Made by a program: the position numbers and the translations under genes
IMG/VR virus record: IMGVR_UViG_3300036852_000068
Coordinates: 1 to 54,848 of that record
DNA length: 54,848 nt
Direction: 5' to 3' (one strand)
Origin: a virus
The notes under the pieces: model-generated
Seen by the model: only the letters and a program-made list of their open reading frames with translations
Database searches by the model: none
Told to the model about the DNA's origin: nothing
Part shown: positions 1 to 54,848 of the stretch, in pieces
Position numbering within the stretch: the stretch's first letter is position 1
How the letters are laid out: every line of letters starts with the position of its first letter

Positions 1-459
1 GACCCCGCGCCACGAGTACGCTTTGGGGTTAAGAAGGCGTTCGTTCGCACGGCGACTGACCGCGACACAGGGACGTGGATGGTTAAGCGTCTTGTGGTTG
101 AGGCCCAGGTCGGCCCGGAAGGAATTGACGGCGAAGGGAAGTATGCGAACAAGGTGTTGTTCCCTGAGCTGATTCTGACTTTCAATAAGGCCGACTTCCC
201 CGATACTTATTCAAAGCCGTGGTGGGAAAAGGAAGCGCGGTTTCCAACAAGGCAATTCCTCAAAGCCATTGGTGAAGATATCAGTAACGTGCGCATCAAC
301 GATGAGTTTCTAACGTCGCTCATTGGGCGTGAATTCGTCGCCGACATCAAGCGTTCTGAGATTCGTCAGAAGGTTGATGGGAAGTACGTCGGCAGTGGTG
401 ATTACAAGAACGAATTAACTAACTTCCGGTCGGCTGATTCAGTGGCTGCGACTGCATAA
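1..459 (+). CDS. ssDNA-binding-like recombination protein, 3' part (wraps the contig ends)
   Basis: The frame is open from base 1 and continues the gene that starts at 54765. Joined across the ends, collapsing the shared 9-bp sequence, it gives about 177 residues. No family motif is certain. The acidic N-terminus, the strand-rich core and the position after a Sak4-like ATPase and before a RusA resolvase suggest a phage single-strand DNA-binding or annealing partner. An internal ATG at 79 exists but lacks a ribosome binding site and would remove conserved-looking sequence, so the wrap-around start is preferred. The continuity itself is seen in the sequence; the function is inferred from context. 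Confidence 0.6.
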   Translation, partial: DPAPRVRFGVKKAFVRTATDRDTGTWMVKRLVVEAQVGPEGIDGEGKYANKVLFPELILTFNKADFPDTYSKPWWEKEARFPTRQFLKAIGEDISNVRINDEFLTSLIGREFVADIKRSEIRQKVDGKYVGSGDYKNELTNFRSADSVAATA

Positions 460-475
460 GGAGGGGAGCGATTTG

Positions 476-865
476 ATGATGGCGGATGATGTAAATCAGG
501 TTACGTTTATGATTCCACTGATTCCGCCGTCAGTCAATTCGCTTTTCAATATCATCTACGCCCAGCGGCGCGTTGAAAAGAAGCCGGAAGTCAGAGCATT
601 CTGCTATCGAGCCAAGGAGTATGTCAAAGCAATTAAGTTATCTGAGAACTCGCTGGTGCGAATGGATGCTGTGTTTTCGTATCCCTTTCACCATAAAAAC
701 GGTCGCTTGCGAAAGTTCGACTCACAGAATCTTATTAAGGTCGTCGCCGATGTTGTTGCTGATAAATGCGGCTTTGATGATAGCCGGATTAAGCACGGTT
801 CATGGGCGTCGATTGATTCAGCGAGCGAGAGCGTGACCGTGACGCTAACGGAGTTGGAAGCATGA
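476..865 (+). CDS. rusA: RusA-type Holliday junction resolvase
   Basis: 129 residues, a usual RusA length. RusA dimers cut four-way junctions made during recombination or replication, using acidic residues that bind Mg. The N-terminal beta segment ends in IPPSVN, and the C-terminal half carries the family pattern FDSQNLIKVVADVV then FDDSRI, with D82, K88, D92 and D101/D102 as likely catalytic residues. A strong GGAGGGG lies about 10 bases before the ATG at 476. A TTG at 473 is also possible. It directly follows the SSB-like gene and belongs to the recombination module that begins near 52721. Confidence 0.9.
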   Translation: MMADDVNQVTFMIPLIPPSVNSLFNIIYAQRRVEKKPEVRAFCYRAKEYVKAIKLSENSLVRMDAVFSYPFHHKNGRLRKFDSQNLIKVVADVVADKCGFDDSRIKHGSWASIDSASESVTVTLTELEA

Positions 866-1077
866 GTAAATTCGCATTCGAGCGGGACAATGTCTTGACC
901 TTTGAAGAGCGTCAGGTAGCGGCCCGCAAATGCGTCAACATTCTGCGCGAAAGCGTTAACGCCATGACACAAAAAGAAGCCGACTTTGTTGACGACATGA
1001 CGGGCAAGGTCGAGGTCTACGGAGCGTCAGAGCGACAACTTGCTTGGTTGCGCGATCTGGTTGAGAAGTATGCATAA
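862..1077 (+). CDS. Small hypothetical protein of the recombination operon
   Basis: 71 residues, starting with an ATGA overlap on the stop of rusA, so it is translationally coupled to it. The protein is mostly helical, with a high share of charged residues and a central GKVEVYGASERQLAWLRDL segment that resembles small single-domain phage proteins. I do not recognise a family. It closes the leftmost transcription unit; the next 630 bases hold no convincing gene. Confidence 0.7.
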   Translation: MSKFAFERDNVLTFEERQVAARKCVNILRESVNAMTQKEADFVDDMTGKVEVYGASERQLAWLRDLVEKYA

Positions 1078-1709
1078 ATTATTATCAAGCCTCTCTTGTC
1101 TGCGTCAGATCGTCTACGTTGTTGTTGACACATGCGATTGAGCTTGATTGTTGAAAAGTTATGGCCGGTGGCTTGTCTGAAAGCTGAATTGGAGAGTTTT
1201 GCGTTCGGACATCCTGTTTAAAACGCAACACCGGCCACTTAGATGTTTGACAAGTTTGCGCGGTCATTGAGGGCGATAAAATCATTGTGGAAGTCCGGCA
1301 ACCGATGAACCTTGTTCACGCGGCAATACCCGATATATCAATGAAAGTAGTCGAGCGACCTGAGCCGCGCAATTCAAGTTTGCAGCCGTACTTGTGCTGG
1401 GAGGAGCCGTGGATAAGGGCGTTCGCGCCTCTCAGTCGCGGCGAAGCGCAAGAGCAGCAACGGAACGCGCCTGACACGATTCAGGACTCTTGTGGCGGCT
1501 GCAATTCACTTTCCCCTTTCAGCAAACCTTGGTGAGTGTATTCATGGTTGAAGGGGGGAGCAGGCGGGTTGGGATGGTTTTGATAGTTTTCGAGTCTCAG
1601 CCCGCTGGAATCGTGGGGAGGGAAGTTAGCGACGGGGGGCGTTGCTGGCTTCTCTCCTCAAAGAAGACTCTGAATAGTTAAATAACGCTTGAGAAGGAGA
1701 CTGAATCGA
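1078..1709 (+). other. Gene-poor 630-bp stretch
   Basis: No convincing gene. Open frames at 1287-1535 (plus), 1490-1681 (plus) and 1085-1285 (minus) lack ribosome binding sites and protein-like composition. A TTGACA occurs at 1247-1252, but no -10 box sits at a proper distance. A folded element at 1162-1237 is described separately. The segment separates the RusA unit from the clamp/methyltransferase unit, so it could hold an untranslated RNA, a promoter region or a replication origin. Confidence 0.5.
1162..1237. other. Three-way-junction-like inverted repeat, candidate structured RNA or origin element
   Basis: The 16-base right arm 1222-1237 (AACGCAA then CACCGGCCA) is fully complementary to two separated left segments, TGGCCGGTG at 1162-1170 and TTGCGTT at 1199-1205. 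The 28 bases between the left segments contain a small hairpin, GCTT 1171-1174 with AAGC 1181-1184, directly next to the outer stem. The result is an outer 9-bp stem, a short second stem and a 7-bp third stem stacked on the outer one. The strand cannot be decided because no GU pairs are used. Confidence 0.4.
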
Positions 1710-2081
1710 ATGCCTAAATCAAAATCAAATGGAACGAAGGAACGTGCTGCGGTAGGTCGGGAGAGACGAATCGCATTGGCGCTGAGGGCGGTGCTGGATG
1801 CAACGGCCGGAAACACTCTCAACGGCGAATTAGAAGCGGCGTGCAGCGACGCACTCGGTGTGCTCAATGAATTAGGATATCGAGAGCTTCAGGGAATACC
1901 CACGCGCGTTGCCCGCCTCAGCGAACAACTCCGCACCGCCGTCGAATCCGGCAACGGCAAGGAAATCGCTCGGCTGGGGTTAGAGCTGGATCGAGCTAAG
2001 GCCGGACTGCCACCGGCGAAGGTGAAGGGGGAGAAGGCGAAGGTGGCGGGAGAGTTCCTAAATGGACGCGGCAACGGATAA
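1710..2081 (+). CDS. Small basic hypothetical protein
   Basis: 123 residues from the ATG at 1710, chosen because GAGAAGGAG lies about 10 bases upstream; an in-frame TTG at 1689 lies before that signal. The N-terminus is Lys/Arg/Ser rich, the middle is helical (ALRAVLDATAG and LSEQLRTAVESG segments), and the tail ends in an alternating Lys/Gly/Ala stretch. It resembles small phage regulatory or DNA-associated proteins but no family is recognised. It overlaps the next gene by 20 bases. Confidence 0.6.
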   Translation: MPKSKSNGTKERAAVGRERRIALALRAVLDATAGNTLNGELEAACSDALGVLNELGYRELQGIPTRVARLSEQLRTAVESGNGKEIARLGLELDRAKAGLPPAKVKGEKAKVAGEFLNGRGNG

Positions 2082-2316
2082 GCGATGGGCGGCAAAGTGG
2101 GTTAGCAATAACCAATTAGACGGCAGGCACGAACACCTAATCCGCGATATGTATAACTGCAACGTCTTGCTATTTCATACACGCGCCGCCGCAAGAGCTT
2201 TCATTAAAGAGAAGTATGGCTACATTGCTACGCGAGAAGATTTGAAACAAGAGCCGCACGGGTGGCAAGTACCGAAAGCGGTTAAGATCGAGATTCTATT
2301 TACCGAGGTGAAGTAA
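2062..2316 (+). CDS. Hypothetical protein
   Basis: 84 residues, overlapping the end of the previous gene by 20 bases and ending 2 bases before the next start. It has an aromatic-rich alpha/beta-like composition with no cysteines paired for zinc binding and no signal peptide. No family recognised. The tight packing suggests it is co-transcribed with the clamp gene. Confidence 0.6.
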   Translation: MDAATDKRWAAKWVSNNQLDGRHEHLIRDMYNCNVLLFHTRAAARAFIKEKYGYIATREDLKQEPHGWQVPKAVKIEILFTEVK

Positions 2317-2318
2317 AA

Positions 2319-2576
2319 ATGGACGCATCGCAACTTAGAGAACTAGCAACCAACGCACTTACCGGCTACTGGCCTGCGCATCTTGGTCTGAAAACCGACG
2401 CTGAGCGGATTGAGTATTTGGCGCGGTGTATTGAGACAGCGGCAGACGAAATCCAGCAAGGCGATGAAGCCTTTGAGCAGGTGACTGAACTCGAAACAAA
2501 AACTGAGCGGCTACAGAATGAGATTGACGAGCAAGCCGCTGAAATCGAATCGCTGAAGGCTCGAAAGGAAGGCTGA
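2319..2576 (+). CDS. Coiled-coil small protein upstream of the clamp
   Basis: 85 residues. The C-terminal 45 residues, from about EQVTELETKTERLQNEIDEQ, form an unbroken heptad-like coiled coil, and the N-terminal part is a short helical domain (LRELATNAL, ERIEYLARCIETAADEI). Similar proteins are common in phage early operons. It overlaps the dnaN-like start (TGATG), which indicates coupled translation. Confidence 0.65.
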   Translation: MDASQLRELATNALTGYWPAHLGLKTDAERIEYLARCIETAADEIQQGDEAFEQVTELETKTERLQNEIDEQAAEIESLKARKEG

Positions 2577-3670
2577 TGTTCACTGCCACCTCTGCCAATC
2601 TCTCCCGCGCCCTCTCGCTGGTGCTGGCCAGCGCGGAGGTCAAGGGAACCATGCCAGTGCTGGCCTACGTTCTGTTCGAAGCAAAGGACGGCCTGCTCAA
2701 GCTCACTGCTACTGACATTGACTCAACTATTGAAACGCAAATTGAGACGGTAGAGTGCGGTGATGACTTCGCATGGTGCGTGCCGGGTAAGCCGCTTTAT
2801 GATCTAGTCCGCCTGCTCACCGCCGACGTAACCCTGCTGGAGTTCAAAGGCCGTATCGCCGTTAGGTCAGGCGACGCCCAGCACTTGCTCCCGATGCTGC
2901 CTGCTGAGCATTTCCCGGCCATAGAAGCCGCCCAAACGGTCATAGGCGACCTAGACGGCGTCTTGCTCTCTAAAATGCTTTCTACGGCCATGCTGGGCGC
3001 GGAAACCAACCCTAATGGGGTTGATTGGCAGAAGAATGTTGAGGTAATCGGTAAAGACGGTCAATTAACCATTACCGGGTGTTCATCTGCTCAGATTTCC
3101 AGTGTGGCGGCTAAGTTCAATGGCGAGGTTGAGGCGGTAATCCCACAGCGAGCGGCAACGATCCTTGCGGCCTTTGCTGCTGGTAATGAATCCGTTTCTA
3201 TTGCCTGTTCTAACAACCTACTGACCCTGCGATCTGAAACCGGCGCAGCACATTCGCGGTTATCAGCACTAAGGATGGCCGATTGGCGCATGTTGATTCA
3301 GTCCGACTATCAGCACTCTATTGAGCTTAATCCTGAAGCCGCCTTACCCGCCCTCCGTCGTGCTCTGCTAGCATCGGGCAGTGGTGCGGTCAATATCCGG
3401 TTAGGCAACGGGCAGATGGTTGTGACCGCAACTAACGCCGATGATGGCCGGGAGGGAACCGAAGTATCAACAGTCAACGCCCCTACGCTCAACGGCAGCA
3501 CCTATGATCTTCGCTTGCTGGCCGCCCAACTAATCGACTACCTGCGCCTCTGCGACTCCCCGATTCTCTGGCATATCAACGAAGGTAATAGTTCGCTATT
3601 ATTCACCTTGAAAGAGCCAAAGGACTTCGAGTGGCGGTATATTCAGACGACGTTGAGGTTGCAGGGGTGA
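2576..3670 (+). CDS. dnaN: DNA polymerase III beta subunit-like sliding clamp
   Basis: 364 residues, the normal clamp length. It begins with the MFTATSANLSRALSLV strand-helix typical of DnaN and shows the motif order of the first domain (TMPVLAYVLFEA, LTATDIDSTIE), a VPGKPLYDLVR-like region, and third-domain strands ending in LRLQG. The clamp is a dimeric ring that tethers polymerase to DNA. No polymerase gene is visible in the window, so the clamp may capture host polymerase III or serve as a platform for other phage proteins. The end overlaps the methyltransferase start by GTGA. Confidence 0.93.
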   Translation: MFTATSANLSRALSLVLASAEVKGTMPVLAYVLFEAKDGLLKLTATDIDSTIETQIETVECGDDFAWCVPGKPLYDLVRLLTADVTLLEFKGRIAVRSGDAQHLLPMLPAEHFPAIEAAQTVIGDLDGVLLSKMLSTAMLGAETNPNGVDWQKNVEVIGKDGQLTITGCSSAQISSVAAKFNGEVEAVIPQRAATILAAFAAGNESVSIACSNNLLTLRSETGAAHSRLSALRMADWRMLIQSDYQHSIELNPEAALPALRRALLASGSGAVNIRLGNGQMVVTATNADDGREGTEVSTVNAPTLNGSTYDLRLLAAQLIDYLRLCDSPILWHINEGNSSLLFTLKEPKDFEWRYIQTTLRLQG

Positions 3671-4404
3671 CGCCATATTACTCAGAAGCGGGGATTGAAA
3701 TCTGGCTGGGTGATTGCCGTGAAATATGGCCGACCTTGGGAGAGATCGATCTAGTCTGTACCGACCCGCCATTTGAAGCTGAGGCTCATACGCCAATGCG
3801 ACGAACCAACAGGAGTATTCAAACAAAAGAAAACGTCGCTATGCCGTTTGCGCCGATTACGGAAGAATTGCGTGGCTGGTTGACTAACATTCAATGTAAC
3901 TGGCTCTTAGCATTCTGCCAAGCCGAAGCCGTTAGTATTTACCAAGTGTCTCTGGGATTAAAATATCGTCGCCCTATGGTCTGGGTTAAGCCTGACTCAG
4001 CACCGCAATTCACCGGGGATCGTCCGGCGATGGGTTATGAGTCTATCGTCTGCGCGTGGATGGCAGAAGGTAAGAGTCGCTGGAACGGTGGCGGGCGGCG
4101 CGGGGTGTTCACGTACAGCGTCAATGGTTACGAACGATGGCATCCAACACAAAAACCGTTACCGCTGATGACGGAACTAATCTCACTGTTCAGCTTGGGC
4201 GGGGTGATATGCGACCCCTTCCTCGGTAGTGGTACCACTCTCCTCGCTGCCAAACAACTGCGCCGCAAGGCTGTAGGGATCGAAATTGAGGAACGTTATT
4301 GTGAAATCGCAGCTAAAAGATTAATGAATTGTCCTGAGCCGTTGGCATATGCGCCGATAGCGCAAGAGAAGGTTGAACCTGTTTCGCTGTTTGCTGCTGA
4401 GTGA
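3667..4404 (+). CDS. DNA methyltransferase (N4-cytosine/N6-adenine, beta-type order)
   Basis: 245 residues from the GTG at 3667, which overlaps the dnaN stop as GTGA. This start gives the typical MTPYYSEAG beginning of phage methyltransferases; an upstream in-frame GTG at 3631 would overlap the clamp by 40 bases. The catalytic DPPF lies near residues 33-36. The SAM-binding DPFLGSGTT follows near residue 190, after WHPTQKPL, so the catalytic motif precedes the SAM motif. The enzyme transfers methyl from SAM to an exocyclic amine of A or C. No restriction enzyme is adjacent, so protection from host restriction or gene regulation is the likely role. Confidence 0.9.
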   Translation: MTPYYSEAGIEIWLGDCREIWPTLGEIDLVCTDPPFEAEAHTPMRRTNRSIQTKENVAMPFAPITEELRGWLTNIQCNWLLAFCQAEAVSIYQVSLGLKYRRPMVWVKPDSAPQFTGDRPAMGYESIVCAWMAEGKSRWNGGGRRGVFTYSVNGYERWHPTQKPLPLMTELISLFSLGGVICDPFLGSGTTLLAAKQLRRKAVGIEIEERYCEIAAKRLMNCPEPLAYAPIAQEKVEPVSLFAAE

Positions 4405-4957
4405 TCACTGAATGGAACCTTACTACCAAGACGAGTCAATAACGATATTCAGCGCGAGTTGTCTTAATGCGCTTCCGTATCTTGCTGATTGCTCCGTTGA
4501 TTCAGTCGTTACCGATCCGCCTTACGAGTTGGGATTCATGGGTAAGTCTTGGGATCGCTCTGGCATCGCTTACAACGTCGAAGTCTGGAAAGAATGTTTG
4601 CGCGTCTTGAAGCCCGGTGGACATCTTCTCGCCTTCGGAGGATCGCGTACTTACCACCGATTAGCTTGCGCGATTGAAGATGCAGGGTTTGAGATTCGGG
4701 ATCAAATTCAATGGATTTACGGCTCAGGATTTCCCAAAAGTTTAGACGTTAGCAAGGCAATTGACGCGGCAGCGGGCGCAGAACGGGGAGTAATCGGACG
4801 AGCTAAGGGAGCGGCGTCAAGTCAGACGCATAGCCTCGGCGTGTTTGCCCCTTCTTATGACGCGACCGCTCCCGCAACCGAAGAAGCAAAGCAATGGAGC
4901 GGTTGGGGCACAGCATTGAAGCCAAGCCATGAGCCAATAATATGGGCTCGTAAACCC

Positions 4958-4986
4958 TTGACTCCTGTTCTTATTGAGAGTAAACT
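4958..4986 (+). promoter_or_regulatory. Promoter for the first HNH gene
   Basis: TTGACT at 4958-4963, a 17-bp spacer, then TAAACT at 4981-4986. A GGGAG ribosome binding site at 5012-5016 precedes the HNH start at 5023. The promoter lies at the left edge of the inserted segment, so the endonuclease appears to carry its own expression signal. Confidence 0.6.
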
Positions 4987-5022
4987 AGTAGCAGAAACCC
5001 AGCATTTAATCGGGAGCCTGCT

Positions 5023-5586
5023 ATGCCAATTACTATCAAGTGCGAACAGTGCGGAAGTGATTTTAGCGTCAAGCCCAAGCGTGTCAGGCGAGGCGTCCGC
5101 TTCTGCTCTACTGCTTGCCGCCGTGCTTCGTGGGCCATCGTTAGACGGGTGGTGCGAGCGGATGGCTACGTGCAGCTCACAGGAAACGGTCTCAACCTGC
5201 TTGAGCATCGCGTCGTCATGGAACGACATCTTGGACACGCTCTTGAATCGTGGGAGCAGGTTCACCACCGAAACCATAATCGGTCTGACAACCGCATTAA
5301 AAACCTTGAACTCTTATCTATCGGAGATCATGCCCGCGAGCATCATCCGGGACGCGTCCCTTCCTGTTGGCGAGTTGCTAAATGTAGAGGTTGCGGAAAG
5401 CAATTTGAGCGACGGGCCAAAGAGCTTGAGGCTCACCCAAGAGCATACTGCTCGCGTACTTGCTTCGTTACGTCAGGTGCTCACATCTGCCAACGGTGCG
5501 GAAGCCGGTTTCACGGCGGCGGCTCGCGTCGCAAATTCTGCTCTACGATCTGCTATCACACATCTCGAAGAAAGCCTGCCGCCTGA
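5023..5586 (+). CDS. HNH homing endonuclease nested in the methyltransferase
   Basis: 187 residues. An N-terminal zinc ribbon (CEQCGSDF ... FCSTAC) is followed by an HNH core with EHRVVMERHLGH, VHHRNHNRSDN and NLELL, where the two adjacent His and the Asn are the metal/catalytic residues. Two further Cys-rich ribbons (CRGCGKQF, CQRCGSRF) probably bind DNA. Such enzymes nick or cut an uninvaded allele and spread by repair. The gene lies entirely inside the 506-codon methyltransferase frame but in a different frame, with its own promoter and ribosome binding site. Confidence 0.88.
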   Translation: MPITIKCEQCGSDFSVKPKRVRRGVRFCSTACRRASWAIVRRVVRADGYVQLTGNGLNLLEHRVVMERHLGHALESWEQVHHRNHNRSDNRIKNLELLSIGDHAREHHPGRVPSCWRVAKCRGCGKQFERRAKELEAHPRAYCSRTCFVTSGAHICQRCGSRFHGGGSRRKFCSTICYHTSRRKPAA

Positions 5587-5918
5587 AACTCGCCCCGCAC
5601 ACGAGCCGATTGTGTTAGCTCGTAAGCCTCTTATCGGAACCGTCGCAGAGAACGTCTTACAGCACGGAACGGGCGGGTTGAATGTTGATGGATGCAGGAT
5701 CGAAACCGTTGACGTGTATTCGTATCCAAACGGCCCCGGCGGTAAATCACACCACTACAGCAGTGACAAACGCAGCGTTGAAGTTCGCCCTAATCCCGCC
5801 GAGAGCAATCCGTTAGGCCGCTGGCCCGCAAACGTGATTCTGTCCTATCCCGAAGATGAATACGAACTTTGCGCAAGTGTGACCGCAGAGCAAAAGAAAG
5901 AACTGTTTCAGTGGCTTT

Positions 5919-6548
5919 ATGAGAACGCCTAATTGCAAATGCTTGGTCTGTGATAAGCCGCTTTATCGCCGTCCGTATGAGTTGGCGAAAGTGAGGCATG
6001 TTGCGTGTATGACGCACAGAGCCGAAGCACAGAAGATTTCAGGTATCACCGAAGCGCAACGAGCGGGGCTATCACGCGGCAGGGTGAAGGGCGATAACCG
6101 CCGGACGGGTTGCAAGCAAAGCGAAGCGATGAAGCAAAAAGTTTCAGAAGCGAACCGAAAGTATTGGGCGTCACACCCTGACGAACTCGCCGCCAGAGGC
6201 GAGCAGATGCGCGGAGAGAATCACTACAAATGGAAAGGCGGCGCGACAAAACTCAACATCGCAATCCGCCAGATGAATGAAAACCGAAAATGGATGGACG
6301 CGGTGAAGGAAAGAGACGGCGGCAAATGCGTTCGCTGCGGTAGTGCCGATCAAGTGGAAAGCCATCACATTATCGAACTCGTGATGCTGATCGAACTTTA
6401 TGAAGTAAAGACGCGAGATGAAGCACGCGGCATCACGGCATTTTGGGATTTAGACAACGGCCAAACACTTTGCCAGCGATGCCACTACGCGCATCACGGG
6501 AGAACCTATCGTGAGGATCGAAGAGAAAACCTACAACTTGCTGCCTAG
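5919..6548 (+). CDS. HNH endonuclease with NUMOD3-like DNA-binding motif
   Basis: 209 residues. The N-terminal C..C motifs are followed by a NUMOD3-like helix repeat around KQKVSEANRKYWASHPDE, the KWKGG motif common in phage homing endonucleases, and a C-terminal HNH core (CVRCGSADQVESHHIIEL ... LCQRCHYAHHGR). The ATG lies 11 bases before the stop of the upstream methyltransferase segment, and no promoter is visible, so it is probably translated by coupling. It separates the second and third parts of the methyltransferase. Its end overlaps the next segment by 38 bases. Confidence 0.85.
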   Translation: MRTPNCKCLVCDKPLYRRPYELAKVRHVACMTHRAEAQKISGITEAQRAGLSRGRVKGDNRRTGCKQSEAMKQKVSEANRKYWASHPDELAARGEQMRGENHYKWKGGATKLNIAIRQMNENRKWMDAVKERDGGKCVRCGSADQVESHHIIELVMLIELYEVKTRDEARGITAFWDLDNGQTLCQRCHYAHHGRTYREDRRENLQLAA

Positions 6549-6805
6549 CCATCTGAAAGCCCTGTTTCGGAAGCTGCCGAACCATGGATCGGATGAAGTG
6601 CTGGCGGGGTTTCCTGAGACAGGGATAAGTGCAGGCGGCGGCATGAAAGACTTACAAAAGGGCAAGTTGTTTCAGGGCGAAACTAATCCCAATATCACCA
6701 ACACGTCGGGATTTGGCGATTTCGGTTCTGCAGCCCGTTTCTTCTTTTGCGCGAAAGCCTCTCAAGAAGAACGCAATGCAGGACTCAGTGGCGGCGTTCA
6801 ATTGC

Positions 6806-6834
6806 TTGACTGTGCTGCGCTAGTTTGCTACCCT
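6806..6834 (+). promoter_or_regulatory. Promoter for the third HNH gene
   Basis: TTGACT at 6806-6811, a 17-bp spacer, and an extended -10 TGCTACCCT ending at 6834. The HNH ATG follows 8 bases later, so the transcript should be essentially leaderless. The layout matches the promoter of the first HNH gene at 4958-4986. Confidence 0.55.
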
Positions 6835-6842
6835 TCCCGATC

Positions 6843-7283
6843 ATGGGTATTCGCGGCCCTCAATCAAAGGCTCCTGGAGGATACGGTAGCATTAGCAAAA
6901 AAGGCTACCGCCGAATCTATGATCCAAACGAGCGAAGGTTTCGTATGGAGCATGTGCTTGTGTGGGAGTCCTACAACGGACATATTCCACCCGGCTATCA
7001 AATCCATCATCGAAACGGAAACAAAATTGATAACGAAATTGGAAACTTGGAACTCCTCAGCCCAACCGCACACAAACGGCTGCATGGCGGCTGCGTTTGG
7101 CGTGACGGCCAATGGCGGAAACCTTGCAAGCTATGCGGAATTTCAAAGCCCATTAATGCGTCAAACTGGTATCTCAGCAAAGAAGGATGGCCGCTATATG
7201 GTCGATGCCGACCTTGCCACGTCAATAAAGTCGTGGCTGACAAGCGCGCCCGTAGGAGGCGGGCAAAGGATGGGAGTGCGTAA
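6843..7283 (+). CDS. HNH homing endonuclease nested in the methyltransferase (third)
   Basis: 146 residues from the ATG at 6843, preferred over a TTG at 6825 because the protein then opens with MGIRGPQSKAPGGYGSI, the usual start of this HNH group. Core: MEHVLVWESYNGHIPPG, IHHRNGNKIDN and NLELLSPTAHKRLH, with the HH pair and Asn of the active site. The C-terminus has a CKLCG ... CRPCH zinc ribbon. It lies wholly inside the middle methyltransferase frame and has its own promoter. Confidence 0.87.
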   Translation: MGIRGPQSKAPGGYGSISKKGYRRIYDPNERRFRMEHVLVWESYNGHIPPGYQIHHRNGNKIDNEIGNLELLSPTAHKRLHGGCVWRDGQWRKPCKLCGISKPINASNWYLSKEGWPLYGRCRPCHVNKVVADKRARRRRAKDGSA

Positions 7284-7299
7284 TTCCCATCCTACGTGA

Positions 7300-7569
7300 A
7301 CAGTCAAGCCTCTAGCCTTAATGCAATACCTAATCAAACTCATTACTCTACCAAACGGAATAGTGCTCGACCCGTTTGCCGGATCAGGCAGCACGCTTAT
7401 AGCAGCAAAGCAGTTAGGGTATAAAGCTATTGGGATTGAGAAAGAGGAAGAATATTGCGCTATCGCCCAGCATCGGCTGCTAAATCTTCCTGAGCCACTA
7501 ACCTACGATGAGCCGATTAAGCCTGCTAAGCCAGCGCGGATAGTTGAGCAACCGGAGTCGCTATTTTGA
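7300..7569 (+). pseudogene. DNA methyltransferase, C-terminal segment with the SAM motif
   Basis: The frame resumes directly after the stop at 7297-7299 with TVKPLALMQYLIKLITLPNG, then DPFAGSGST, the SAM-binding motif, and GIEKEEEYCAIAQHRL. It is in the same frame as the middle segment. An ATG at 7321 exists but has no ribosome binding site. Alone it cannot be catalytic. It is the missing C-terminus of the gene starting at 4412. Confidence 0.75.
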
Positions 7570-7641
7570 TTACAATCAAAGCCCAATTCTTTTCCGTCAA
7601 CGGCTACCGGCCGCTCGCGCGTATGAAAGGATACAACACCT

Positions 7642-7998
7642 ATGCGACCTATACGCTTGTATGTTTCCGGCCCAATGACCGGCTATCTTGATTTTAACTA
7701 TCCCACATTCGAATCAGCCACCAAGCAGTTACGCGCCGCAGGCTATGAAGTTGTTAGTCCGCATGAGTTGGTAACGGATACTACTCTTGATTGGAAAGAA
7801 TGCATGAAGGTAGATATTCGCGCGCTACTAGATTGTGAAGGCATCGCTACTTTAGAGGGTTGTGAGAAGTCAAAGGGTGCAACACTTGAGAATACGATTG
7901 CCGCCGCAATGGGAATGGAAATTAGGACATTAGCCGACTGGTTGGATAAAGCTATCGAAATACAGCACAAAGCGGCACAGCGGCGAACTGGACTATAG
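7642..7998 (+). CDS. DUF4406-like nucleoside 2-deoxyribosyltransferase-fold protein
   Basis: 118 residues, with AAAGGA 12 bases upstream. It begins RLYVSGPMTGYLDFNYPTFE, the glycine-rich opening of the DUF4406 family related to nucleoside 2-deoxyribosyltransferases, and continues with the paired Asp motif near MKVDIRALLDCEGIATLEG, followed by the SKGATLEN helix. Phage members probably act on nucleotides or nucleotide signals. It is the last rightward gene before the convergent late operon. Confidence 0.85.
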   Translation: MRPIRLYVSGPMTGYLDFNYPTFESATKQLRAAGYEVVSPHELVTDTTLDWKECMKVDIRALLDCEGIATLEGCEKSKGATLENTIAAAMGMEIRTLADWLDKAIEIQHKAAQRRTGL

Positions 7999-8026
7999 CC
8001 CTAATTAAATTGATTGATTGTTGACG

Positions 8027-8254
8027 CTAAACTAGCTCATCTTCCCACACGGCTATATACGTCAGATTCTTCCTCCACTTCCGCCCTGTTTGCTTTTGCA
8101 CCTTTGCACATAAAAGACAGCGCCGCCGAATAGATAAATCCGCGATATTAACTTCGTCCTGCCCTTTCAACCCCCATTCATCTGTCCCTCGTACCGGCTC
8201 ACTAAATGGAACACGCAGCCACCAGTGTCCAAATAGGAAATGGAGAAACCTCAT
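8027..8254 (-). CDS. Small hypothetical protein at the end of the late operon
   Basis: 75 residues from the ATG at 8254, which overlaps the upstream stop as ATGA. It starts MRFLHFLFGHWWLRVPF, then a polar middle, and has one CLLC pair near the C-terminus. The N-terminus could be an amphipathic membrane helix. It is the last leftward gene, only about 30 bases from the end of the convergent rightward unit, with no clear terminator between them. No family recognised. Confidence 0.6.
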   Translation of the reverse strand: MRFLHFLFGHWWLRVPFSEPVRGTDEWGLKGQDEVNIADLSIRRRCLLCAKVQKQTGRKWRKNLTYIAVWEDELV

Positions 8255-8784
8255 TGACACCTTCCGGCAAACACCTTGATCGCCTGCGCCGTAGGAATGA
8301 CAAGTTTGAAGCCGATCTGCGCTGGCTGGGAATTGAGAAAGTCCAACGCCTTACCCCAGAAGCCCGACGCATTGCCCTTAGGAATAAACGACTGAGCCTC
8401 TACCCGCAGTTCCCGCTCACTCATAAACAGCCCGAAATTGCGCCTAGCATCCTCTCTAGCGCGTTCAAAGTCGGTTTGGAGACTATCTGCCTTCTGCTTC
8501 TCCAGCGCGGCTTGTGCGGCCTTTAATTCGACTTGCAGGGTTAGTTCGCGTATTTGGGTAACTTGCTCTGTATTGACCTTCTGTGCAGCGTCAAAGTTAT
8601 TCTGGAGAATCTGCCACGAGTCAAGTTGCTCGCGCGTGATGGCGAGATATTGCTTGTCATCAATCTCTACGCGAATCGACCCATCAGGCAGCCGTTCAAT
8701 TATTCTTTGGCTTTGGCACACCGCCGCCGAAAGCATCATCATCGCTGCGACTGCGAACGGCATCATTAAGTTTCTTAGTTTCAT
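8251..8784 (-). CDS. Secreted coiled-coil protein, possible spanin
   Basis: 177 residues. Residues 1-25 form a signal peptide (basic start, then FAVAAMMMLSAAVCQ). Residues about 60-125 are a long coiled coil. The tail has FIPKGNASGFWGKALDFL. Secreted or membrane-anchored coiled-coil proteins next to holin and endolysin genes often act as spanins that disrupt the outer membrane, but no lipobox is clear here. The role is inferred from location. Confidence 0.6.
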   Translation of the reverse strand: MKLRNLMMPFAVAAMMMLSAAVCQSQRIIERLPDGSIRVEIDDKQYLAITREQLDSWQILQNNFDAAQKVNTEQVTQIRELTLQVELKAAQAALEKQKADSLQTDFERAREDARRNFGLFMSERELRVEAQSFIPKGNASGFWGKALDFLNSQPAQIGFKLVIPTAQAIKVFAGRCQ

Positions 8785-9070
8785 CTATAATCACCCTCAC
8801 TCGCTCTTGACTTGCCCGCAACCGCTCCTCCGATGCCTGCTCTTGGAGTTTCGATTCAGCTAACAGTGCATCCCATCGCTTGCGATTCTCCACGGACGCC
8901 GCATAAGCCACCTCTGATTGTCGAGCCAGTTCCGCAGCATCTAACGCTTTCTGTTCCGCTTGGGTGACGCGGTCATTAAACGACTTCAGCCTTGCTTCCA
9001 GATCGGGATCGGCATACCTCTCCAGAATCCCGGCTAACATGCGAGCCAGCCATCGAAAGATTGTTTCCAT
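8696..9070 (-). CDS. Coiled-coil protein of the lysis cluster
   Basis: 124 residues, starting METIFRWLARMLAGILERY, an amphipathic helix, followed by a near-continuous coiled coil to about residue 105 and a Gly/Pro tail. The start overlaps the upstream holin-like stop, and the end overlaps the downstream gene by 89 bases in another frame, an overlap of the kind seen in nested spanin pairs. The pairing with 8251-8784 is suggestive but not proven. Confidence 0.6.
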   Translation of the reverse strand: METIFRWLARMLAGILERYADPDLEARLKSFNDRVTQAEQKALDAAELARQSEVAYAASVENRKRWDALLAESKLQEQASEERLRASQERVRVIIDETKKLNDAVRSRSDDDAFGGGVPKPKNN

Positions 9071-9345
9071 TACACACTCTTAACGTCTTCGATAGCTTTC
9101 TTTGTTTCAGAAGCCGACACAGACGAATCAGACGTGAGCGCAGAAATAGCGTTAACCTTCGCCGCGCCCTTGCCAACATCGGCAATGCCTTGACCAACTA
9201 AGTAGCCGCCGATGAGAATCACGAATTGTAAAACCGTATCCTCATCAACTTGTATTTTGAGATACTTGGTAATCAGTAAGGCGATACTGGAAGCCAGCAG
9301 CACCAGAAATTTGCGTGAGCCGAACAGTTTGCGAACTATGTCCAT
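9070..9345 (-). CDS. Putative holin
   Basis: 91 residues with two hydrophobic segments, KFLVLLASSIALLI (12-25) and VLQFVILIGGYLVG (37-50), separated by a short charged turn, followed by a polar tail. The gene sits directly downstream of the endolysin gene. This is the layout of a small class II-like holin that makes membrane holes to release the endolysin. The family is not recognised by sequence, so the call rests on topology and neighbourhood. Confidence 0.6.
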   Translation of the reverse strand: MDIVRKLFGSRKFLVLLASSIALLITKYLKIQVDEDTVLQFVILIGGYLVGQGIADVGKGAAKVNAISALTSDSSVSASETKKAIEDVKSV

Positions 9346-9363
9346 TGAGATTCTCCTTTGTGG

Positions 9364-9972
9364 TTAAGTCTTAAACATCGCTGCATAGGTTGCGGGGCCA
9401 ACTCGCCCATCGACCGTTAGCTTGTGATGCGCTTGAAATTCACGGACAGCGTGTTCAACGTTCGCACCGAAGATTCCGTCCGCGACTACGCCTAGCCGCC
9501 GCTGCAACTCCTTTACATCATCACCCTCGTCACCGCGCTTCAGAGTACGACGGTTAACAGGCGATTGCGCGACTGGCGCTAAGTCCCACGGCGAGTCAGC
9601 ATCGTACAGCCCCGCAGCGCCTAGCACTGAAATATGCAAATGCTTGTCATGCGGGTTGCTGCCGGTATAGGCCGCCCAGCCCAACTCTGGTTTGTACCTG
9701 CGATAGATTTTACTGTTCCAGATGATGTACTTGGTTCTGCGGTCTTTGACTAATTGGTGGCTGAGAGTATTGCAGTCAACGCCGTTTGCCGGATCATGCG
9801 TGATGTCGATTGCTGTAACGACGCCTCGTGCATTCGGATTATGATCGCTCTTGCGTTTGGAATGCGAGATATCCCCAACACTTCCATCACTAACCCGTGA
9901 GCGAGTCGGATGCGCTGCGTTAATCTGAATCCGCAGCTTCTCAAGCGATTTAGCGAGACGCCAATTAGCCAT
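9364..9972 (-). CDS. Endolysin: M15-like peptidase plus peptidoglycan-binding domain
   Basis: 202 residues. The N-terminal domain carries the zinc site pattern of M15-type peptidases: H44 in KSDHNP, D56 in VVTAIDITHD, and H113 in DKHLHIS. It should cut the peptide part of peptidoglycan. The C-terminal domain (about 143-200) is a PG_binding_1 repeat: LKRGDEGDDVKELQRRLG, DGIFGANVEHAVREFQ and VDGRVGPATYAAM. There is no signal peptide, so release depends on a holin. No clear ribosome binding site precedes the ATG. Confidence 0.9.
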   Translation of the reverse strand: MANWRLAKSLEKLRIQINAAHPTRSRVSDGSVGDISHSKRKSDHNPNARGVVTAIDITHDPANGVDCNTLSHQLVKDRRTKYIIWNSKIYRRYKPELGWAAYTGSNPHDKHLHISVLGAAGLYDADSPWDLAPVAQSPVNRRTLKRGDEGDDVKELQRRLGVVADGIFGANVEHAVREFQAHHKLTVDGRVGPATYAAMFKT

Positions 9973-10095
9973 GATTTATGTGCTCATCAAGCCGACTGAG
10001 GTTGTAGACAATTCTTTGAAGGACATAGAAGGTTGCTTGCAGTGCCGACGCAGCCGCATTGTAACATCATCCTATTATTTACAACCAACAAAATT

Positions 10096-10518
10096 TTACG
10101 GACTCGCCGCCGGATTGCCGCCCTCACCCTTAATCTCAGCTAGAAACCCCTGTCGCCTTGCTCGCTCAACTTGCCCGTTCAGTAATTGCAACTCAATCTC
10201 CATTGCGGGAATGCGGGCGAGTTGCCGCTTAGCTGACTCCAATTCCTCGATCAATTCATGCGCTCGATCCTGCGCCTCAAATAACTGCTCAAAGATACGG
10301 GACAGCATCTCTCCTGCGTCTAATTGGCTACGCACCCGCAGACTATCAGCTTGAGCTTTGTTTAAATCAGACCGGGTAATTGATTCGTGAACTTCAGCGG
10401 CGGGCTTCTTCCTATTTAACCAAGTAGTAAGGTAACCAACACCAGCAGCAAAAATTGCAACTAAGCCATAGGCGGCGAGTTGTGTCCAAGTATGGGTCGG
10501 TGACAAAGGTTGCTGCAT
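10096..10518 (-). CDS. Membrane-anchored coiled-coil protein
   Basis: 140 residues. One N-terminal transmembrane helix (about 14-34, LAAYGLVAIFAAGVGYLTTWL) is followed by an extended coiled coil (about 50-130) and a short Gly/Pro tail. This is the topology of an inner-membrane spanin or a lysis regulator. It lies one gene upstream of the endolysin. About 120 bases without a gene separate them. Confidence 0.65.
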   Translation of the reverse strand: MQQPLSPTHTWTQLAAYGLVAIFAAGVGYLTTWLNRKKPAAEVHESITRSDLNKAQADSLRVRSQLDAGEMLSRIFEQLFEAQDRAHELIEELESAKRQLARIPAMEIELQLLNGQVERARRQGFLAEIKGEGGNPAASP

Positions 10519-10519
10519 T

Positions 10520-10972
10520 TCATCGGGCTTGAATTGTGTTTAGTTTGTCTAGCTCTTTAGTCACGCGCATTAAATCTTTGCGACTGATTGAATCATACGG
10601 GCGGCATGCTTCCCCGGTATGAGGACAGACAACCGGAACGGGTTTTTTGCCATGAGCTTCGTATAACCTTGAGGCGTCGGATAGTGGAAACCTTACGCCG
10701 TCTAACCGGCAAGTGTCAGCAGGAAGCGTGGCATCAACCGGCAACCGGTGATAGAACCAATTTGGCCCACCGGCAGCAACCATCGCCTTGGCCGTTGCTT
10801 CCGATGAGCAAATCGCCTGCTTCTCTTCGCCGTCAGCAGTTTGCCAATCGACTAGCCAATATACCCGCCTGACTAACCATCGCCTCCACCACGACAAAGA
10901 AGTAATGGGGCGGCGTTGAAATACCGCCCACATGTACTTAACTGGCTCGTGTTTTGGTACAGCGACAATCAC
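10520..10972 (-). CDS. Hypothetical protein
   Basis: 150 residues from the GTG at 10972. The frame stays open further upstream to 11119, but that part overlaps the proline-rich gene 10980-11129 and reads as Arg-rich shadow sequence, so the later start is preferred. The protein has an aromatic stretch (SWWRRWLVRRVYWLVDW) and a C-terminal half with VCPHTGEAC. No family recognised. Confidence 0.6.
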   Translation of the reverse strand: MIVAVPKHEPVKYMWAVFQRRPITSLSWWRRWLVRRVYWLVDWQTADGEEKQAICSSEATAKAMVAAGGPNWFYHRLPVDATLPADTCRLDGVRFPLSDASRLYEAHGKKPVPVVCPHTGEACRPYDSISRKDLMRVTKELDKLNTIQAR

Positions 10973-10979
10973 GGATTTC

Positions 10980-11129
10980 TTAACCGCCCGGACTTGGATT
11001 TCCCGGTCCTGAAGTTTCCCCCGGAGGCGGTGGAGGCGGCGGAGGTGTTCCACCACCTTCCTCGACCTCTTGAGTTGATGGCTGTTCCTCGGCATCGTCT
11101 GGTTGATCCTTACGCCCATCTTCTAACAT
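10980..11129 (-). CDS. Proline-rich acidic small protein
   Basis: 49 residues. A strong AAGGAGGGG lies 8 bases before the ATG. The N-terminal 27 residues are acidic (KDQPDDAEEQPSTQEVEE), followed by GGGT, seven consecutive prolines and a Gly/Ser/Pro tail ending in GNPSPGG. Such composition fits a flexible linker or virion-associated tail. It is embedded in a frame that is also open in another register, but its ribosome binding site decides in its favour. Confidence 0.65.
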   Translation of the reverse strand: MLEDGRKDQPDDAEEQPSTQEVEEGGGTPPPPPPPPGETSGPGNPSPGG

Positions 11130-11131
11130 TG

Positions 11132-11323
11132 CTATTTTCCCCTCCTTAATCGTCTTGCTGCCTGACGCAGCGGCTCACGAAAGAATACCGCAGTTAAGGT
11201 ATGAAGTGGTACTGATTTTTTATCGGGCGGCTGGCTGCGGCACTCAAGGCATATCTTGCTAAGCATATCGCGCTGACGACGATACTGGGTACAGCGAGAG
11301 CAAATGACCCAATCGTTAATCAA
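11132..11323 (-). CDS. Small zinc-ribbon protein
   Basis: 63 residues with a C-x2-C ... C-x2-C pattern (CSRCTQY then CLECRSQ) near the N-terminus and a basic C-terminus. The start is a TTG with AAAGGA about 10 bases upstream. The stop is 2 bases from the next start. Probably a small nucleic-acid or protein binding factor; function unknown. Confidence 0.55.
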   Translation of the reverse strand: MINDWVICSRCTQYRRQRDMLSKICLECRSQPPDKKSVPLHTLTAVFFREPLRQAARRLRRGK

Positions 11324-11331
11324 CTCTATTT

Positions 11332-11592
11332 TCAGTCCTTTACTCCTTTGTCGATACTTGAGCCGCTCTGCTCATGCGTAATCTCGCGCATGCGCTCACC
11401 GCCCTTTGACTGGTAATACATGGAGATGACTGAGCCAAGGATTACTCCGACCCAAGGCGGAATTAACGTTTCCGAGCCGCCTTTAATAATTTGAATGTAA
11501 GCGAGGCCGAACGTCAAAACGACAACAAGCAAGGTGAGCAAACCACGGAAGCCTTTGTCATACTTTCGGCCACAGTGCTCGCATTTTTTCAT
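11332..11592 (-). CDS. Zinc-ribbon membrane protein, holin-like
   Basis: 86 residues from the ATG at 11592 (an ATG at 11598 is also usable). It begins MKKCEHCGRKYDKG, then two transmembrane segments (LLTLLVVVLTFGLAYIQI; PPWVGVILGSVISMYY) and a charged tail. The second helix resembles holins of the GTA 3-TM type. Together with 9070-9345 this gives two candidate holins in the lysis region; one may be an antiholin. Confidence 0.5.
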   Translation of the reverse strand: MKKCEHCGRKYDKGFRGLLTLLVVVLTFGLAYIQIIKGGSETLIPPWVGVILGSVISMYYQSKGGERMREITHEQSGSSIDKGVKD

Positions 11593-11644
11593 TATCATTC
11601 CGAGCATCTGCTTGTGCGTTGACGCAGAGCCGTAGCAATCTGAC

Positions 11645-12199
11645 CTATGGCCTGATCGCGTAAGCAATTCCTACAACCACACTCCCAATCACAATTAACG
11701 AAACGATCAACGAGACGATCATCATTATCATCTGCTGCTGGGTCACTCGCCCTGCTACGTGTCCTTCGCCTCGGCCTTCACCTCGATTGACACGCTCCTC
11801 CAAAGTCTTTAGTTGACTCTCAAAGCTCTTAGATGTACTGCCAATCAACGCCTCAATCTGATCAACCTGTTTCGTAAAGGCCGACTCGCTCTTATTTCCA
11901 GCTTCCTTTACCGCTTCAAACTGCCTTTGTACGCTAGCAAATTTCTCATCTCGCAAAGCAGCTTCATCTCGAAATCGTTGCTCGTGTAACTCCTTGAGAC
12001 CCCCAACCTGCTTCTGCACTTCAGTTGGAACTCGAACCATGTCATCATGGGCCACCTTGATTGACGTTTTTATCGAGTCAATCTCAGCGCTAAAGAGTTC
12101 TTTTAGTGCGGCGATCTCTCTCCACAGTTGAGCCGTTGTTAACGCGGACGGGTCTGATAATAGGGGGCCAGCTTGAATTCTTGGGGGTTGATCTTCCAT
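11645..12199 (-). CDS. Coiled-coil protein with C-terminal membrane anchor
   Basis: 184 residues. A long coiled coil covers about residues 25-145, and one C-terminal transmembrane helix (MIMMIVSLIVSLIVIGSVVVG) follows. This tail-anchored design is frequent in phages near holin genes. It may be a lysis accessory or a virion membrane-penetrating component. The end overlaps the upstream region of the next gene. Confidence 0.6.
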   Translation of the reverse strand: MEDQPPRIQAGPLLSDPSALTTAQLWREIAALKELFSAEIDSIKTSIKVAHDDMVRVPTEVQKQVGGLKELHEQRFRDEAALRDEKFASVQRQFEAVKEAGNKSESAFTKQVDQIEALIGSTSKSFESQLKTLEERVNRGEGRGEGHVAGRVTQQQMIMMIVSLIVSLIVIGSVVVGIAYAIRP

Positions 12200-12215
12200 T
12201 ACATTTCTGTGCCAC

Positions 12216-12392
12216 TTACTTACTGTCTCTTGGATGCTCCCGCGCTATCTGTTCTAGAAGCCGTTGCCGATCCTCCGGTTGCTCAAGTTTAGATTCCTTG
12301 CAATGCCGACAATGTTGCCATCGCGCAGGATTCCATTGGCCGCAAACGCATTGCCATTGGCATTCATCGTAGTCAGGAATATGACGGCTCAT
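12216..12392 (-). CDS. Small zinc-ribbon protein
   Basis: 58 residues, with two CxC/CxxC knuckles: CQWQCVCGQWNPARW and HCRHCKES. The pattern resembles a RanBP2-like or rubredoxin-like knuckle. The remainder is a charged helix (EDRQRLLEQIAREHP). It lies tightly between the fibre-like gene and the coiled-coil gene in the same direction. Function unknown. Confidence 0.6.
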   Translation of the reverse strand: MSRHIPDYDECQWQCVCGQWNPARWQHCRHCKESKLEQPEDRQRLLEQIAREHPRDSK

Positions 12393-12415
12393 TACTCAAT
12401 TAACAACTAACAGGC

Positions 12416-13204
12416 TCATGCTATTTCGTAGACCCCTGAAACTACTAATGTGTAGCCATCGGCCCCTGGATAAGTGCCGTCATATTTTCGGATTCTAACT
12501 ACCGTGCCCGATGCGCTAATTTCACCGTAGAGAAGGTTAGCTGTGGCTTGAGTTTCCTCGCCCGTAACTTGAAATTGAAACGCTGATGCAGTGAAAGGCA
12601 GAGTGACATCAACAGCCCCGCCCGCTGAACCGTTTGTTGTGATTGGAACCTTGACTTGAAAGAAACAAGTCTTGCCGATTGCTTTATGACGACCGGTTAC
12701 AGTGCCAAGAGTTGTGAACGATCCGATAGCGGGAGTAGCCGTCGGCGTGTAAGCAGTCCATGCTCCCTCAAATGACAGCCCACCCGTTGACGAAATAATC
12801 TGAGGAGTTGCATAGGCTATATCCGTTCCATTGTAGAAAACGAATCCTGTGTTGCCCTGGGTGACTGTGACGCCTGTGCCGCCTACTTTTCTAACCGTAA
12901 GAGTGAATGCCCCTGAAGTGCCGTTCTTTACGACATAGATTCGATTTCTGCCTGTTCCGGCCGCAACGGGTATCTCAATGATGGCATTCGAGGTTAAAGT
13001 CCCTGAAACGTCCAGAAACATGTTTTGAGCTTGGGGCGCGGCAGGAGTTCCAGTGAGGGTGGTAGTCCCTCCAGTGGTGGAGATTGCTAATCGACCGTTG
13101 ATTGCCGAGTCGAGTATCTGGAGGGCGGCATTATAGGTTACGACCTTGTTGGCGTCTTGTTCGTTGACAGGCGTCGTCGCGTAACTGTTGGTTAAATTAC
13201 TCAT
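12416..13204 (-). CDS. Tail fibre-like virion protein with DUF2793-like N-terminus
   Basis: 262 residues. The N-terminal EQDANKVVTYNAALQILDS resembles the DUF2793 type opening found in phage fibres, followed by beta-rich Thr/Gly sequence (TGGTTTLTGTPAAPQ) and a C-terminal jelly-roll-like domain. It is located after the tail tip gene in transcription order, the usual place of receptor-binding proteins. The specific receptor cannot be predicted. Confidence 0.65.
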   Translation of the reverse strand: MSNLTNSYATTPVNEQDANKVVTYNAALQILDSAINGRLAISTTGGTTTLTGTPAAPQAQNMFLDVSGTLTSNAIIEIPVAAGTGRNRIYVVKNGTSGAFTLTVRKVGGTGVTVTQGNTGFVFYNGTDIAYATPQIISSTGGLSFEGAWTAYTPTATPAIGSFTTLGTVTGRHKAIGKTCFFQVKVPITTNGSAGGAVDVTLPFTASAFQFQVTGEETQATANLLYGEISASGTVVRIRKYDGTYPGADGYTLVVSGVYEIA

Positions 13205-13208
13205 TTTT

Positions 13209-13388
13209 CTACTCGCACATCATCGGGCCGGATGGTTGTTTGAAACAGCGCCAGGGTTCGGGCGTCGGGCTTGGTGTTGCTTCTGGTGTTAGATCGCAAT
13301 CTATGCATAGCATCGGCGAAGGCTGTTCGTCGTATTGGCTAAACGCAATACTCACCGATAACGAAATAATAAGTAATAGCAACTTCAT
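13209..13388 (-). CDS. Small secreted Cys-motif protein (RCFKQP family, copy 1)
   Basis: 59 residues. A signal peptide (MKLLLLIISLSVSIAFSQ) is followed by a short linker with CIDC, a Thr/Pro repeat (TPEATPSPTPEP) and the C-terminal tail WRCFKQPSGPMMCE. The same tail, RCFKQPNGRLICE, ends the lipoprotein at 51938-52138. The gene lies 12 bases after the stop of the tail tip gene. Function unknown; a periplasmic or surface role is likely. Confidence 0.65.
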   Translation of the reverse strand: MKLLLLIISLSVSIAFSQYDEQPSPMLCIDCDLTPEATPSPTPEPWRCFKQPSGPMMCE

Positions 13389-13400
13389 AAGTTTTCAACT

Positions 13401-16400
13401 CTACACGGCGGCTTCTGCATAGTCTCCTTGTCCAACTATCGCACTCAGTTGTCGGACACGAACTGTTACAGGGTTCCCCGGAGTAAACCCGTCTGAGGTT
13501 TGCTGCGCGGCGGTGTACGTCGTTGACGCCTGGCCTTGCATTGTCATCATGATCTCTTTTACTGACGCACTGGCGCGTGAAGCCGAAGCAAAAACATTGT
13601 AAGGGAAAGTCGGGGCTGTCGCGGATTCAGCAAAAAGAATCCATCTCTGCTCATCAGCAACATTGCTGAAATAGTAGAAACGCACGCGGTTTTCAATCAA
13701 CTCTAGGCGCACCCAAAGAGCCTTAACAGCGACAGAACCCAAATCAATACTCGCTAGAACGCTGCCGTAGGCGTAAGCCTGCAACGTCGCGAAATTGTCG
13801 CCCGATATGTTCACCCTGTCAACGTAGATGTAGAAGTGTGCATCGGTCAGCGTATCACCAGTCGTTGTGATCGCGCCTAATCTGCTTATGGGAAACCCGC
13901 CTGTCGTACTCCCTGCTGCAAGCGTTCCTTCGATTGTATTGCCAGCGACTTGGATATTCTCAAGTGATCGCGCCCAATCATCGCCAGAATTGTCGCTGCC
14001 TGTTAGATTATTCTTGTCGATTGATCCGCCAAACGACGTTATCGCTGTCAGGAATGCGGGAACCGTCGTAGTCGTTGTAGTCGGAATCACTCGCCATGAC
14101 CGAGGCGGAACCGCTGCGGGAACCTCAACTAAGTATTCATCTCTTTCTTCCCCCAGTGGAACATCGGAGTAGGGGCGCAAGCCTGCTCCAATGCGACTCC
14201 GGCGATCCCATAAAATCAGCAAGTTGTTAACTGAATCGCGGATGCCTCTAAGGTTTGTTGGTGCCAGCGGTTTAATCGTTCCTCCCGTCCAGGTGAAGGA
14301 AACCGCTGTCGCATCTGCAACGTCCTGATTTGTAGTGACAGCTTTGTAGTTAAATGCTCCATTGAGTCGGACGGGATCAATCTCAACTAAAGTTTCAGCA
14401 CCGTTGATAAAGACAATTCGCTCACCTGCACCGTGAGTCAAATGCGCGGGCGTCTCCACTCCAAATCGACCCCTGAGTAAATTGCTGATCGTGTACGACC
14501 GATTTCCGTTATCAACCACAGTGGCTGCTTGGACGAATTCATTTTTAATCAGAAATAAATTCCGACGGCTGTTAGACAGAATCTCTTGCTCAGTAACACT
14601 TGCAAACGGTACGCCCGCTGATTCATATTTCAGGGTGAACGTGACGGAGTTTGCGCGATCCCACACTGACGGATCGGCAGGCGTTCCGAGAGTCGTTGTT
14701 GCTGTTCCTAGAGTTGCAGGCACATTCCCTTGAGCAATCTGCTTATAGCCATCACCATAATCAGCGTACAGAGCCCAACCGCGCCAATCACCGTCAATAG
14801 AAAGATCGCGCGATACTGCAACGTAAAACCCAGCCACTAAACCATCCGCATCTCGCAAGGGCGGGCTGTCAATAAACTCGATAATTGAATCCATTGTTTG
14901 AACATATCGTAAGGTTGACGCAATCGGAATCACATGTGAGCCAACATCATCAGAGTACATCGTCGTTGAATACTTCCGCGCTTGAGCAATAACCACTTCA
15001 TGATTCGGCTTAATGCGAATTTCCTCAATGCGAGTAGGAACATTAACCAGCCCACCGGAGTCATCAGAGGCGCAAATAACATCACCCTCCTCAAGCGCTA
15101 ATCCCTGTGGGCCGGTTTCAAGTGCGTTGAACCAGTCGCCTTCCCGGTTCTTTGAAAGATTAAAATTGCCGATTCGCTCTGCTTGGTTCCGGTTATCAAT
15201 CGCGTTACCGTCAATCTTTAGTGGGTAGATTTTCTTAACTTGCGCTTGATGTACGGGATCGTTGATTCGCAGCGTCGTAACCGCAAAGTCATTCGTCGCA
15301 TCTCGAAAAGGTATCTCAACTTGGTTAACGCTTGACTGCCTGCTGCCTAGCGGCCACTTATATGTGCCTTTGAGGATGTTAGCGCGCGTGAGACCGGTTT
15401 GCTGGAGGACGGTTGAACCGATTTCAGTCCATGTTACGCTACCGTCAACCACGGTTCCACCCGGAGTAGTCGGCCATACAGGTGTGCCGCTGTCAGTAGT
15501 TCCCCCAACGGTCGCTTGGTACTTATGACCATTGAGTGGATCGGGCAGGTAAATGTCATTGAGAATAACCGCCGTCGATGGCTGCCGCATCGGAAACACA
15601 TCCTGCGAGTTCGTCGCAAACGACATTGCCACCCGGATCAACTCTTCTGCGGTAGTGTTAAAGGAGGGGGGTAGTGCAGCACCGGGCAGAGGTAACGCAT
15701 TGATGGAGAAGTCAGCAGCATTCGTTCTCGTAGCCTGATACCGCAGTTGAGTTGATCCAGTCTTTTCACTGACAAAGAATTGCCGCGCAGTAACCCCAGC
15801 AGGAAATGCAGGAAGCGCACTAACGTCAATTTTCTGGTTTGCAGTTAGCGTGATCGTTGCTAAGAGTGTTAAAGCCGTTAGGCCGTTAGCGTTCACATCT
15901 GCGTATGCTACTTGATATGTTCCGGCCTGTAAAGAACCTGCTGAAGCGGCAAGGGTTGGCGCGGTAGTAGGATCAGCGATTGGGCCACCGTGGGCTTTCA
16001 AAAACGCAACACCAACATTCAACGCACCATGCTTACACTTGATCGTGATGACGCTTCCAACCACCGTTGCGGCAATGTACTTCGAGATTCGCTGAGTCGC
16101 GTTAATGTAAGCAGCCAGCATCGTGGCGGCGGTATCGGTCGTGTCGTTTGAGCCAAGAATGTAGCCAATGGAAACCCCGTCAATCGTAGCGGTAATTGAC
16201 CCTGAAGGCGTGCCGCCGATGGTTATAGTCCCAGACGCCTGTACAGTAGTGCTTCCTCCGCTCAGATTTGCCTCTGAAGCCGTCGCAGTGACCGATCCGG
16301 TAGATGATGCGGCCAGGGAAATGGAATTGCCTGAGGTCGAATAATCGGCAGAAGTAACCACGCGCTGTTCGGAGTGAGTCTGCCCGCCACTGAGGACAAT

Positions 16401-18173
16401 TCCACCCTTGAGTAAATTAGGGCCGGATTTCCACGGGGTAACATCCAGAACAGGAACCGACGTTGCGCCAACCACCGTAGCTGAGCGTAACCGCGTAGCA
16501 TCCGCTGGCTTCTCACTATGTATCTCATACTTACCTTTACCATTTACTTTCAGATATAGCTTAGCGGCTGGGTTGATGACCTTGTAAGCCAAGTCAACAG
16601 CGCGAATCTCACCAGTGATCGGAAAGTTCACCGTGTAGCGCGGCCGGAGCATTGGCTGAGTCGCGTTTCGAACTGTTCCCGGCAAGTCGTCTACACAATC
16701 ACCAGTCTCAGGGTCACGGTGCTGGCCTATTGGACAACGAATCGGGTCAATCGGGTCTATCGGATCAAACCCAACGTAAGGCCCATCCTCAATCTCAAAT
16801 GCTTCCCGGTCAAGAATCGAGCCGGGAGTGATTAACCCGGATGAGCGATACCGTCTGAATGAGATACCAGCTTCAGGAAGATCGACATTGTTAATAACAA
16901 TCAACTGCCCTTCGTCCATAAGCGGCTCATCACAATGCTGAGCGGTTAAGACGTTGACCGAATCCTCCATGAATGCAGGGTTGATACCGATAAACGCCGG
17001 ATCGGTTAGAATAAAGCGCAAGATGTGAACCGGGTTGTTAGTCCAACCTTCGAGCGTGTATTCGCCATTAGTATCCGGTAGCGGCACGCGCCGCCCCAGC
17101 ACCATCGCGGTTACTGTGGGAAGTTCATTGAGAACATTCGGATCGCTAAGTGACGGATTCTGAAAATACTCCGTAGGTACAATTGCACCTTCAACATAAG
17201 CGAGATGCGAGAACTTACCTCCACCGCCCAGATCAACCTGACCTGTGTTCCCCTGGTTCGTTCCAGTACCACCAAGATCACCTAAGTGAACTACAGCAGG
17301 AGCCGGTGGAGTGGCAAATGAATTGATTGGATCACTTAGTCCTGCCTGTCGCGTTTTAATGTTTTCAACCGCCGCAATCGGCCCCCTGCAAACCGCCCAC
17401 AAAGCAGAAATAAATATTCCCTTGTCTAAAGAAATAAACGGAATCAACTCCATTTGACAGCGGCCCAAGACTTCAGGGATAGGTGAGCCGTAAGGAGTGT
17501 TATCGATAGATGAATACTGCTCGGTTTCTCTAACCTCTTTGCGCCCGCCAAGCAGTCGCGCTAAAAGAGAGAACCGTCTTAAAAACCCTCCCGAAGCTGG
17601 TGCAACCGGATACGTGTATGTTCCCGACACTGAAACAAATGGGATGCCTTCGTAAAGGTCGTCTCCCGGTAAGCGGCCTTCAGGATCATCCACCGTGAAT
17701 TTGCTGGGCGGCAGGGTTTGATTGATGTTGCCGAAGTCCTGACGGGCGGTGAGTATAAATTTCCCTTTATCAATGTCACCGGGTTTTTCAGCACGGCCAT
17801 GAAACTCGGCCCGGCTATCATTCGTCACCGCAGGTGCAATGCAGCGAATGCAAAGAAGCAATCCTTCAATAGTTGTCGTTTGCGCCCACGTAGCAAGGTA
17901 TCGGCTGATGTTGGAAAATTCAATCGTAACGGTGTTGGTCTGTTCGCCAACATTGAGAACAATATCCCCGCGCGAGATTACCTCACGTCGATAGGCAAAT
18001 CCGTTCCATGTCATCTCTTGACCAGCAAACCGCTCAAGCGCGTCAGCAGGATCAAACCCAGTCGGGCCGGGAACATAGTCAGAGGCATAAAATTCGTAAC
18101 CATCGACTAGAACACGCGGATCGCTCTGGCCTTTATCTAATTCTGCTTGGAATTCTGGTGTAAAGCTGATCAT
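13401..18173 (-). CDS. Tail tip / central fibre protein (J-like)
   Basis: 1590 residues, the largest protein. The N-terminal 200 residues resemble a baseplate-hub type domain (FTPEFQAELDKGQSDPRVLVDG, VTIEFSNISRYLATW). The middle carries hub/J-like segments (LRFILTDPAFIGIN). A central IRIKPNHEVVIAQARKYS strand is typical of phage tail-tip proteins. A linker with three tandem DPI repeats and paired cysteines lies near residue 470, and FN3-like sequence (PLAPTNLRGIRDS) lies toward the C-terminus. It should close the tail tube and carry fibres. The start overlaps the previous stop by 4 bases. Confidence 0.8.
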   Translation of the reverse strand: MISFTPEFQAELDKGQSDPRVLVDGYEFYASDYVPGPTGFDPADALERFAGQEMTWNGFAYRREVISRGDIVLNVGEQTNTVTIEFSNISRYLATWAQTTTIEGLLLCIRCIAPAVTNDSRAEFHGRAEKPGDIDKGKFILTARQDFGNINQTLPPSKFTVDDPEGRLPGDDLYEGIPFVSVSGTYTYPVAPASGGFLRRFSLLARLLGGRKEVRETEQYSSIDNTPYGSPIPEVLGRCQMELIPFISLDKGIFISALWAVCRGPIAAVENIKTRQAGLSDPINSFATPPAPAVVHLGDLGGTGTNQGNTGQVDLGGGGKFSHLAYVEGAIVPTEYFQNPSLSDPNVLNELPTVTAMVLGRRVPLPDTNGEYTLEGWTNNPVHILRFILTDPAFIGINPAFMEDSVNVLTAQHCDEPLMDEGQLIVINNVDLPEAGISFRRYRSSGLITPGSILDREAFEIEDGPYVGFDPIDPIDPIRCPIGQHRDPETGDCVDDLPGTVRNATQPMLRPRYTVNFPITGEIRAVDLAYKVINPAAKLYLKVNGKGKYEIHSEKPADATRLRSATVVGATSVPVLDVTPWKSGPNLLKGGIVLSGGQTHSEQRVVTSADYSTSGNSISLAASSTGSVTATASEANLSGGSTTVQASGTITIGGTPSGSITATIDGVSIGYILGSNDTTDTAATMLAAYINATQRISKYIAATVVGSVITIKCKHGALNVGVAFLKAHGGPIADPTTAPTLAASAGSLQAGTYQVAYADVNANGLTALTLLATITLTANQKIDVSALPAFPAGVTARQFFVSEKTGSTQLRYQATRTNAADFSINALPLPGAALPPSFNTTAEELIRVAMSFATNSQDVFPMRQPSTAVILNDIYLPDPLNGHKYQATVGGTTDSGTPVWPTTPGGTVVDGSVTWTEIGSTVLQQTGLTRANILKGTYKWPLGSRQSSVNQVEIPFRDATNDFAVTTLRINDPVHQAQVKKIYPLKIDGNAIDNRNQAERIGNFNLSKNREGDWFNALETGPQGLALEEGDVICASDDSGGLVNVPTRIEEIRIKPNHEVVIAQARKYSTTMYSDDVGSHVIPIASTLRYVQTMDSIIEFIDSPPLRDADGLVAGFYVAVSRDLSIDGDWRGWALYADYGDGYKQIAQGNVPATLGTATTTLGTPADPSVWDRANSVTFTLKYESAGVPFASVTEQEILSNSRRNLFLIKNEFVQAATVVDNGNRSYTISNLLRGRFGVETPAHLTHGAGERIVFINGAETLVEIDPVRLNGAFNYKAVTTNQDVADATAVSFTWTGGTIKPLAPTNLRGIRDSVNNLLILWDRRSRIGAGLRPYSDVPLGEERDEYLVEVPAAVPPRSWRVIPTTTTTTVPAFLTAITSFGGSIDKNNLTGSDNSGDDWARSLENIQVAGNTIEGTLAAGSTTGGFPISRLGAITTTGDTLTDAHFYIYVDRVNISGDNFATLQAYAYGSVLASIDLGSVAVKALWVRLELIENRVRFYYFSNVADEQRWILFAESATAPTFPYNVFASASRASASVKEIMMTMQGQASTTYTAAQQTSDGFTPGNPVTVRVRQLSAIVGQGDYAEAAV

Positions 18174-18562
18174 GGAAACTTTGTAAGCTCAATGACGCGA
18201 GTATGAATGTGAGTTTTGGTGTGCGAGACTTCGTACTTCGTATATCTCACGCCAGCATAAAGAGTCGTGCCTATGTCTGACCGTTCACGGAAATTAAACG
18301 AGTGCGCGGAAATACCTTCAGATTCTAACCACTTGGCTGAGGCGAAATGAGAGTCGAGAATTGCAGCTTTAGCGGTGGTTAGGTTGCGGTAAACAAGTAC
18401 CCATGTTCGCTGCCCATTACCGCCATGTTGAAGTGCTGCATCAATTCCACCGTCATCGTATTCGGTTTTACCGCCGTTGAATTGCTCCGGCAGCGGAGTG
18501 AAGTCCGAGGGGCGAGGATTCGAAGCCGAAACTGAGTCCATAGGGAATTCCGCAACAGCCAT
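18170..18562 (-). CDS. Minor tail protein
   Basis: 130 residues, beta-rich, with FTPLPEQFNGGKTEYDDGGID near the N-terminus and a long C-terminal strand series. Its length and location between tape measure and tip gene fit a distal tail or tip adaptor. It abuts the tape measure stop and overlaps the tip gene start by ATGA. No certain family. Confidence 0.6.
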   Translation of the reverse strand: MAVAEFPMDSVSASNPRPSDFTPLPEQFNGGKTEYDDGGIDAALQHGGNGQRTWVLVYRNLTTAKAAILDSHFASAKWLESEGISAHSFNFRERSDIGTTLYAGVRYTKYEVSHTKTHIHTRVIELTKFP

Positions 18563-21433
18563 CTACACATCCTCCCCTTTTTGAATCTTCCGCATTGGGC
18601 CGTTGACTCTTACGCTTTCAACCGCCACTCTTTCCACCATGTATCTAAATCCTTCCGTGGCTTCGCCCTTGATAACGACATTGACTACGGGTTGAAATGC
18701 ACTACTTGAGCGCCGATTTACGTCTATCACTTCCGGCCCTGAGCGCCTTGGCGCAGACTCTCTTCCGCCTTGACCCGTTCCAGTACCGCCGCCTTTGTCG
18801 TTGAACGCATTACCCGCCACCGCTCGGCCTGCCGCAGCAGCAACCCCTGCAACGGCTCCATAAAGGGCCGCTGCCTTGAAGTGGGCCGCTGCTTTAGGCG
18901 GGGCAATGAATAGGGCCGCAAACCCTTCCGCGAGTTGAAAGATCGCCTTGACTGCTGCCTCTTGTGCGATTGCCGCAAGAATTTGAGCGGTAACTTTGCG
19001 GATATTGGTTCCCGCGCTTCCATAAAGCACCCAAGCTTCTACTACCTGCCCGATAGCCTGCCCTAGTCCACCAAAAGCTTCCGTGAGAGCCTCAAGCCCA
19101 GCTAAGGCGGCAACCTGCGAGGCTCCTGTAAGATTCTCGTTAGCGAGATCAAACAACTTCTGCATCTCGGTGCGAGTGTCATTGCCCGCTAGTTCCATTG
19201 GCGGAGGCGCTGGGCCAACCTGGGCTTCGATACGCTCACCCTGCGCCCGCCTCAATGCCTCAACATGGCCCTGGATATCTGCATCTTTAATCGCTCGGCT
19301 GATTTCTCTCAACCATTCTAAATAAGCAGTGCCCGATCCGGTCGGATCAATAAATTCCGCTAACTTTTCATGTAGACCTTCAAACTCGCTTCCAAGTTCT
19401 CCTAGAGATGTATCGGCCTCGCGGTTTAAGGCGATCATCTTAAGAATGGCGTCGTTGTTTTTAAGTAGGGAAAACGTGGCAGTGTCAATCTTCGCCCCGG
19501 CCTGTGTAAGCGTGACGGTGAGTTGTCGGATTTGCTTATCCCATTCGTCATCATTCAAAACAGCATCGCGGATAGCCTCGTTCTGCCGCGCAATAAAATC
19601 GGTAACCGACTTTAGTGCGTCCATTCTGACCTTTTCGGCAGCCGTTACTTTTTCAAGGCTCTCAATCTCACGAGCCTTCGCTTGAATTAATCGCCGTTCT
19701 ACTGGAGTTGCCGCCTTATACATCTCATCAAGCAAAACGATCTGAAGTTTTGTGAGATTGTTCGACTTGTCTCGCAGTTTGTTGTATTCATCGGTAAGTT
19801 GATTGAGTAACCTTTGACCGGCGGAAATCTTGTCAACCGATCCTCTTCCCCCTCTCGCTCCTCGCGGAACACCACCAGCCCCGCGCGTACCAGGCCGAAG
19901 CCCCGCAGGAAGTGCAAGGTCGCCGCTGGATTCAATTTCTGGCCCTAAAAAGGTAGAGCCAAGTCGCGCAAAGGCAATCTTCTGCGCGGCTGAAATAGAC
20001 GCTGCTGCCTTTCTGGCTTCAGCATTCTCCCAAATGCGAACAACCTGTTCGGCGACTGCGCCTTGACTTCTGAGCGCGTCCGTCGCCTCCGATGTGGCAA
20101 GCCGCGCGGCCTCTGTAGCTCGCCGCGCTGACTCCATTCCTCCAAAGAAGTCACCCGCCGCTATTTGCGCGACGGCTTTCAAGTTCAAATACAGCGCACG
20201 CACTGCTTCATACAAAGCGATAATCGCATGCGTCCATAAACCAATAATCGAAATCGCTCCGGCGGCTACCAGCCCAACAACATCACGAACAACATAGAAC
20301 ACCTCAACCACGCCATCCCAAACGGTAATTATTTGATTACCGGCGGTGGTCATGTTTTGCTGGAACTCTTTCGATTCAGTTGATAATTTTGCTAACGCTA
20401 AGGCGGTTTCACTCAACCGCGCATATAACGGCGCAAAGGCGGTCGCAGAAGTCTGAAGAAGCGCGTCTTTAATGTTCGACATTGCTCCGGCAAATGTCTT
20501 TGACTGCGCCTCCATGAGTCCACCAAAGTTTTGTTGTGAGAACTTCTGGAAAGCAGCAAGAAATACATCGGCAGAGATTTCCCCTTGCTCTACCATCTTT
20601 CGGAGTTCAACTTGTGTCTTGCCTAATTGAGCCTCAAGGATTTTCCAGCCTGAAATACCCGCCTCAGCCAGTTGGTTAAATTCCTGACTCATTACCTTGC
20701 CCTTTGACTGAATCTGTGAGAGAGCAAGGGTGACGCGATCTAACCGTTCTGAACCACCACCAGCAGCCGCAACCGCGTTGCCTACGTCAGTAAGGATTGG
20801 AATAACCTGCTCGGCTCGGAAACCAAGCGCTTGCATTCGTTGCGAGGCATCAATTAATTCCCCAAACTGGAATGGCGTCTTAAGGGCAAACTGCTGGAGA
20901 GCTTTAAGATGCTGCTCGGCGGCTTGTGCACTACCCAGCATCGTCGTGAATGCGATTCGCGTACTCTCTAACTTGCTGGAATAATCAACCCATGCGGAGG
21001 CGGCGTTGCGAATCTCAGATATTGCAGAGACGCCGATTAACGCAGCAATCCCACCAGTAGCACCTGCGAGGAGCGCAAAGGATCGGCCAGCGGACTGCGC
21101 TTCCCGCGCAGCCGCGCGTCTCGCTCGTACCTCTTCTGCTAATTGCCGTTCTAAATCACGCGCCGCGCGTCGCCCTTGACGTATTTTTTCATCCGCTAGG
21201 CTTTTAGCGGCACGTTCTTGAATCTTAGACTGCTTCTCAGCTTCACGAGCCGTCTGAGCCTCAATTTTTTGAACTTCTTTAGCAGCACGATCCGCCCCGG
21301 TAACTCGCGTTTGTTGTTGAGCTTGTTGAGTTTTCGCCGTTTGGCTTAATTCAGAACGCACCTGCGCCATCGTGCCTTTGAAGTCACCGGCGCGTGGAGT
21401 GATCTGAAAAATCAACTCGGCAAGTGCAGCCAT
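18563..21433 (-). CDS. Tape measure protein
   Basis: 956 residues. The N-terminal 130 residues are a Gln/Arg/Ala coiled coil, followed by a Gly/Ala hydrophobic segment and the classical tape measure block: STRIAFTTMLGSAQAAEQHL, LKTPFQFGELIDASQ, GNAVAAAGGG and GKVMSQEFNQLAEAGI. Two further hydrophobic regions lie near 370-410 and 850-900. At about 1.5 angstrom per residue the tail would be near 140 nm. It is directly downstream of the chaperone pair, as in most siphoviruses. Confidence 0.92.
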   Translation of the reverse strand: MAALAELIFQITPRAGDFKGTMAQVRSELSQTAKTQQAQQQTRVTGADRAAKEVQKIEAQTAREAEKQSKIQERAAKSLADEKIRQGRRAARDLERQLAEEVRARRAAAREAQSAGRSFALLAGATGGIAALIGVSAISEIRNAASAWVDYSSKLESTRIAFTTMLGSAQAAEQHLKALQQFALKTPFQFGELIDASQRMQALGFRAEQVIPILTDVGNAVAAAGGGSERLDRVTLALSQIQSKGKVMSQEFNQLAEAGISGWKILEAQLGKTQVELRKMVEQGEISADVFLAAFQKFSQQNFGGLMEAQSKTFAGAMSNIKDALLQTSATAFAPLYARLSETALALAKLSTESKEFQQNMTTAGNQIITVWDGVVEVFYVVRDVVGLVAAGAISIIGLWTHAIIALYEAVRALYLNLKAVAQIAAGDFFGGMESARRATEAARLATSEATDALRSQGAVAEQVVRIWENAEARKAAASISAAQKIAFARLGSTFLGPEIESSGDLALPAGLRPGTRGAGGVPRGARGGRGSVDKISAGQRLLNQLTDEYNKLRDKSNNLTKLQIVLLDEMYKAATPVERRLIQAKAREIESLEKVTAAEKVRMDALKSVTDFIARQNEAIRDAVLNDDEWDKQIRQLTVTLTQAGAKIDTATFSLLKNNDAILKMIALNREADTSLGELGSEFEGLHEKLAEFIDPTGSGTAYLEWLREISRAIKDADIQGHVEALRRAQGERIEAQVGPAPPPMELAGNDTRTEMQKLFDLANENLTGASQVAALAGLEALTEAFGGLGQAIGQVVEAWVLYGSAGTNIRKVTAQILAAIAQEAAVKAIFQLAEGFAALFIAPPKAAAHFKAAALYGAVAGVAAAAGRAVAGNAFNDKGGGTGTGQGGRESAPRRSGPEVIDVNRRSSSAFQPVVNVVIKGEATEGFRYMVERVAVESVRVNGPMRKIQKGEDV

Positions 21434-21436
21434 TTC

Positions 21437-21718
21437 TTAATTCGGCTCTTTACTTCCTACCAATGTTATCGTGCCCTCATCCTCTCCTAAGCTGCTTTCT
21501 GGTTGACCGCCAAACGCCCTAATCCAAAACTCCCTGTCTCGCTTCTCTCGCTCGTACTCCCGTTCACGTTCCTCTTTAATCAGAAACGTAGCAGCAGCTA
21601 TATCCAGCTCCCGCGCCACTGACCAGTCTTTTATATCAAGCAGGGTACTCGGCGTCTGACTGAATACCTGCGCTGTCCGTGCTATGTCCTGAAACGCTGG
21701 GCTGTGGACGAAAGGATT
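21437..21718 (-). CDS. Tail assembly chaperone, frameshift extension (T-like)
   Basis: The frame is open from just after a TAG at 21719-21721 to the stop at 21437 and reads NPFVHSPAFQDIARTAQVFSQ, then TLLDIKDWSVARELDIAAATF. It overlaps the upstream chaperone frame by about 80 bases and lies +1 to it. A GTG at 21619 could start a short 60-residue product, but the coding-like sequence continues upstream, so synthesis as a fusion is more likely. The product helps load the tape measure for tail tube assembly. Confidence 0.7.
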   Translation of the reverse strand, partial: NPFVHSPAFQDIARTAQVFSQTPSTLLDIKDWSVARELDIAAATFLIKEEREREYEREKRDREFWIRAFGGQPESSLGEDEGTITLVGSKEPN

Positions 21719-22169
21719 CTACGTCAGCAATCTCCACCTCCCCGCTTCCTACTGGAACCTTTAAATTGAAATAGCCGGTCATTCCGTAGTTAAAGAGAAA
21801 CCAGAAGTCGTCACCAATATCATCTGGGCCGATTTCATCCCGATCCGGATGCGGCTCGCGGACTAGCTTCGGAGAAACCATCATCGCGCATACCAATTCA
21901 CGTGCGAAGATCATCACGGCAGCTAATTCGTCATCAGACATTTTGGCAAGCGTTTGCAAGCCGTACTCCTCAGGCGATAGCGTCGCCTTCTCTTGTTCGT
22001 CCTGCTCCTTCTGCTCCTTGCTGGCGTACTTGGAAAACGTGCGAGCTACACGCCCGGCGCGCAGCATAAACTCCGGCCCCGGTCGGCGTACTTGCACAAC
22101 CTGACCTGAAGGGCATTCTAATGTTTCGGTTTTCCTTGGCTTCCAGCCACGACCATTTGAGGCAGACAT
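21636..22169 (-). CDS. Tail assembly chaperone (G-like)
   Basis: 177 residues, located between the major tail protein and tape measure, with AAGGAG upstream of the ATG. It contains ECPSGQVVQVRRPGPEFMLRAG, a common chaperone opening, and an acidic Glu/Lys-rich middle. The last 27 codons after SF at about residue 151 overlap the frameshift extension and read less protein-like than the alternative frame. Confidence 0.8.
   Translation of the reverse strand: MSASNGRGWKPRKTETLECPSGQVVQVRRPGPEFMLRAGRVARTFSKYASKEQKEQDEQEKATLSPEEYGLQTLAKMSDDELAAVMIFARELVCAMMVSPKLVREPHPDRDEIGPDDIGDDFWFLFNYGMTGYFNLKVPVGSGEVEIADVESFRPQPSVSGHSTDSAGIQSDAEYPA
21708..21716 (-). promoter_or_regulatory. Candidate +1 programmed frameshift site
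   Basis: On the minus strand the sequence TCC TTT CGT in the G-like frame allows the Phe tRNA to move from TTT to TTC, entering the +1 frame as VHSPAFQDI. A TAG at 21719-21721 bounds the new frame upstream, so the shift must occur within this short window or shortly after. A -2 shift would give the same frame. Confidence 0.5.
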
Positions 22170-22295
22170 AAAACAACTCCTTTGAAAAAGATCGGATTAA
22201 ATTGTTTGCGCCAGAGGATGGCTTGGAAAAGAATGCGGGTATGTCGTAGCAGAACGTGGCCTCTCAGGATGAGACTCCAAAGGCCACTAAATGTT

Positions 22296-22340
22296 AAAAT
22301 ATAAACGGCCCGCAAGAGAATTCACGTTCTCAAGCGAGCC
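22296..22340 (-). terminator. Hairpin terminator after the major tail gene
   Basis: Minus-strand stem GGCTCGC (22340-22334) with GCGGGCC (22313-22307), one GU pair, an inner 5-bp stem GAGAA/TTCTC and a 6-base loop. It is followed by GTTTATATTTT. The GU pair forms only in the minus-strand RNA, which supports leftward termination. Confidence 0.6.
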
Positions 22341-22376
22341 TTGCCATAACGCGATCTCGTTACCGGAGACCATGCC

Positions 22377-23084
22377 ATGACCGCTCCAAATCTTACTAAA
22401 GTTTGTAGCAAATGCCATCTTGACTTACCGCTGACCGCTTTCCATAAACAGCGAAAAACTACTGACGGGTTACGTCCTGACTGCAAAGAATGTCGGAAAG
22501 GTGAATCAACTTCGTACTACCAAAAGAACAGAACTCGCGTGCTCCTACACGTCAAGACCTATACGAGCCAAAACAAGGCGCGACTGGCGTTGTACCACAA
22601 GCAATGGCGCGCGCTTAACAGGGAATCGTTCCTCCGAAAAGCTCGTGAAAACTATTGGGCTAACAAAGAGCGTCACAATCAAACGAGTCGCAACAACCGA
22701 ATTGCCAGCAAAGAACGATATGCCGCGACAAGGAAACTCTACGAACTAGCCAACCCCGATATAGTGCGTTTCCACAAAATGCAACACGAGAGTCGGAAGC
22801 GTAACGCTCCGGGTAGATGCACGTCAGAACAGTGGCGCAAGAAGTGCGCGTTTCACGGTTGGCGCTGTATCTATTGCCGCGTCGCGGTCACGCCTAAAAC
22901 AGCAACCATCGAACACCGTAAACCGTTATCGCGTGGCGGTAGTAACTGGCCTGCGAACCTTGCGCCTTGCTGTAAGCAATGCAACCAATCAAAGAACTGT
23001 AAAACCGAAACGGAATACCGCGCCTATATTTGCTTCCAAAAATTGAATACTGTGTCTGTCGCGGCTCGTGATGTGATGCCGTAA
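22377..23084 (+). CDS. HNH endonuclease, antisense in the tail region
   Basis: 235 residues. An N-terminal zinc ribbon (CSKCHLDLPLTAFHKQ ... CKECR) is followed by a basic helical linker and a C-terminal HNH core (CIYCRVAVTPKTATIEHRKPL, GGSNWPANLAPCCKQCNQSK). It is the only rightward gene in the late operon. Its last 61 bases overlap the end of the major tail gene on the other strand. GGAG precedes the ATG. It appears to be a mobile endonuclease placed between the tail gene and its terminator. Confidence 0.88.
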   Translation: MTAPNLTKVCSKCHLDLPLTAFHKQRKTTDGLRPDCKECRKGESTSYYQKNRTRVLLHVKTYTSQNKARLALYHKQWRALNRESFLRKARENYWANKERHNQTSRNNRIASKERYAATRKLYELANPDIVRFHKMQHESRKRNAPGRCTSEQWRKKCAFHGWRCIYCRVAVTPKTATIEHRKPLSRGGSNWPANLAPCCKQCNQSKNCKTETEYRAYICFQKLNTVSVAARDVMP

Positions 23085-23623
23085 CCACGAAACGCCACCG
23101 GGTTGTTACCCAGTCCGCGCCGCCGGATTTGGTTTGCAAGTCCTGAATCGTTCTTGGACTTGTAAAGGTTGTACACCATGTACTTTGTTGCGTCGTTCTT
23201 AGTCGGCGTAATCAACGCGCAGGCTGTGAACGCAATCGTCGTAATGCCGCCCTGAATCTGCTCGTATCCCGCAGCAGTTCCGTAAGTGCCGAAACCGGAA
23301 ACAAGATGCTGAAGCACGCCGCTGATGTCCTGCGTTTGGACAAGGTTCGCAGCTAGCGCCACGGCCAGTTCAGACACAGCCGTATCAATCGGCGCAACCT
23401 GTTCGTCTACCGTGTGATCTTCGGTTGACGCCGCAGCAGTCATTTCCCAACCTTCAGAGGTGTGACCTAAATGCTTGGCGCTGGGGTTAGCCGTCGCGTC
23501 AGGTGTGCCATCGGTAAACAAAGTGATGCGCGCACCTGCACCCGGTATAGCAAGGCCAACCCAGAACCAACCATATTGATTGGTGATTTGCGCGGCGTTA
23601 AAGTTTAAGGCTGATGCTGGCAT
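23024..23623 (-). CDS. Major tail protein candidate
   Basis: 199 residues, soluble and beta-rich (FWVGLAIPGAGARITLFTDG; STEDHTVDEQVAPIDTAVSEL). It lies immediately upstream of the chaperone pair and is followed by a strong hairpin terminator, the expected signature of an abundant tube subunit. The family is not certain by sequence. Confidence 0.65.
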   Translation of the reverse strand: MPASALNFNAAQITNQYGWFWVGLAIPGAGARITLFTDGTPDATANPSAKHLGHTSEGWEMTAAASTEDHTVDEQVAPIDTAVSELAVALAANLVQTQDISGVLQHLVSGFGTYGTAAGYEQIQGGITTIAFTACALITPTKNDATKYMVYNLYKSKNDSGLANQIRRRGLGNNPVAFRGYGITSRAATDTVFNFWKQI

Positions 23624-23627
23624 TGAG

Positions 23628-24119
23628 TTATCCTCTCTTTATTCTTTCCAGTGCTTCGCCAACTGCGTTAACAAGATTGTCTTGATGCTGCGCCTGTTGC
23701 TCATGCTGACGGCGAGCGTATAAGTCGTCTGCTTGATCAGCGCGGCGCTTGTTCTCTTCTACGGAGCGCGACAGACTGCGTATGTCAAGAGCTTGGTTCA
23801 ATTCCACATCGCCATATCCACCCGCGCGAGCGATTGCCCGAAAGTCTGCCTCGGCCTTCGCCGCGTCGCCACCATTCTCGTTAAATAGTTGGCGGTAAGT
23901 AACCGCTGCGCGTTCGCCGGTCTCAGGGTCAACGCCGGGCGCTGTACCGCGTTCTTTTGCCAGCCTTTTGCTGCGGGCAAAGTCCGAGTTAACTTCCGGG
24001 TTGTTTTCAACCTGAGTCAGCGCCGACGCTGCTGCCTTTTTTGCTGCCGGTGATGCATTCGGATCGCGCAAGACTTCGCTTGCCGCTTTAGCCGCTTCCG
24101 GTGAAGTTGTTTCTGCCAT
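23628..24119 (-). CDS. Hypothetical helical protein in the tail cluster
   Basis: 163 residues, very rich in Ala, Glu and Arg, with a likely coiled coil at the C-terminus (RSVEENKRRADQADDLYARR). It lies 4 bases upstream of the major tail gene. It could be a tail assembly factor or a minor tube component. No family recognised. Confidence 0.55.
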   Translation of the reverse strand: MAETTSPEAAKAASEVLRDPNASPAAKKAAASALTQVENNPEVNSDFARSKRLAKERGTAPGVDPETGERAAVTYRQLFNENGGDAAKAEADFRAIARAGGYGDVELNQALDIRSLSRSVEENKRRADQADDLYARRQHEQQAQHQDNLVNAVGEALERIKRG

Positions 24120-24129
24120 ACAAATTCTC

Positions 24130-24618
24130 CTACTTTTCTCCGAAATGAATTCTAATCTGCAACTCTACCTCTTGAATGAAATCCGTTCCTTTGGTCTTGT
24201 GATGAAAGTATTGATGATCGATTTCAAGTTCATAACCAACCGTTACTGATGCTGTTGGTAACAATTCAAGTACACCTTTTCTGATGACCGCCTTAAATGC
24301 TCTCACGTATCGCTCACTCCTTACTTTGACCGCTGCGGCTGATGAGTCCTTAACGACTATCCCTGCGCCTATTACTACGATCTGGTCTAACCATTCGCCG
24401 CTTTCGGTTTCACGGCTTACCATGCGCTGGGGGCCAGCAATAAGCAGCGGGTAATTGAACTGGTCAAGATTTGCCCGTGCCATCACGGCGAACTTTGGGT
24501 AAGCCGACGCTGCGTAAAAGTAATCAAGCGCAGGCTTCATGTCCCGTTCAACTACGACGAATAACTTGTCAATGATCTGGGACTCAGTAACTTCCTCAAA
24601 CAGCGGCGCAAAGGGCAT
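24130..24618 (-). CDS. Tail terminator-like protein
   Basis: 162 residues, alpha/beta with a central strand series (YPLLIAGPQRMVSRE, DQIVVIGAGIVVKD) and a C-terminal IQEVELQIRIHFGEK strand. Its position between the gpG/gp10-like morphogenesis gene and the tail tube gene is that of the tail terminator ring in siphoviruses. Assignment rests mainly on gene order. Confidence 0.5.
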   Translation of the reverse strand: MPFAPLFEEVTESQIIDKLFVVVERDMKPALDYFYAASAYPKFAVMARANLDQFNYPLLIAGPQRMVSRETESGEWLDQIVVIGAGIVVKDSSAAAVKVRSERYVRAFKAVIRKGVLELLPTASVTVGYELEIDHQYFHHKTKGTDFIQEVELQIRIHFGEK

Positions 24619-25076
24619 TATTGAAATCCAGCTTCTTTCAACATCTCGGCAGCATACTCACCGGCGATTGTCTCGTATCGCTGTTCGTCAGGCTCAGCCA
24701 ACAGTTTGCGTTCAGGAAGCCGCCCGCGTCCTTCGTGGTGAAATATTCCATAGAAAACATTTGACCCAAACTCCGCGCCATCGTCGCTTACTCTGTGAAT
24801 ATGTCCTTTATCTTCTTTCTCTGTTAAAGACCGGAACAAGTCACCACTAGCAACCATTATCTGCGATGGGCCGCCGAACTTCCGCGCCTTTGCTGCTTCA
24901 CTTGCCGGTTTCAAAGGCGTCCACGGAGCCGACCTGAATAAAGCCACTTCCGACCCACGAAACTCTCCACCAAATCGCTCCATCAATGGACTCAAACGGC
25001 TGAAGCTGGATTCTAAACTAGCCATTCCAGCCAGCATCTTCTCTAGCCCAATGATTTCTATCGTGTATCCGGTCAT
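24618..25076 (-). CDS. Phage virion morphogenesis protein (gpG-like)
   Basis: 152 residues, with the family's core: a central W-T/PLKPASEAAKA region, then LFRSLTEKE and a C-terminal EFGSNVFYGIFHHEGRGRLPERKLL, the conserved 'iH..G...PaR.fL' signature. Such proteins help complete the head-to-tail joint. It overlaps neighbours by 1 and 4 bases. Confidence 0.75.
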   Translation of the reverse strand: MTGYTIEIIGLEKMLAGMASLESSFSRLSPLMERFGGEFRGSEVALFRSAPWTPLKPASEAAKARKFGGPSQIMVASGDLFRSLTEKEDKGHIHRVSDDGAEFGSNVFYGIFHHEGRGRLPERKLLAEPDEQRYETIAGEYAAEMLKEAGFQ

Positions 25077-25477
25077 TGGCTAAACCCCTGCTGTACTAGC
25101 GTCGCAGCCAGAGTTAACAATACGTCTGTATCCCTTTGTGCAACTACCGGATTTTCAAAGACCAACTCTCCTGTATCGCCTCGCGCTTGAACCTTTATCA
25201 AATGCTTTGGCGTAATCGCCATGGTGGCTGACGTGCGCGGCATCTTTAATCTATGTGAAGCTGCATAAGCTTCCCCACCTATAACAACTTGAGAATTTGC
25301 GCCGGAACCTTTGTAGCTAATCGGAATGTTCGCCGCTACTTGGGCTATGGTTTCCGAATCGCTGGCCGATCCGCCGTCAATAAATGTCGGCCCCCAGAGA
25401 GTACAAACATCAGTAAACGGATATTCGGTTGCAAGTTCCGTTCTAACTTCATTGATCGCATCGCCAACTTCACTCAC
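25073..25477 (-). CDS. Head-tail joining protein (candidate)
   Basis: 134 residues with a start overlapping nothing and a 4-base overlap to the next gene. The protein is beta-rich, with VVIGGEAYAASHRLKMPRTSA and a C-terminal repeated strand. Length and location between the connector-like and morphogenesis genes fit a head closure protein. Low sequence evidence. Confidence 0.5.
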   Translation of the reverse strand: MSEVGDAINEVRTELATEYPFTDVCTLWGPTFIDGGSASDSETIAQVAANIPISYKGSGANSQVVIGGEAYAASHRLKMPRTSATMAITPKHLIKVQARGDTGELVFENPVVAQRDTDVLLTLAATLVQQGFSQ

Positions 25478-26053
25478 CTAAAATACCACCGCTGTCCGAA
25501 TACTAACACTTCCTTGTTGAATTTCAGAAGAAAAAATTGTCCATCCCAGCGTCTTTCTTATTCGCTGCCGGATGGCTTCGCGCTTTCTCTCGTTGTCAAA
25601 GTCAATTCCGTCACCGCCACCTTTGAGCCGGACAAATGAATTCCTGATCGTTGCCCATGTGGTTAAATCATCGCGAATGCTCGTAACTTGGTTAACAGTG
25701 AGATTTGTCACCGCACTTCGAACCGCCGCTGGCGTTTCACGGGCAACCTCGGCAAGAGTTACAATCTCATCTTCAGTTAATTCCCACGATGCTTCACGCA
25801 CCTGAATGACAATGGTTTTTTCTTCTGTGTCGTTATTAGACAGAGTAACTCGATTGATTAACTCATAATCGGTTCCGTCCGTGCCGCCGGATAGCTGAAT
25901 AGAAGTAGCTGTGGTAGTAAAATCTGAATCGGATTCTGTGACACCAGCAGGTAATTCCCACTCTGAAGCAGTAATCATCAGAGCGCCAAGGTATGACGCC
26001 CAGTTTATACCAAACGTCTTATCAACATCAGGGTCTTTTCTGAATACGCTCAT
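25478..26053 (-). CDS. Virion structural protein with Ig-like domain
   Basis: 191 residues. The N-terminus (RKDPDVDKTFGINWASYLG) and SGGTDGTDYELINRVTLSNN match a beta-sandwich type often found in phage head or head-tail genes. The C-terminus is basic and helical (DNERKREAIRQRIRKTL). It ends 1 base before the next gene. Confidence 0.6.
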   Translation of the reverse strand: MSVFRKDPDVDKTFGINWASYLGALMITASEWELPAGVTESDSDFTTTATSIQLSGGTDGTDYELINRVTLSNNDTEEKTIVIQVREASWELTEDEIVTLAEVARETPAAVRSAVTNLTVNQVTSIRDDLTTWATIRNSFVRLKGGGDGIDFDNERKREAIRQRIRKTLGWTIFSSEIQQGSVSIRTAVVF

Positions 26054-27606
26054 GCGGTTCTTTGTTCTGCTGAAGCAATAAAGATGCGGCGTTCCGCGCT
26101 TACAACAGAAGCTTCCAGTTCTTTAATTAACACAATCCGGCCTTCATTGTAAACATTAAATATTCTCGGCTCAGTGGAAATATCGACTAAATCAACGGGG
26201 CTTAGTAAGCGGGCCGCGTTGCCTGTTACCACGGCGACGCTTAAAGAAGCGGCTACAACGGAAATAATGGCAGCCCCTGACCCTGAGACTGCGGCCATGC
26301 CCACCGATAAGCCAACGCTGCCCTCTGCCCCAGCAACTCCGTCAACAATCGAAACACCGATAGACGAACCATTGGCCCAGTGTATCTCTGAGCCGATGAA
26401 AGACTCTGAAGCTGCACCGGCGGCTTGTGCTTGTGTCTGAGCAAATGCAGCCGCTAGATAATTTGTGACCGCGATTCCTGTAGCTTCACCAAGAGATTCA
26501 GCAAAGGAAACGAACACTCCGCTAACCTGTGATTCGCCGGTGCTCTGTCCAGTCCCGATGGATGTAGCTTCAAGTACAAAGCTCGACGTACTAACACCAG
26601 CAGAAAGTCCCTCGCCAATCGCAAACCCGACTGCGATGCCGTCAACGTTTGCCGATCCGTCTGCACTGGCAACGCCAAGCGCATCTGCTGTTAATACTCC
26701 GCTGACACTCGATACACCCTCTGATTGGGCTGTTCCTGCCGCTGTGCTTGCGCCTAAGCCGTCTGTAGTTGAAAGCCCAGCACTATCGCCAACTGCGCCC
26801 CAAATGGCCGCGCTAAGGCCGTCTGACGCAGCGACACCACTGGAACTACCCACGGCAGAAGTAAAGGCTGCCGCAACCGCTGAACCTCCCGTTGTGCCCG
26901 ATGCCGAGGCCGTAGAAGACGCTGTAGCTGCACCAACAACCGAAGAGGCCGCAAGACCAGCACTCGCGCCGACTGTCTCCCGGATGAATGAGATCGTTGT
27001 AGTGAATTCAAACCACGGATTATTCGCTGCCGTCGTGGAAGTGTCTTCAGGGAGATCGGTAGCATTATCATTTCCGTAGCTGAGAGTGATATTCCGGCTT
27101 ATGCTTGTAGCAGATCGAAAACCCCACTCAATGACAAGGTAATCACCGTCACTCACCGCCACGGATGACAAAGTAATTGACGCGTTTTCTGCTGCGTCCT
27201 TAAACTGCGCGTTTGTCAGACTTATAACTAATTCATTTCCCGCCGTAGCAGAGTCACTGGCTGTCTGAGCTAACAAGACGCCGCGATCCGTGCCATCAGG
27301 TTTGATAACTTTGACGGCCATCGCCAAGGTTGCGTTCGCCCCAGCGTTACTCTCAGAGCCGCGCATCTGACCTTTAACTGAACCGTTAATTGTTTGTGCT
27401 TTGAGTGGGCCAATGATCGTCCGGCCCATCGCACGCGCGGTAGGATTAGTCGTTCCGGTGGCTTCCGTCTTGGAAGTCATCGCGGAACCGGAATTCTTTA
27501 CTAGAGTTCCCGGAAGCGAAACGGGGTTGATCTGAACGGCAAAATTCCACGAGGACGGAGTTATGTCAGGCGTTCCCTCAGAGCGCACATAGATGCGCGT
27601 TGCCAT
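26050..27606 (-). CDS. Large repetitive Ala/Ser/Gly-rich virion protein
   Basis: 518 residues. Residues 1-210 are beta-rich. About 210-455 contain around a dozen imperfect repeats of 18-20 residues, spaced by G-x-S/A-x-G patterns such as GASAGLAASSVVGAA, typical of solenoid or triple beta-helix fibres. The C-terminal 50 residues carry R-rich strands (AERRIFIASAEQRTA). It is the only long repetitive protein of the late operon and probably decorates the head or forms a head fibre. Confidence 0.6.
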   Translation of the reverse strand: MATRIYVRSEGTPDITPSSWNFAVQINPVSLPGTLVKNSGSAMTSKTEATGTTNPTARAMGRTIIGPLKAQTINGSVKGQMRGSESNAGANATLAMAVKVIKPDGTDRGVLLAQTASDSATAGNELVISLTNAQFKDAAENASITLSSVAVSDGDYLVIEWGFRSATSISRNITLSYGNDNATDLPEDTSTTAANNPWFEFTTTISFIRETVGASAGLAASSVVGAATASSTASASGTTGGSAVAAAFTSAVGSSSGVAASDGLSAAIWGAVGDSAGLSTTDGLGASTAAGTAQSEGVSSVSGVLTADALGVASADGSANVDGIAVGFAIGEGLSAGVSTSSFVLEATSIGTGQSTGESQVSGVFVSFAESLGEATGIAVTNYLAAAFAQTQAQAAGAASESFIGSEIHWANGSSIGVSIVDGVAGAEGSVGLSVGMAAVSGSGAAIISVVAASLSVAVVTGNAARLLSPVDLVDISTEPRIFNVYNEGRIVLIKELEASVVSAERRIFIASAEQRTA

Positions 27607-28034
27607 TAGTCCTCAGTGATTGTTGATGCGGTGGTAATTCGCGGTGTGATGCCGTTACCCATTGCGATGTTTGGCGTGAGCGTTCCTGAGTACAAGAGCT
27701 TCCCGGCCCCTGATGATGCCGTGCCAACACCAAAATGAGTTGCTGTTCCCGTTCCCCCCGTGCCTGCCGGGAAGTCTATGTTTGCCGCTGGACTGACGGA
27801 GTTATTCGTTACCGTCCAACCCCCTGAAGTTCGAGCTACCGCAACACGAGCATAGCCTGTATAAGTCGCTTCGCTGGTTGATTGGTCACCAGCCTCACCC
27901 GGATCGGCGGTATGAAGGGAAACGTAGAGATTAGTTGCCGGTGAGGTTGTGTCGTTCTCTGCTAAATCGTTGATCGTCGTCGCGTTAAAAATCAGCTTCA
28001 GCAGATCATTTTCGAAGACATTCGATTTTGACAT
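27606..28034 (-). CDS. Phage structural protein (LHTADPG family)
   Basis: 142 residues, with the recognisable NLYVSLHTADPGEAGDQSTS and EATYTGYARVAVAR segments found in a common phage virion protein family. Mostly beta strands. The stop overlaps the start of the repetitive protein by one base, so the pair may act together on the capsid surface. Confidence 0.7.
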   Translation of the reverse strand: MSKSNVFENDLLKLIFNATTINDLAENDTTSPATNLYVSLHTADPGEAGDQSTSEATYTGYARVAVARTSGGWTVTNNSVSPAANIDFPAGTGGTGTATHFGVGTASSGAGKLLYSGTLTPNIAMGNGITPRITTASTITED

Positions 28035-28167
28035 GGTAAAATAAGCTTATGGCCCAACGACCTAATACTTCTAATTTACCCCATTCACCCGTCAATAGAA
28101 ATAGCCCTGTCGAGAATCCGAGAACTTGAACCAGCAGGTTAAGGTGTTGCCCTTAGACATTAGATTC

Positions 28168-28365
28168 CTATCGAATCACCCCAAAGACATAAGATTGTGA
28201 AGCAGTAGGCGTGATAGCCGAGAGCGTCACATTGCAGAAATTAATGCCTACTTGATTTTCCCCGCTTGCCCTTACTCCGGCGATTCCCAGCCCCGCTTGT
28301 GCCGTAGGCTTGTTAACGAAAACAACATCACCTGCGGTTACTGTGACTTTCTCTAGCTCGGTCAT
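28168..28365 (-). CDS. Small structural protein
   Basis: 65 residues, all beta-like (VTVTAGDVVFVNKPTAQAGLGIAGVR). It overlaps the next gene by 4 bases. The compact strand-turn pattern suggests a capsid decoration or connector partner. No family recognised. About 130 bases without a gene follow it. Confidence 0.55.
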   Translation of the reverse strand: MTELEKVTVTAGDVVFVNKPTAQAGLGIAGVRASGENQVGINFCNVTLSAITPTASQSYVFGVIR

Positions 28366-29084
28366 AGCGCTTGTAAGTCAACCCAAACATCGTTCTGCTT
28401 TTGGAACAATTTGCCAGCACCATCCACAAACGAAATGTAAATCGAGCCGTCCGCAATAGTGCTATCGGCTCCGACTTGCGCAACGATTCCCGCATCATCC
28501 GTAGCCGCACCGAAAAAGATTCCACCCGGATCGCCACCAACAACAGTCAGCCGCGCGAAACCTTTTAGTGGCACTCCCGCATTGAAACCATCATGCGCTT
28601 CCTTGTGACCGTCAATGACATAATCAAACCCTGCGCCTGCGGTGGAGTTCAAATGATCGATTGCAAAGGCCGCGCGGGCATTTACTGCTCCTGAATCGCC
28701 ACCAATAACTGAGACCACACCAGCATCGGCATTATCGGAGTCTTCCCCGACTTCTGCGATTACCGCAGCCAGCGGATAAGTGGTGGCACGAGCGCCGCCA
28801 ACAGAAAGTTTGGCAATCAGCGGAGCAAGATAATTCTTGGTCTTGGTAAGCGCATTACCAATGAGATTGAACATCGCCGTGCCGATATATGCACTATCGC
28901 CAGCCGCAGATGTTCCCACGCCGACTGCGACTTCCAGATCGGCTTGAACGAGTTGATACGAATCCTCTGTCCCATCATACGGATCGGTTACGACGATAAG
29001 CGCCTTGCCCTTGGTGACTTTGACCTTAGCGTTATACTCGCCGTCAATCAGGATGTTCGTATTGCCGCGCTTGATTCCAGGCAT
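28362..29084 (-). CDS. Virion protein of unknown family
   Basis: 240 residues, beta-rich, containing repeated Gly/Asp turns (VSVIGGDSGAVNARAAF, TVVGGDPGGIFFGAATDD). It lies downstream of the capsid gene in transcription order. It could be a head-tail connector or a minor head protein; I cannot decide. Confidence 0.5.
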   Translation of the reverse strand: MPGIKRGNTNILIDGEYNAKVKVTKGKALIVVTDPYDGTEDSYQLVQADLEVAVGVGTSAAGDSAYIGTAMFNLIGNALTKTKNYLAPLIAKLSVGGARATTYPLAAVIAEVGEDSDNADAGVVSVIGGDSGAVNARAAFAIDHLNSTAGAGFDYVIDGHKEAHDGFNAGVPLKGFARLTVVGGDPGGIFFGAATDDAGIVAQVGADSTIADGSIYISFVDGAGKLFQKQNDVWVDLQAL

Positions 29085-29087
29085 TGG

Positions 29088-29411
29088 CTACTCCTTACCT
29101 TCTAACGCTTCAACCAGTTCGGCCTTCTTCATGCTGTCCGCGCCCTCAACGCCTTGCTCGTTTGCGGCTTCTCTCAGTTCCGCAACGGTCATCGAGGCGT
29201 ATTTGCTTCCCGGCGCTTTAGCAAGATGCTTCCAGTCACCGGTTAGATCGCCACGCTCTACTGCGGCATCCAACTGCTCCTGAGACATTGCTGCTGCTAG
29301 CTCATCCTCCATGCCGGGAGTGAATACCTTAGCAACTTTCTCATTGCCCGTAGCTTCTTGAAGCACCGGCATACGAATACCATGTACAATTTCTCTGTTA
29401 TCCTTCGCCAT
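29088..29411 (-). CDS. Capsid-adjacent protein with SAP/Rho-N-like C-terminus
   Basis: 107 residues from the ATG at 29411. The C-terminal 37 residues (MTVAELREAANEQGVEGADSM and KKAELVEALE) form the helix-turn-helix type of SAP or Rho N-terminal domains, which bind nucleic acid or act as head-tail linkers. The N-terminus is polar. It sits directly downstream of the major capsid gene. Confidence 0.65.
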   Translation of the reverse strand: MAKDNREIVHGIRMPVLQEATGNEKVAKVFTPGMEDELAAAMSQEQLDAAVERGDLTGDWKHLAKAPGSKYASMTVAELREAANEQGVEGADSMKKAELVEALEGKE

Positions 29412-29420
29412 CAAAGCCTC

Positions 29421-30473
29421 CTAGGTTACAAGCGTGTTTTCAACAAACAGCTTCTGCTCGTTCGGAATAGTAAAGGGGTTGCACTGCACGTCAACTTTAA
29501 GCTCTTTGCCGGTGTTTGACTCGTCGTAATAGACGGTCATCCCATTCTGGTCAATCCCGGCGGCGGGGAGTGCGCGAGCTAATTCCATTGCGCGGGTAAC
29601 CGGGGCAAAGGCTGTGCGACCTACACGCCCACCTTGAGGAACAGCAGCAATACGGCCCGCAGGCCATACGTTAGCTGCGCTGGTAGCCGTGCCGCCATCG
29701 GTGAACGGCTCAAGCGTGTCGTCAAAGAGGTAGAAGGTAAACGGGTAGCCAATGTCGTCCGAGATGCGCTGGGCCAGTTGCGCGCGCGTCATTGAGACGC
29801 CGCCAAGAAGGTCAGGAGCGTCGGCTTGAATGGCGCGGAGAAGGGCAATGCGGAGGACAACGCCTTGAATCGGGCCAACCGCGTCAACCGCATCCTCAAG
29901 CCATGAGATTAGAGTTGCATAAGCATCAACGCCGGGGTCATTCCATGCAGTTGCAGCGGTGGTAAGCCGCGTTGCATCAAAACCGAATGAGACTTGATGC
30001 GTTGAGCCAGTCTGCGGATTCTTCGCGGTAACAACGCCGGTGGCCCATGCAGTGAAGGCGTCTACTTCAATGCGGCGATAGTTGGCTTGAACAATCTGCG
30101 ACACCTTGCCGGGAATTGAGCGGCCAAGGATTTGATCAATAGCGGCAGAGTTCGCATTCGCCCGCTCATTCATCTTCTGCATCTCGTACTCGCCCCACTT
30201 GTAGTAGCCCTCAACCGGGACGATACGGAGGTTGCGAATGTCAGGCGTCTTGTCGGGAATTAACCGGCCCGGCGAGTTCCATTCGCGTCTGTCCGAAACA
30301 GGGCGAAAGTCCAGCGTGGTAACTTCGTTCAGGTCAACTGAATCGACGTTCTCACGCGGGAAAAAGACGTCCCATTTCAACTCACCTAAGTTATTAGGCG
30401 ACATGGTTTGCGCCATCACCGTCAATGCGGCGGGCGACAAATCTTCAACTACTGGAATTAAGCTTCTAGGCAT
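29421..30473 (-). CDS. Major capsid protein (gpE-like)
   Basis: 350 residues, typical for the gpE-type capsid family. N-terminal PNNLGELKWDVFFPRENVDSVD and DFRPVSDRREWNSPGR form the P-loop and E-loop region; a long helix (EMQKMNERANANSAAIDQIL) and A-domain strands follow. The order scaffold, decoration, capsid matches lambda-like heads. The protein assembles the icosahedral shell. Confidence 0.82.
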   Translation of the reverse strand: MPRSLIPVVEDLSPAALTVMAQTMSPNNLGELKWDVFFPRENVDSVDLNEVTTLDFRPVSDRREWNSPGRLIPDKTPDIRNLRIVPVEGYYKWGEYEMQKMNERANANSAAIDQILGRSIPGKVSQIVQANYRRIEVDAFTAWATGVVTAKNPQTGSTHQVSFGFDATRLTTAATAWNDPGVDAYATLISWLEDAVDAVGPIQGVVLRIALLRAIQADAPDLLGGVSMTRAQLAQRISDDIGYPFTFYLFDDTLEPFTDGGTATSAANVWPAGRIAAVPQGGRVGRTAFAPVTRAMELARALPAAGIDQNGMTVYYDESNTGKELKVDVQCNPFTIPNEQKLFVENTLVT

Positions 30474-30484
30474 CGGTCAACTCC

Positions 30485-30904
30485 TTAGGTGTTGGTCAGA
30501 TGAATCATTGAACCTGCGGCATTGAATGCAGCCAGTTCGTCAGCAGTGTATGCGCGGCCCATGTTGTCTTCCGCTACGTCGCGGTTGACTTCGCCGATAG
30601 TGCCCATGCCGACAGGGATAGTAGCTGTGTCGGCCGCAAGACTCGCGTTCGTCGGCGGAATCGTCGCATGGTTAATCGGAATCGGCTCAGGATTGACCGC
30701 GTAGATAAACTCACCCGCAGTGCCGTCGGCTAATGTGCCGTCCTTTTTGAACGGAACACCCGGAATTAGATAGCCGTCAGCATCTACTTCAGCGGTGGTC
30801 AGTTCCGAAATGTCTACGACAACTTGCTGTAGGCCGAGAACCTTACCCACGAACGGGTGGCCATAGCCCGTGGTTCCTGCGGTTTTCTTTACATTTAAAG
30901 GCAT
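30485..30904 (-). CDS. Head decoration protein
   Basis: 139 residues, strand-rich with VAEDNMGRAYTADELAAFNAA near the C-terminus. The length and location between scaffold and major capsid genes match lambda gpD-like stabilisers, which sit on capsid threefold axes. The family call is moderate. Confidence 0.65.
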   Translation of the reverse strand: MPLNVKKTAGTTGYGHPFVGKVLGLQQVVVDISELTTAEVDADGYLIPGVPFKKDGTLADGTAGEFIYAVNPEPIPINHATIPPTNASLAADTATIPVGMGTIGEVNRDVAEDNMGRAYTADELAAFNAAGSMIHLTNT

Positions 30905-30913
30905 GATTGTCTC

Positions 30914-31654
30914 CTAGGCTGTTTTCTGAATGCCGAACCGCTGCTCAACCGCACTGGGCGGCAAAGCGGCCTTCTCGACTTCCTGTACCGACTTGCGAAT
31001 GTTAGCGAAAATGTCAGTCGAAGGTGGTGCGTTGTCACGCCATTGTTCCGGCGCGTAGACCCCGCTTCTGGTTTTCAATGACGCGATAAACGGCGCAATT
31101 GATGGCAACGACTCAATGAACTCTTGTGGTTTCTCCGTAACCGTATCGCCTTCCTTAACCTTAGCGACAACAGTTTCTTTGCCATCCTTGGTTTTGATTT
31201 CGAAATCAGGAAGGTTAGAGAGAAGCACAAACGCCTCAACATTATCGTAGTTGAGAATCTTTGCAACCTTGCGCAGATGATCCTCACGCTTGCGCCCTTC
31301 AGATTCTTCCTTGAGCGTCTTGTGCTCAGCGAGCTTGGCGGTCACCTCTGTGCCTGTGCCATGAGCTTTGATTTGCTCAAGTAGTTCAGCGTCAGCAACC
31401 GGAACTGCGCGATGACCACGCGGTAAGCCGCTGGATGCGCGGGCCGTTTCAAGCTGAGCCTTAGTTGCTGAAACTTCCGTCAACGCATTGGCCGCTTTAG
31501 CTTCGGCGGCGTCTTTCTCAGTCAGCAACTTGGCGTTATTAGCCTTCACCGGGTGATCATCAGAAATCTCCGGCACGTAACGGCCTTCGATGAGCTTGTA
31601 GTGCTCGCGCAATGCCTCGGGTACGTCTTCGAGCTTGTTGTAGATGGTTAGCAT
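30914..31654 (-). CDS. Scaffolding protein
   Basis: 246 residues. An N-terminal coiled coil (TEKDAAEAKAANALTEVS...) and acidic helices are followed by a Pro-containing C-terminal (ALPPSAVEQRFGIQ). This is the standard architecture of scaffolds that shape the procapsid. No clear ribosome binding site is visible; the start is preceded by AT-rich sequence and a small hairpin. Confidence 0.75.
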   Translation of the reverse strand: MLTIYNKLEDVPEALREHYKLIEGRYVPEISDDHPVKANNAKLLTEKDAAEAKAANALTEVSATKAQLETARASSGLPRGHRAVPVADAELLEQIKAHGTGTEVTAKLAEHKTLKEESEGRKREDHLRKVAKILNYDNVEAFVLLSNLPDFEIKTKDGKETVVAKVKEGDTVTEKPQEFIESLPSIAPFIASLKTRSGVYAPEQWRDNAPPSTDIFANIRKSVQEVEKAALPPSAVEQRFGIQKTA

Positions 31655-31683
31655 AATTTAAATTCCGCTTGTCTTAGCGGTCT

Positions 31684-31727
31684 AAAAAAAAGGCCCGCCA
31701 ACTCTCTTCTTGAGAATTAGCAGGCGG
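31684..31727 (-). terminator. Strong rho-independent terminator upstream of the scaffold gene
   Basis: Minus-strand stem CCGCC (31727-31723) with GGCGG (31699-31695), an inner 7-bp stem (31718-31712 with 31706-31700) including a GU pair, a 5-base loop and a bulge, then a run of eight T (31691-31684). It lies between the portal-side genes and the capsid genes and should reduce read-through into them. A 5-bp hairpin (CCGCT/AGCGG at 31666-31681) follows before the scaffold start. Confidence 0.75.
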
Positions 31728-31816
31728 TTCGCGGTCATGTCTCTGCCGCGCATGGCTTGCTGGCCTAAGTGTCAAAACGGCTGGCTGGGGCTTCGCTTCC
31801 CTTTGACCGTTTTCTA

Positions 31817-32041
31817 TCAGACGGCTTCCTTGAGCCGCCTTAATCGAATGATCTCCCGCGTTAAGTTGCGGATCGATTCATCGATCTCACGCCGGAGTTT
31901 AACGGAGTTTGATTCTGGATTGCAAGTATTATTTTCTATTGGGTGGTTGACGCGCTCATTTATACCGTCCCGGTTTAAGGCGGCACTGCCAGCACCCGCG
32001 ACTATTTTTCCCGCTACGATAGTGGCTTGGAGCGTGCTCAT
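31817..32041 (-). CDS. Small hypothetical protein
   Basis: 74 residues from the ATG at 32041, overlapping the upstream stop as ATGA, with GGGAAT before it. It begins STLQATIVAGKIVAGAGSAALN, then a polar loop and a basic C-terminal helix (NLTREIIRLRRLKEAV). Function unknown. It is the last gene before the terminator. Confidence 0.55.
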   Translation of the reverse strand: MSTLQATIVAGKIVAGAGSAALNRDGINERVNHPIENNTCNPESNSVKLRREIDESIRNLTREIIRLRRLKEAV

Positions 32042-32505
32042 TTGTAAATTCCCAACTTGTAACAACGATCCGTGAACTGTCGCACCATTTCGCCGAGAGC
32101 ATAGCATAGCCGCTCTTCGGTACCATCGTTCGGTAGCACTCGGACTCGGACGTGATCAGAAGCGCGAAACGGGTTGTCATTAACGATTTCACTAATCGGT
32201 AACCGCGCTCGCCCGGCCCAGCTAAGTGCCGCATGGGTCATTTCATGGGCAATGCAACCAACACCTAGAAACCCTTTGTAGAAATTCAACTCAGCAAAGC
32301 AGCCAGTCTTGCGCCATTTTGATTTACTGGAGTAAGTATAAACCTCTTGCCCTGTACACGATGCTTCATGGTTTCGCTGAAGCGGTTTATATTGATACAT
32401 CGCTTTCTTAGTCGGCCAGATGTTCACGACAGCATAGAAGTACCGGCCTGCGGGATAGACGCGGAAGATTGCGAGAGGCTTGCTAGGTTTGCGCCGCTTG
32501 GTCAT
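32038..32505 (-). CDS. Metallopeptidase-like protein (HExxH)
   Basis: 155 residues. The core is IAHEMTHAALSWAG with a HExxH zinc motif; an acidic partner could come from EERLCYALGEM 25 residues later, as in SprT or ImmA-type peptidases. The N-terminus is basic. Location between portal and scaffold genes raises a possible role in head maturation, but cleavage targets are unknown. Confidence 0.6.
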   Translation of the reverse strand: MTKRRKPSKPLAIFRVYPAGRYFYAVVNIWPTKKAMYQYKPLQRNHEASCTGQEVYTYSSKSKWRKTGCFAELNFYKGFLGVGCIAHEMTHAALSWAGRARLPISEIVNDNPFRASDHVRVRVLPNDGTEERLCYALGEMVRQFTDRCYKLGIYK

Positions 32506-32523
32506 TCTCTGCTACTTGGAAAC

Positions 32524-32820
32524 TTACGGTTCATCTTCAACGTCGTCAACTGCAACTGAGGAAATGACTACAAACCGCTTGCCGTCCATGGAAATACTAA
32601 TCTCTTCTGAGTGGATGAGCCGCCCAGCCGCGTTGAGAGTCTTGAGTCTTTCTTCAAGCAATTCAATGTCTCCGAATTCAACCTTCCATTGCTGGTCTAT
32701 TGGAGTTGGCGAGGGTGAAGGATTAACTTGAGCGCGGTTGTTACGCATGTCTGTAAGCAAAAGAAAGTAACCTGAAAACAGCAGAACTATTATCACCATC
32801 AGCAGAACGCGTTTAATCAT
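32524..32820 (-). CDS. Membrane-anchored protein
   Basis: 98 residues with an N-terminal transmembrane or signal anchor (VLLMVIIVLLFSGYFLLL, about 5-22), a Pro/Ser linker (NPSPSPTPI) and a soluble alpha/beta C-terminal domain. The stop lies 18 bases before the peptidase start. Such an anchored protein is unusual in a head module. Function unknown. Confidence 0.6.
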   Translation of the reverse strand: MIKRVLLMVIIVLLFSGYFLLLTDMRNNRAQVNPSPSPTPIDQQWKVEFGDIELLEERLKTLNAAGRLIHSEEISISMDGKRFVVISSVAVDDVEDEP

Positions 32821-34436
32821 TGCACAATCTCCGTATCCCCGTTCACAGGTGGTTGCACCGTCGGGATAGGCGACGGTGACGGTTCAGGTGCTTCTGCTTT
32901 CTCAGTACGGATTCGCTCAAGCTCTCCGTCAGTATCTTCCACAGCGTTGCGGCTCATAGCCGTCTCAATGCTTAGCAGTCCGGCCTCAACATCTTTCCGG
33001 TTCTCCTGCCTATCGAGCACGTCTACCGGCCCATCATCAATGATTGAATTGAACTCGCAGCGCAGGTTGATGAACTTAGCTGTCTGGCCGCAAAGCTGAG
33101 CACCTAAGCGCACCCCTGTTTCCGTCGCCCAGCGTCCAGCATCATCAATTACTTCCTTTGAGAGCATTAGACTGGATTTGAATTCAGCACGGGCCTGTTC
33201 ACGGCTGCGACCGGAGGCGGTTGCATCACCGGAGATCATGATGTGAAGTTGCTGAGCTTGACCATGCATGGCTTCGCGAAGGTCGGCACGGGTTTTAATG
33301 AACGTTGCTACGTCTACAGGTTGACGGAACGAGATATTGGGATTTGCTCGGCCTACAACCTCGCCGTCGTCGTTACGAATTAACAGACCAGCAAGAAACA
33401 TCGTTGCGCCTGCGCCGGTTTCATACTCAGCGTCCCTAATCTCTTCATGGTAGCCTAAAGCAGAATCGTCGTTGACTCTCACGGTTCGCTTTGGCCGCTC
33501 AGCATTGAAGACGGTACGTTCGAGATTACCGGCAAGGTTGACATTGCGCATCATAGAAGTGAGGTTGAGATTCAATGCCTTCTGAGTTGAGCGGATTTGC
33601 TCTGTGATGAGCGGCTCACGGCGCAGTTCGTACATTAACAAGCGGCCACCTAACTCAAACGCAAAGTCCCTGCGCGCTTGGCCTTCGGTGAGTACGGTAA
33701 GAATGGTTAAGCCGCTTGCGTCAACGTAAGTTATCTCCGCACACTTCTTCTCATCCCGGTTCGTGTAGGAATAGACACCGAATTCTTCTTCAGTGTCTTC
33801 GTCAATGAATACGCCAGCTTTATCGGATGAGAGAATGCGCAGGCGGGGAACCATCAAGCCTGATACCAAGTCAGAAGCTTTGGGAATCTGACCGGTTGCG
33901 TCTCTTGTACCGGGAGGGAAAAAGAAGTTGAGGGTAACTGAGTCGTCCAGCAGCGCGCCGCGCAATGCGTCCTTCAAATTGTTACGCACTCGCCGTTTGT
34001 CCCACCATTGCGTAGTTGCTTCGTCGGCTTCAGTTGCATCAGGATCGGTGGCTGGCTGTGAGGTGCTTTGATTAGGCAACACCGCATTGACCAGCTTACT
34101 GAACAGCCGTCGAATCCGCGTAGAGTTCTGTGTTGGAATATCAGCGGGTAAGAATCCCCAAACGCACTCACGGCCTAAGTTGCCAGCAATGTGGCGATCA
34201 ACTAACTCGCGGATGACGTTCTCGGAGATGAAGCCGGACTCAATCTCTTTTAATGTCTGCGAGCGGTAAGCAATTCCAGCAGGCGGAATCTGGCCCATGT
34301 AACCGGCAAACTCCTGCAAGTGGTCGCCATCGTAGAATTGACGGTTAACCTTTGCACCTTCAGAGCGTCGCTTGGTGAATAGATCAGCGGCCTTGTCAGG
34401 TGTTGTGATTTCTGAAAGTACGATTGGATTAGCCAA
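32817..34436 (-). CDS. Portal protein
   Basis: 539 residues from the TTG at 34436, chosen because GGAG precedes it by 8 bases; the frame continues open upstream but that part is in conflict with the zinc-ribbon gene. Opens MANPIVLSEITTPDKAADLF, then RQFYDGDHLQEFAGYMG, a long helical stem and a clip-like region (SSDKAGVFIDEDTEEEFG). The location downstream of the terminase and ahead of scaffold and capsid genes, with 500-residue size, fits a portal ring. Confidence 0.75.
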   Translation of the reverse strand: MANPIVLSEITTPDKAADLFTKRRSEGAKVNRQFYDGDHLQEFAGYMGQIPPAGIAYRSQTLKEIESGFISENVIRELVDRHIAGNLGRECVWGFLPADIPTQNSTRIRRLFSKLVNAVLPNQSTSQPATDPDATEADEATTQWWDKRRVRNNLKDALRGALLDDSVTLNFFFPPGTRDATGQIPKASDLVSGLMVPRLRILSSDKAGVFIDEDTEEEFGVYSYTNRDEKKCAEITYVDASGLTILTVLTEGQARRDFAFELGGRLLMYELRREPLITEQIRSTQKALNLNLTSMMRNVNLAGNLERTVFNAERPKRTVRVNDDSALGYHEEIRDAEYETGAGATMFLAGLLIRNDDGEVVGRANPNISFRQPVDVATFIKTRADLREAMHGQAQQLHIMISGDATASGRSREQARAEFKSSLMLSKEVIDDAGRWATETGVRLGAQLCGQTAKFINLRCEFNSIIDDGPVDVLDRQENRKDVEAGLLSIETAMSRNAVEDTDGELERIRTEKAEAPEPSPSPIPTVQPPVNGDTEIVQ

Positions 34437-34656
34437 TGAAATTCTCCGGTAAGTCACGGTTACATTTAGGACAGTTAGGCGGGGATTGTAGAAGCGAGCC
34501 GAAGTAAGCGAACCATCCGCACGCACACCGGGCAACTACAACGCTTACAAACGCAGGATCGACCTCAACAGAGCACTGCTCGCCATTATCGGTAGAGCCG
34601 TGAAGGCGAACGTGGCGCGGACTTTTAGAGACATAAGTTAGGTTAGTCAAGCGCAT
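34429..34656 (-). CDS. Small zinc-ribbon protein
   Basis: 75 residues with CACG and CPKC knuckles (ARCACGWFAYFG ... PPNCPKCNRDLP) and a beta-rich N-terminus. It overlaps the portal start by 8 bases, so the two are coupled. Likely a nucleic-acid binding or assembly accessory protein. Confidence 0.65.
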   Translation of the reverse strand: MRLTNLTYVSKSPRHVRLHGSTDNGEQCSVEVDPAFVSVVVARCACGWFAYFGSLLQSPPNCPKCNRDLPENFIG

Positions 34657-34657
34657 A

Positions 34658-34846
34658 CTAGTTTCGCCTCATCGCCGCATCAGCCACAAGGACTGCGCGT
34701 TTCACGTTCGCGGTCATCTTACGTAGCAAGTCGTCAAACAAGTTTTTGAAGACCAAGTTAAGCGCCAACTCACACCGCCCAAGGAGAACGAAGTCTGTTG
34801 GTTGTGATAAGCGGCGGCAGGCTTTGATGTTGTGACGGCGTTTCAT
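34658..34846 (-). CDS. Small basic hypothetical protein
   Basis: 62 residues from the ATG at 34846. It is basic with a helical C-terminus (NLVFKNLFDDLLRKMTANVKRA). The ribosome binding site is weak and the start is uncertain; longer frames upstream read poorly. No family. Confidence 0.4.
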   Translation of the reverse strand: MKRRHNIKACRRLSQPTDFVLLGRCELALNLVFKNLFDDLLRKMTANVKRAVLVADAAMRRN

Positions 34847-34943
34847 CCTGCGGTGGAGTCTAACGCGAACCGGAGAATTGTTCAATTGGAATTTAAGCGG
34901 AACAAGCAGAACAACTATACCACGCTTAATAGAGCGGGGAGGG

Positions 34944-35078
34944 TTAGCTATCGGTCTTATCAACCCACTTCAATAGCCATCCTACACCATTGCAAAGCTG
35001 GCAGACATACCAACCGATGATGTCGTGGCCCTTTCTGCCTCGACCTTCGCACCAATGACATAGAACTTTAATAATCAT
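34944..35078 (-). CDS. DnaJ-type zinc-finger small protein
   Basis: 44 residues, with CHWCEGRGRKG and CQLCNGVGW: two CxxCxGxG knuckles as in DnaJ-type zinc domains. Small phage proteins of this type occur in early and late operons and probably bind nucleic acid or a partner protein. It lies between the small basic gene and 35141-35365. Confidence 0.6.
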   Translation of the reverse strand: MIIKVLCHWCEGRGRKGHDIIGWYVCQLCNGVGWLLKWVDKTDS

Positions 35079-35140
35079 AGCCGCTACTTTACGCTAAGCA
35101 CGGGAATTGTTCAATGAGTTTCTCTAATTTCCGGCATCGC

Positions 35141-35365
35141 TTACAGCGCCAGCGCAACGTCAGCCACTAAAATGAGCCGATCACAAACAGCGCAGTAAAT
35201 ATCTTCAAGACATCGCATTTCGTGAAGCTCATCAGCGTACACGGGAAACTCTCTATCCCACACGTTGCCCGTGCAATGCGCGTGAACAATCTCAGAATCT
35301 TCTCCGTGCCAAACTTGAAAGTAAGGTGGCTCAATTCCCTCGCGGAATGTGTAACTTGGCGTCAT
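35141..35365 (-). CDS. Hypothetical protein downstream of TerL
   Basis: 74 residues, with HAHCTGN and CLEDIYCAVC, so a possible metal site, and an aromatic-rich N-terminus. It starts 4 bases after the TerL stop. No family recognised. Confidence 0.6.
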   Translation of the reverse strand: MTPSYTFREGIEPPYFQVWHGEDSEIVHAHCTGNVWDREFPVYADELHEMRCLEDIYCAVCDRLILVADVALAL

Positions 35366-35369
35366 AGTT

Positions 35370-36809
35370 TTAATAGCTTCTCGTTCCCCACGTCTCGCTG
35401 TCTGAGTCGGAGTAGCGGGCTTTACGTTGAGCAGCTTGGTTCGCCATTGCTCCGGCTACAAAGGAATCAGGCGGATGGCCCGCGCCGCGTAAATCGTCAT
35501 TAGTACAATAGCGATGTTCACCTTCGCAGTACCTGATAGCCGGTGAAATCAACGCTCCGTTTTCTATTACTGCGATGTAGTCAGTGAACACATCGGCACG
35601 AACTTGTCCGGTTAGGACAATGCCATGAGCGGGTACGGTTAAGTAGTCATCAACAACGTTGCCGATGCCGGTTTTATCGTGGCAGGCTTTGCCTTTGTAA
35701 CGCTCTACACGCTCATTGAATTTCCGGATCATCACCGGCCAAGCCATGCGCCCTAAGCGAGTCCATGCAACGCGCTTCATTGGGCGGCAATCGGTTCGCC
35801 ATGTGTCGATTACTGTCCAGTCTTTTTCCTTTGCCCAGTCACAGCCATGAGCATAAGTTGCGCCTTCAACTGGTGGTTCAATCTCAATTAATTCTCCGGC
35901 TTTGCCATTATACTCGCCTAATGACTTCTGGAAACATAAATCAACCTTCTCAGGCAGAATTGCACGACCTTCGGGGCTTGGTTCCTGCAGGTCATACTCC
36001 GCTGCCCACATAGAGGCCGTGACCTCGCCACGCTTAGATTCAATCTCAGCCTGAGTTAGCCAGCCATCGGGTAGCGCGCTAGTTTCTTTCCAGCACCACT
36101 CTTGTACCGGCCATCCGTTTTCAGCAGCACGCTTTAAGACTTCGGTAAATGTCGCATCGGGGTAATGATGCGTTGAACTCATTACGGTCTGCTTCGCTAC
36201 CGCTGACGTTCCCATTGGTTGACCCATTGCCGCATCAAGAATCGGCAAATCCATTTCGTCAACTTCATCAAGACGCATTCGTTGTGGGTGTGGGCCACGA
36301 GCAGACTTCGTTGATGCCATAAGCGCGGTGACTAAACCACCGGATGAATAGCGCGTTCGTCGTTGTACGTTTTCCTCTGCACTTGACCACTTCTGTAAGT
36401 ATTCAAGTACACGAGTTGATTGCTCACCTGAGCCACCGAGGATGGTAACTTCAGCACCTAGCGTTAGAGCTTCACAGTGACCAAGTAAAGCAAGTAGGTA
36501 GGACTTGCCGCCGAAGCCGCGCGATGCTTTCCAAACGGTCACACCATGACGAGCAAAGTAAGCGTCAGAGAAAGCGCGAAATGGGGTTGTGTGATTTGAA
36601 CAAACTTGAACGTCAGGAATGTGAATGCGAAACGACTCAAATAAAAAGGTCTTTAGTTCTTCGTCATTCTGTGGTCGGGTTAAGCTGTTTTGGCGCTGCG
36701 GCTCTTGCTCGTTCGATTGCTTCGAGAAGTCGAATTGATTTGTCTGCCATGACTCCGTGGAGAACGGCAAGGCTATCGGCTGGCTGTTTTGTGATGTAGC
36801 TGCTCTCAC
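35370..36809 (-). CDS. terL: Terminase large subunit
   Basis: 479 residues as drawn. Walker A is SRGFGGKS (about 96-103), the variant found in many TerL ATPases; Walker B is MRLDEVDEMD near 178; the RNase H-like nuclease has D324 (HGCDWAKEKDWT), D378 (CHDKTGIGN) and D448. It cuts concatemers and drives packaging through the portal. The first 45 residues overlap the TerS frame and look like shadow sequence. No ATG, GTG or TTG lies where family members usually begin, so the start is unsettled: GTG at 36809 or TTG at 36770. Confidence 0.88.
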   Translation of the reverse strand: MRAATSQNSQPIALPFSTESWQTNQFDFSKQSNEQEPQRQNSLTRPQNDEELKTFLFESFRIHIPDVQVCSNHTTPFRAFSDAYFARHGVTVWKASRGFGGKSYLLALLGHCEALTLGAEVTILGGSGEQSTRVLEYLQKWSSAEENVQRRTRYSSGGLVTALMASTKSARGPHPQRMRLDEVDEMDLPILDAAMGQPMGTSAVAKQTVMSSTHHYPDATFTEVLKRAAENGWPVQEWCWKETSALPDGWLTQAEIESKRGEVTASMWAAEYDLQEPSPEGRAILPEKVDLCFQKSLGEYNGKAGELIEIEPPVEGATYAHGCDWAKEKDWTVIDTWRTDCRPMKRVAWTRLGRMAWPVMIRKFNERVERYKGKACHDKTGIGNVVDDYLTVPAHGIVLTGQVRADVFTDYIAVIENGALISPAIRYCEGEHRYCTNDDLRGAGHPPDSFVAGAMANQAAQRKARYSDSDSETWGTRSY

Positions 36810-37098
36810 TTACCACTCTTGCTTGAGCTTCTAAAGCGGCAAGATTTGCGGTTAGATATCCGAATAGCAATTCCTCAATTCGCTCGCCCTTTTTAGCGCG
36901 AAGTTCCGCGAACTGCTCGGAGCTTAAAGTTTCTCGCCACTCGCGAATTGTGCTTTCCGGGAGGTTGTATTGCTCGGCGATTTCGCCCACGCCTTGCCCA
37001 GCAAGCAGCGACGCCATAACTTGAGCCTGAACTTCGTCTGAATGCTTTTTACCTCGCACTCCATCTCCGCACAACCGCCCGCGCAACTTATCACACAT
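36664..37098 (-). CDS. terS: Terminase small subunit
   Basis: 144 residues from the ATG at 37098. It contains GQGVGEIAEQYNLPESTIREW, an HTH that binds the packaging site, followed by a helical oligomerisation domain and a tail that ends NPTTE at the TerL region. The frame remains open upstream to 37284, but that part lies antisense to the rightward gene at 37216 and reads poorly. First gene of the late operon. Confidence 0.82.
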   Translation of the reverse strand: MCDKLRGRLCGDGVRGKKHSDEVQAQVMASLLAGQGVGEIAEQYNLPESTIREWRETLSSEQFAELRAKKGERIEELLFGYLTANLAALEAQARVVSESSYITKQPADSLAVLHGVMADKSIRLLEAIERARAAAPKQLNPTTE

Positions 37099-37177
37099 TA
37101 CCAGCAGGATACAAGGGGTGAACCGATTTCGGACGGTTGAGACGGTCACATTGAACGGGTTATTTAGTTGATTTAGG

Positions 37178-37206
37178 TTGACAAGCGTATCGTCTAGGCG
37201 TATCGT
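37178..37206 (+). promoter_or_regulatory. Strong rightward early promoter
   Basis: Perfect TTGACA at 37178-37183, a 17-bp spacer and TATCGT at 37201-37206. The ATG at 37216 follows 9 bases later, so transcripts would be leaderless or nearly so. It drives the rightward small-gene cluster. It lies inside the TerS upstream region on the opposite strand. Confidence 0.65.
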
Positions 37207-37215
37207 GTTCACGCA

Positions 37216-37452
37216 ATGACGAACACCAACCAAGCCGAACGATGCTTTGCCTGTGGGAAAAAGTTGCGACGGAGTATTAGTCAAGCCGTACGGCCTGAGG
37301 CGATAACCAGCGACTTAGCGCAAATTGTTCGCGTCGGTTCAGACTGCTGGAAGCTTATTGCTCGCAGTGGTGACGCAGGTTATCAGCCGCCACGCGGAGG
37401 CCCGCGCTTATTAGTGCTGACGGCTGAGCGCGAAAGGATATTCAATCAGTGA
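37216..37452 (+). CDS. Small zinc-binding early protein
   Basis: 78 residues, begins MTNTNQAERCFACGKKLRRS with a CxxC knuckle, then VGSDCWKLIARSGDAGYQPP and a C-terminal strand. It is the first gene after a strong promoter and lacks a ribosome binding site, as expected for a leaderless start. Function unknown. Confidence 0.65.
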   Translation: MTNTNQAERCFACGKKLRRSISQAVRPEAITSDLAQIVRVGSDCWKLIARSGDAGYQPPRGGPRLLVLTAERERIFNQ

Positions 37453-37622
37453 CTACTACACAACAACTAGCAAAGGAACTACGCATTAGCCAGCGGGCGA
37501 TTCAGAACCGCATCCTGCGACTGGGATTGAAAGTGCAGAAAGCTGGAAATGCGTTTGTGCTGACAGCGACACAGGCGCAGGCGGTGAGGGATTACAACAA
37601 CAGCAAGAAGGAGAATCGGTAA
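37449..37622 (+). CDS. Small helix-turn-helix-like protein
   Basis: 57 residues from a GTG that overlaps the previous stop (GTGA). TTQQLAKELRISQRAIQNRI is a compact helix-turn-helix, followed by RLGLKVQKAG and a basic tail. It may act as a small transcription or excision-type regulator for the early cluster. Confidence 0.65.
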   Translation: MTTTQQLAKELRISQRAIQNRILRLGLKVQKAGNAFVLTATQAQAVRDYNNSKKENR

Positions 37623-37838
37623 ATGCTTAGTCCGAAAACACTAGAGCGGGTTTCAGTTTCTTATCGCCGCGGTTATTACGATGGTTATGACGGAAAAGCT
37701 GTTGACAATCCTGCGCGCGATCCGTTTGACCGACCATTTGCAAACTTCGATTACGATCAAGGCTACAAGGCAGGTGCAAGCGATAAGAAATGGTATCTCA
37801 AGCGTCAGCAGGACAACACACCGGCAACAGGAGAGTGA
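37623..37838 (+). CDS. Small early protein with aromatic repeats
   Basis: 71 residues, start directly after the previous stop, with AGAAGGAG in front. It has YRRGYYDGYDGK and DYDQGYKAGA segments, a Tyr/Gly pattern seen in small phage proteins of unknown function. Confidence 0.65.
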   Translation: MLSPKTLERVSVSYRRGYYDGYDGKAVDNPARDPFDRPFANFDYDQGYKAGASDKKWYLKRQQDNTPATGE

Positions 37839-37839
37839 A

Positions 37840-38052
37840 ATGACAATAGATCAACTGCCACAACTAGAGCGGGTGTTTTACTTGAAAAACTACGAAAACG
37901 GTCGATTCATTCGTGAAGCATTCTCGCGCATGACGCAAGCCGAGCGCGATGAAGTTGACAGCGTTTTAGTTGAAGTTGGCCACCCATTGGCATTTGAGCC
38001 GGGGACACAAGAATCTCGGATCGTCGCATTGGTTAAGGAGTTTGGGCGGTAG
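37840..38052 (+). CDS. Small helical early protein, duplicate pair copy 1
   Basis: 70 residues from the ATG at 37840 (MTIDQLPQLERVFYLKNYEN). Highly similar to 38381-38620: the shared core includes ENGRF, SRMTQAERDE, VLVEVxHPLA and GTQESRI. The similarity marks a recent tandem duplication around the gene at 38142. Function unknown. Confidence 0.7.
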   Translation: MTIDQLPQLERVFYLKNYENGRFIREAFSRMTQAERDEVDSVLVEVGHPLAFEPGTQESRIVALVKEFGR

Positions 38053-38074
38053 CAAGCAATCGACGGAGCAATCA

Positions 38075-38122
38075 TCTTGGTAAGCAGGCGGCAAATTCTG
38101 AGATTGCCGCCACGTGCCAAGA
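38075..38122 (+). other. Nested hairpin in the leader of the next gene
   Basis: Inner perfect 8-bp stem GGCGGCAA (38087-38094) / TTGCCGCC (38104-38111) with a 9-base loop, and an outer 6-bp stem TCTTGG (38075-38080) / CCAAGA (38117-38122). No T-run follows. It lies 20 bases before the start of the zinc protein at 38142 and could control its translation. Confidence 0.5.
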
Positions 38123-38141
38123 GCACGAGAAGGCTTAAACA

Positions 38142-38339
38142 ATGACAACCAAATGCCCACAATGCGGAAGGCGCTGTCACCCTAAATCATTTCGCGGCAG
38201 CAAGCCATATCTCTACGATAAGGTTAAGCCATCGGAGGTAGAGCAAAGGGCAAGCGACAAGATAGGTGTTCCGATTGAGCGATACGAGATTCACAAATGC
38301 AATCGGAAGAACAGCAAGGCAGGCAGCCTCACACTCTGA
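38142..38339 (+). CDS. Small zinc-binding early protein
   Basis: 65 residues. CPQCGRRCHPKSFRG forms a zinc knuckle and a later HKC may add a ligand. The remainder is basic. It lies between the two members of a duplicated gene pair. Function unknown. Confidence 0.6.
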   Translation: MTTKCPQCGRRCHPKSFRGSKPYLYDKVKPSEVEQRASDKIGVPIERYEIHKCNRKNSKAGSLTL

Positions 38340-38380
38340 GGTTGCTACGTACCTAAGCACAAACTAAAGGAGATATGACG

Positions 38381-38620
38381 ATGACGATAGATCAGCTACC
38401 ACAATTAAGGCGCGTATTCTACCTTACACGCTATGAAAATGGACGTTTCCTCCGTGAAGCGCCATCACGTATGACACAAGCCGAACGCGACGAGATTGAT
38501 CGCGTGCTGGTCGAGGTTGCGCATCCGCTCGCGTGGGAAGCCGGAACACAAGAATCGCGAATCATTGCAATAGTGAAGGAGTTTGGCGCATCGGGGCTGT
38601 CAGACGTAAGGGCTGACTGA
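38381..38620 (+). CDS. Small helical early protein, duplicate pair copy 2
   Basis: 79 residues from the ATG at 38381, chosen because AAAGGAG is 8 bases upstream and the paralogue at 37840 starts at the same residue. About four-fifths of the first 68 positions match copy 1. The C-terminus adds ASGLSDVRAD. Function unknown. Confidence 0.7.
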   Translation: MTIDQLPQLRRVFYLTRYENGRFLREAPSRMTQAERDEIDRVLVEVAHPLAWEAGTQESRIIAIVKEFGASGLSDVRAD

Positions 38621-38733
38621 TTTCAGGGGACGCGGGGTAGCCTGAATAAGCAACGACAAAAAGCCCGCACAGTTTCACCGCGACCGCTGGGGCGCTATCC
38701 TTAACACGGTAAATGAGAAAGGAAAAACACGAA

Positions 38734-38889
38734 ATGACTGGAGCTAAGAACTACGCGCAAGAGCCGTCATCCTATTGCGACATCGACGGCTATCCGTTAA
38801 GCGATGATGGTTCGTGTGACCGTTGCGAGAGAAGCGCGGCGGCTGAGCAAGCGGAAGATGACGCTGACGACATGGAGTACGAAGCATGA
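38734..38889 (+). CDS. Small acidic CxxC protein
   Basis: 51 residues with YCDIDGYPLSDDGSCDRCE, a probable metal site, and an acidic tail (EDDADDMEYEA). AGAAAGGAAAA upstream acts as the ribosome binding site. Stop overlaps the next start by ATGA. Confidence 0.6.
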   Translation: MTGAKNYAQEPSSYCDIDGYPLSDDGSCDRCERSAAAEQAEDDADDMEYEA

Positions 38890-39026
38890 GCCTGATTAGA
38901 TTTCCACTTAAGTTACCGCCTGTTCGCCGCAGATGTGAGCCATGGCTGGCAGTCATCGCCAGAGGGCTTGCCCTTATACTAGCTCTGGGACTGATTCTGG
39001 TAGCAATAGCCCCATGGGAAGGGTAG
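38886..39026 (+). CDS. Small single-pass membrane protein
   Basis: 46 residues with a hydrophobic C-terminal half (LAVIARGLALILALGLILVA). ATGA overlap with the previous gene. A basic N-terminus suggests the N-in orientation. Function unknown. Confidence 0.55.
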   Translation: MSLIRFPLKLPPVRRRCEPWLAVIARGLALILALGLILVAIAPWEG

Positions 39027-39094
39027 AACGGCGCACAAGGCGATTCTGACGCAGGAAGCGCTATCACAGACTGGGTTGAGAGGCGGATTGAAAT

Positions 39095-39517
39095 ATGAAA
39101 CGCAGGCAAGTGTGGCGGTACAGTTGTGAGTTTTGCAAAAAGTCGAATTGTTCGGGTTCGGCCATCGCTAAGCATGAAGAACGGTGTACGCTCAACCCAA
39201 ATCGCGTGTGTGGCGTGTGCAAAATGCTTGAGCAGCCACAATCCGATCTTCCGGCTATCATTGCTTTGCTGCCTAAACCTATCCTTTACCGAGAGAGTGA
39301 CAACGGCGACACGTTGACGTGGCCGGAAGGCTTTGATGTAAGCACAGCATTCGGAACGGCTCGCGTGAAAGCTCGTAACTGTCCAGCGTGTTTGCTCGCT
39401 GCAATCCGTCAAGCAAAGATTCCAGTACCGTTGTTTTCATCAGACTTCAATTACACTGAAGAATGCAAAGCAGTCTGGGCAAAAATCAACGAGGAGGATC
39501 AAACACCGTGGCTATAA
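39095..39517 (+). CDS. Zinc-finger early protein
   Basis: 140 residues. SCEFCKKSNCSG ... HEERCTLNP and VCGVCKMLE give several zinc ligands, resembling tandem small fingers; a further CPAC occurs near 95. The final GAGGAGGAT is the ribosome binding site of the next gene. Likely binds nucleic acid or a host protein. Confidence 0.65.
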   Translation: MKRRQVWRYSCEFCKKSNCSGSAIAKHEERCTLNPNRVCGVCKMLEQPQSDLPAIIALLPKPILYRESDNGDTLTWPEGFDVSTAFGTARVKARNCPACLLAAIRQAKIPVPLFSSDFNYTEECKAVWAKINEEDQTPWL

Positions 39518-39762
39518 CCAAACTCCACCTGATTGACGGCGATGAACCAACCCGTGAGATGGTTGCTATAGCGAAAATCGAGCAGAATCAATCCGAGTGG
39601 GCCGGGCCGTGCGGTAAGACAGATGGGTGGAAGCCAATTGAGACAGCCGCCGACAGCCCGCTTCCCGTCGATGAGGTGCAGCGTAAATCGTACAAGGTGA
39701 TTGTGATTGATAGTCCAATACCGCTGTGGCGACGGATACTACGATGGAGGAAAACGAGATGA
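39508..39762 (+). CDS. Hypothetical early protein
   Basis: 84 residues from the GTG at 39508, with GAGGAGGAT upstream. Contains GPCGKTDGWKPIETAADSP and a hydrophobic C-terminal (YKVIVIDSPIPLWRRI). It overlaps the gene before it by 10 bases and the next by ATGA. No family. Confidence 0.6.
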   Translation: MAITKLHLIDGDEPTREMVAIAKIEQNQSEWAGPCGKTDGWKPIETAADSPLPVDEVQRKSYKVIVIDSPIPLWRRILRWRKTR

Positions 39763-40151
39763 GCAGACATAGTGAACGAAAGCAGTTAAGGCGCAAGTCG
39801 CGCAGGCGGATTGCGGATAAAACCAGTGACGCGATTATGGCGATCTACGAACGCGCTAAGCAAGGCGGCTCCGAGGATTATTTAGCGATCAATCAACCCA
39901 GCGAGCCGGAGCGGGTTGCGAAGATTCAGGCTGAGGCTCAAGAGCGGCGGGATAGACGGCCCCAGAAGTCACGGCAGTTTGTTCCTACCCATCGGGCGGT
40001 TGCTACGCCTAAAAACGCGCCACGCGGCAATTACAAGCGATTGGCAAGCGGTCAAGTAGTCGGCCACCCTGAACCAATGCGGACAGTTAAAGAGCGAGCA
40101 CGTCAGTCGCGGTTACGGCGAAGGGCCGCGTTCAGGAAAGCGAAAGCATGA
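39759..40151 (+). CDS. Basic hypothetical early protein
   Basis: 130 residues from the ATG at 39759 (ATGA overlap). Very Arg/Lys/Gln rich with a C-terminal arginine cluster (SRLRRRAAFRKAKA). Possibly nucleic-acid binding. No motif. Confidence 0.6.
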   Translation: MSRHSERKQLRRKSRRRIADKTSDAIMAIYERAKQGGSEDYLAINQPSEPERVAKIQAEAQERRDRRPQKSRQFVPTHRAVATPKNAPRGNYKRLASGQVVGHPEPMRTVKERARQSRLRRRAAFRKAKA

Positions 40152-40288
40152 ACAACTCAATGAGAAAATGGAATAAGGTACTAAACACACGAAACCCGCC
40201 AACCAGCCCGCCACTAATCCGCTGCCTCGCACTTTTCCTGCTGTCCATAGCTCCCACCAGCATCAAGCACGGCAATCGGTCACATTGA
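40148..40288 (+). CDS. Small membrane-like peptide
   Basis: 46 residues, ATGA overlap with the previous gene. A hydrophobic stretch (LIRCLALFLLSIAP) near residues 24-37. Ends at the edge of the promoter-operator region at 40292. May be a small membrane protein; low confidence in function. Confidence 0.45.
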   Translation: MNNSMRKWNKVLNTRNPPTSPPLIRCLALFLLSIAPTSIKHGNRSH

Positions 40289-40291
40289 CAC

Positions 40292-40320
40292 TGGACTCAG
40301 CAAGCGGCTTGCTGTAGGAT
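40292..40320 (+). promoter_or_regulatory. Promoter with a perfect palindromic spacer
   Basis: TGGACT (40292-40297), the 17-bp perfect palindrome CAGCAAGCGGCTTGCTG (40298-40314, one central G) and TAGGAT (40315-40320). The palindrome fills the spacer exactly, so a bound regulator would compete with polymerase. The ATG of the next gene follows 7 bases later. Confidence 0.55.
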
Positions 40321-40327
40321 TCTGGAC

Positions 40328-40552
40328 ATGGCAAACACAAAGACACAGCTTGAGTCCACGATGATTCGCCGCACGATGCATTCTTTGGTTTCTGGCTGCG
40401 TTGACTCGGATACGCGCGAAGTCAATCGTACTCAGCTTGCGGAGAACACCGCGCACGCTCTTAACCATGATGAGTGGTTGGACGACTCAGATCATATCCT
40501 CTGGGACTTTGCCATTGACGTGGCCGAAGCCTACGAACGGAGGGCCGCATGA
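40328..40552 (+). CDS. Small early protein
   Basis: 74 residues, leaderless context. Contains MIRRTMHSLVSGCVDSDTREV, NRTQLAENTAHALNHDEW and DFAIDVAEAYER, mostly helical. Stop overlaps the next start by ATGA. No family. Confidence 0.6.
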   Translation: MANTKTQLESTMIRRTMHSLVSGCVDSDTREVNRTQLAENTAHALNHDEWLDDSDHILWDFAIDVAEAYERRAA

Positions 40553-40791
40553 GCGAGATTGACGCCGCCATTCTCCAATGGCGCAAGGTTGCACAACAGG
40601 AGCGTGAACGGGTGGCTCTGGGATTGACCTACGGATGCGACCACGTGGCCCTCCACAATGCCGAGCTCTACGAAGATACGGCCCGATCCTTAGAGATTGA
40701 ACGTGATACTGGCGTCGCTGTTTGCAACTCCTGCTTCAAGCCCCTTAACGCAACGCGAGATCGACGTGGTTATCATTCCTGCGTAGGCTAA
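40549..40791 (+). CDS. Small early protein with CxxC
   Basis: 80 residues, N-terminal helix (IDAAILQWRKVAQQERERVA), C-terminal zinc knuckle (VCNSCFKPLNATRD ... HSCVG). ATGA-coupled. Function unknown. Confidence 0.6.
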   Translation: MSEIDAAILQWRKVAQQERERVALGLTYGCDHVALHNAELYEDTARSLEIERDTGVAVCNSCFKPLNATRDRRGYHSCVG

Positions 40792-40851
40792 GAATATGGC
40801 AACCAAAACTACCGTTATACTGGGGAATTCAACACGGAAGGCGAGAACATT

Positions 40852-41052
40852 ATGACAAACCAAACAGAACAACCTTTACGCTTCCAAGTCTTTTTTAGCG
40901 GCAGGCCGGGAACGGAACCAGAGCGTTATTTATGTTCTGAGTGGGCAACCCGCGACGCCGCCGAGGGGTGGATTGAATCAGCGGAACACTTTGGCGGAAC
41001 ATTCGAACTGATTGACACTGGCTCTGTGCTTGCAAGGAGAGAAGATGATTGA
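40852..41052 (+). CDS. Small early protein
   Basis: 66 residues, beta-alpha-beta-like (RFQVFFSGRPGTEPERYL; EWATRDAAEGWIESAEHFGG), with CGGAAGGCGAG upstream. It overlaps the following start by 8 bases. No family. Confidence 0.55.
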   Translation: MTNQTEQPLRFQVFFSGRPGTEPERYLCSEWATRDAAEGWIESAEHFGGTFELIDTGSVLARREDD

Positions 41053-41362
41053 CGTATTGACACCACTACCAAACGGGCGAATTGCTCTGCAATCCGATCC
41101 TGACGATTCAGATTTCTACGCGAATCGCGCGGTCGAGAACTTCATTACAGGCGGCCCGCGTTTCCGTAAAGGAATGGTAGTTGAGCGAACAGCTTTAGCT
41201 CGCGGCACGTTGCGGGCGATGGGAATGTCTGAATTAGCCTCGCAGCGCGGTGTTTATACCGGCAAGGCGACGGGCAAATTCAAGGGCTGCATTCTCATTC
41301 GGATTAGAGGTTCACGTAAGGCTGAACCATTCGCGCCTGAACTTTGGCAGCCAATTCGCTAA
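41045..41362 (+). CDS. Hypothetical early protein
   Basis: 105 residues from the ATG at 41045, with AAGGAG upstream. Contains RGTLRAMGMSELASQRG and TGKATGKFKGCILIRIRGSRK. Small, basic, beta-rich; resembles an SH3-like domain. Overlaps the previous gene. Function unknown. Confidence 0.6.
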   Translation: MIDVLTPLPNGRIALQSDPDDSDFYANRAVENFITGGPRFRKGMVVERTALARGTLRAMGMSELASQRGVYTGKATGKFKGCILIRIRGSRKAEPFAPELWQPIR

Positions 41363-41385
41363 CTTAGAAAAGCAATAGTTGATTA

Positions 41386-41775
41386 ATGACAACTAGACTG
41401 ATACAGCCCGACTATCAGCCAGAGGACTTCAAGGCGCATCCGATTTGTCCGTCCTGTCGGCACACTGGGCCAGTGAGAGACGGGAAGTGTCGCTATGTAA
41501 TCGACAATCAAGGCGGGGAGTGTGGTTGCCCTTGTTACGTTCACAGTGAGACTCCGGTTTATCACCAACTACTGGATGAACTAGAAGCGGAAAAGGAAGA
41601 AGCGCTGCGACTTGTAAAAGCAATCTCTTCTGCACGGGACGAACTTGCTATTGAACTCGATACCAAAAACGCTTTGCTGCAAATAGCAAATCAGGAAATC
41701 CAGCGATTAAACCGTGAACTCTGCGAAAGGGAGAGAGAGAACGAGTCCATGTATCAGCCGCTACGACGCGATTGA
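41386..41775 (+). CDS. Zinc-ribbon plus coiled-coil protein
   Basis: 129 residues: an N-terminal zinc ribbon (CPSCRHTGPVRDGKC ... CGCPC) and a C-terminal coiled coil (YHQLLDELEAEKEEALRLV onward to LCERERENES). A two-part design of binding and oligomerisation. No family. Confidence 0.6.
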   Translation: MTTRLIQPDYQPEDFKAHPICPSCRHTGPVRDGKCRYVIDNQGGECGCPCYVHSETPVYHQLLDELEAEKEEALRLVKAISSARDELAIELDTKNALLQIANQEIQRLNRELCERERENESMYQPLRRD

Positions 41776-41822
41776 GGCGTGGAACCTTCAGGTTGAGGAT
41801 CATAACCGGGAAAGGAGCCGCG

Positions 41823-42065
41823 ATGAAACAATGTGAAGGCTGTGGCCAGCAAACGCTTACTGAGCTGGCATGGTTAATCGAGGGCGATAGTTGTTATTGG
41901 GACGGCCGTTACACAGATAGTCGCGGCTTCACGCGCGACGTAAACGACGCGGTTCGATTTGTCCGCCACCAAGACGCTGACGTGGTGAAACATTGGCTAA
42001 TGCAGGGTTGTGCGTTTGCACTGAGAACCACACAACACGGTTGGAGCAACGGGGAACCAACATGA
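41823..42065 (+). CDS. Small Cys/Trp protein
   Basis: 80 residues from the ATG at 41823, with AAAGGAGCC upstream. N-terminal CEGCGQQ knuckle and acidic/aromatic core (DSCYWDGRYTDSRG, DAVRFVRHQDAD). It overlaps the next start by ATGA. Confidence 0.6.
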   Translation: MKQCEGCGQQTLTELAWLIEGDSCYWDGRYTDSRGFTRDVNDAVRFVRHQDADVVKHWLMQGCAFALRTTQHGWSNGEPT

Positions 42066-42307
42066 TGAAACCCGAAGGTGCTATGTACTGCCCGCGATGC
42101 GAAGGAACCGGGGTAATTCCAGATCCGCGATTCCACGGCGCAGAGGCTCGCAAGCGCAGGCTCAAAACTGGCATTCCATTGCGGGAAATGGCGCGACGTA
42201 TGAGTTTGAGCGCTGCCTATCTTTCCGATTTGGAACTAGGGCGGCGTGGCTGGCGGGAGGAACTGCAGCATCGGTATGTCAAAGCACTGAGACAAAGCCA
42301 TGATTAA
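42062..42307 (+). CDS. XRE-type HTH regulator with N-terminal zinc knuckle
   Basis: 81 residues from the double ATG at 42062. The N-terminus has YCPRCEGTGVIPD, then an XRE-like HTH: LREMARRMSLSAAYLSDLELG. Probably a DNA-binding regulator of the early cluster. The zinc knuckle may add a protein contact. Confidence 0.65.
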   Translation: MMKPEGAMYCPRCEGTGVIPDPRFHGAEARKRRLKTGIPLREMARRMSLSAAYLSDLELGRRGWREELQHRYVKALRQSHD

Positions 42308-42337
42308 AAAACACGCGGACACGAAGAGCATTCAAAC

Positions 42338-43021
42338 ATGAAATACGAACTAACGGACACAGAGGCGGTTTTGCTGGACGGGCAAGTTAGCGACGCTGCT
42401 CAGGGCCTCGTAAGCGCAGCGAAGGCGCGGATCGCGGCGGCATCGGCCTATCCTGAATTGACGGAACGAGAAGCGGGATTCATTGCTGATGTAGTTACGG
42501 AAGCTCACAAGGAGCTACTACTCGCGCATCGCAGTGAATATGTTCAACGCTGCCCGGTTTGTGAGAAGGACGCGGGTTATCACATTCGCACTCGCACTTC
42601 ACGCAACGGGCGCAGAGGCCAACCCGACAGGTCAAAGCCCAAGCTCTTTCGTGCGTTTGAATTTCACGAGAGCTTCATCACTATCAAGAACCGTGTTTAC
42701 CTCGGCTGCTGTAGTGACTGTTTTGCTCGCGTAAAACCTTATCTAGCTGAAGCCCTAAAAGACGTTAAAGCACAAATTCCTTCGTGCATCACCGGACACA
42801 AACCGACGTATCTCAGAAGCAAAAAGATGCACTGCAAAAAGTGCGAATGGATCGGACTGGAAAGCGAGATGGGCAGGTTGTCATCAATAATAGGGAACGG
42901 CTGGTATCCGGGCAAATGTCCGCAATGCGGTGCAGAGAATCAACTATTCACTACAAACATTGAGACGGTCGTTCCGATTGAATACGCGGTCGTGGTTAAT
43001 AAAGAAGGGCGCGATTACTGA
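42338..43021 (+). CDS. Cys-rich hypothetical protein
   Basis: 227 residues. Helical N-terminal, then several CxxC knuckles (CPVCEKDAGYH, CCSDC, HCKKCEWIG, CPQCGAENQ), probably two or three zinc ribbons. It may bind nucleic acid or a host complex. No family recognised. Confidence 0.6.
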   Translation: MKYELTDTEAVLLDGQVSDAAQGLVSAAKARIAAASAYPELTEREAGFIADVVTEAHKELLLAHRSEYVQRCPVCEKDAGYHIRTRTSRNGRRGQPDRSKPKLFRAFEFHESFITIKNRVYLGCCSDCFARVKPYLAEALKDVKAQIPSCITGHKPTYLRSKKMHCKKCEWIGLESEMGRLSSIIGNGWYPGKCPQCGAENQLFTTNIETVVPIEYAVVVNKEGRDY

Positions 43022-43055
43022 GTGTGATTGGGACGAATGTGTGGCAATTAAAGCG

Positions 43056-43304
43056 ATGAATCCTAAAACCATCCGCAAAGTCATGGCCGAACTCGGCCGC
43101 CGGGGCGGTTCTAAAACCTCAACCGCCAAAAAGAAAGCCGCAGCCAAGAGTCTCAAGAAAGCCCGCGCAGTCCGCTGGCCACAACATCACGCCCACACTC
43201 GGCATCTGTGCAGGCGGTGTCTAGGTGAGGTGACGGATGTAGATAGGAAGGCTGGAGAATGCACCCAGTGTGGCTTTGAAATCAGGAAAACAAAACTTGT
43301 ATAG
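43056..43304 (+). CDS. Lys/Arg-rich zinc protein
   Basis: 82 residues from the ATG at 43056. Opens MNPKTIRKVMAELGRRGGSK then a Lys/Ala-rich helix and a C-terminal ribbon (CRRCLGEVTDVDRKAGECTQCG). A basic DNA-binding-like start with a zinc tail is frequent in phage early proteins. Confidence 0.6.
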   Translation: MNPKTIRKVMAELGRRGGSKTSTAKKKAAAKSLKKARAVRWPQHHAHTRHLCRRCLGEVTDVDRKAGECTQCGFEIRKTKLV

Positions 43305-43533
43305 ACCCTATTCAACGCGTAACTGTTGTATATAAAAGTTTTAAACGCAATTCGACCCCTCAAACTCGATTTCGTGCCATAGCCTTAACCGATGTAACCT
43401 ATAGAGCGCGTTACTACTTAACCCTTGTGTTTGATTTGCGGACAGTGCCAATCTCGATGCTGTTTCGAGGCTGTTTAACACTTTCCGGCTAAATACTTGA
43501 CATGTAAACCGTTAAGGTGTTACTGTGTTTGAC
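43305..43533 (+). other. Intergenic region with promoter and iterated TTAAC motifs
   Basis: No gene. Contains an AT-rich run (43327-43351) and several TTAACC/TTAACA copies (43385-43390, 43418-43423, 43475-43480, reverse 43512-43517), plus the promoter of the RHH gene at the right end. This is a possible origin or regulator-binding region near the helicase gene. Confidence 0.35.
43497..43526 (+). promoter_or_regulatory. Promoter of the RHH gene, with TTGACATG direct repeats
   Basis: TTGACA 43497-43502, 18-bp spacer, TACTGT 43521-43526; ATG at 43534 follows 7 bases later. An 8-bp direct repeat TTGACATG occurs at 43497-43504 and again at 43529-43536, overlapping the start codon. RHH proteins often bind such repeats and autoregulate. 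Confidence 0.45.
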
Positions 43534-43689
43534 ATGGAAAACAAATCAGTAAAAACTCAAATCAGCCTGCGTTTGACTGAGGAAGGCCAGCGTTTACTTG
43601 CACTGCTGGCTGAGAGTCGCGGGATAAGTAAAGCAGCTATGATGGAAATACTCATCCGCGACGCTGCGCAAAACGAGGGAGTAGATTAA
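43534..43689 (+). CDS. Ribbon-helix-helix regulator
   Basis: 51 residues. The short strand QISLRLTEEG followed by QRLLALLAESRGISKAAMME is a typical RHH (CopG/Arc-like) dimer. Stop is two bases before the next start. It probably represses or balances the promoter at 43497 and may control replication of the circular genome. Confidence 0.8.
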   Translation: MENKSVKTQISLRLTEEGQRLLALLAESRGISKAAMMEILIRDAAQNEGVD

Positions 43690-43690
43690 G

Positions 43691-43951
43691 ATGATCTACT
43701 TTATTCGAGTTGCGGGAGCCGCCTTTACAAAAATCGGACGCGCCGTGGATGTAAAGAGCCGATTGTCTAATTTGCAAAATGCACATTATCAGCAACTAGA
43801 ATTACTGGTCACCGTCGAATCGCAGGTTTACCCGCGTTGCTTAGGCAAATTAAACAGCGACCTTGAAATCGGTCGAATTGACCGCTTGAAGGTGGTATTG
43901 CGAGGCGCTTTTAACCGAGTCAGGGATAACAAAATGGCCGCGATCTTCTAG
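43691..43951 (+). CDS. GIY-YIG-like (T5orf172) protein, truncated
   Basis: 86 residues as drawn. YFIRVAGAAFTKIGRAVDVKSRLSNLQNAHYQQLELLVTVE is the N-terminal half of T5orf172/GIY-YIG domains (strand, KIG, dv..R...lq, strand). The last 35 residues lie antisense to the helicase gene and read as its shadow, and the usual C-terminal catalytic glutamate region is missing. Probably a decayed or shortened domain. Confidence 0.6.
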   Translation: MIYFIRVAGAAFTKIGRAVDVKSRLSNLQNAHYQQLELLVTVESQVYPRCLGKLNSDLEIGRIDRLKVVLRGAFNRVRDNKMAAIF

Positions 43952-44908
43952 TCGATAAAGGCCAGCAAGCGCCCAATTAAAGATAGCTTGACCGGATGAT
44001 TTCACTTGTTCTTTGATAGCGAGGTTTCGTTCGGATTCTGGCAATTCTGCAAACTCGATTACCTTAATGCGACGACTAAGACCAGTGGCGGATTTCGAGA
44101 TGACCGGAAACTCGTTCATCGCCCAAAGGATTTTGACGTGCGGGACAACTTCGTAGGGGTCTTTGTATTTGCGATTCACTACCAAGCGTTCGCCTGAGAT
44201 AAGCTGGATGATTACGTGTCCGGCGCGCATCTGTTCAGGCTGCTCGGTAGATACGGCCAATGTTTTACCGGGAAGGTTAGTAAGGCCAAAGCTGGAATTT
44301 TCAATATCACTGATGCCGAGAACCATTGCACGCGAGCCTAACGCGGATTGTAACCCTTCGATGAATGTGCTCTTGCCGCATCCGGGCGGCCCATATAACC
44401 ATAAAGCGATTTCGTGATGCGTGTCCGTTGTTAAAGCTAGCCCCGCAAATTCCTGCACGAAATCATAAACGTCCGACTTGAACACTCGCCGCAAATACAT
44501 TTCCCAAACATCGGAACGAGCGTAAGGGTCATACTTGAATGGAAACGCGCTGGTTAGATAGTGAGACGGATCGTGCTTTAACTGCTCACGCGTGGAAATC
44601 TTTAAAGTGCAATCAGCAAAGGTTACATAATCCGTTTCACGGTCAAACAAACCATCTTCTTTAGATACCTTGATGCGAATCAATTCAGCGACGCTTTTCA
44701 GTGTAGTAGACGACGCTGAGAGTTTCAGACTACGCTCTTTGTCAATAAGGTCTTGGATGCTCTGCATGATTTTATCTTCACGCCAGATTTCCCAGACGCG
44801 ACCGTTAAACCGCAACCATGACCCTGAACTGTAAGCAGTCTGCGGATAGAGACGGCAATACTTATCACGGATGAAAGTCTGAGGCTGATCACGGGTGGCT
44901 CGTGGCAT
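43850..44908 (-). CDS. SF3 (D5/P4-like) replicative helicase
   Basis: 352 residues. An N-terminal D5-N-like part (GSWLRFNGRVWEIW; TDYVTFADCTLKI) and an SF3 ATPase with GPPGCGKS (173-180), a Walker B-like NLPGKTLAVSTEQPE, and motif C with NEF (KILWAMNEFP). It unwinds the phage origin. No primase domain is present, so priming must come from host or another phage protein. The 3' end overlaps the truncated gene in the opposite direction by 102 bases. Confidence 0.88.
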   Translation of the reverse strand: MPRATRDQPQTFIRDKYCRLYPQTAYSSGSWLRFNGRVWEIWREDKIMQSIQDLIDKERSLKLSASSTTLKSVAELIRIKVSKEDGLFDRETDYVTFADCTLKISTREQLKHDPSHYLTSAFPFKYDPYARSDVWEMYLRRVFKSDVYDFVQEFAGLALTTDTHHEIALWLYGPPGCGKSTFIEGLQSALGSRAMVLGISDIENSSFGLTNLPGKTLAVSTEQPEQMRAGHVIIQLISGERLVVNRKYKDPYEVVPHVKILWAMNEFPVISKSATGLSRRIKVIEFAELPESERNLAIKEQVKSSGQAIFNWALAGLYRLEDRGHFVIPDSVKSASQYHLQAVNSTDFKVAV

Positions 44909-44917
44909 TTGTCTCGG

Positions 44918-45118
44918 TCAGTACGAGATTCGAGAGTTGTTAAGTATGTCGCAAAGCGCAAGTAGCGCGTGAACTTGTGCTGTTTTTAGTAAAAGCCTAA
45001 CGCGCTCAACATCATTAAGAGCAGGTGTCAGGGCTTCCGTCGAATCTTCTGCTTCGGCTAATAAGTGCTTGGCAGAAGAGAGGTGATCCCAACTAAGCAA
45101 CGGCTTTTCGTTTTCCAT
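44918..45118 (-). CDS. Small helical protein between repressor and helicase
   Basis: 66 residues from the ATG at 45118, no clear ribosome binding site. Almost wholly helical (LSSAKHLLAEAEDSTEALT; RVRLLLKTAQVHALLALCDIL). It overlaps the repressor end by 26 bases. Function unknown, possibly a replication accessory. Confidence 0.55.
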   Translation of the reverse strand: MENEKPLLSWDHLSSAKHLLAEAEDSTEALTPALNDVERVRLLLKTAQVHALLALCDILNNSRISY

Positions 45119-45332
45119 TAGTTTCAGCACGAGTCAGGTCAGAAATGCGGACACCATACAGGACGCATAACCGAGCCACAACATCGCCATTAGCACGGCA
45201 CTGGTCGTTCTCAATCTGGAAAAGGTGTTGACGGCTGATGCCTACGGCCTTAGCTGCGTGCGCCATTGCCATCTTGCCGCGCGCCTTCTTTAGCTTGGGG
45301 CCGCTGATTTCAATATTCACCGTTGCGCTCAT
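45093..45332 (-). CDS. XRE-family HTH repressor
   Basis: 79 residues from the ATG at 45332, 8 bases after a -10 box, thus leaderless. The HTH is KLKKARGKMAMAHAAKAVGI then SRQHLFQIENDQCRANGDVV and LCVLYGVRISDLTRAE, an XRE fold. It faces the rightward early unit across a 148-bp control region with inverted repeats and is the most likely lysis-lysogeny or early-gene repressor. It lacks a C-terminal peptidase domain, so it would not be a LexA-type switch. Confidence 0.82.
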   Translation of the reverse strand: MSATVNIEISGPKLKKARGKMAMAHAAKAVGISRQHLFQIENDQCRANGDVVARLCVLYGVRISDLTRAETNGKRKAVA

Positions 45333-45340
45333 GTTCGTAG

Positions 45341-45369
45341 ATAATATAGTCAAGTACCGCCTGCGTCAA
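45341..45369 (-). promoter_or_regulatory. Leftward promoter of the repressor
   Basis: Minus strand TTGACG (45369-45364), 17-bp spacer, TATTAT (45346-45341), ATG 8 bases later. CTTGAC occurs twice within it (minus strand, 45370-45365 and 45354-45349), probably repressor half-sites. Confidence 0.6.
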
Positions 45370-45374
45370 GCCTC

Positions 45375-45418
45375 ATTTTACAAGCGAATTTGCTAAGGAA
45401 ATTAACGAATTGTAAAAT
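45375..45418. promoter_or_regulatory. 9-bp inverted repeat in the divergent control region
   Basis: ATTTTACAA at 45375-45383 and its exact complement TTGTAAAAT at 45410-45418, 26 bases apart, centred between the two promoters. Suits a dimeric or looped operator, or an AT-rich melting site. Confidence 0.45.
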
Positions 45419-45429
45419 AATCTAAATTT

Positions 45430-45450
45430 CTGTCAATTAGGGCTTGACAG
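45430..45450. promoter_or_regulatory. Palindromic operator over the rightward -35
   Basis: CTGTCAA (45430-45436) and TTGACAG (45444-45450), a perfect 7-bp inverted repeat with a 7-base spacer. The right half contains the -35 hexamer, so occupancy should block the rightward promoter. Confidence 0.55.
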
Positions 45451-45473
45451 CCTAATAATCCCTTTGCTAGTAT
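45444..45473 (+). promoter_or_regulatory. Rightward early promoter
   Basis: TTGACA 45444-45449, 18-bp spacer, TAGTAT 45468-45473, ATG at 45481 seven bases later. Leaderless layout. It transcribes the right-hand small-gene cluster and the recombination module. Confidence 0.6.
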
Positions 45474-45480
45474 CGCGGGC

Positions 45481-45750
45481 ATGGAGCAGCACCAAACACA
45501 AATCGTAGTTAAAGGGGTCAGCGACGAAGTTCTTGAGTGCCAGAAGTGCGGCAAGCCCGAACTCAAGCGGACTATCGTGTTGAGTGATGGCGAATCAGAA
45601 CTCTATTACGGTTCACAATGCGCGGCTCGCGCGCTAGGAATGCGTAAACGCTCGGTGGATCGCATAGCGGAACAGAGAGCGCAAGGGCGAACGGTTCGCA
45701 ATTTTTCTAAACCGATTTTTCGCGGCGGAAGGTTTCTCGGCTATGCCTAG
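45481..45750 (+). CDS. Zinc-ribbon early protein
   Basis: 89 residues. VLECQKCGKPELKRTIVLSD with a downstream YYGSQCAARALGM and a basic tail (KRSVDRIAEQRAQGR). Together a small zinc ribbon with a possible DNA-binding tail. First gene of the right cluster; overlaps the next by 8 bases. Confidence 0.65.
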   Translation: MEQHQTQIVVKGVSDEVLECQKCGKPELKRTIVLSDGESELYYGSQCAARALGMRKRSVDRIAEQRAQGRTVRNFSKPIFRGGRFLGYA

Positions 45751-45943
45751 CGACAAAGAAACGATTGAGAACCTGTACAACCTCCTGCGAGCGGTGGTGT
45801 TTAAGTTTGGGCGCGACGTGACGGTAACGAAAGACGAATTCATGCAATCGCTTGGCGGTTCGCTTTCCATTCAACCACGAGATGACGTGACGTATTTACG
45901 CATTTGGAGTCTACATTCAGACGTGAGCGAGTCAGCACAATGA
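45743..45943 (+). CDS. Small hypothetical protein
   Basis: 66 residues, overlapping the previous gene. Contains NLYNLLRAVVFKFGRDVTVTKDEF, helix then strand. Stop overlaps the next start by ATGA. No family. Confidence 0.6.
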   Translation: MPSDKETIENLYNLLRAVVFKFGRDVTVTKDEFMQSLGGSLSIQPRDDVTYLRIWSLHSDVSESAQ

Positions 45944-46356
45944 AACCCCATCTCTTCAATCCACACCCCCGCGCGCCGCTCTTTTGCGCTTACGATGACG
46001 GCGATGCCGGATGTCATCAACGAGTCAATCATCCGCTGCATGCGAAGCCGATTACGCTTAGCCGTCAATGCGACAACGCGACCCATTCGGTTTGCACTTA
46101 CCCTGACCGCTGCACATGCGTCTGTCATCAACCGGCGGGTCAGTTCACTGTTCATGACCTTGCATTGATTCGACAGATAGTGCTGGGAGTGATTGATGAT
46201 GGCGATCCGCAGACGCCGAGGGACAGCGGAGACTGGGAACTGTACGCCGCAACTGAAGCTGTGGCTAATGAGCAACGCCTGCGCTTCTGTGATGAAATAG
46301 CCCGGCGGATTATTAAATCAGGCTGCCAGTCGATTCCCGGTCGGGTAAGGGTTTGA
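45940..46356 (+). CDS. Cys/His-rich early protein
   Basis: 138 residues from the ATG at 45940. Many Cys/His in the first half (FCAYDDGDAGCHQRVNHPLHA; CTYPDRCTCVCHQ), likely two zinc sites, then a helical C-terminus (HDLALIRQIVLGVIDDGD). Function unknown. Confidence 0.6.
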   Translation: MKPHLFNPHPRAPLFCAYDDGDAGCHQRVNHPLHAKPITLSRQCDNATHSVCTYPDRCTCVCHQPAGQFTVHDLALIRQIVLGVIDDGDPQTPRDSGDWELYAATEAVANEQRLRFCDEIARRIIKSGCQSIPGRVRV

Positions 46357-46392
46357 AGCCACGGGGCATTAAGACGGAAGGAAAAACAGACG

Positions 46393-46593
46393 ATGGCAAA
46401 CATGAGCTATTGCAGATTCGAGAACACGCTAGGCGACCTTGAAGATTGTTTCGATCACATAAGCGACGAAAATTTAAGTTCCACCGAAGAGCGATGCCGT
46501 GAAGCGTTGATCGCTCTTTGTAATGAAATCGCTGAGCAACACGGTGACATGTACGACGACGATGTGCTGACTAGTTCCGCGAAGCACGGCTAA
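46393..46593 (+). CDS. Conserved small phage protein (SYCRFENTLxDL type)
   Basis: 66 residues with MSYCRFENTLGDLEDCFDHI, a recognisable opening of a common phage early protein of unknown function, followed by an acidic helix. GAAGGAAAAA upstream. Confidence 0.7.
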   Translation: MANMSYCRFENTLGDLEDCFDHISDENLSSTEERCREALIALCNEIAEQHGDMYDDDVLTSSAKHG

Positions 46594-46629
46594 TCGGTAG
46601 GCCGCTCTGCGGCGAGAGGGAGGGGAAGG

Positions 46630-47058
46630 ATGACAACGGAAAGAAAGTTGAACAAACGATTACTGCGCAAGGTGCGGGATCGAATTGCGAAGATTCCTGA
46701 GAGTTATAGCCAAGACCATTTTTGGTTGAACGATAAGGATGCGCCGTGTGGAACGGTAGCGTGTCTCGCGGGAGAAACAATCATCGTATCGCGTCCCTCG
46801 ATCAAGCAAGGACTGCGTAGCCTTCGGCGTCTAAGCAATATTGCTTTTTGCGAAATCGCAGATCATCCAATTGTCAAACGTGCCGGGAAACTTCTCGGCT
46901 TGTCGAAGGGCGAACTCATGGTATTTGACGGTGAAGCATTCGGATGGCCTCAACCTTATCGCTCACGTTTCAAGCAAGCCGAAACTAACAAGCAACGCGC
47001 CAAAGTCGCCGTTGCCTACCTCGATGAATGCCTAAAGCGCGGAAAGATGGTGTGGTGA
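46630..47058 (+). CDS. CGT-x-AC-LAG family protein
   Basis: 142 residues with DAPCGTVACLAGETI, a motif of small phage and bacterial proteins of unknown function, and a basic N-terminus. A C-terminal helix follows (NKQRAKVAVAYLDECLKR). AGAGGGAGGGGAAGG upstream is an unusually strong ribosome binding site. Confidence 0.65.
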   Translation: MTTERKLNKRLLRKVRDRIAKIPESYSQDHFWLNDKDAPCGTVACLAGETIIVSRPSIKQGLRSLRRLSNIAFCEIADHPIVKRAGKLLGLSKGELMVFDGEAFGWPQPYRSRFKQAETNKQRAKVAVAYLDECLKRGKMVW

Positions 47059-47086
47059 CGACGCAACCAGAGCAGAGGAGAAACCC

Positions 47087-47260
47087 ATGATCGATGTTGC
47101 TGTAAACCAGACCGACAAACTGATTTGTGAGAACGAGCGTTTGCGGATACAACTACGCAAGATGGTTGAGATTATTGAGAAGCGACTGAACGAACCGTGG
47201 ATCGAAATCCTTCACGCTGTACAGGAAGCGAAGGTTGAATTAGGCGACGATGAGCCATGA
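47087..47260 (+). CDS. Small coiled-coil protein
   Basis: 57 residues, with CENERLRIQLRKMVEIIEKR as a coiled coil and an acidic end (LGDDEP). AGAGGAG upstream. Stop overlaps the next start by ATGA. Confidence 0.6.
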   Translation: MIDVAVNQTDKLICENERLRIQLRKMVEIIEKRLNEPWIEILHAVQEAKVELGDDEP

Positions 47261-47715
47261 CACCTGAAACCAGAGCAAAACTAGACGCGATCCGAGAGCG
47301 CAATAAGCGACTGCGGGTTGATCTCAGAGGACTCGCCGTAACGCCTCAAGAGCGTGTCTATGAAAACACAGTCAACGATCTGCTAAACGACAGTGACCGC
47401 CTCATCACCATCATAGACGAGCAGGGGTGGTGGAAAGAATCGGCAATGTCTATCTTAGCCGAATACGACGAGATTGCTGAATCGTTCGGAGGGAAGCTAG
47501 GCAGTAGCAAAATGGAGAACCTTCGCGACGGTATCGAATCTCTCCGCATTCAGTTAGCAGAGGCCCGCCGTGACGCATTCGATGAAGCGATTGAGATTGC
47601 CAAGCAGCCAATCAACACGCTCGGTTTTGGCAGCGCATCGGGTGGAATCGCGCAGCTATTTATCGTGAAGCAACTCGGAGCCGCCCGTGACGCTGAATCG
47701 AAAGGGGTTAAGTGA
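47257..47715 (+). CDS. Coiled-coil protein
   Basis: 152 residues, three helical or coiled-coil stretches (RNKRLRVDLRGLAVTPQERV; SMEN..GIESLRIQLAEARR). The C-terminal RDAESKGVK resembles the end of the next gene (ARESKGK), so short parts may have been copied. Function unknown. Confidence 0.6.
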   Translation: MTPETRAKLDAIRERNKRLRVDLRGLAVTPQERVYENTVNDLLNDSDRLITIIDEQGWWKESAMSILAEYDEIAESFGGKLGSSKMENLRDGIESLRIQLAEARRDAFDEAIEIAKQPINTLGFGSASGGIAQLFIVKQLGAARDAESKGVK

Positions 47716-48059
47716 TGGCAAACACACTTGAGATGGCGCGAGAGGTGATGCGCGACGTGAACTTACAGGCTTTCAGTGACGTCACCTACGATCAACTTCA
47801 AGAGCGGATCATTGCCGCACTGACCGCCGCACAAGAGCCGCTCCTCGCCATTGTTGACCAACAAAAGCAAGAGATTGCGCGCCTGAATGCGGCGTTCGAT
47901 AAAGCGATTTCAACTATTAAGGCAATTCCGGGCAATGCGTGGGGGTCAGATTTAACGAACACAAGAGCGAAAGCGTTGTCCGAGGCTATCGTCGCACTTC
48001 AAGCCGCCCGTGAATCGAAAGGGAAGTACCAGGATGCGTTTAACGCAAGTCGCGTTTGA
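47715..48059 (+). CDS. Helical hypothetical protein
   Basis: 114 residues from the ATG at 47715 (a GTG at 47712 overlaps the previous stop). Helical with coiled coil (AIVDQQKQEIARLNAAFDKA). C-terminal ARESKGKYQDAF. Function unknown. Confidence 0.6.
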   Translation: MANTLEMAREVMRDVNLQAFSDVTYDQLQERIIAALTAAQEPLLAIVDQQKQEIARLNAAFDKAISTIKAIPGNAWGSDLTNTRAKALSEAIVALQAARESKGKYQDAFNASRV

Positions 48060-48133
48060 CTCGAACGGTAAAAATGGATATTGGGGCATTGTGCTTACAC
48101 CCCGAAATTCACAACTGAGAGGACAAAGAAACA

Positions 48134-48400
48134 ATGGCAACATCAACCGCAACCGCGCCGGGAATAGTTCGGACCCGGCATATCAGTTTTGCGCTAGGTC
48201 TGTTGGAGCGAATGCCTGACAGCGACCTGCGAGAATGTTTCCCCGCAAACTCAACTGCTGAAGTCCGCGAGTATCTGAAGAAACTACGCACACAAGGACT
48301 GAAGTATTTCCCCTGCCGCTGCGAAGCCGTTGCCGACGATAGCTCATGCCTCGGCTGGGAAAAGGACAACGGCCCGCGTAAACCAAGTGGGAGCGCGTAA
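48134..48400 (+). CDS. Hypothetical early protein
   Basis: 88 residues, with GAGAGGACAAAG before the ATG. Contains HISFALGLLERMPDSDLREC and a Cys-containing C-terminus (YFPCRCEAVADDSSCLG). Followed by a repeat leader at 48391. No family. Confidence 0.6.
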   Translation: MATSTATAPGIVRTRHISFALGLLERMPDSDLRECFPANSTAEVREYLKKLRTQGLKYFPCRCEAVADDSSCLGWEKDNGPRKPSGSA

Positions 48401-48411
48401 AGGCGCAAGGA
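48391..48411 (+). repeat. 21-bp leader repeat, copy 1 (copy 2 at 48633-48653)
   Basis: The same 21 bases, starting GAGCGCGTAAAGGCGCAAGG, occur at 48391-48411 and 48633-48653, each just before a gene start and each followed by a purine-rich ribosome binding site. They overlap the ends of the upstream genes. Confidence 0.7.
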
Positions 48412-48420
48412 GAAGGAGAG

Positions 48421-48630
48421 ATGACGATTGATGAACACATAAATACGCTAGTCGAGCATAAGAATGACGAGAGCGGTCTGTTCAGGCTGTATGCACGCAC
48501 TGCACTGCTCGAAGTTGCCCGCGATCAGCGACACGCCTGCGTGGAGGCTTTGCACACAGTCGGACATGACGGGTTTCTAAACTACCACGAGACGCATCAG
48601 GCAGTGATGAACGCGGAGATTAAACGGTAA
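48421..48630 (+). CDS. Small hypothetical protein
   Basis: 69 residues, mostly helical (HINTLVEHKNDESGLFRLYA; ARDQRHACVEALHTVGHDG). Strong AGAAGGAGAG upstream. No family. Confidence 0.65.
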   Translation: MTIDEHINTLVEHKNDESGLFRLYARTALLEVARDQRHACVEALHTVGHDGFLNYHETHQAVMNAEIKR

Positions 48631-48661
48631 GTGAGCGCGTAAAGGCGCAAGGAAAGAAGAG

Positions 48662-48901
48662 ATGGAAAGACAGAGGTTTTGGTGCGGTGACGTTTCAGCC
48701 CCGATGGTGTTAGACAACAAGGGAAGGTGCTGCGGACGTAAGCCGCTGACGTACCGGCGTGAAGGCCACCGCTTCTGTGATCGGTGCCACCGCTCTTATG
48801 ACTTTCACGGAAACTGGCAGAAAGATAATTGGGCGTGGAAACGTCGCGCAGACGGTCAGTTTGTTTACTCGACGGGGCCGAACAGGATTGGGCAAGGGTA
48901 G
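48662..48901 (+). CDS. Zinc-ribbon early protein
   Basis: 79 residues, with CCGRKPLTY ... FCDRCHRSYDFHGNW zinc knuckles. The C-terminus is Trp-rich (NWQKDNWAWKRR). Preceded by the leader repeat copy 2. Function unknown. Confidence 0.65.
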   Translation: MERQRFWCGDVSAPMVLDNKGRCCGRKPLTYRREGHRFCDRCHRSYDFHGNWQKDNWAWKRRADGQFVYSTGPNRIGQG

Positions 48902-48921
48902 CGCGAACGGAGCCCGACTAG

Positions 48922-49027
48922 ATGAACAAACAAACTGAATCATGGAAGTGCGCGTTTTGCGGAGCCAAGAATTCAATCGGTTCGCTACATCTGCCGCGTC
49001 TGCGGAAAGTTCCGAGGTGAGAAATGA
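48922..49027 (+). pseudogene. Frameshifted zinc-ribbon gene
   Basis: The first frame reads MNKQTESWKCAFCGAK and ends early at 49018. From about 48968 the +1 frame reads RIQSVRYICRVCGKFRGEK and stops at 49025-49027, overlapping the next start as ATGA. Together they give a complete C-x2-C / C-x2-C ribbon. One extra A around 48967 separates them: a real mutation, an assembly error, or a +1 frameshift. Confidence 0.6.
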
Positions 49028-49416
49028 CAAAAGAACAAAGAGACGAAATCAACCGCTTGTATGCTGCGCTTCTGAACTTTCTATCATTTGGGTATGACTC
49101 CGAGTATCAGAAAGGCGAGAGCGCGATCCGACAGTTAGAAAAGCTGTGCAGCCTTGCGTTAAAGGGTCAACCGCGCGAGCCGAAGCCAATGATAAACCAA
49201 GAGGGGCAAATGAAAGATAGCACCCCAACTGAATCATTAAAGCCTGTTGCGCTGGAAATGTGCCGTCACCGCAAAATGTGGATCATCGCAGGTGGCTGTT
49301 GGTATTGGTGTTATGAGTGCGGCGCTGTTCGCCAGGCCCGGCACAACGAGGCGATTGGCCCGTGGATCAAGCCCGTCGGCAAGGGTGGCGAGAATCCGGC
49401 TGACGAACTAGTCTAG
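49024..49416 (+). CDS. Hypothetical early protein with Trp/Cys C-terminus
   Basis: 130 residues. A helical N-terminus (KEQRDEINRLYAALLNFL) and a C-terminal part with MCRHRKMWIIAGGCWYWCYEC, a possible zinc site. The two parts look like separate modules joined by a Pro/Gln linker. Confidence 0.6.
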   Translation: MTKEQRDEINRLYAALLNFLSFGYDSEYQKGESAIRQLEKLCSLALKGQPREPKPMINQEGQMKDSTPTESLKPVALEMCRHRKMWIIAGGCWYWCYECGAVRQARHNEAIGPWIKPVGKGGENPADELV

Positions 49417-49490
49417 GCAAAGGGAGCTATGGGTATCACTCCTCCACTGCTTTTGGTGTTAATACTGACTGAGGCTTGATCGGTAGAGCC

Positions 49491-49625
49491 ATGTTGAAGG
49501 GCGATGGTATCCCGCAATACTATGTTTGTGCCGCGTGTCAGCAGCCATGCTCGTTAGCAGTGCCCGTGCGCAGGGAATTGAATTACCCAATTAACGCTTA
49601 CGAATCGAAGCCTGCCGCTGGCTGA
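49491..49625 (+). CDS. Small CxxC protein
   Basis: 44 residues with YVCAACQQPCSLA. No strong ribosome binding site. Preceded at 49430 by a 16-codon hydrophobic frame with AGGGAG in front, which could be a leader peptide but cannot be supported further. Confidence 0.4.
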   Translation: MLKGDGIPQYYVCAACQQPCSLAVPVRRELNYPINAYESKPAAG

Positions 49626-49641
49626 GAGGGGAGAGAGGGGG

Positions 49642-49830
49642 ATGAGCGAAGCTGAGCGAATCAAGAAGTACGTTGACGCAGTTATCGACGTGCGAATGAT
49701 GCAATACAACGTAGACATGCGCGACTGTCCTGCGACGCGCAGATGGCTTGCTGAAGCGCGGGCGGCTCTCGAAATCGCAACGAAAGAATTTGAAGCCTCG
49801 CCAGTCAACCAAGAGAGGAGTGAATTGTGA
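49642..49830 (+). CDS. Small helical early protein
   Basis: 62 residues (AERIKKYVDAVIDVRMMQYN; RRWLAEARAALEIATKEFEA). GAGAGGGGAGAGAGGGGG upstream is a long purine ribosome binding site. Overlaps the next start. Confidence 0.6.
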   Translation: MSEAERIKKYVDAVIDVRMMQYNVDMRDCPATRRWLAEARAALEIATKEFEASPVNQERSEL

Positions 49831-50045
49831 AGGATGAAAAGGCAGTAGAAGCGAAGAAGCGGCGTCGTCATGTATGGATCGTGCAGATGAAAATAGGCGA
49901 CATGTGGTATCCGACCACGGGCGCAGCAATCACTCTGAAAGCGGCAACAAAAACCGTGCGCGAATGGCGCGAGCGGAATCCGAGCGATACGTTTCATGTT
50001 CATAAATTTTGGCCTGAATCAGGAAGGACATGGTATGGCTACTAA
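49827..50045 (+). CDS. Hypothetical early protein
   Basis: 72 residues from a GTG. It contains HVWIVQMKIGDMWYPTTGA and a helix (LKAATKTVREWRERNP), an alpha/beta arrangement common in small phage proteins. Overlaps the Trp/Cys peptide by 11 bases. Confidence 0.6.
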   Translation: MKDEKAVEAKKRRRHVWIVQMKIGDMWYPTTGAAITLKAATKTVREWRERNPSDTFHVHKFWPESGRTWYGY

Positions 50046-50148
50046 CCAACCACAGCGCGGATGTCGCTCATGGTGGTGCTGGTGGAAACACGGACACGAG
50101 TGTGACTGTTACTGCGTTCAATGCTGGAGGAAACACCATGAACGATAA
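50035..50148 (+). CDS. Tiny Trp/Cys/His-rich peptide
   Basis: 37 residues: RGCRSWWCWWKHGHECDCYC and CWRKHHER, with AGGAAGGACATGGT upstream. The composition would suit a metal-binding peptide. It overlaps the previous gene by 11 bases and the next by 11. Confidence 0.55.
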   Translation: MATNQPQRGCRSWWCWWKHGHECDCYCVQCWRKHHER

Positions 50149-50704
50149 GGCAGAACGGATTGAGCGGCATGAGTTCATCGCTGGAGCCGATCCCGCGTTT
50201 TGTGCAAGCGAAGCGGCGGGGTATTACTGCGGTCAGCCCCGCGACGCGCCAGTACACGCGCCTGCTGAGCCGCCGCGACCCAAAATATGGCACGACTCCC
50301 AGCCCATGTCACAATATCGCGTAACGGAAGGAGAACAACCAACGGTCGATTCTGGTTCATTTCAAGCAGCCGAGACACCCGCCCCGCCTCAGACGGACTC
50401 ACCCGCACCCGCGCACTCTGCAATGATCGCAGAAGTTGAATCGCTAAAGGATGCGGTTGTTGACGCGGCAGTAGGCTGGCACGAAAGCGGTCGTGAGGGT
50501 GACAATACATGGTTTGAAAAAGGCGAAGTTCTGGCACACGCGGTTGAAAAGTTACTGGCAAGACGTGCTGAGCCTTTTAGTCGAATACCAACGGACAACA
50601 TTGACACGATATCTAGTTACTGTGAAGTAGATGATTGCGGCCATTGTTCCACGCCTCAGTGCGCTTGCTATTGCCATGAAATTGAGAATGGAGACCCAAA
50701 ATGA
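50138..50704 (+). CDS. Modular early protein with PAPPQTDS linker
   Basis: 188 residues from the ATG at 50138, with TGGAGG upstream. An N-terminal Cys-poor part, a Pro-rich linker (TPAPPQTDSPAPAHS), a helical middle (EVESLKDAVVDAAVGWHE) and a C-terminal Cys cluster (CGHCSTPQCACYCHE). Function unknown. The linker recurs in the next gene. Confidence 0.6.
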   Translation: MNDKAERIERHEFIAGADPAFCASEAAGYYCGQPRDAPVHAPAEPPRPKIWHDSQPMSQYRVTEGEQPTVDSGSFQAAETPAPPQTDSPAPAHSAMIAEVESLKDAVVDAAVGWHESGREGDNTWFEKGEVLAHAVEKLLARRAEPFSRIPTDNIDTISSYCEVDDCGHCSTPQCACYCHEIENGDPK

Positions 50705-51285
50705 GCACGAAGCAGACGCGGCACGCTTTCATACCTTTCGTTTGCGACAACTGCAACACGTCAGACGTGCTCGAAACGTGGAAACGAATGACGCATCTCG
50801 CGCAGCAAAACAAATATGACTTAGCGGCCAAAATTATCAAGTTAGAATCGGACTTAATGCGATACGTAGCAGTTGAACAATCAGCCGCCGCACCCGCACC
50901 GCCTCAGACGGATTCACGAACTAAGGCGTTCGCTAAGTTCCGAAACAGTGTGGGTTTCCAATTTGGATTCTTTCGGTTTTCAGGACTGTCAGAAGAGAAG
51001 GCCATCGACCATATTTGCAACGCAGCACAAAGACTCGTTAACGAACTGACCGCACCCGCACCGCTTACTATTGAGCAGGCTTTAGTGGAGTTGAGAGAGA
51101 TGTTTCCTGACTGTTGGATTCGCATTGATCGGTCGCTTCGATACCAGCCGGAAGTGAATGCAGAACCGTACTCCTTGGTTACTATTTCGATAGACAAATT
51201 CGTGGATGACTTTGAATGCGCAACCCTCGACCTCGCCATGAATCAAGTTAGGCAGCGGGTAAAGGAGAAACAGAACGATGGGTAA
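50701..51285 (+). CDS. Modular early protein with zinc knuckle and PAPPQTDS linker
   Basis: 194 residues, ATGA overlap with the previous gene. N-terminal knuckle (VCDNCNTSDVLETW), a coiled region, the linker APAPPQTDSRTK, and a C-terminal alpha/beta part (SGLSEEKAIDHICNAA; MFPDCWIRIDRSLRY). Probably assembled from shared parts. Confidence 0.6.
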   Translation: MSTKQTRHAFIPFVCDNCNTSDVLETWKRMTHLAQQNKYDLAAKIIKLESDLMRYVAVEQSAAAPAPPQTDSRTKAFAKFRNSVGFQFGFFRFSGLSEEKAIDHICNAAQRLVNELTAPAPLTIEQALVELREMFPDCWIRIDRSLRYQPEVNAEPYSLVTISIDKFVDDFECATLDLAMNQVRQRVKEKQNDG

Positions 51286-51412
51286 TGCTGTGTGTGGTCG
51301 CCGATACCGAATCTGGCTTGGAGAGAAATGGAGTGGTACGCGCCACTGTACGAAGCGCCGTGGTCATAAAAGTAAATGCGGCAAACATAAGGAGAAAGCC
51401 AATGGCAACTAA
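51278..51412 (+). CDS. Small basic Cys/His peptide
   Basis: 44 residues with RRYRIWLGEKWSGTRHCTK and HKSKCGKHKEK, basic, possible zinc ligands. AAAGGAGAAAC upstream. Overlaps both neighbours. Confidence 0.5.
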   Translation: MGNAVCGRRYRIWLGEKWSGTRHCTKRRGHKSKCGKHKEKANGN

Positions 51413-51890
51413 CTCACCCGTACCACCATATGACACGCACTCTACTGATTCAGGACGCATCTACGCCGACGATGATGCTATGGCCGAAAGGGAACTGGCG
51501 CGAATCAGGGCACGTAAGAACTCACCCGCACCAGAGCGAATCTGGCTGCAACGAGGGCAAGCGAAAGACCCCGATGAGTGTACCTTGTCTCACGTAAGCA
51601 CCGACGGCAACGGCGAGGTTGAATATGTTCGCGCCGATCTCGCTGCTACTCCCGCTGGCGAGGTTGTGACTTGCATGGAGGATGTTCGACGCCTTGAGTT
51701 GCGACGCGACGCGCTATGTGAGAAGGCGTCAATACTTGATTGTATTAACCAAGAGCTGCGAGAAAACGAGGCAGGATTTCAAGCGACGACAGACGATGAC
51801 CCGCGAGCAGCAATCCGCTTGTTAGTCGATGCTGTCCGCACAAAAGAACGCCGTCAGGTTGCTGTCTCAGCCCTTCAGGTGGCTAAGTGA
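51402..51890 (+). CDS. Hypothetical early protein
   Basis: 162 residues from the ATG at 51402, with AAGGAGAAAG upstream. Pro-rich linkers (TNSPVPPYDTHS, ARKNSPAPERIW) join a strand-rich module (DPDECTLSHVSTDGNGEVEY) and a C-terminal coiled coil (MEDVRRLELRRDALCEKASI). No family. Confidence 0.6.
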   Translation: MATNSPVPPYDTHSTDSGRIYADDDAMAERELARIRARKNSPAPERIWLQRGQAKDPDECTLSHVSTDGNGEVEYVRADLAATPAGEVVTCMEDVRRLELRRDALCEKASILDCINQELRENEAGFQATTDDDPRAAIRLLVDAVRTKERRQVAVSALQVAK

Positions 51891-51937
51891 ACGAATCATC
51901 ACCGCGCTGGAAGGACTGAAGAAAGAATAATTTAGAA

Positions 51938-52138
51938 ATGAGAATTATCTTATTGTTAATCGCTTGCTTATTAATGGGGGGTTGTTACTACGACGACTCT
52001 CCTGTTTTAAGTCAAAATCCAATAGGAACAGGCCGGATGCGTGTTCATGTCCCAAGACCCGTTCCGAAACCTATTCCAACTCCACGCGCACCCTTTCGAT
52101 GCTTCAAGCAACCCAATGGGCGTCTAATTTGCGAATAA
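51938..52138 (+). CDS. Small lipoprotein (RCFKQP family, copy 2)
   Basis: 66 residues. Signal peptide with a lipobox (LLLIACLLMGGC), then a Pro/Arg linker (PRPVPKPIPTPRAPF) and the tail RCFKQPNGRLICE. The tail matches that of the secreted protein at 13209-13388. Membrane-anchored in the periplasm or on the surface; could be an exclusion or host-interaction protein. Confidence 0.7.
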   Translation: MRIILLLIACLLMGGCYYDDSPVLSQNPIGTGRMRVHVPRPVPKPIPTPRAPFRCFKQPNGRLICE

Positions 52139-52155
52139 AGGGAGAATTCGAAAAG

Positions 52156-52413
52156 ATGATTAACTACGAACCATATAGCCCGCAGACTTGTCAGTTCCAT
52201 TGTACTGGTAGCGCTTTACCGGTTGACGGCGAAAAGGACGCTGTTGACGGTCTGCGATTATTATACGCTACTGAATGGCGACCTTGTTTCGCCTGCATCG
52301 TCGGCTTCAACCCCGACCTTACCTGCAAGCCGTGGGACGTGGAGAGAGCAGTGCCGCTGATGTCAGTTCTGGTGGGCCAAATCGGTCAACATGACACTTC
52401 CAATTTGTTTTGA
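52156..52413 (+). CDS. Small Cys-containing early protein
   Basis: 85 residues from the ATG at 52156, with AGGGAG upstream. Contains PYSPQTCQFHCTGSALP, WRPCFACIVGFNPDLTC. Five or more Cys suggest a metal site. Function unknown. Confidence 0.6.
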   Translation: MINYEPYSPQTCQFHCTGSALPVDGEKDAVDGLRLLYATEWRPCFACIVGFNPDLTCKPWDVERAVPLMSVLVGQIGQHDTSNLF

Positions 52414-52437
52414 GTAGGTGTAGATTGCGCAGACGCT

Positions 52438-52737
52438 ATGGAACCAGACACTGTACAACCAACCACCCCACGCGTCAGCGAAGGCGGCATATTCCTTTGT
52501 CGCCGCTGCGGGAAAGATGTTGAAGGTTACGATCTCTGTGTCCCTATATGTACCGACGCCAAGCACGTAGCCTTACGCGGCTCACTGAGGTTGCTCTACA
52601 CCAGTGGGACGGGTGAGGCGAGTTGTCAGCAGCAATGCGCATGCGGTGGTTTGCATCCGTGCTTTCTACGACTTGATCATAGCTTAGTAATCGACCATCG
52701 GTTTACATCGGAATGTTTGAATGGAAAGCCCAAGTAA
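52438..52737 (+). CDS. Zinc-ribbon early protein
   Basis: 99 residues: FLCRRCGKDVEGYDLCVPIC, then CQQQCACGGLHPCF and a C-terminal DHRFTSEC. Two clear zinc ribbons. Overlaps the nuclease start by 17 bases. Confidence 0.65.
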   Translation: MEPDTVQPTTPRVSEGGIFLCRRCGKDVEGYDLCVPICTDAKHVALRGSLRLLYTSGTGEASCQQQCACGGLHPCFLRLDHSLVIDHRFTSECLNGKPK

Positions 52738-53845
52738 ACAAATGAGCCAATGCGTCTTACATCCTGACGAGGTTGCTACTTCTGATGCTCAAGGCATTCC
52801 AGTTTGCTCTGGCTGCTGGCATCAATACAACGATGAACGCCGCATGTCCGATGGGCAATCCCAACGTAGACCATTTCTAGAACGATTGATCAAGGTGAAT
52901 GCTGAGCGCACAACTAAGCGGCAAAGTTATTCAAATAGTCAGCTTCAGTCGATGAAAAACTGTCCTTTACAATTCCATTTCTACTGGGACTTGGCATTGC
53001 GACGCATAGACGATGAGGGATCGGATCATCATCTTCGTTATGGAAGCGCCTTTCATCAGGGGTTAGCTGTTCTATACCAAGGCGGTTCTTTGAATGAATC
53101 CCAGTGGGCGTTTCGTAATGCTTACCCAACCCAACTAGACCTAAACGACAAAGCTAAGACTCAGGAACACGGTGTCATCGCTCTGGCTGCCTATGCCCGC
53201 CGCTGGGCCGAGGAAGATCGTAAATGGAAAGTCATCGTAGTTGAAACCCGCTCCGACGATCCGTGGTCAGTAAAGCCGGATTTGATTATTGAGAACCTTG
53301 ATCATGGTGGCGTCTATCTAGTTGATCACAAGACGACGGGGAAGTATTTGAATTATGACTATTGGGCGCAATTTGAACCTAATTCACAAATAACCCACTA
53401 CCTTGATTATGCTCAATCAAAGTACGGTGAAATCGAAGGCTTCATTATCAATGCGATTGGTTTCCGCTTTCGTGAGCGAGCCTACAAAGGCGAACCGGCT
53501 GGCTTCTGGTCGAACTTTGAACGACAAACATTTAACCGTCGCCCTGAGCAACTAGAGCACGAACGGCGCAATCGCGCATGGTGGATCGAAACTATTGAAT
53601 CATGCCGTCGTAACGGCTTCTGGCCTACAAATACGTCATCCTGCAAGTTCTGCCAATACAAAGCTATCTGTGCGCCGGGGTGGTCATGGGAAAACGACCG
53701 CGAGTTGATTGAGATTCAATACCGACAAGTATGCGACGCGCTACTCACTTACGATGAGCGATGCGTATTAGACCGAAACCACGAAGGCGAGCATGCGCCC
53801 GTCCTTCCAATCGAGCAGCTAATGGAGATTTCCGTAGAATGCTAA
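52721..53845 (+). CDS. PD-(D/E)XK nuclease, Cas4/RecB-like
   Basis: 374 residues (start at 52721 or 52742). A Cys-containing N-terminal segment (QCVLHPDE, CSGCWHQY) precedes the nuclease fold: C81 near QSMKNCPLQFHFY, H112 in GSAFHQGLA, D187 in KPDLII, and D202/K204 in LVDHKTTGK, followed by a C-terminal cluster CKFCQYKAIC that may hold an iron-sulfur centre as in Cas4. It would resect DNA ends for recombination by the downstream ATPase. Confidence 0.85.
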   Translation: MESPSKQMSQCVLHPDEVATSDAQGIPVCSGCWHQYNDERRMSDGQSQRRPFLERLIKVNAERTTKRQSYSNSQLQSMKNCPLQFHFYWDLALRRIDDEGSDHHLRYGSAFHQGLAVLYQGGSLNESQWAFRNAYPTQLDLNDKAKTQEHGVIALAAYARRWAEEDRKWKVIVVETRSDDPWSVKPDLIIENLDHGGVYLVDHKTTGKYLNYDYWAQFEPNSQITHYLDYAQSKYGEIEGFIINAIGFRFRERAYKGEPAGFWSNFERQTFNRRPEQLEHERRNRAWWIETIESCRRNGFWPTNTSSCKFCQYKAICAPGWSWENDRELIEIQYRQVCDALLTYDERCVLDRNHEGEHAPVLPIEQLMEISVEC

Positions 53846-53855
53846 AGGAGAGCAA

Positions 53856-54734
53856 ATGCCAAATCAAGAAGAATTCTTGCAACGCAGACCCGCGTTTACC
53901 GTGATGATTAACTCTTACTTCGGTGGAGGTAAGACGTTACAAGCCCACTCATTTCCAAAGTGCTACACGATTTCCTGCGACCCAGCCGGACTCGAAACCT
54001 TGCGCCAGCCTAAGAGCAAGCGGTTTCTCGACAATCTTATTTGGTATGAGGAATTGCATAACGAGAGCGAGTTGGAATTAAAGAAACTGTTTGCTGAGAA
54101 CGCCAAGGCTGATGATCGCTATTCAATCTACGGCTGCCTTGCTCATTGCAAGGAGATGGCCACGAAGGGCGAAGTCGAGACGTTGGTAGTTGATGGTGCT
54201 AATTACTTCGTTGATATGAAGTGGCAGCAGATCAATGAATTCGAGGAAGTCAAATCCGCCCACTCAGGCAATCGGGACTCGCAAGCGATGTATCGGAACC
54301 TTGGCCTCTATCTACAACGGTTCTTTGCTTCTGACTTACTCACAATGGCAACCCGAAACCGTCTTAATGTAGTTTGCACGTTTCACTTAAAACGCGAGTC
54401 CGAGGAAGCAGTCCAAGGAAGTGGCGCAATGAAGAATCGCGCTCGTAAGGTGGCGTTGAATTCCGACATTGCCCCACTCATTGAAGGTGGCTTTCGCGCT
54501 AAAGCAGAGGGACTGTTCGGCGCATCGATCTATTTGGATAAGCGGCTGAAGGATGGCAAGCCATACTATGAAGCCATCTGTGACATCGCTCCCGGCCTTG
54601 GAACAATGGTTTTAGCGAAGAATCGCTACGGCTTAAGTCCGAAGGTTGATTTAACTGACCGTTCTTTATACGACGCATTGATTCAATCGATCAATGGTAA
54701 TACGCAACAGGCTAAGCCAAAGATGGCGAGCTAA
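53856..54734 (+). CDS. Sak4-like RecA-fold recombinase ATPase
   Basis: 292 residues. Walker A is NSYFGGGKT at about 19-27; Walker B near 110 (VETLVVDGAN); a RecA-core sequence (GLYLQRFFASDLL; VVCTFHLKRESEE). Sak4-type proteins anneal or exchange single strands and work with an SSB. The nuclease upstream and the SSB-like gene downstream complete the recombination set. Confidence 0.75.
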   Translation: MPNQEEFLQRRPAFTVMINSYFGGGKTLQAHSFPKCYTISCDPAGLETLRQPKSKRFLDNLIWYEELHNESELELKKLFAENAKADDRYSIYGCLAHCKEMATKGEVETLVVDGANYFVDMKWQQINEFEEVKSAHSGNRDSQAMYRNLGLYLQRFFASDLLTMATRNRLNVVCTFHLKRESEEAVQGSGAMKNRARKVALNSDIAPLIEGGFRAKAEGLFGASIYLDKRLKDGKPYYEAICDIAPGLGTMVLAKNRYGLSPKVDLTDRSLYDALIQSINGNTQQAKPKMAS

Positions 54735-54764
54735 ACTTTCAACAACTAACTAAGGAGAAAAACC

Positions 54765-54848
54765 ATGTCAGATGTACCGTTTGATGTAACAGAAGAAATC
54801 GAGGTCGGCGATTTGTCCGATCAGTCTGGTGGCGTACTTGACCCCGCG
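54765..54848 (+). CDS. ssDNA-binding-like protein, 5' part (continues at base 1)
   Basis: 28 codons starting MSDVPFDVTEEIEVGDLSDQ, with TAAGGAG 7 bases upstream. The frame leaves the window in register with the frame open at base 1 (GACCCCGCG shared). Acidic N-terminus. Function inferred from the module. Confidence 0.65.
   Translation, partial: MSDVPFDVTEEIEVGDLSDQSGGVLDPA

Follow-up and report, generated by a model that had tools for sequence, protein, structure and literature searches.

Putative promoters of a leaderless type in front of small regulator genes in a group of uncultivated soil phages

Leaderless initiation is a known, uncommon way to start translation. In this work we analyzed the complete virus record IMGVR_UViG_3300036852_000068, an uncultivated soil phage of 54,848 bases (hereafter the window), and found that it and its relatives repeatedly place sigma-70-like promoters with the -10 box ending 6–10 nt before an ATG and with no Shine-Dalgarno (SD) sequence in the transcribed part. 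We consider it highly probable that these are genuine promoters of the sigma-70 type, that their transcripts are leaderless, and that they are used mainly for small DNA-binding regulators. Judged from the sequences, leaderless transcripts from sigma-70-like promoters appear to be the best reading of this arrangement.

The window encodes a terminase, a major capsid protein, a tape measure protein, a primase, an exonuclease, a Sak4-like protein, a beta clamp and a methylase. For comparison, 16 related uncultivated phage contigs were gathered through relatives of its primase and capsid proteins.

Position of the promoters relative to the start codons

An initial annotation of the window had described six promoters with the -10 box ending 7–9 nt before the start codon, and all six are present. 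The plus-strand promoter at 37178–37206 (TTGACA-17-TATCGT) ends 9 nt before the ATG at 37216, the start of a putatively leaderless, Cys-containing ORF of 78 aa (37216–37452) for which no family was found. The promoter at 40292–40320 (TGGACT-17-TAGGAT; plus strand) ends 7 nt before the ATG at 40328 and precedes an ORF of 74 aa (40328–40552), also with no family found and with AC-rich first codons. At 43497–43526 (TTGACA-18-TACTGT; plus strand) the distance to the ATG at 43534 is again 7 nt, and the ORF of 51 aa (43534–43689) has a weak ribbon-helix-helix (CopG-like) match (PF01402, E 0.003, under the curated cut-off). In the ORF list this unit had a GTG start at 43525, which falls within the -10 box. 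The only promoter of the six on the minus strand (45341–45369) consists of TTGACG at 45369–45364 and, after a 17-bp spacer, TATTAT at 45346–45341, 8 nt before the ATG at 45332 of a Cro/CI-type HTH regulator of 79 aa (45093–45332, minus strand) with an ortholog in the related contig G008. Divergent to it is the plus-strand promoter at 45444–45473 (TTGACA-18-TAGTAT), located 7 nt before the ATG at 45481 of a Cys-containing ORF of 89 aa (45481–45750; no family found), the first gene of the right-hand operon. The sixth promoter (6806–6834, plus strand; TTGACT-17-TACCCT) lies within an insertion in the methylase gene, 8 nt before the ATG at 6843 of an HNH endonuclease ORF of 146 aa (6843–7283), the frame of which differs from that of the interrupted methylase.

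The annotation was also right that these genes lack a ribosome binding site, as no transcribed SD sequence was found at any of the six promoters. The weakest of them by consensus is that at 40292 (TGGACT). Its only SD-like letters, AGGA, would stay untranscribed because they are inside the -10 box. This promoter gains support from its counterparts in three relatives (G002, G004 and G005), which carry TTGACT together with the same palindromic or near-palindromic spacer (CAGCAAGCGGCTTGCTG at 40298–40314 of the window, plus strand). That later genes have usual SD sites is mostly true: a match of at least 4 bases located 3–12 nt upstream was detected at 26 of the 39 positions listed in the right half, four of which deviate by some bases and do not mark an exact start.

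For statistical comparison we used a strict pattern, TTGAC-N16..18-TANNNT with an ATG 6–9 nt after the -10 box. The window contains five such sites versus 0.24 in dinucleotide shuffles (maximum 2 over 300 shuffles), and the 16 related contigs contain 53 versus 7 for a reversed control pattern. When promoter sites with an ORF of 30 aa or more behind them were pooled from the window and the 16 contigs, 61 of them had a gap of 6–10 nt between the -10 box and the ATG, the shuffle mean being 1.2. The gap profile is sharp, with 6, 16, 17, 17 and 5 sites at 6, 7, 8, 9 and 10 nt, respectively, a single site at 0–5 nt, few sites at 11–22 nt and a low, broad group around 30 nt. The last group (27–40 nt) is mixed: 11 of its 24 members have an SD sequence, and others are secondary ATGs behind a leaderless start. 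SD-like words are missing from 57 of the 61 sites, and in the other four AGGA is found only within the -10 box.

Clustering at 50% identity places the 61 sites in 43 protein families, so the relatedness of the phages inflates the spacing signal and does not create it. In 35 of the 43 families the spacer is 17 bp long. In 27 of them the -35 hexamer ends with A, although its last position had been left free in the pattern. With a looser -35 box the peak persists at 5–9 nt (79 sites versus 13–34 in other five-base bins). Thus the distance between the -10 box and the ATG, which the annotation had proposed to compare in related phages, is conserved among them.

When the region was scanned for sigma-70 promoters in general, 16 sites were found versus 15.5 in shuffled sequences, as would be expected if promoter look-alikes were scattered by chance near ATGs. 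The significance therefore lies in the position relative to the ATG and not in promoter-like sites as such. The position-specific shuffle and reversed-pattern tests given above, for the pooled set, the relatives and the window, refute a chance origin, the probability of which we consider negligible.

The same strict pattern was applied to 15 reference phages: lambda, P22, HK97, N15, P2, Mu, the mycobacteriophages Bxb1, Giles, Che8 and TM4, phiC31, TP901-1, A2, phi11 and Thermus phage P23-45. It gave four matches versus five for the control, that is, no excess, in a comparison of one promoter type, since the pattern favours strong -35 boxes and misses promoters with a poor -35 box such as lambda PRM. 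The strict leaderless-promoter pattern is thus not widespread among phages.

Palindromes in the spacers were also considered as possible operators. Strong ones were found in just six of the 61 promoters (mean score 2.75 versus 2.0 in shuffled sequences), and operators within spacers were rejected as a general rule.

It could be supposed that transcription really begins at some distance upstream and that the ATGs are translated without SD sequences from long leaders. In the window, a second promoter-like site (TTGACA-16-TACAAT; 45409–45436, minus strand) faces the HTH gene, 64–77 nt upstream of the first, and would yield a leader of about 70 nt without an SD sequence. Long leaders leave unexplained both the sharp peak at 6–10 nt and its absence in the reference phages, and we regard them as quite improbable as a general explanation. 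The second site seems to recall a repressor gene with two promoters.

Start codons and first codons

An in-frame stop codon is present within 45 nt upstream of the ATG in 52 of the 61 cases; longer proteins are therefore unlikely. Another possibility is that the 5' AUG acts as an upstream initiator or decoy, and that the real product is made from a downstream SD-led codon behind the same short leader. SD-led starts 24–57 nt downstream of the leaderless ATG do occur in five cases, in which the downstream codon may be the main start or the 5' AUG an extra initiator, and E. coli is known to have 5'-terminal AUGs ahead of SD sites (PMC4965119). Against the decoy stand the remaining 56 cases, with no such downstream start, and several leaderless families whose homologs are conserved from the first residues, which makes it improbable.

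Codons 2–7 of the leaderless ORFs are enriched in A (0.43 versus 0.33 in SD-led ORFs, p 1.6e-6) and in AC dinucleotides (p 0.0006 versus SD-led ORFs), and the excess of both vanishes further downstream. CA dinucleotides in the same codons are not significantly enriched (p 0.12). As CA repeats after the start codon were reported to enhance leaderless translation (PMC9031893), it is plausible that the A/AC-rich first codons substitute for an SD site.

Genes behind the putative leaderless promoters

It had been suggested that leaderless transcripts are the norm wherever a gene comes first in an early unit. The relatives do not agree with this: they also have leadered first genes behind promoters of the same kind, some of them directly opposite a leaderless gene. 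Nor does the promoter at 6806 serve as an early-unit promoter, as had been assumed, since it sits in the HNH insertion inside the DNA methylase gene. Early expression of the leaderless units can only be supposed.

A stronger correlate of the leaderless start is gene function. Pfam scanning of 42 of the 43 leaderless families revealed HTH_17 in eight, HTH_3 in six, RHH_1 in three and a MazE/AbrB-type domain in one, while two were HNH nucleases. Consequently, DNA-binding regulators comprise about 18 of the 42 leaderless families, a count that presumes that the matched Pfam families mark different proteins, versus about one of 82 SD-led small ORFs (Fisher p 2.6e-9), the control consisting of SD-led ORFs of 36–150 aa from the same phages and possibly including some false ORFs. 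The sole HTH-type matches among these 82 were to two families with one member each, both at 37449–37622 of the window. The same bias was seen in a PHROGs scan, and no regulators were found among nine first genes behind leadered promoters, a tenth protein of that set being the nested HNH described below.

In some homologs of the leaderless genes, which the strict pattern missed, a weaker promoter stands about as far from the start codon. One gene of the window, near 42074, is a homolog of leaderless genes of G012 and G014, is located inside an operon and has no such promoter; hence the leaderless form accompanies the promoter-proximal place.

Among the window and its relatives we revealed 16 divergent promoter pairs. 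Both sides are leaderless in nine of them, including 45332 (minus)/45481 (plus) of the window, where the leaderless HTH regulator gene is divergent to another promoter. In the other seven just one side is leaderless, in most cases with an HTH or RHH gene as judged from its sequence, and the opposite gene is leadered, as in the lambda cI/cro layout. The region between the divergent promoters of the window contains two inverted repeats (45365–45382/45431–45448 and 45375–45383/45410–45418), and a relative of the HTH repressor in G008 (40% identity) is likewise leaderless, with a gap of 9 versus 8 nt. The leaderless regulators may be autoregulated. In its layout the HTH gene of the window appears cI-like. 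We did not assign it as a lysogeny repressor because a tyrosine integrase (PF00589) is absent from the window and from 15 of the 16 relatives, the exception being G015; serine integrases were outside this search and the records may be incomplete.

Can the whole pattern be explained by a habit of the host, which would have many leaderless genes that the phage follows, with no special role of regulators? The share of leaderless genes is indeed high in some phyla, about 39% in Deinococcus-Thermus, 19% in Actinobacteria, 16% in delta-proteobacteria and 13% in Acidobacteria (PMC3160421), and non-regulators of these phages, including one HNH gene, an exonuclease and others, are leaderless too. A host from a leaderless-rich phylum would account for the tolerance of leaderless mRNA and would not by itself account for the regulator bias, which is strong in both Pfam and PHROGs. 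Divergent pairs with just one side leaderless also argue against host habit, as do the mycobacteriophages and the Thermus phage, whose hosts are rich in leaderless genes and which gave two strict matches in total, although the strict pattern may miss theirs. We give host habit as the sole explanation somewhat less than an even chance.

The host was also sought directly. The DNA of the window had no near match among known phages, the terminase protein had no match, and the capsid gave only weak matches to mycobacterial prophages (26% identity). Matches of the methylase and primase were scattered across many hosts, and therefore no host was inferred from them. Searches of species genomes with the capsid alignment and the G015 integrase revealed no host or prophage relative, and no relatives of the short first-gene proteins were found. 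In the part of the window's proteins that was scanned, no translation factor turned up. Translation of the leaderless mRNAs may be due either to a permissive host or to a device of the phage.

HNH elements in the methylase gene

In the methylase of the related contig G006, about 35 residues separate ...CAKASQEDRNEGL from HPTVKP. In the window, the matching methylase segments are separated by about 500 bases (approximately 6787–7287), with the promoter at 6806 and the HNH ORF inside; HNH families were found for the ORF starting at 6843 in the group scans. The promoter thus falls inside the inserted segment, and it probably moves along with the HNH element. The same methylase gene harbours another HNH ORF (5023–5586), also nested in a different frame, which is preceded by a promoter-like site at 4958 and by GGAG before its ATG. 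Similarly, ShiLan-type hidden HNH endonucleases are encoded out of frame within phage methylase genes, and how these are translated is not yet settled (PMC11855218). The likeness concerns layout, and a difference is that here one HNH gene has its own leaderless promoter, the other having a promoter-like site and an SD-like GGAG.

Proposed mechanism and comparison with known systems

Most likely, these promoters are recognized by the RNA polymerase of the host carrying the main sigma factor, and the transcript begins at the A of the AUG or a few nucleotides before it. Ribosomes of a host tolerant of leaderless mRNA would bind the 5'-terminal AUG without SD pairing, which is the general mechanism of leaderless initiation (PMC9031893), possibly aided by the A/AC-rich first codons. 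SD-led genes would follow inside the operons, the leaderless start being reserved chiefly for small regulators that bind DNA and that often belong to divergent promoter pairs. We are more doubtful about a broader proposal, namely that this clade of soil phages has a leaderless rule for regulator or switch genes, in which A/AC-rich codons replace the SD site, the route is separable from SD-led initiation, and mobile HNH genes bring along their own leaderless promoters.

With up to seven sites per record, biased to regulators and frequently facing another promoter, these phages form a natural series in which to ask why a regulator should be leaderless. There is a practical side too: starts of small phage genes are easily mis-called where an SD sequence is expected. 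The leaderless habit may also help to guess the host, because such genes cluster in a small number of phyla.

In bacteria, leaderless genes are recognized by a TANNNT box that lies about 12 nt ahead of the start codon (PMC3160421), and in Deinococcus ORF-adjacent -10 boxes drive leaderless expression (PMC12340547). The TA-led genes of Deinococcus-Thermus, Actinobacteria and other groups resemble those described here in having this motif and no SD; in the window, gaps of 7–9 nt place the first T of the -10 box 13–15 nt before the ATG. There it is a genome-wide cellular habit, with the -35 box weakly needed in Deinococcus, whereas here the genes belong to phages, the -35 boxes are near consensus and regulators prevail.

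Among phages, mycobacteriophages of Cluster O (Corndog) have divergent predicted SigA promoters, PL1, PR2 and PL2, with the +1 coinciding with the first nucleotide of the start codon, and one of them precedes a gene for a putative DNA-binding protein (PMC4351075). They share divergent start-codon promoters with the window, although no DNA or close protein similarity to cultured phages was found for the phages studied here.

Close parallels are also lambda cI, whose mRNA is leaderless (PMC8630535) and whose promoter PRM has TAGATT 6 nt before the ATG, and PaaR2 of a cryptic prophage of E. coli O157:H7. In both, a small or HTH regulator is leaderless and divergent to another promoter. Lambda has one such gene, while the phages described here have up to seven sites per record; unlike lambda PRM, their promoters have consensus -35 boxes and serve HTH, RHH, AbrB-like and Zn-ribbon genes. 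Leaderless regulators have been described in phages mostly one at a time, as with lambda cI; what is new is their density and the regulator bias throughout the group.

A palindromic element in promoter spacers

The spacer between the -35 and -10 boxes of leaderless promoters is occupied by a palindromic or near-palindromic element, CAGYAAGCGGCTTRSTG, in four phages: the window (40298-40314) and the related uncultivated contigs G002 (33391 and 33930), G004 (54733) and G005 (51127, minus strand). The genes located behind these promoters differ from one another. The element is likely an operator common to the four phages.

We also repeatedly found tiny Zn-ribbon proteins of 34-50 aa (pattern KCKRCKYEW...CPKCxSxxW) downstream of leaderless promoters in many related phages (G003 42825; G005 14745; G007 19118; G008 17134; G010 38643; G012 31299; G013 43476; G016 27396).

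Beta clamp and terminase genes

The window encodes a homolog of the DNA polymerase III beta clamp at 2576-3670 (PF00712, E 1.8e-14), and diverged copies with 22-31% identity to it were revealed in G001-G006, G008 and G012. In G010, the terminase large subunit gene (50983-53232) aligns as two blocks about 780 bases apart, which suggests that an intron, an intein or a homing element has been inserted there.

Apparent HNH insertions in the methylase gene

The DNA methylase gene of the window (4412-7569) appears to be broken up by three HNH-type insertions: a hidden HNH out of the methylase frame (5023-5586), located between duplicated HEPI(I/V)xARKP motifs; an HNH ORF (5919-6548) also present in G006 with 77% identity; and a leaderless HNH (6843-7283), likewise out of the methylase frame. 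In this organization, the gene resembles mycobacteriophage methylases carrying ShiLan-type elements, i.e., HNH endonuclease ORFs hidden in another frame.
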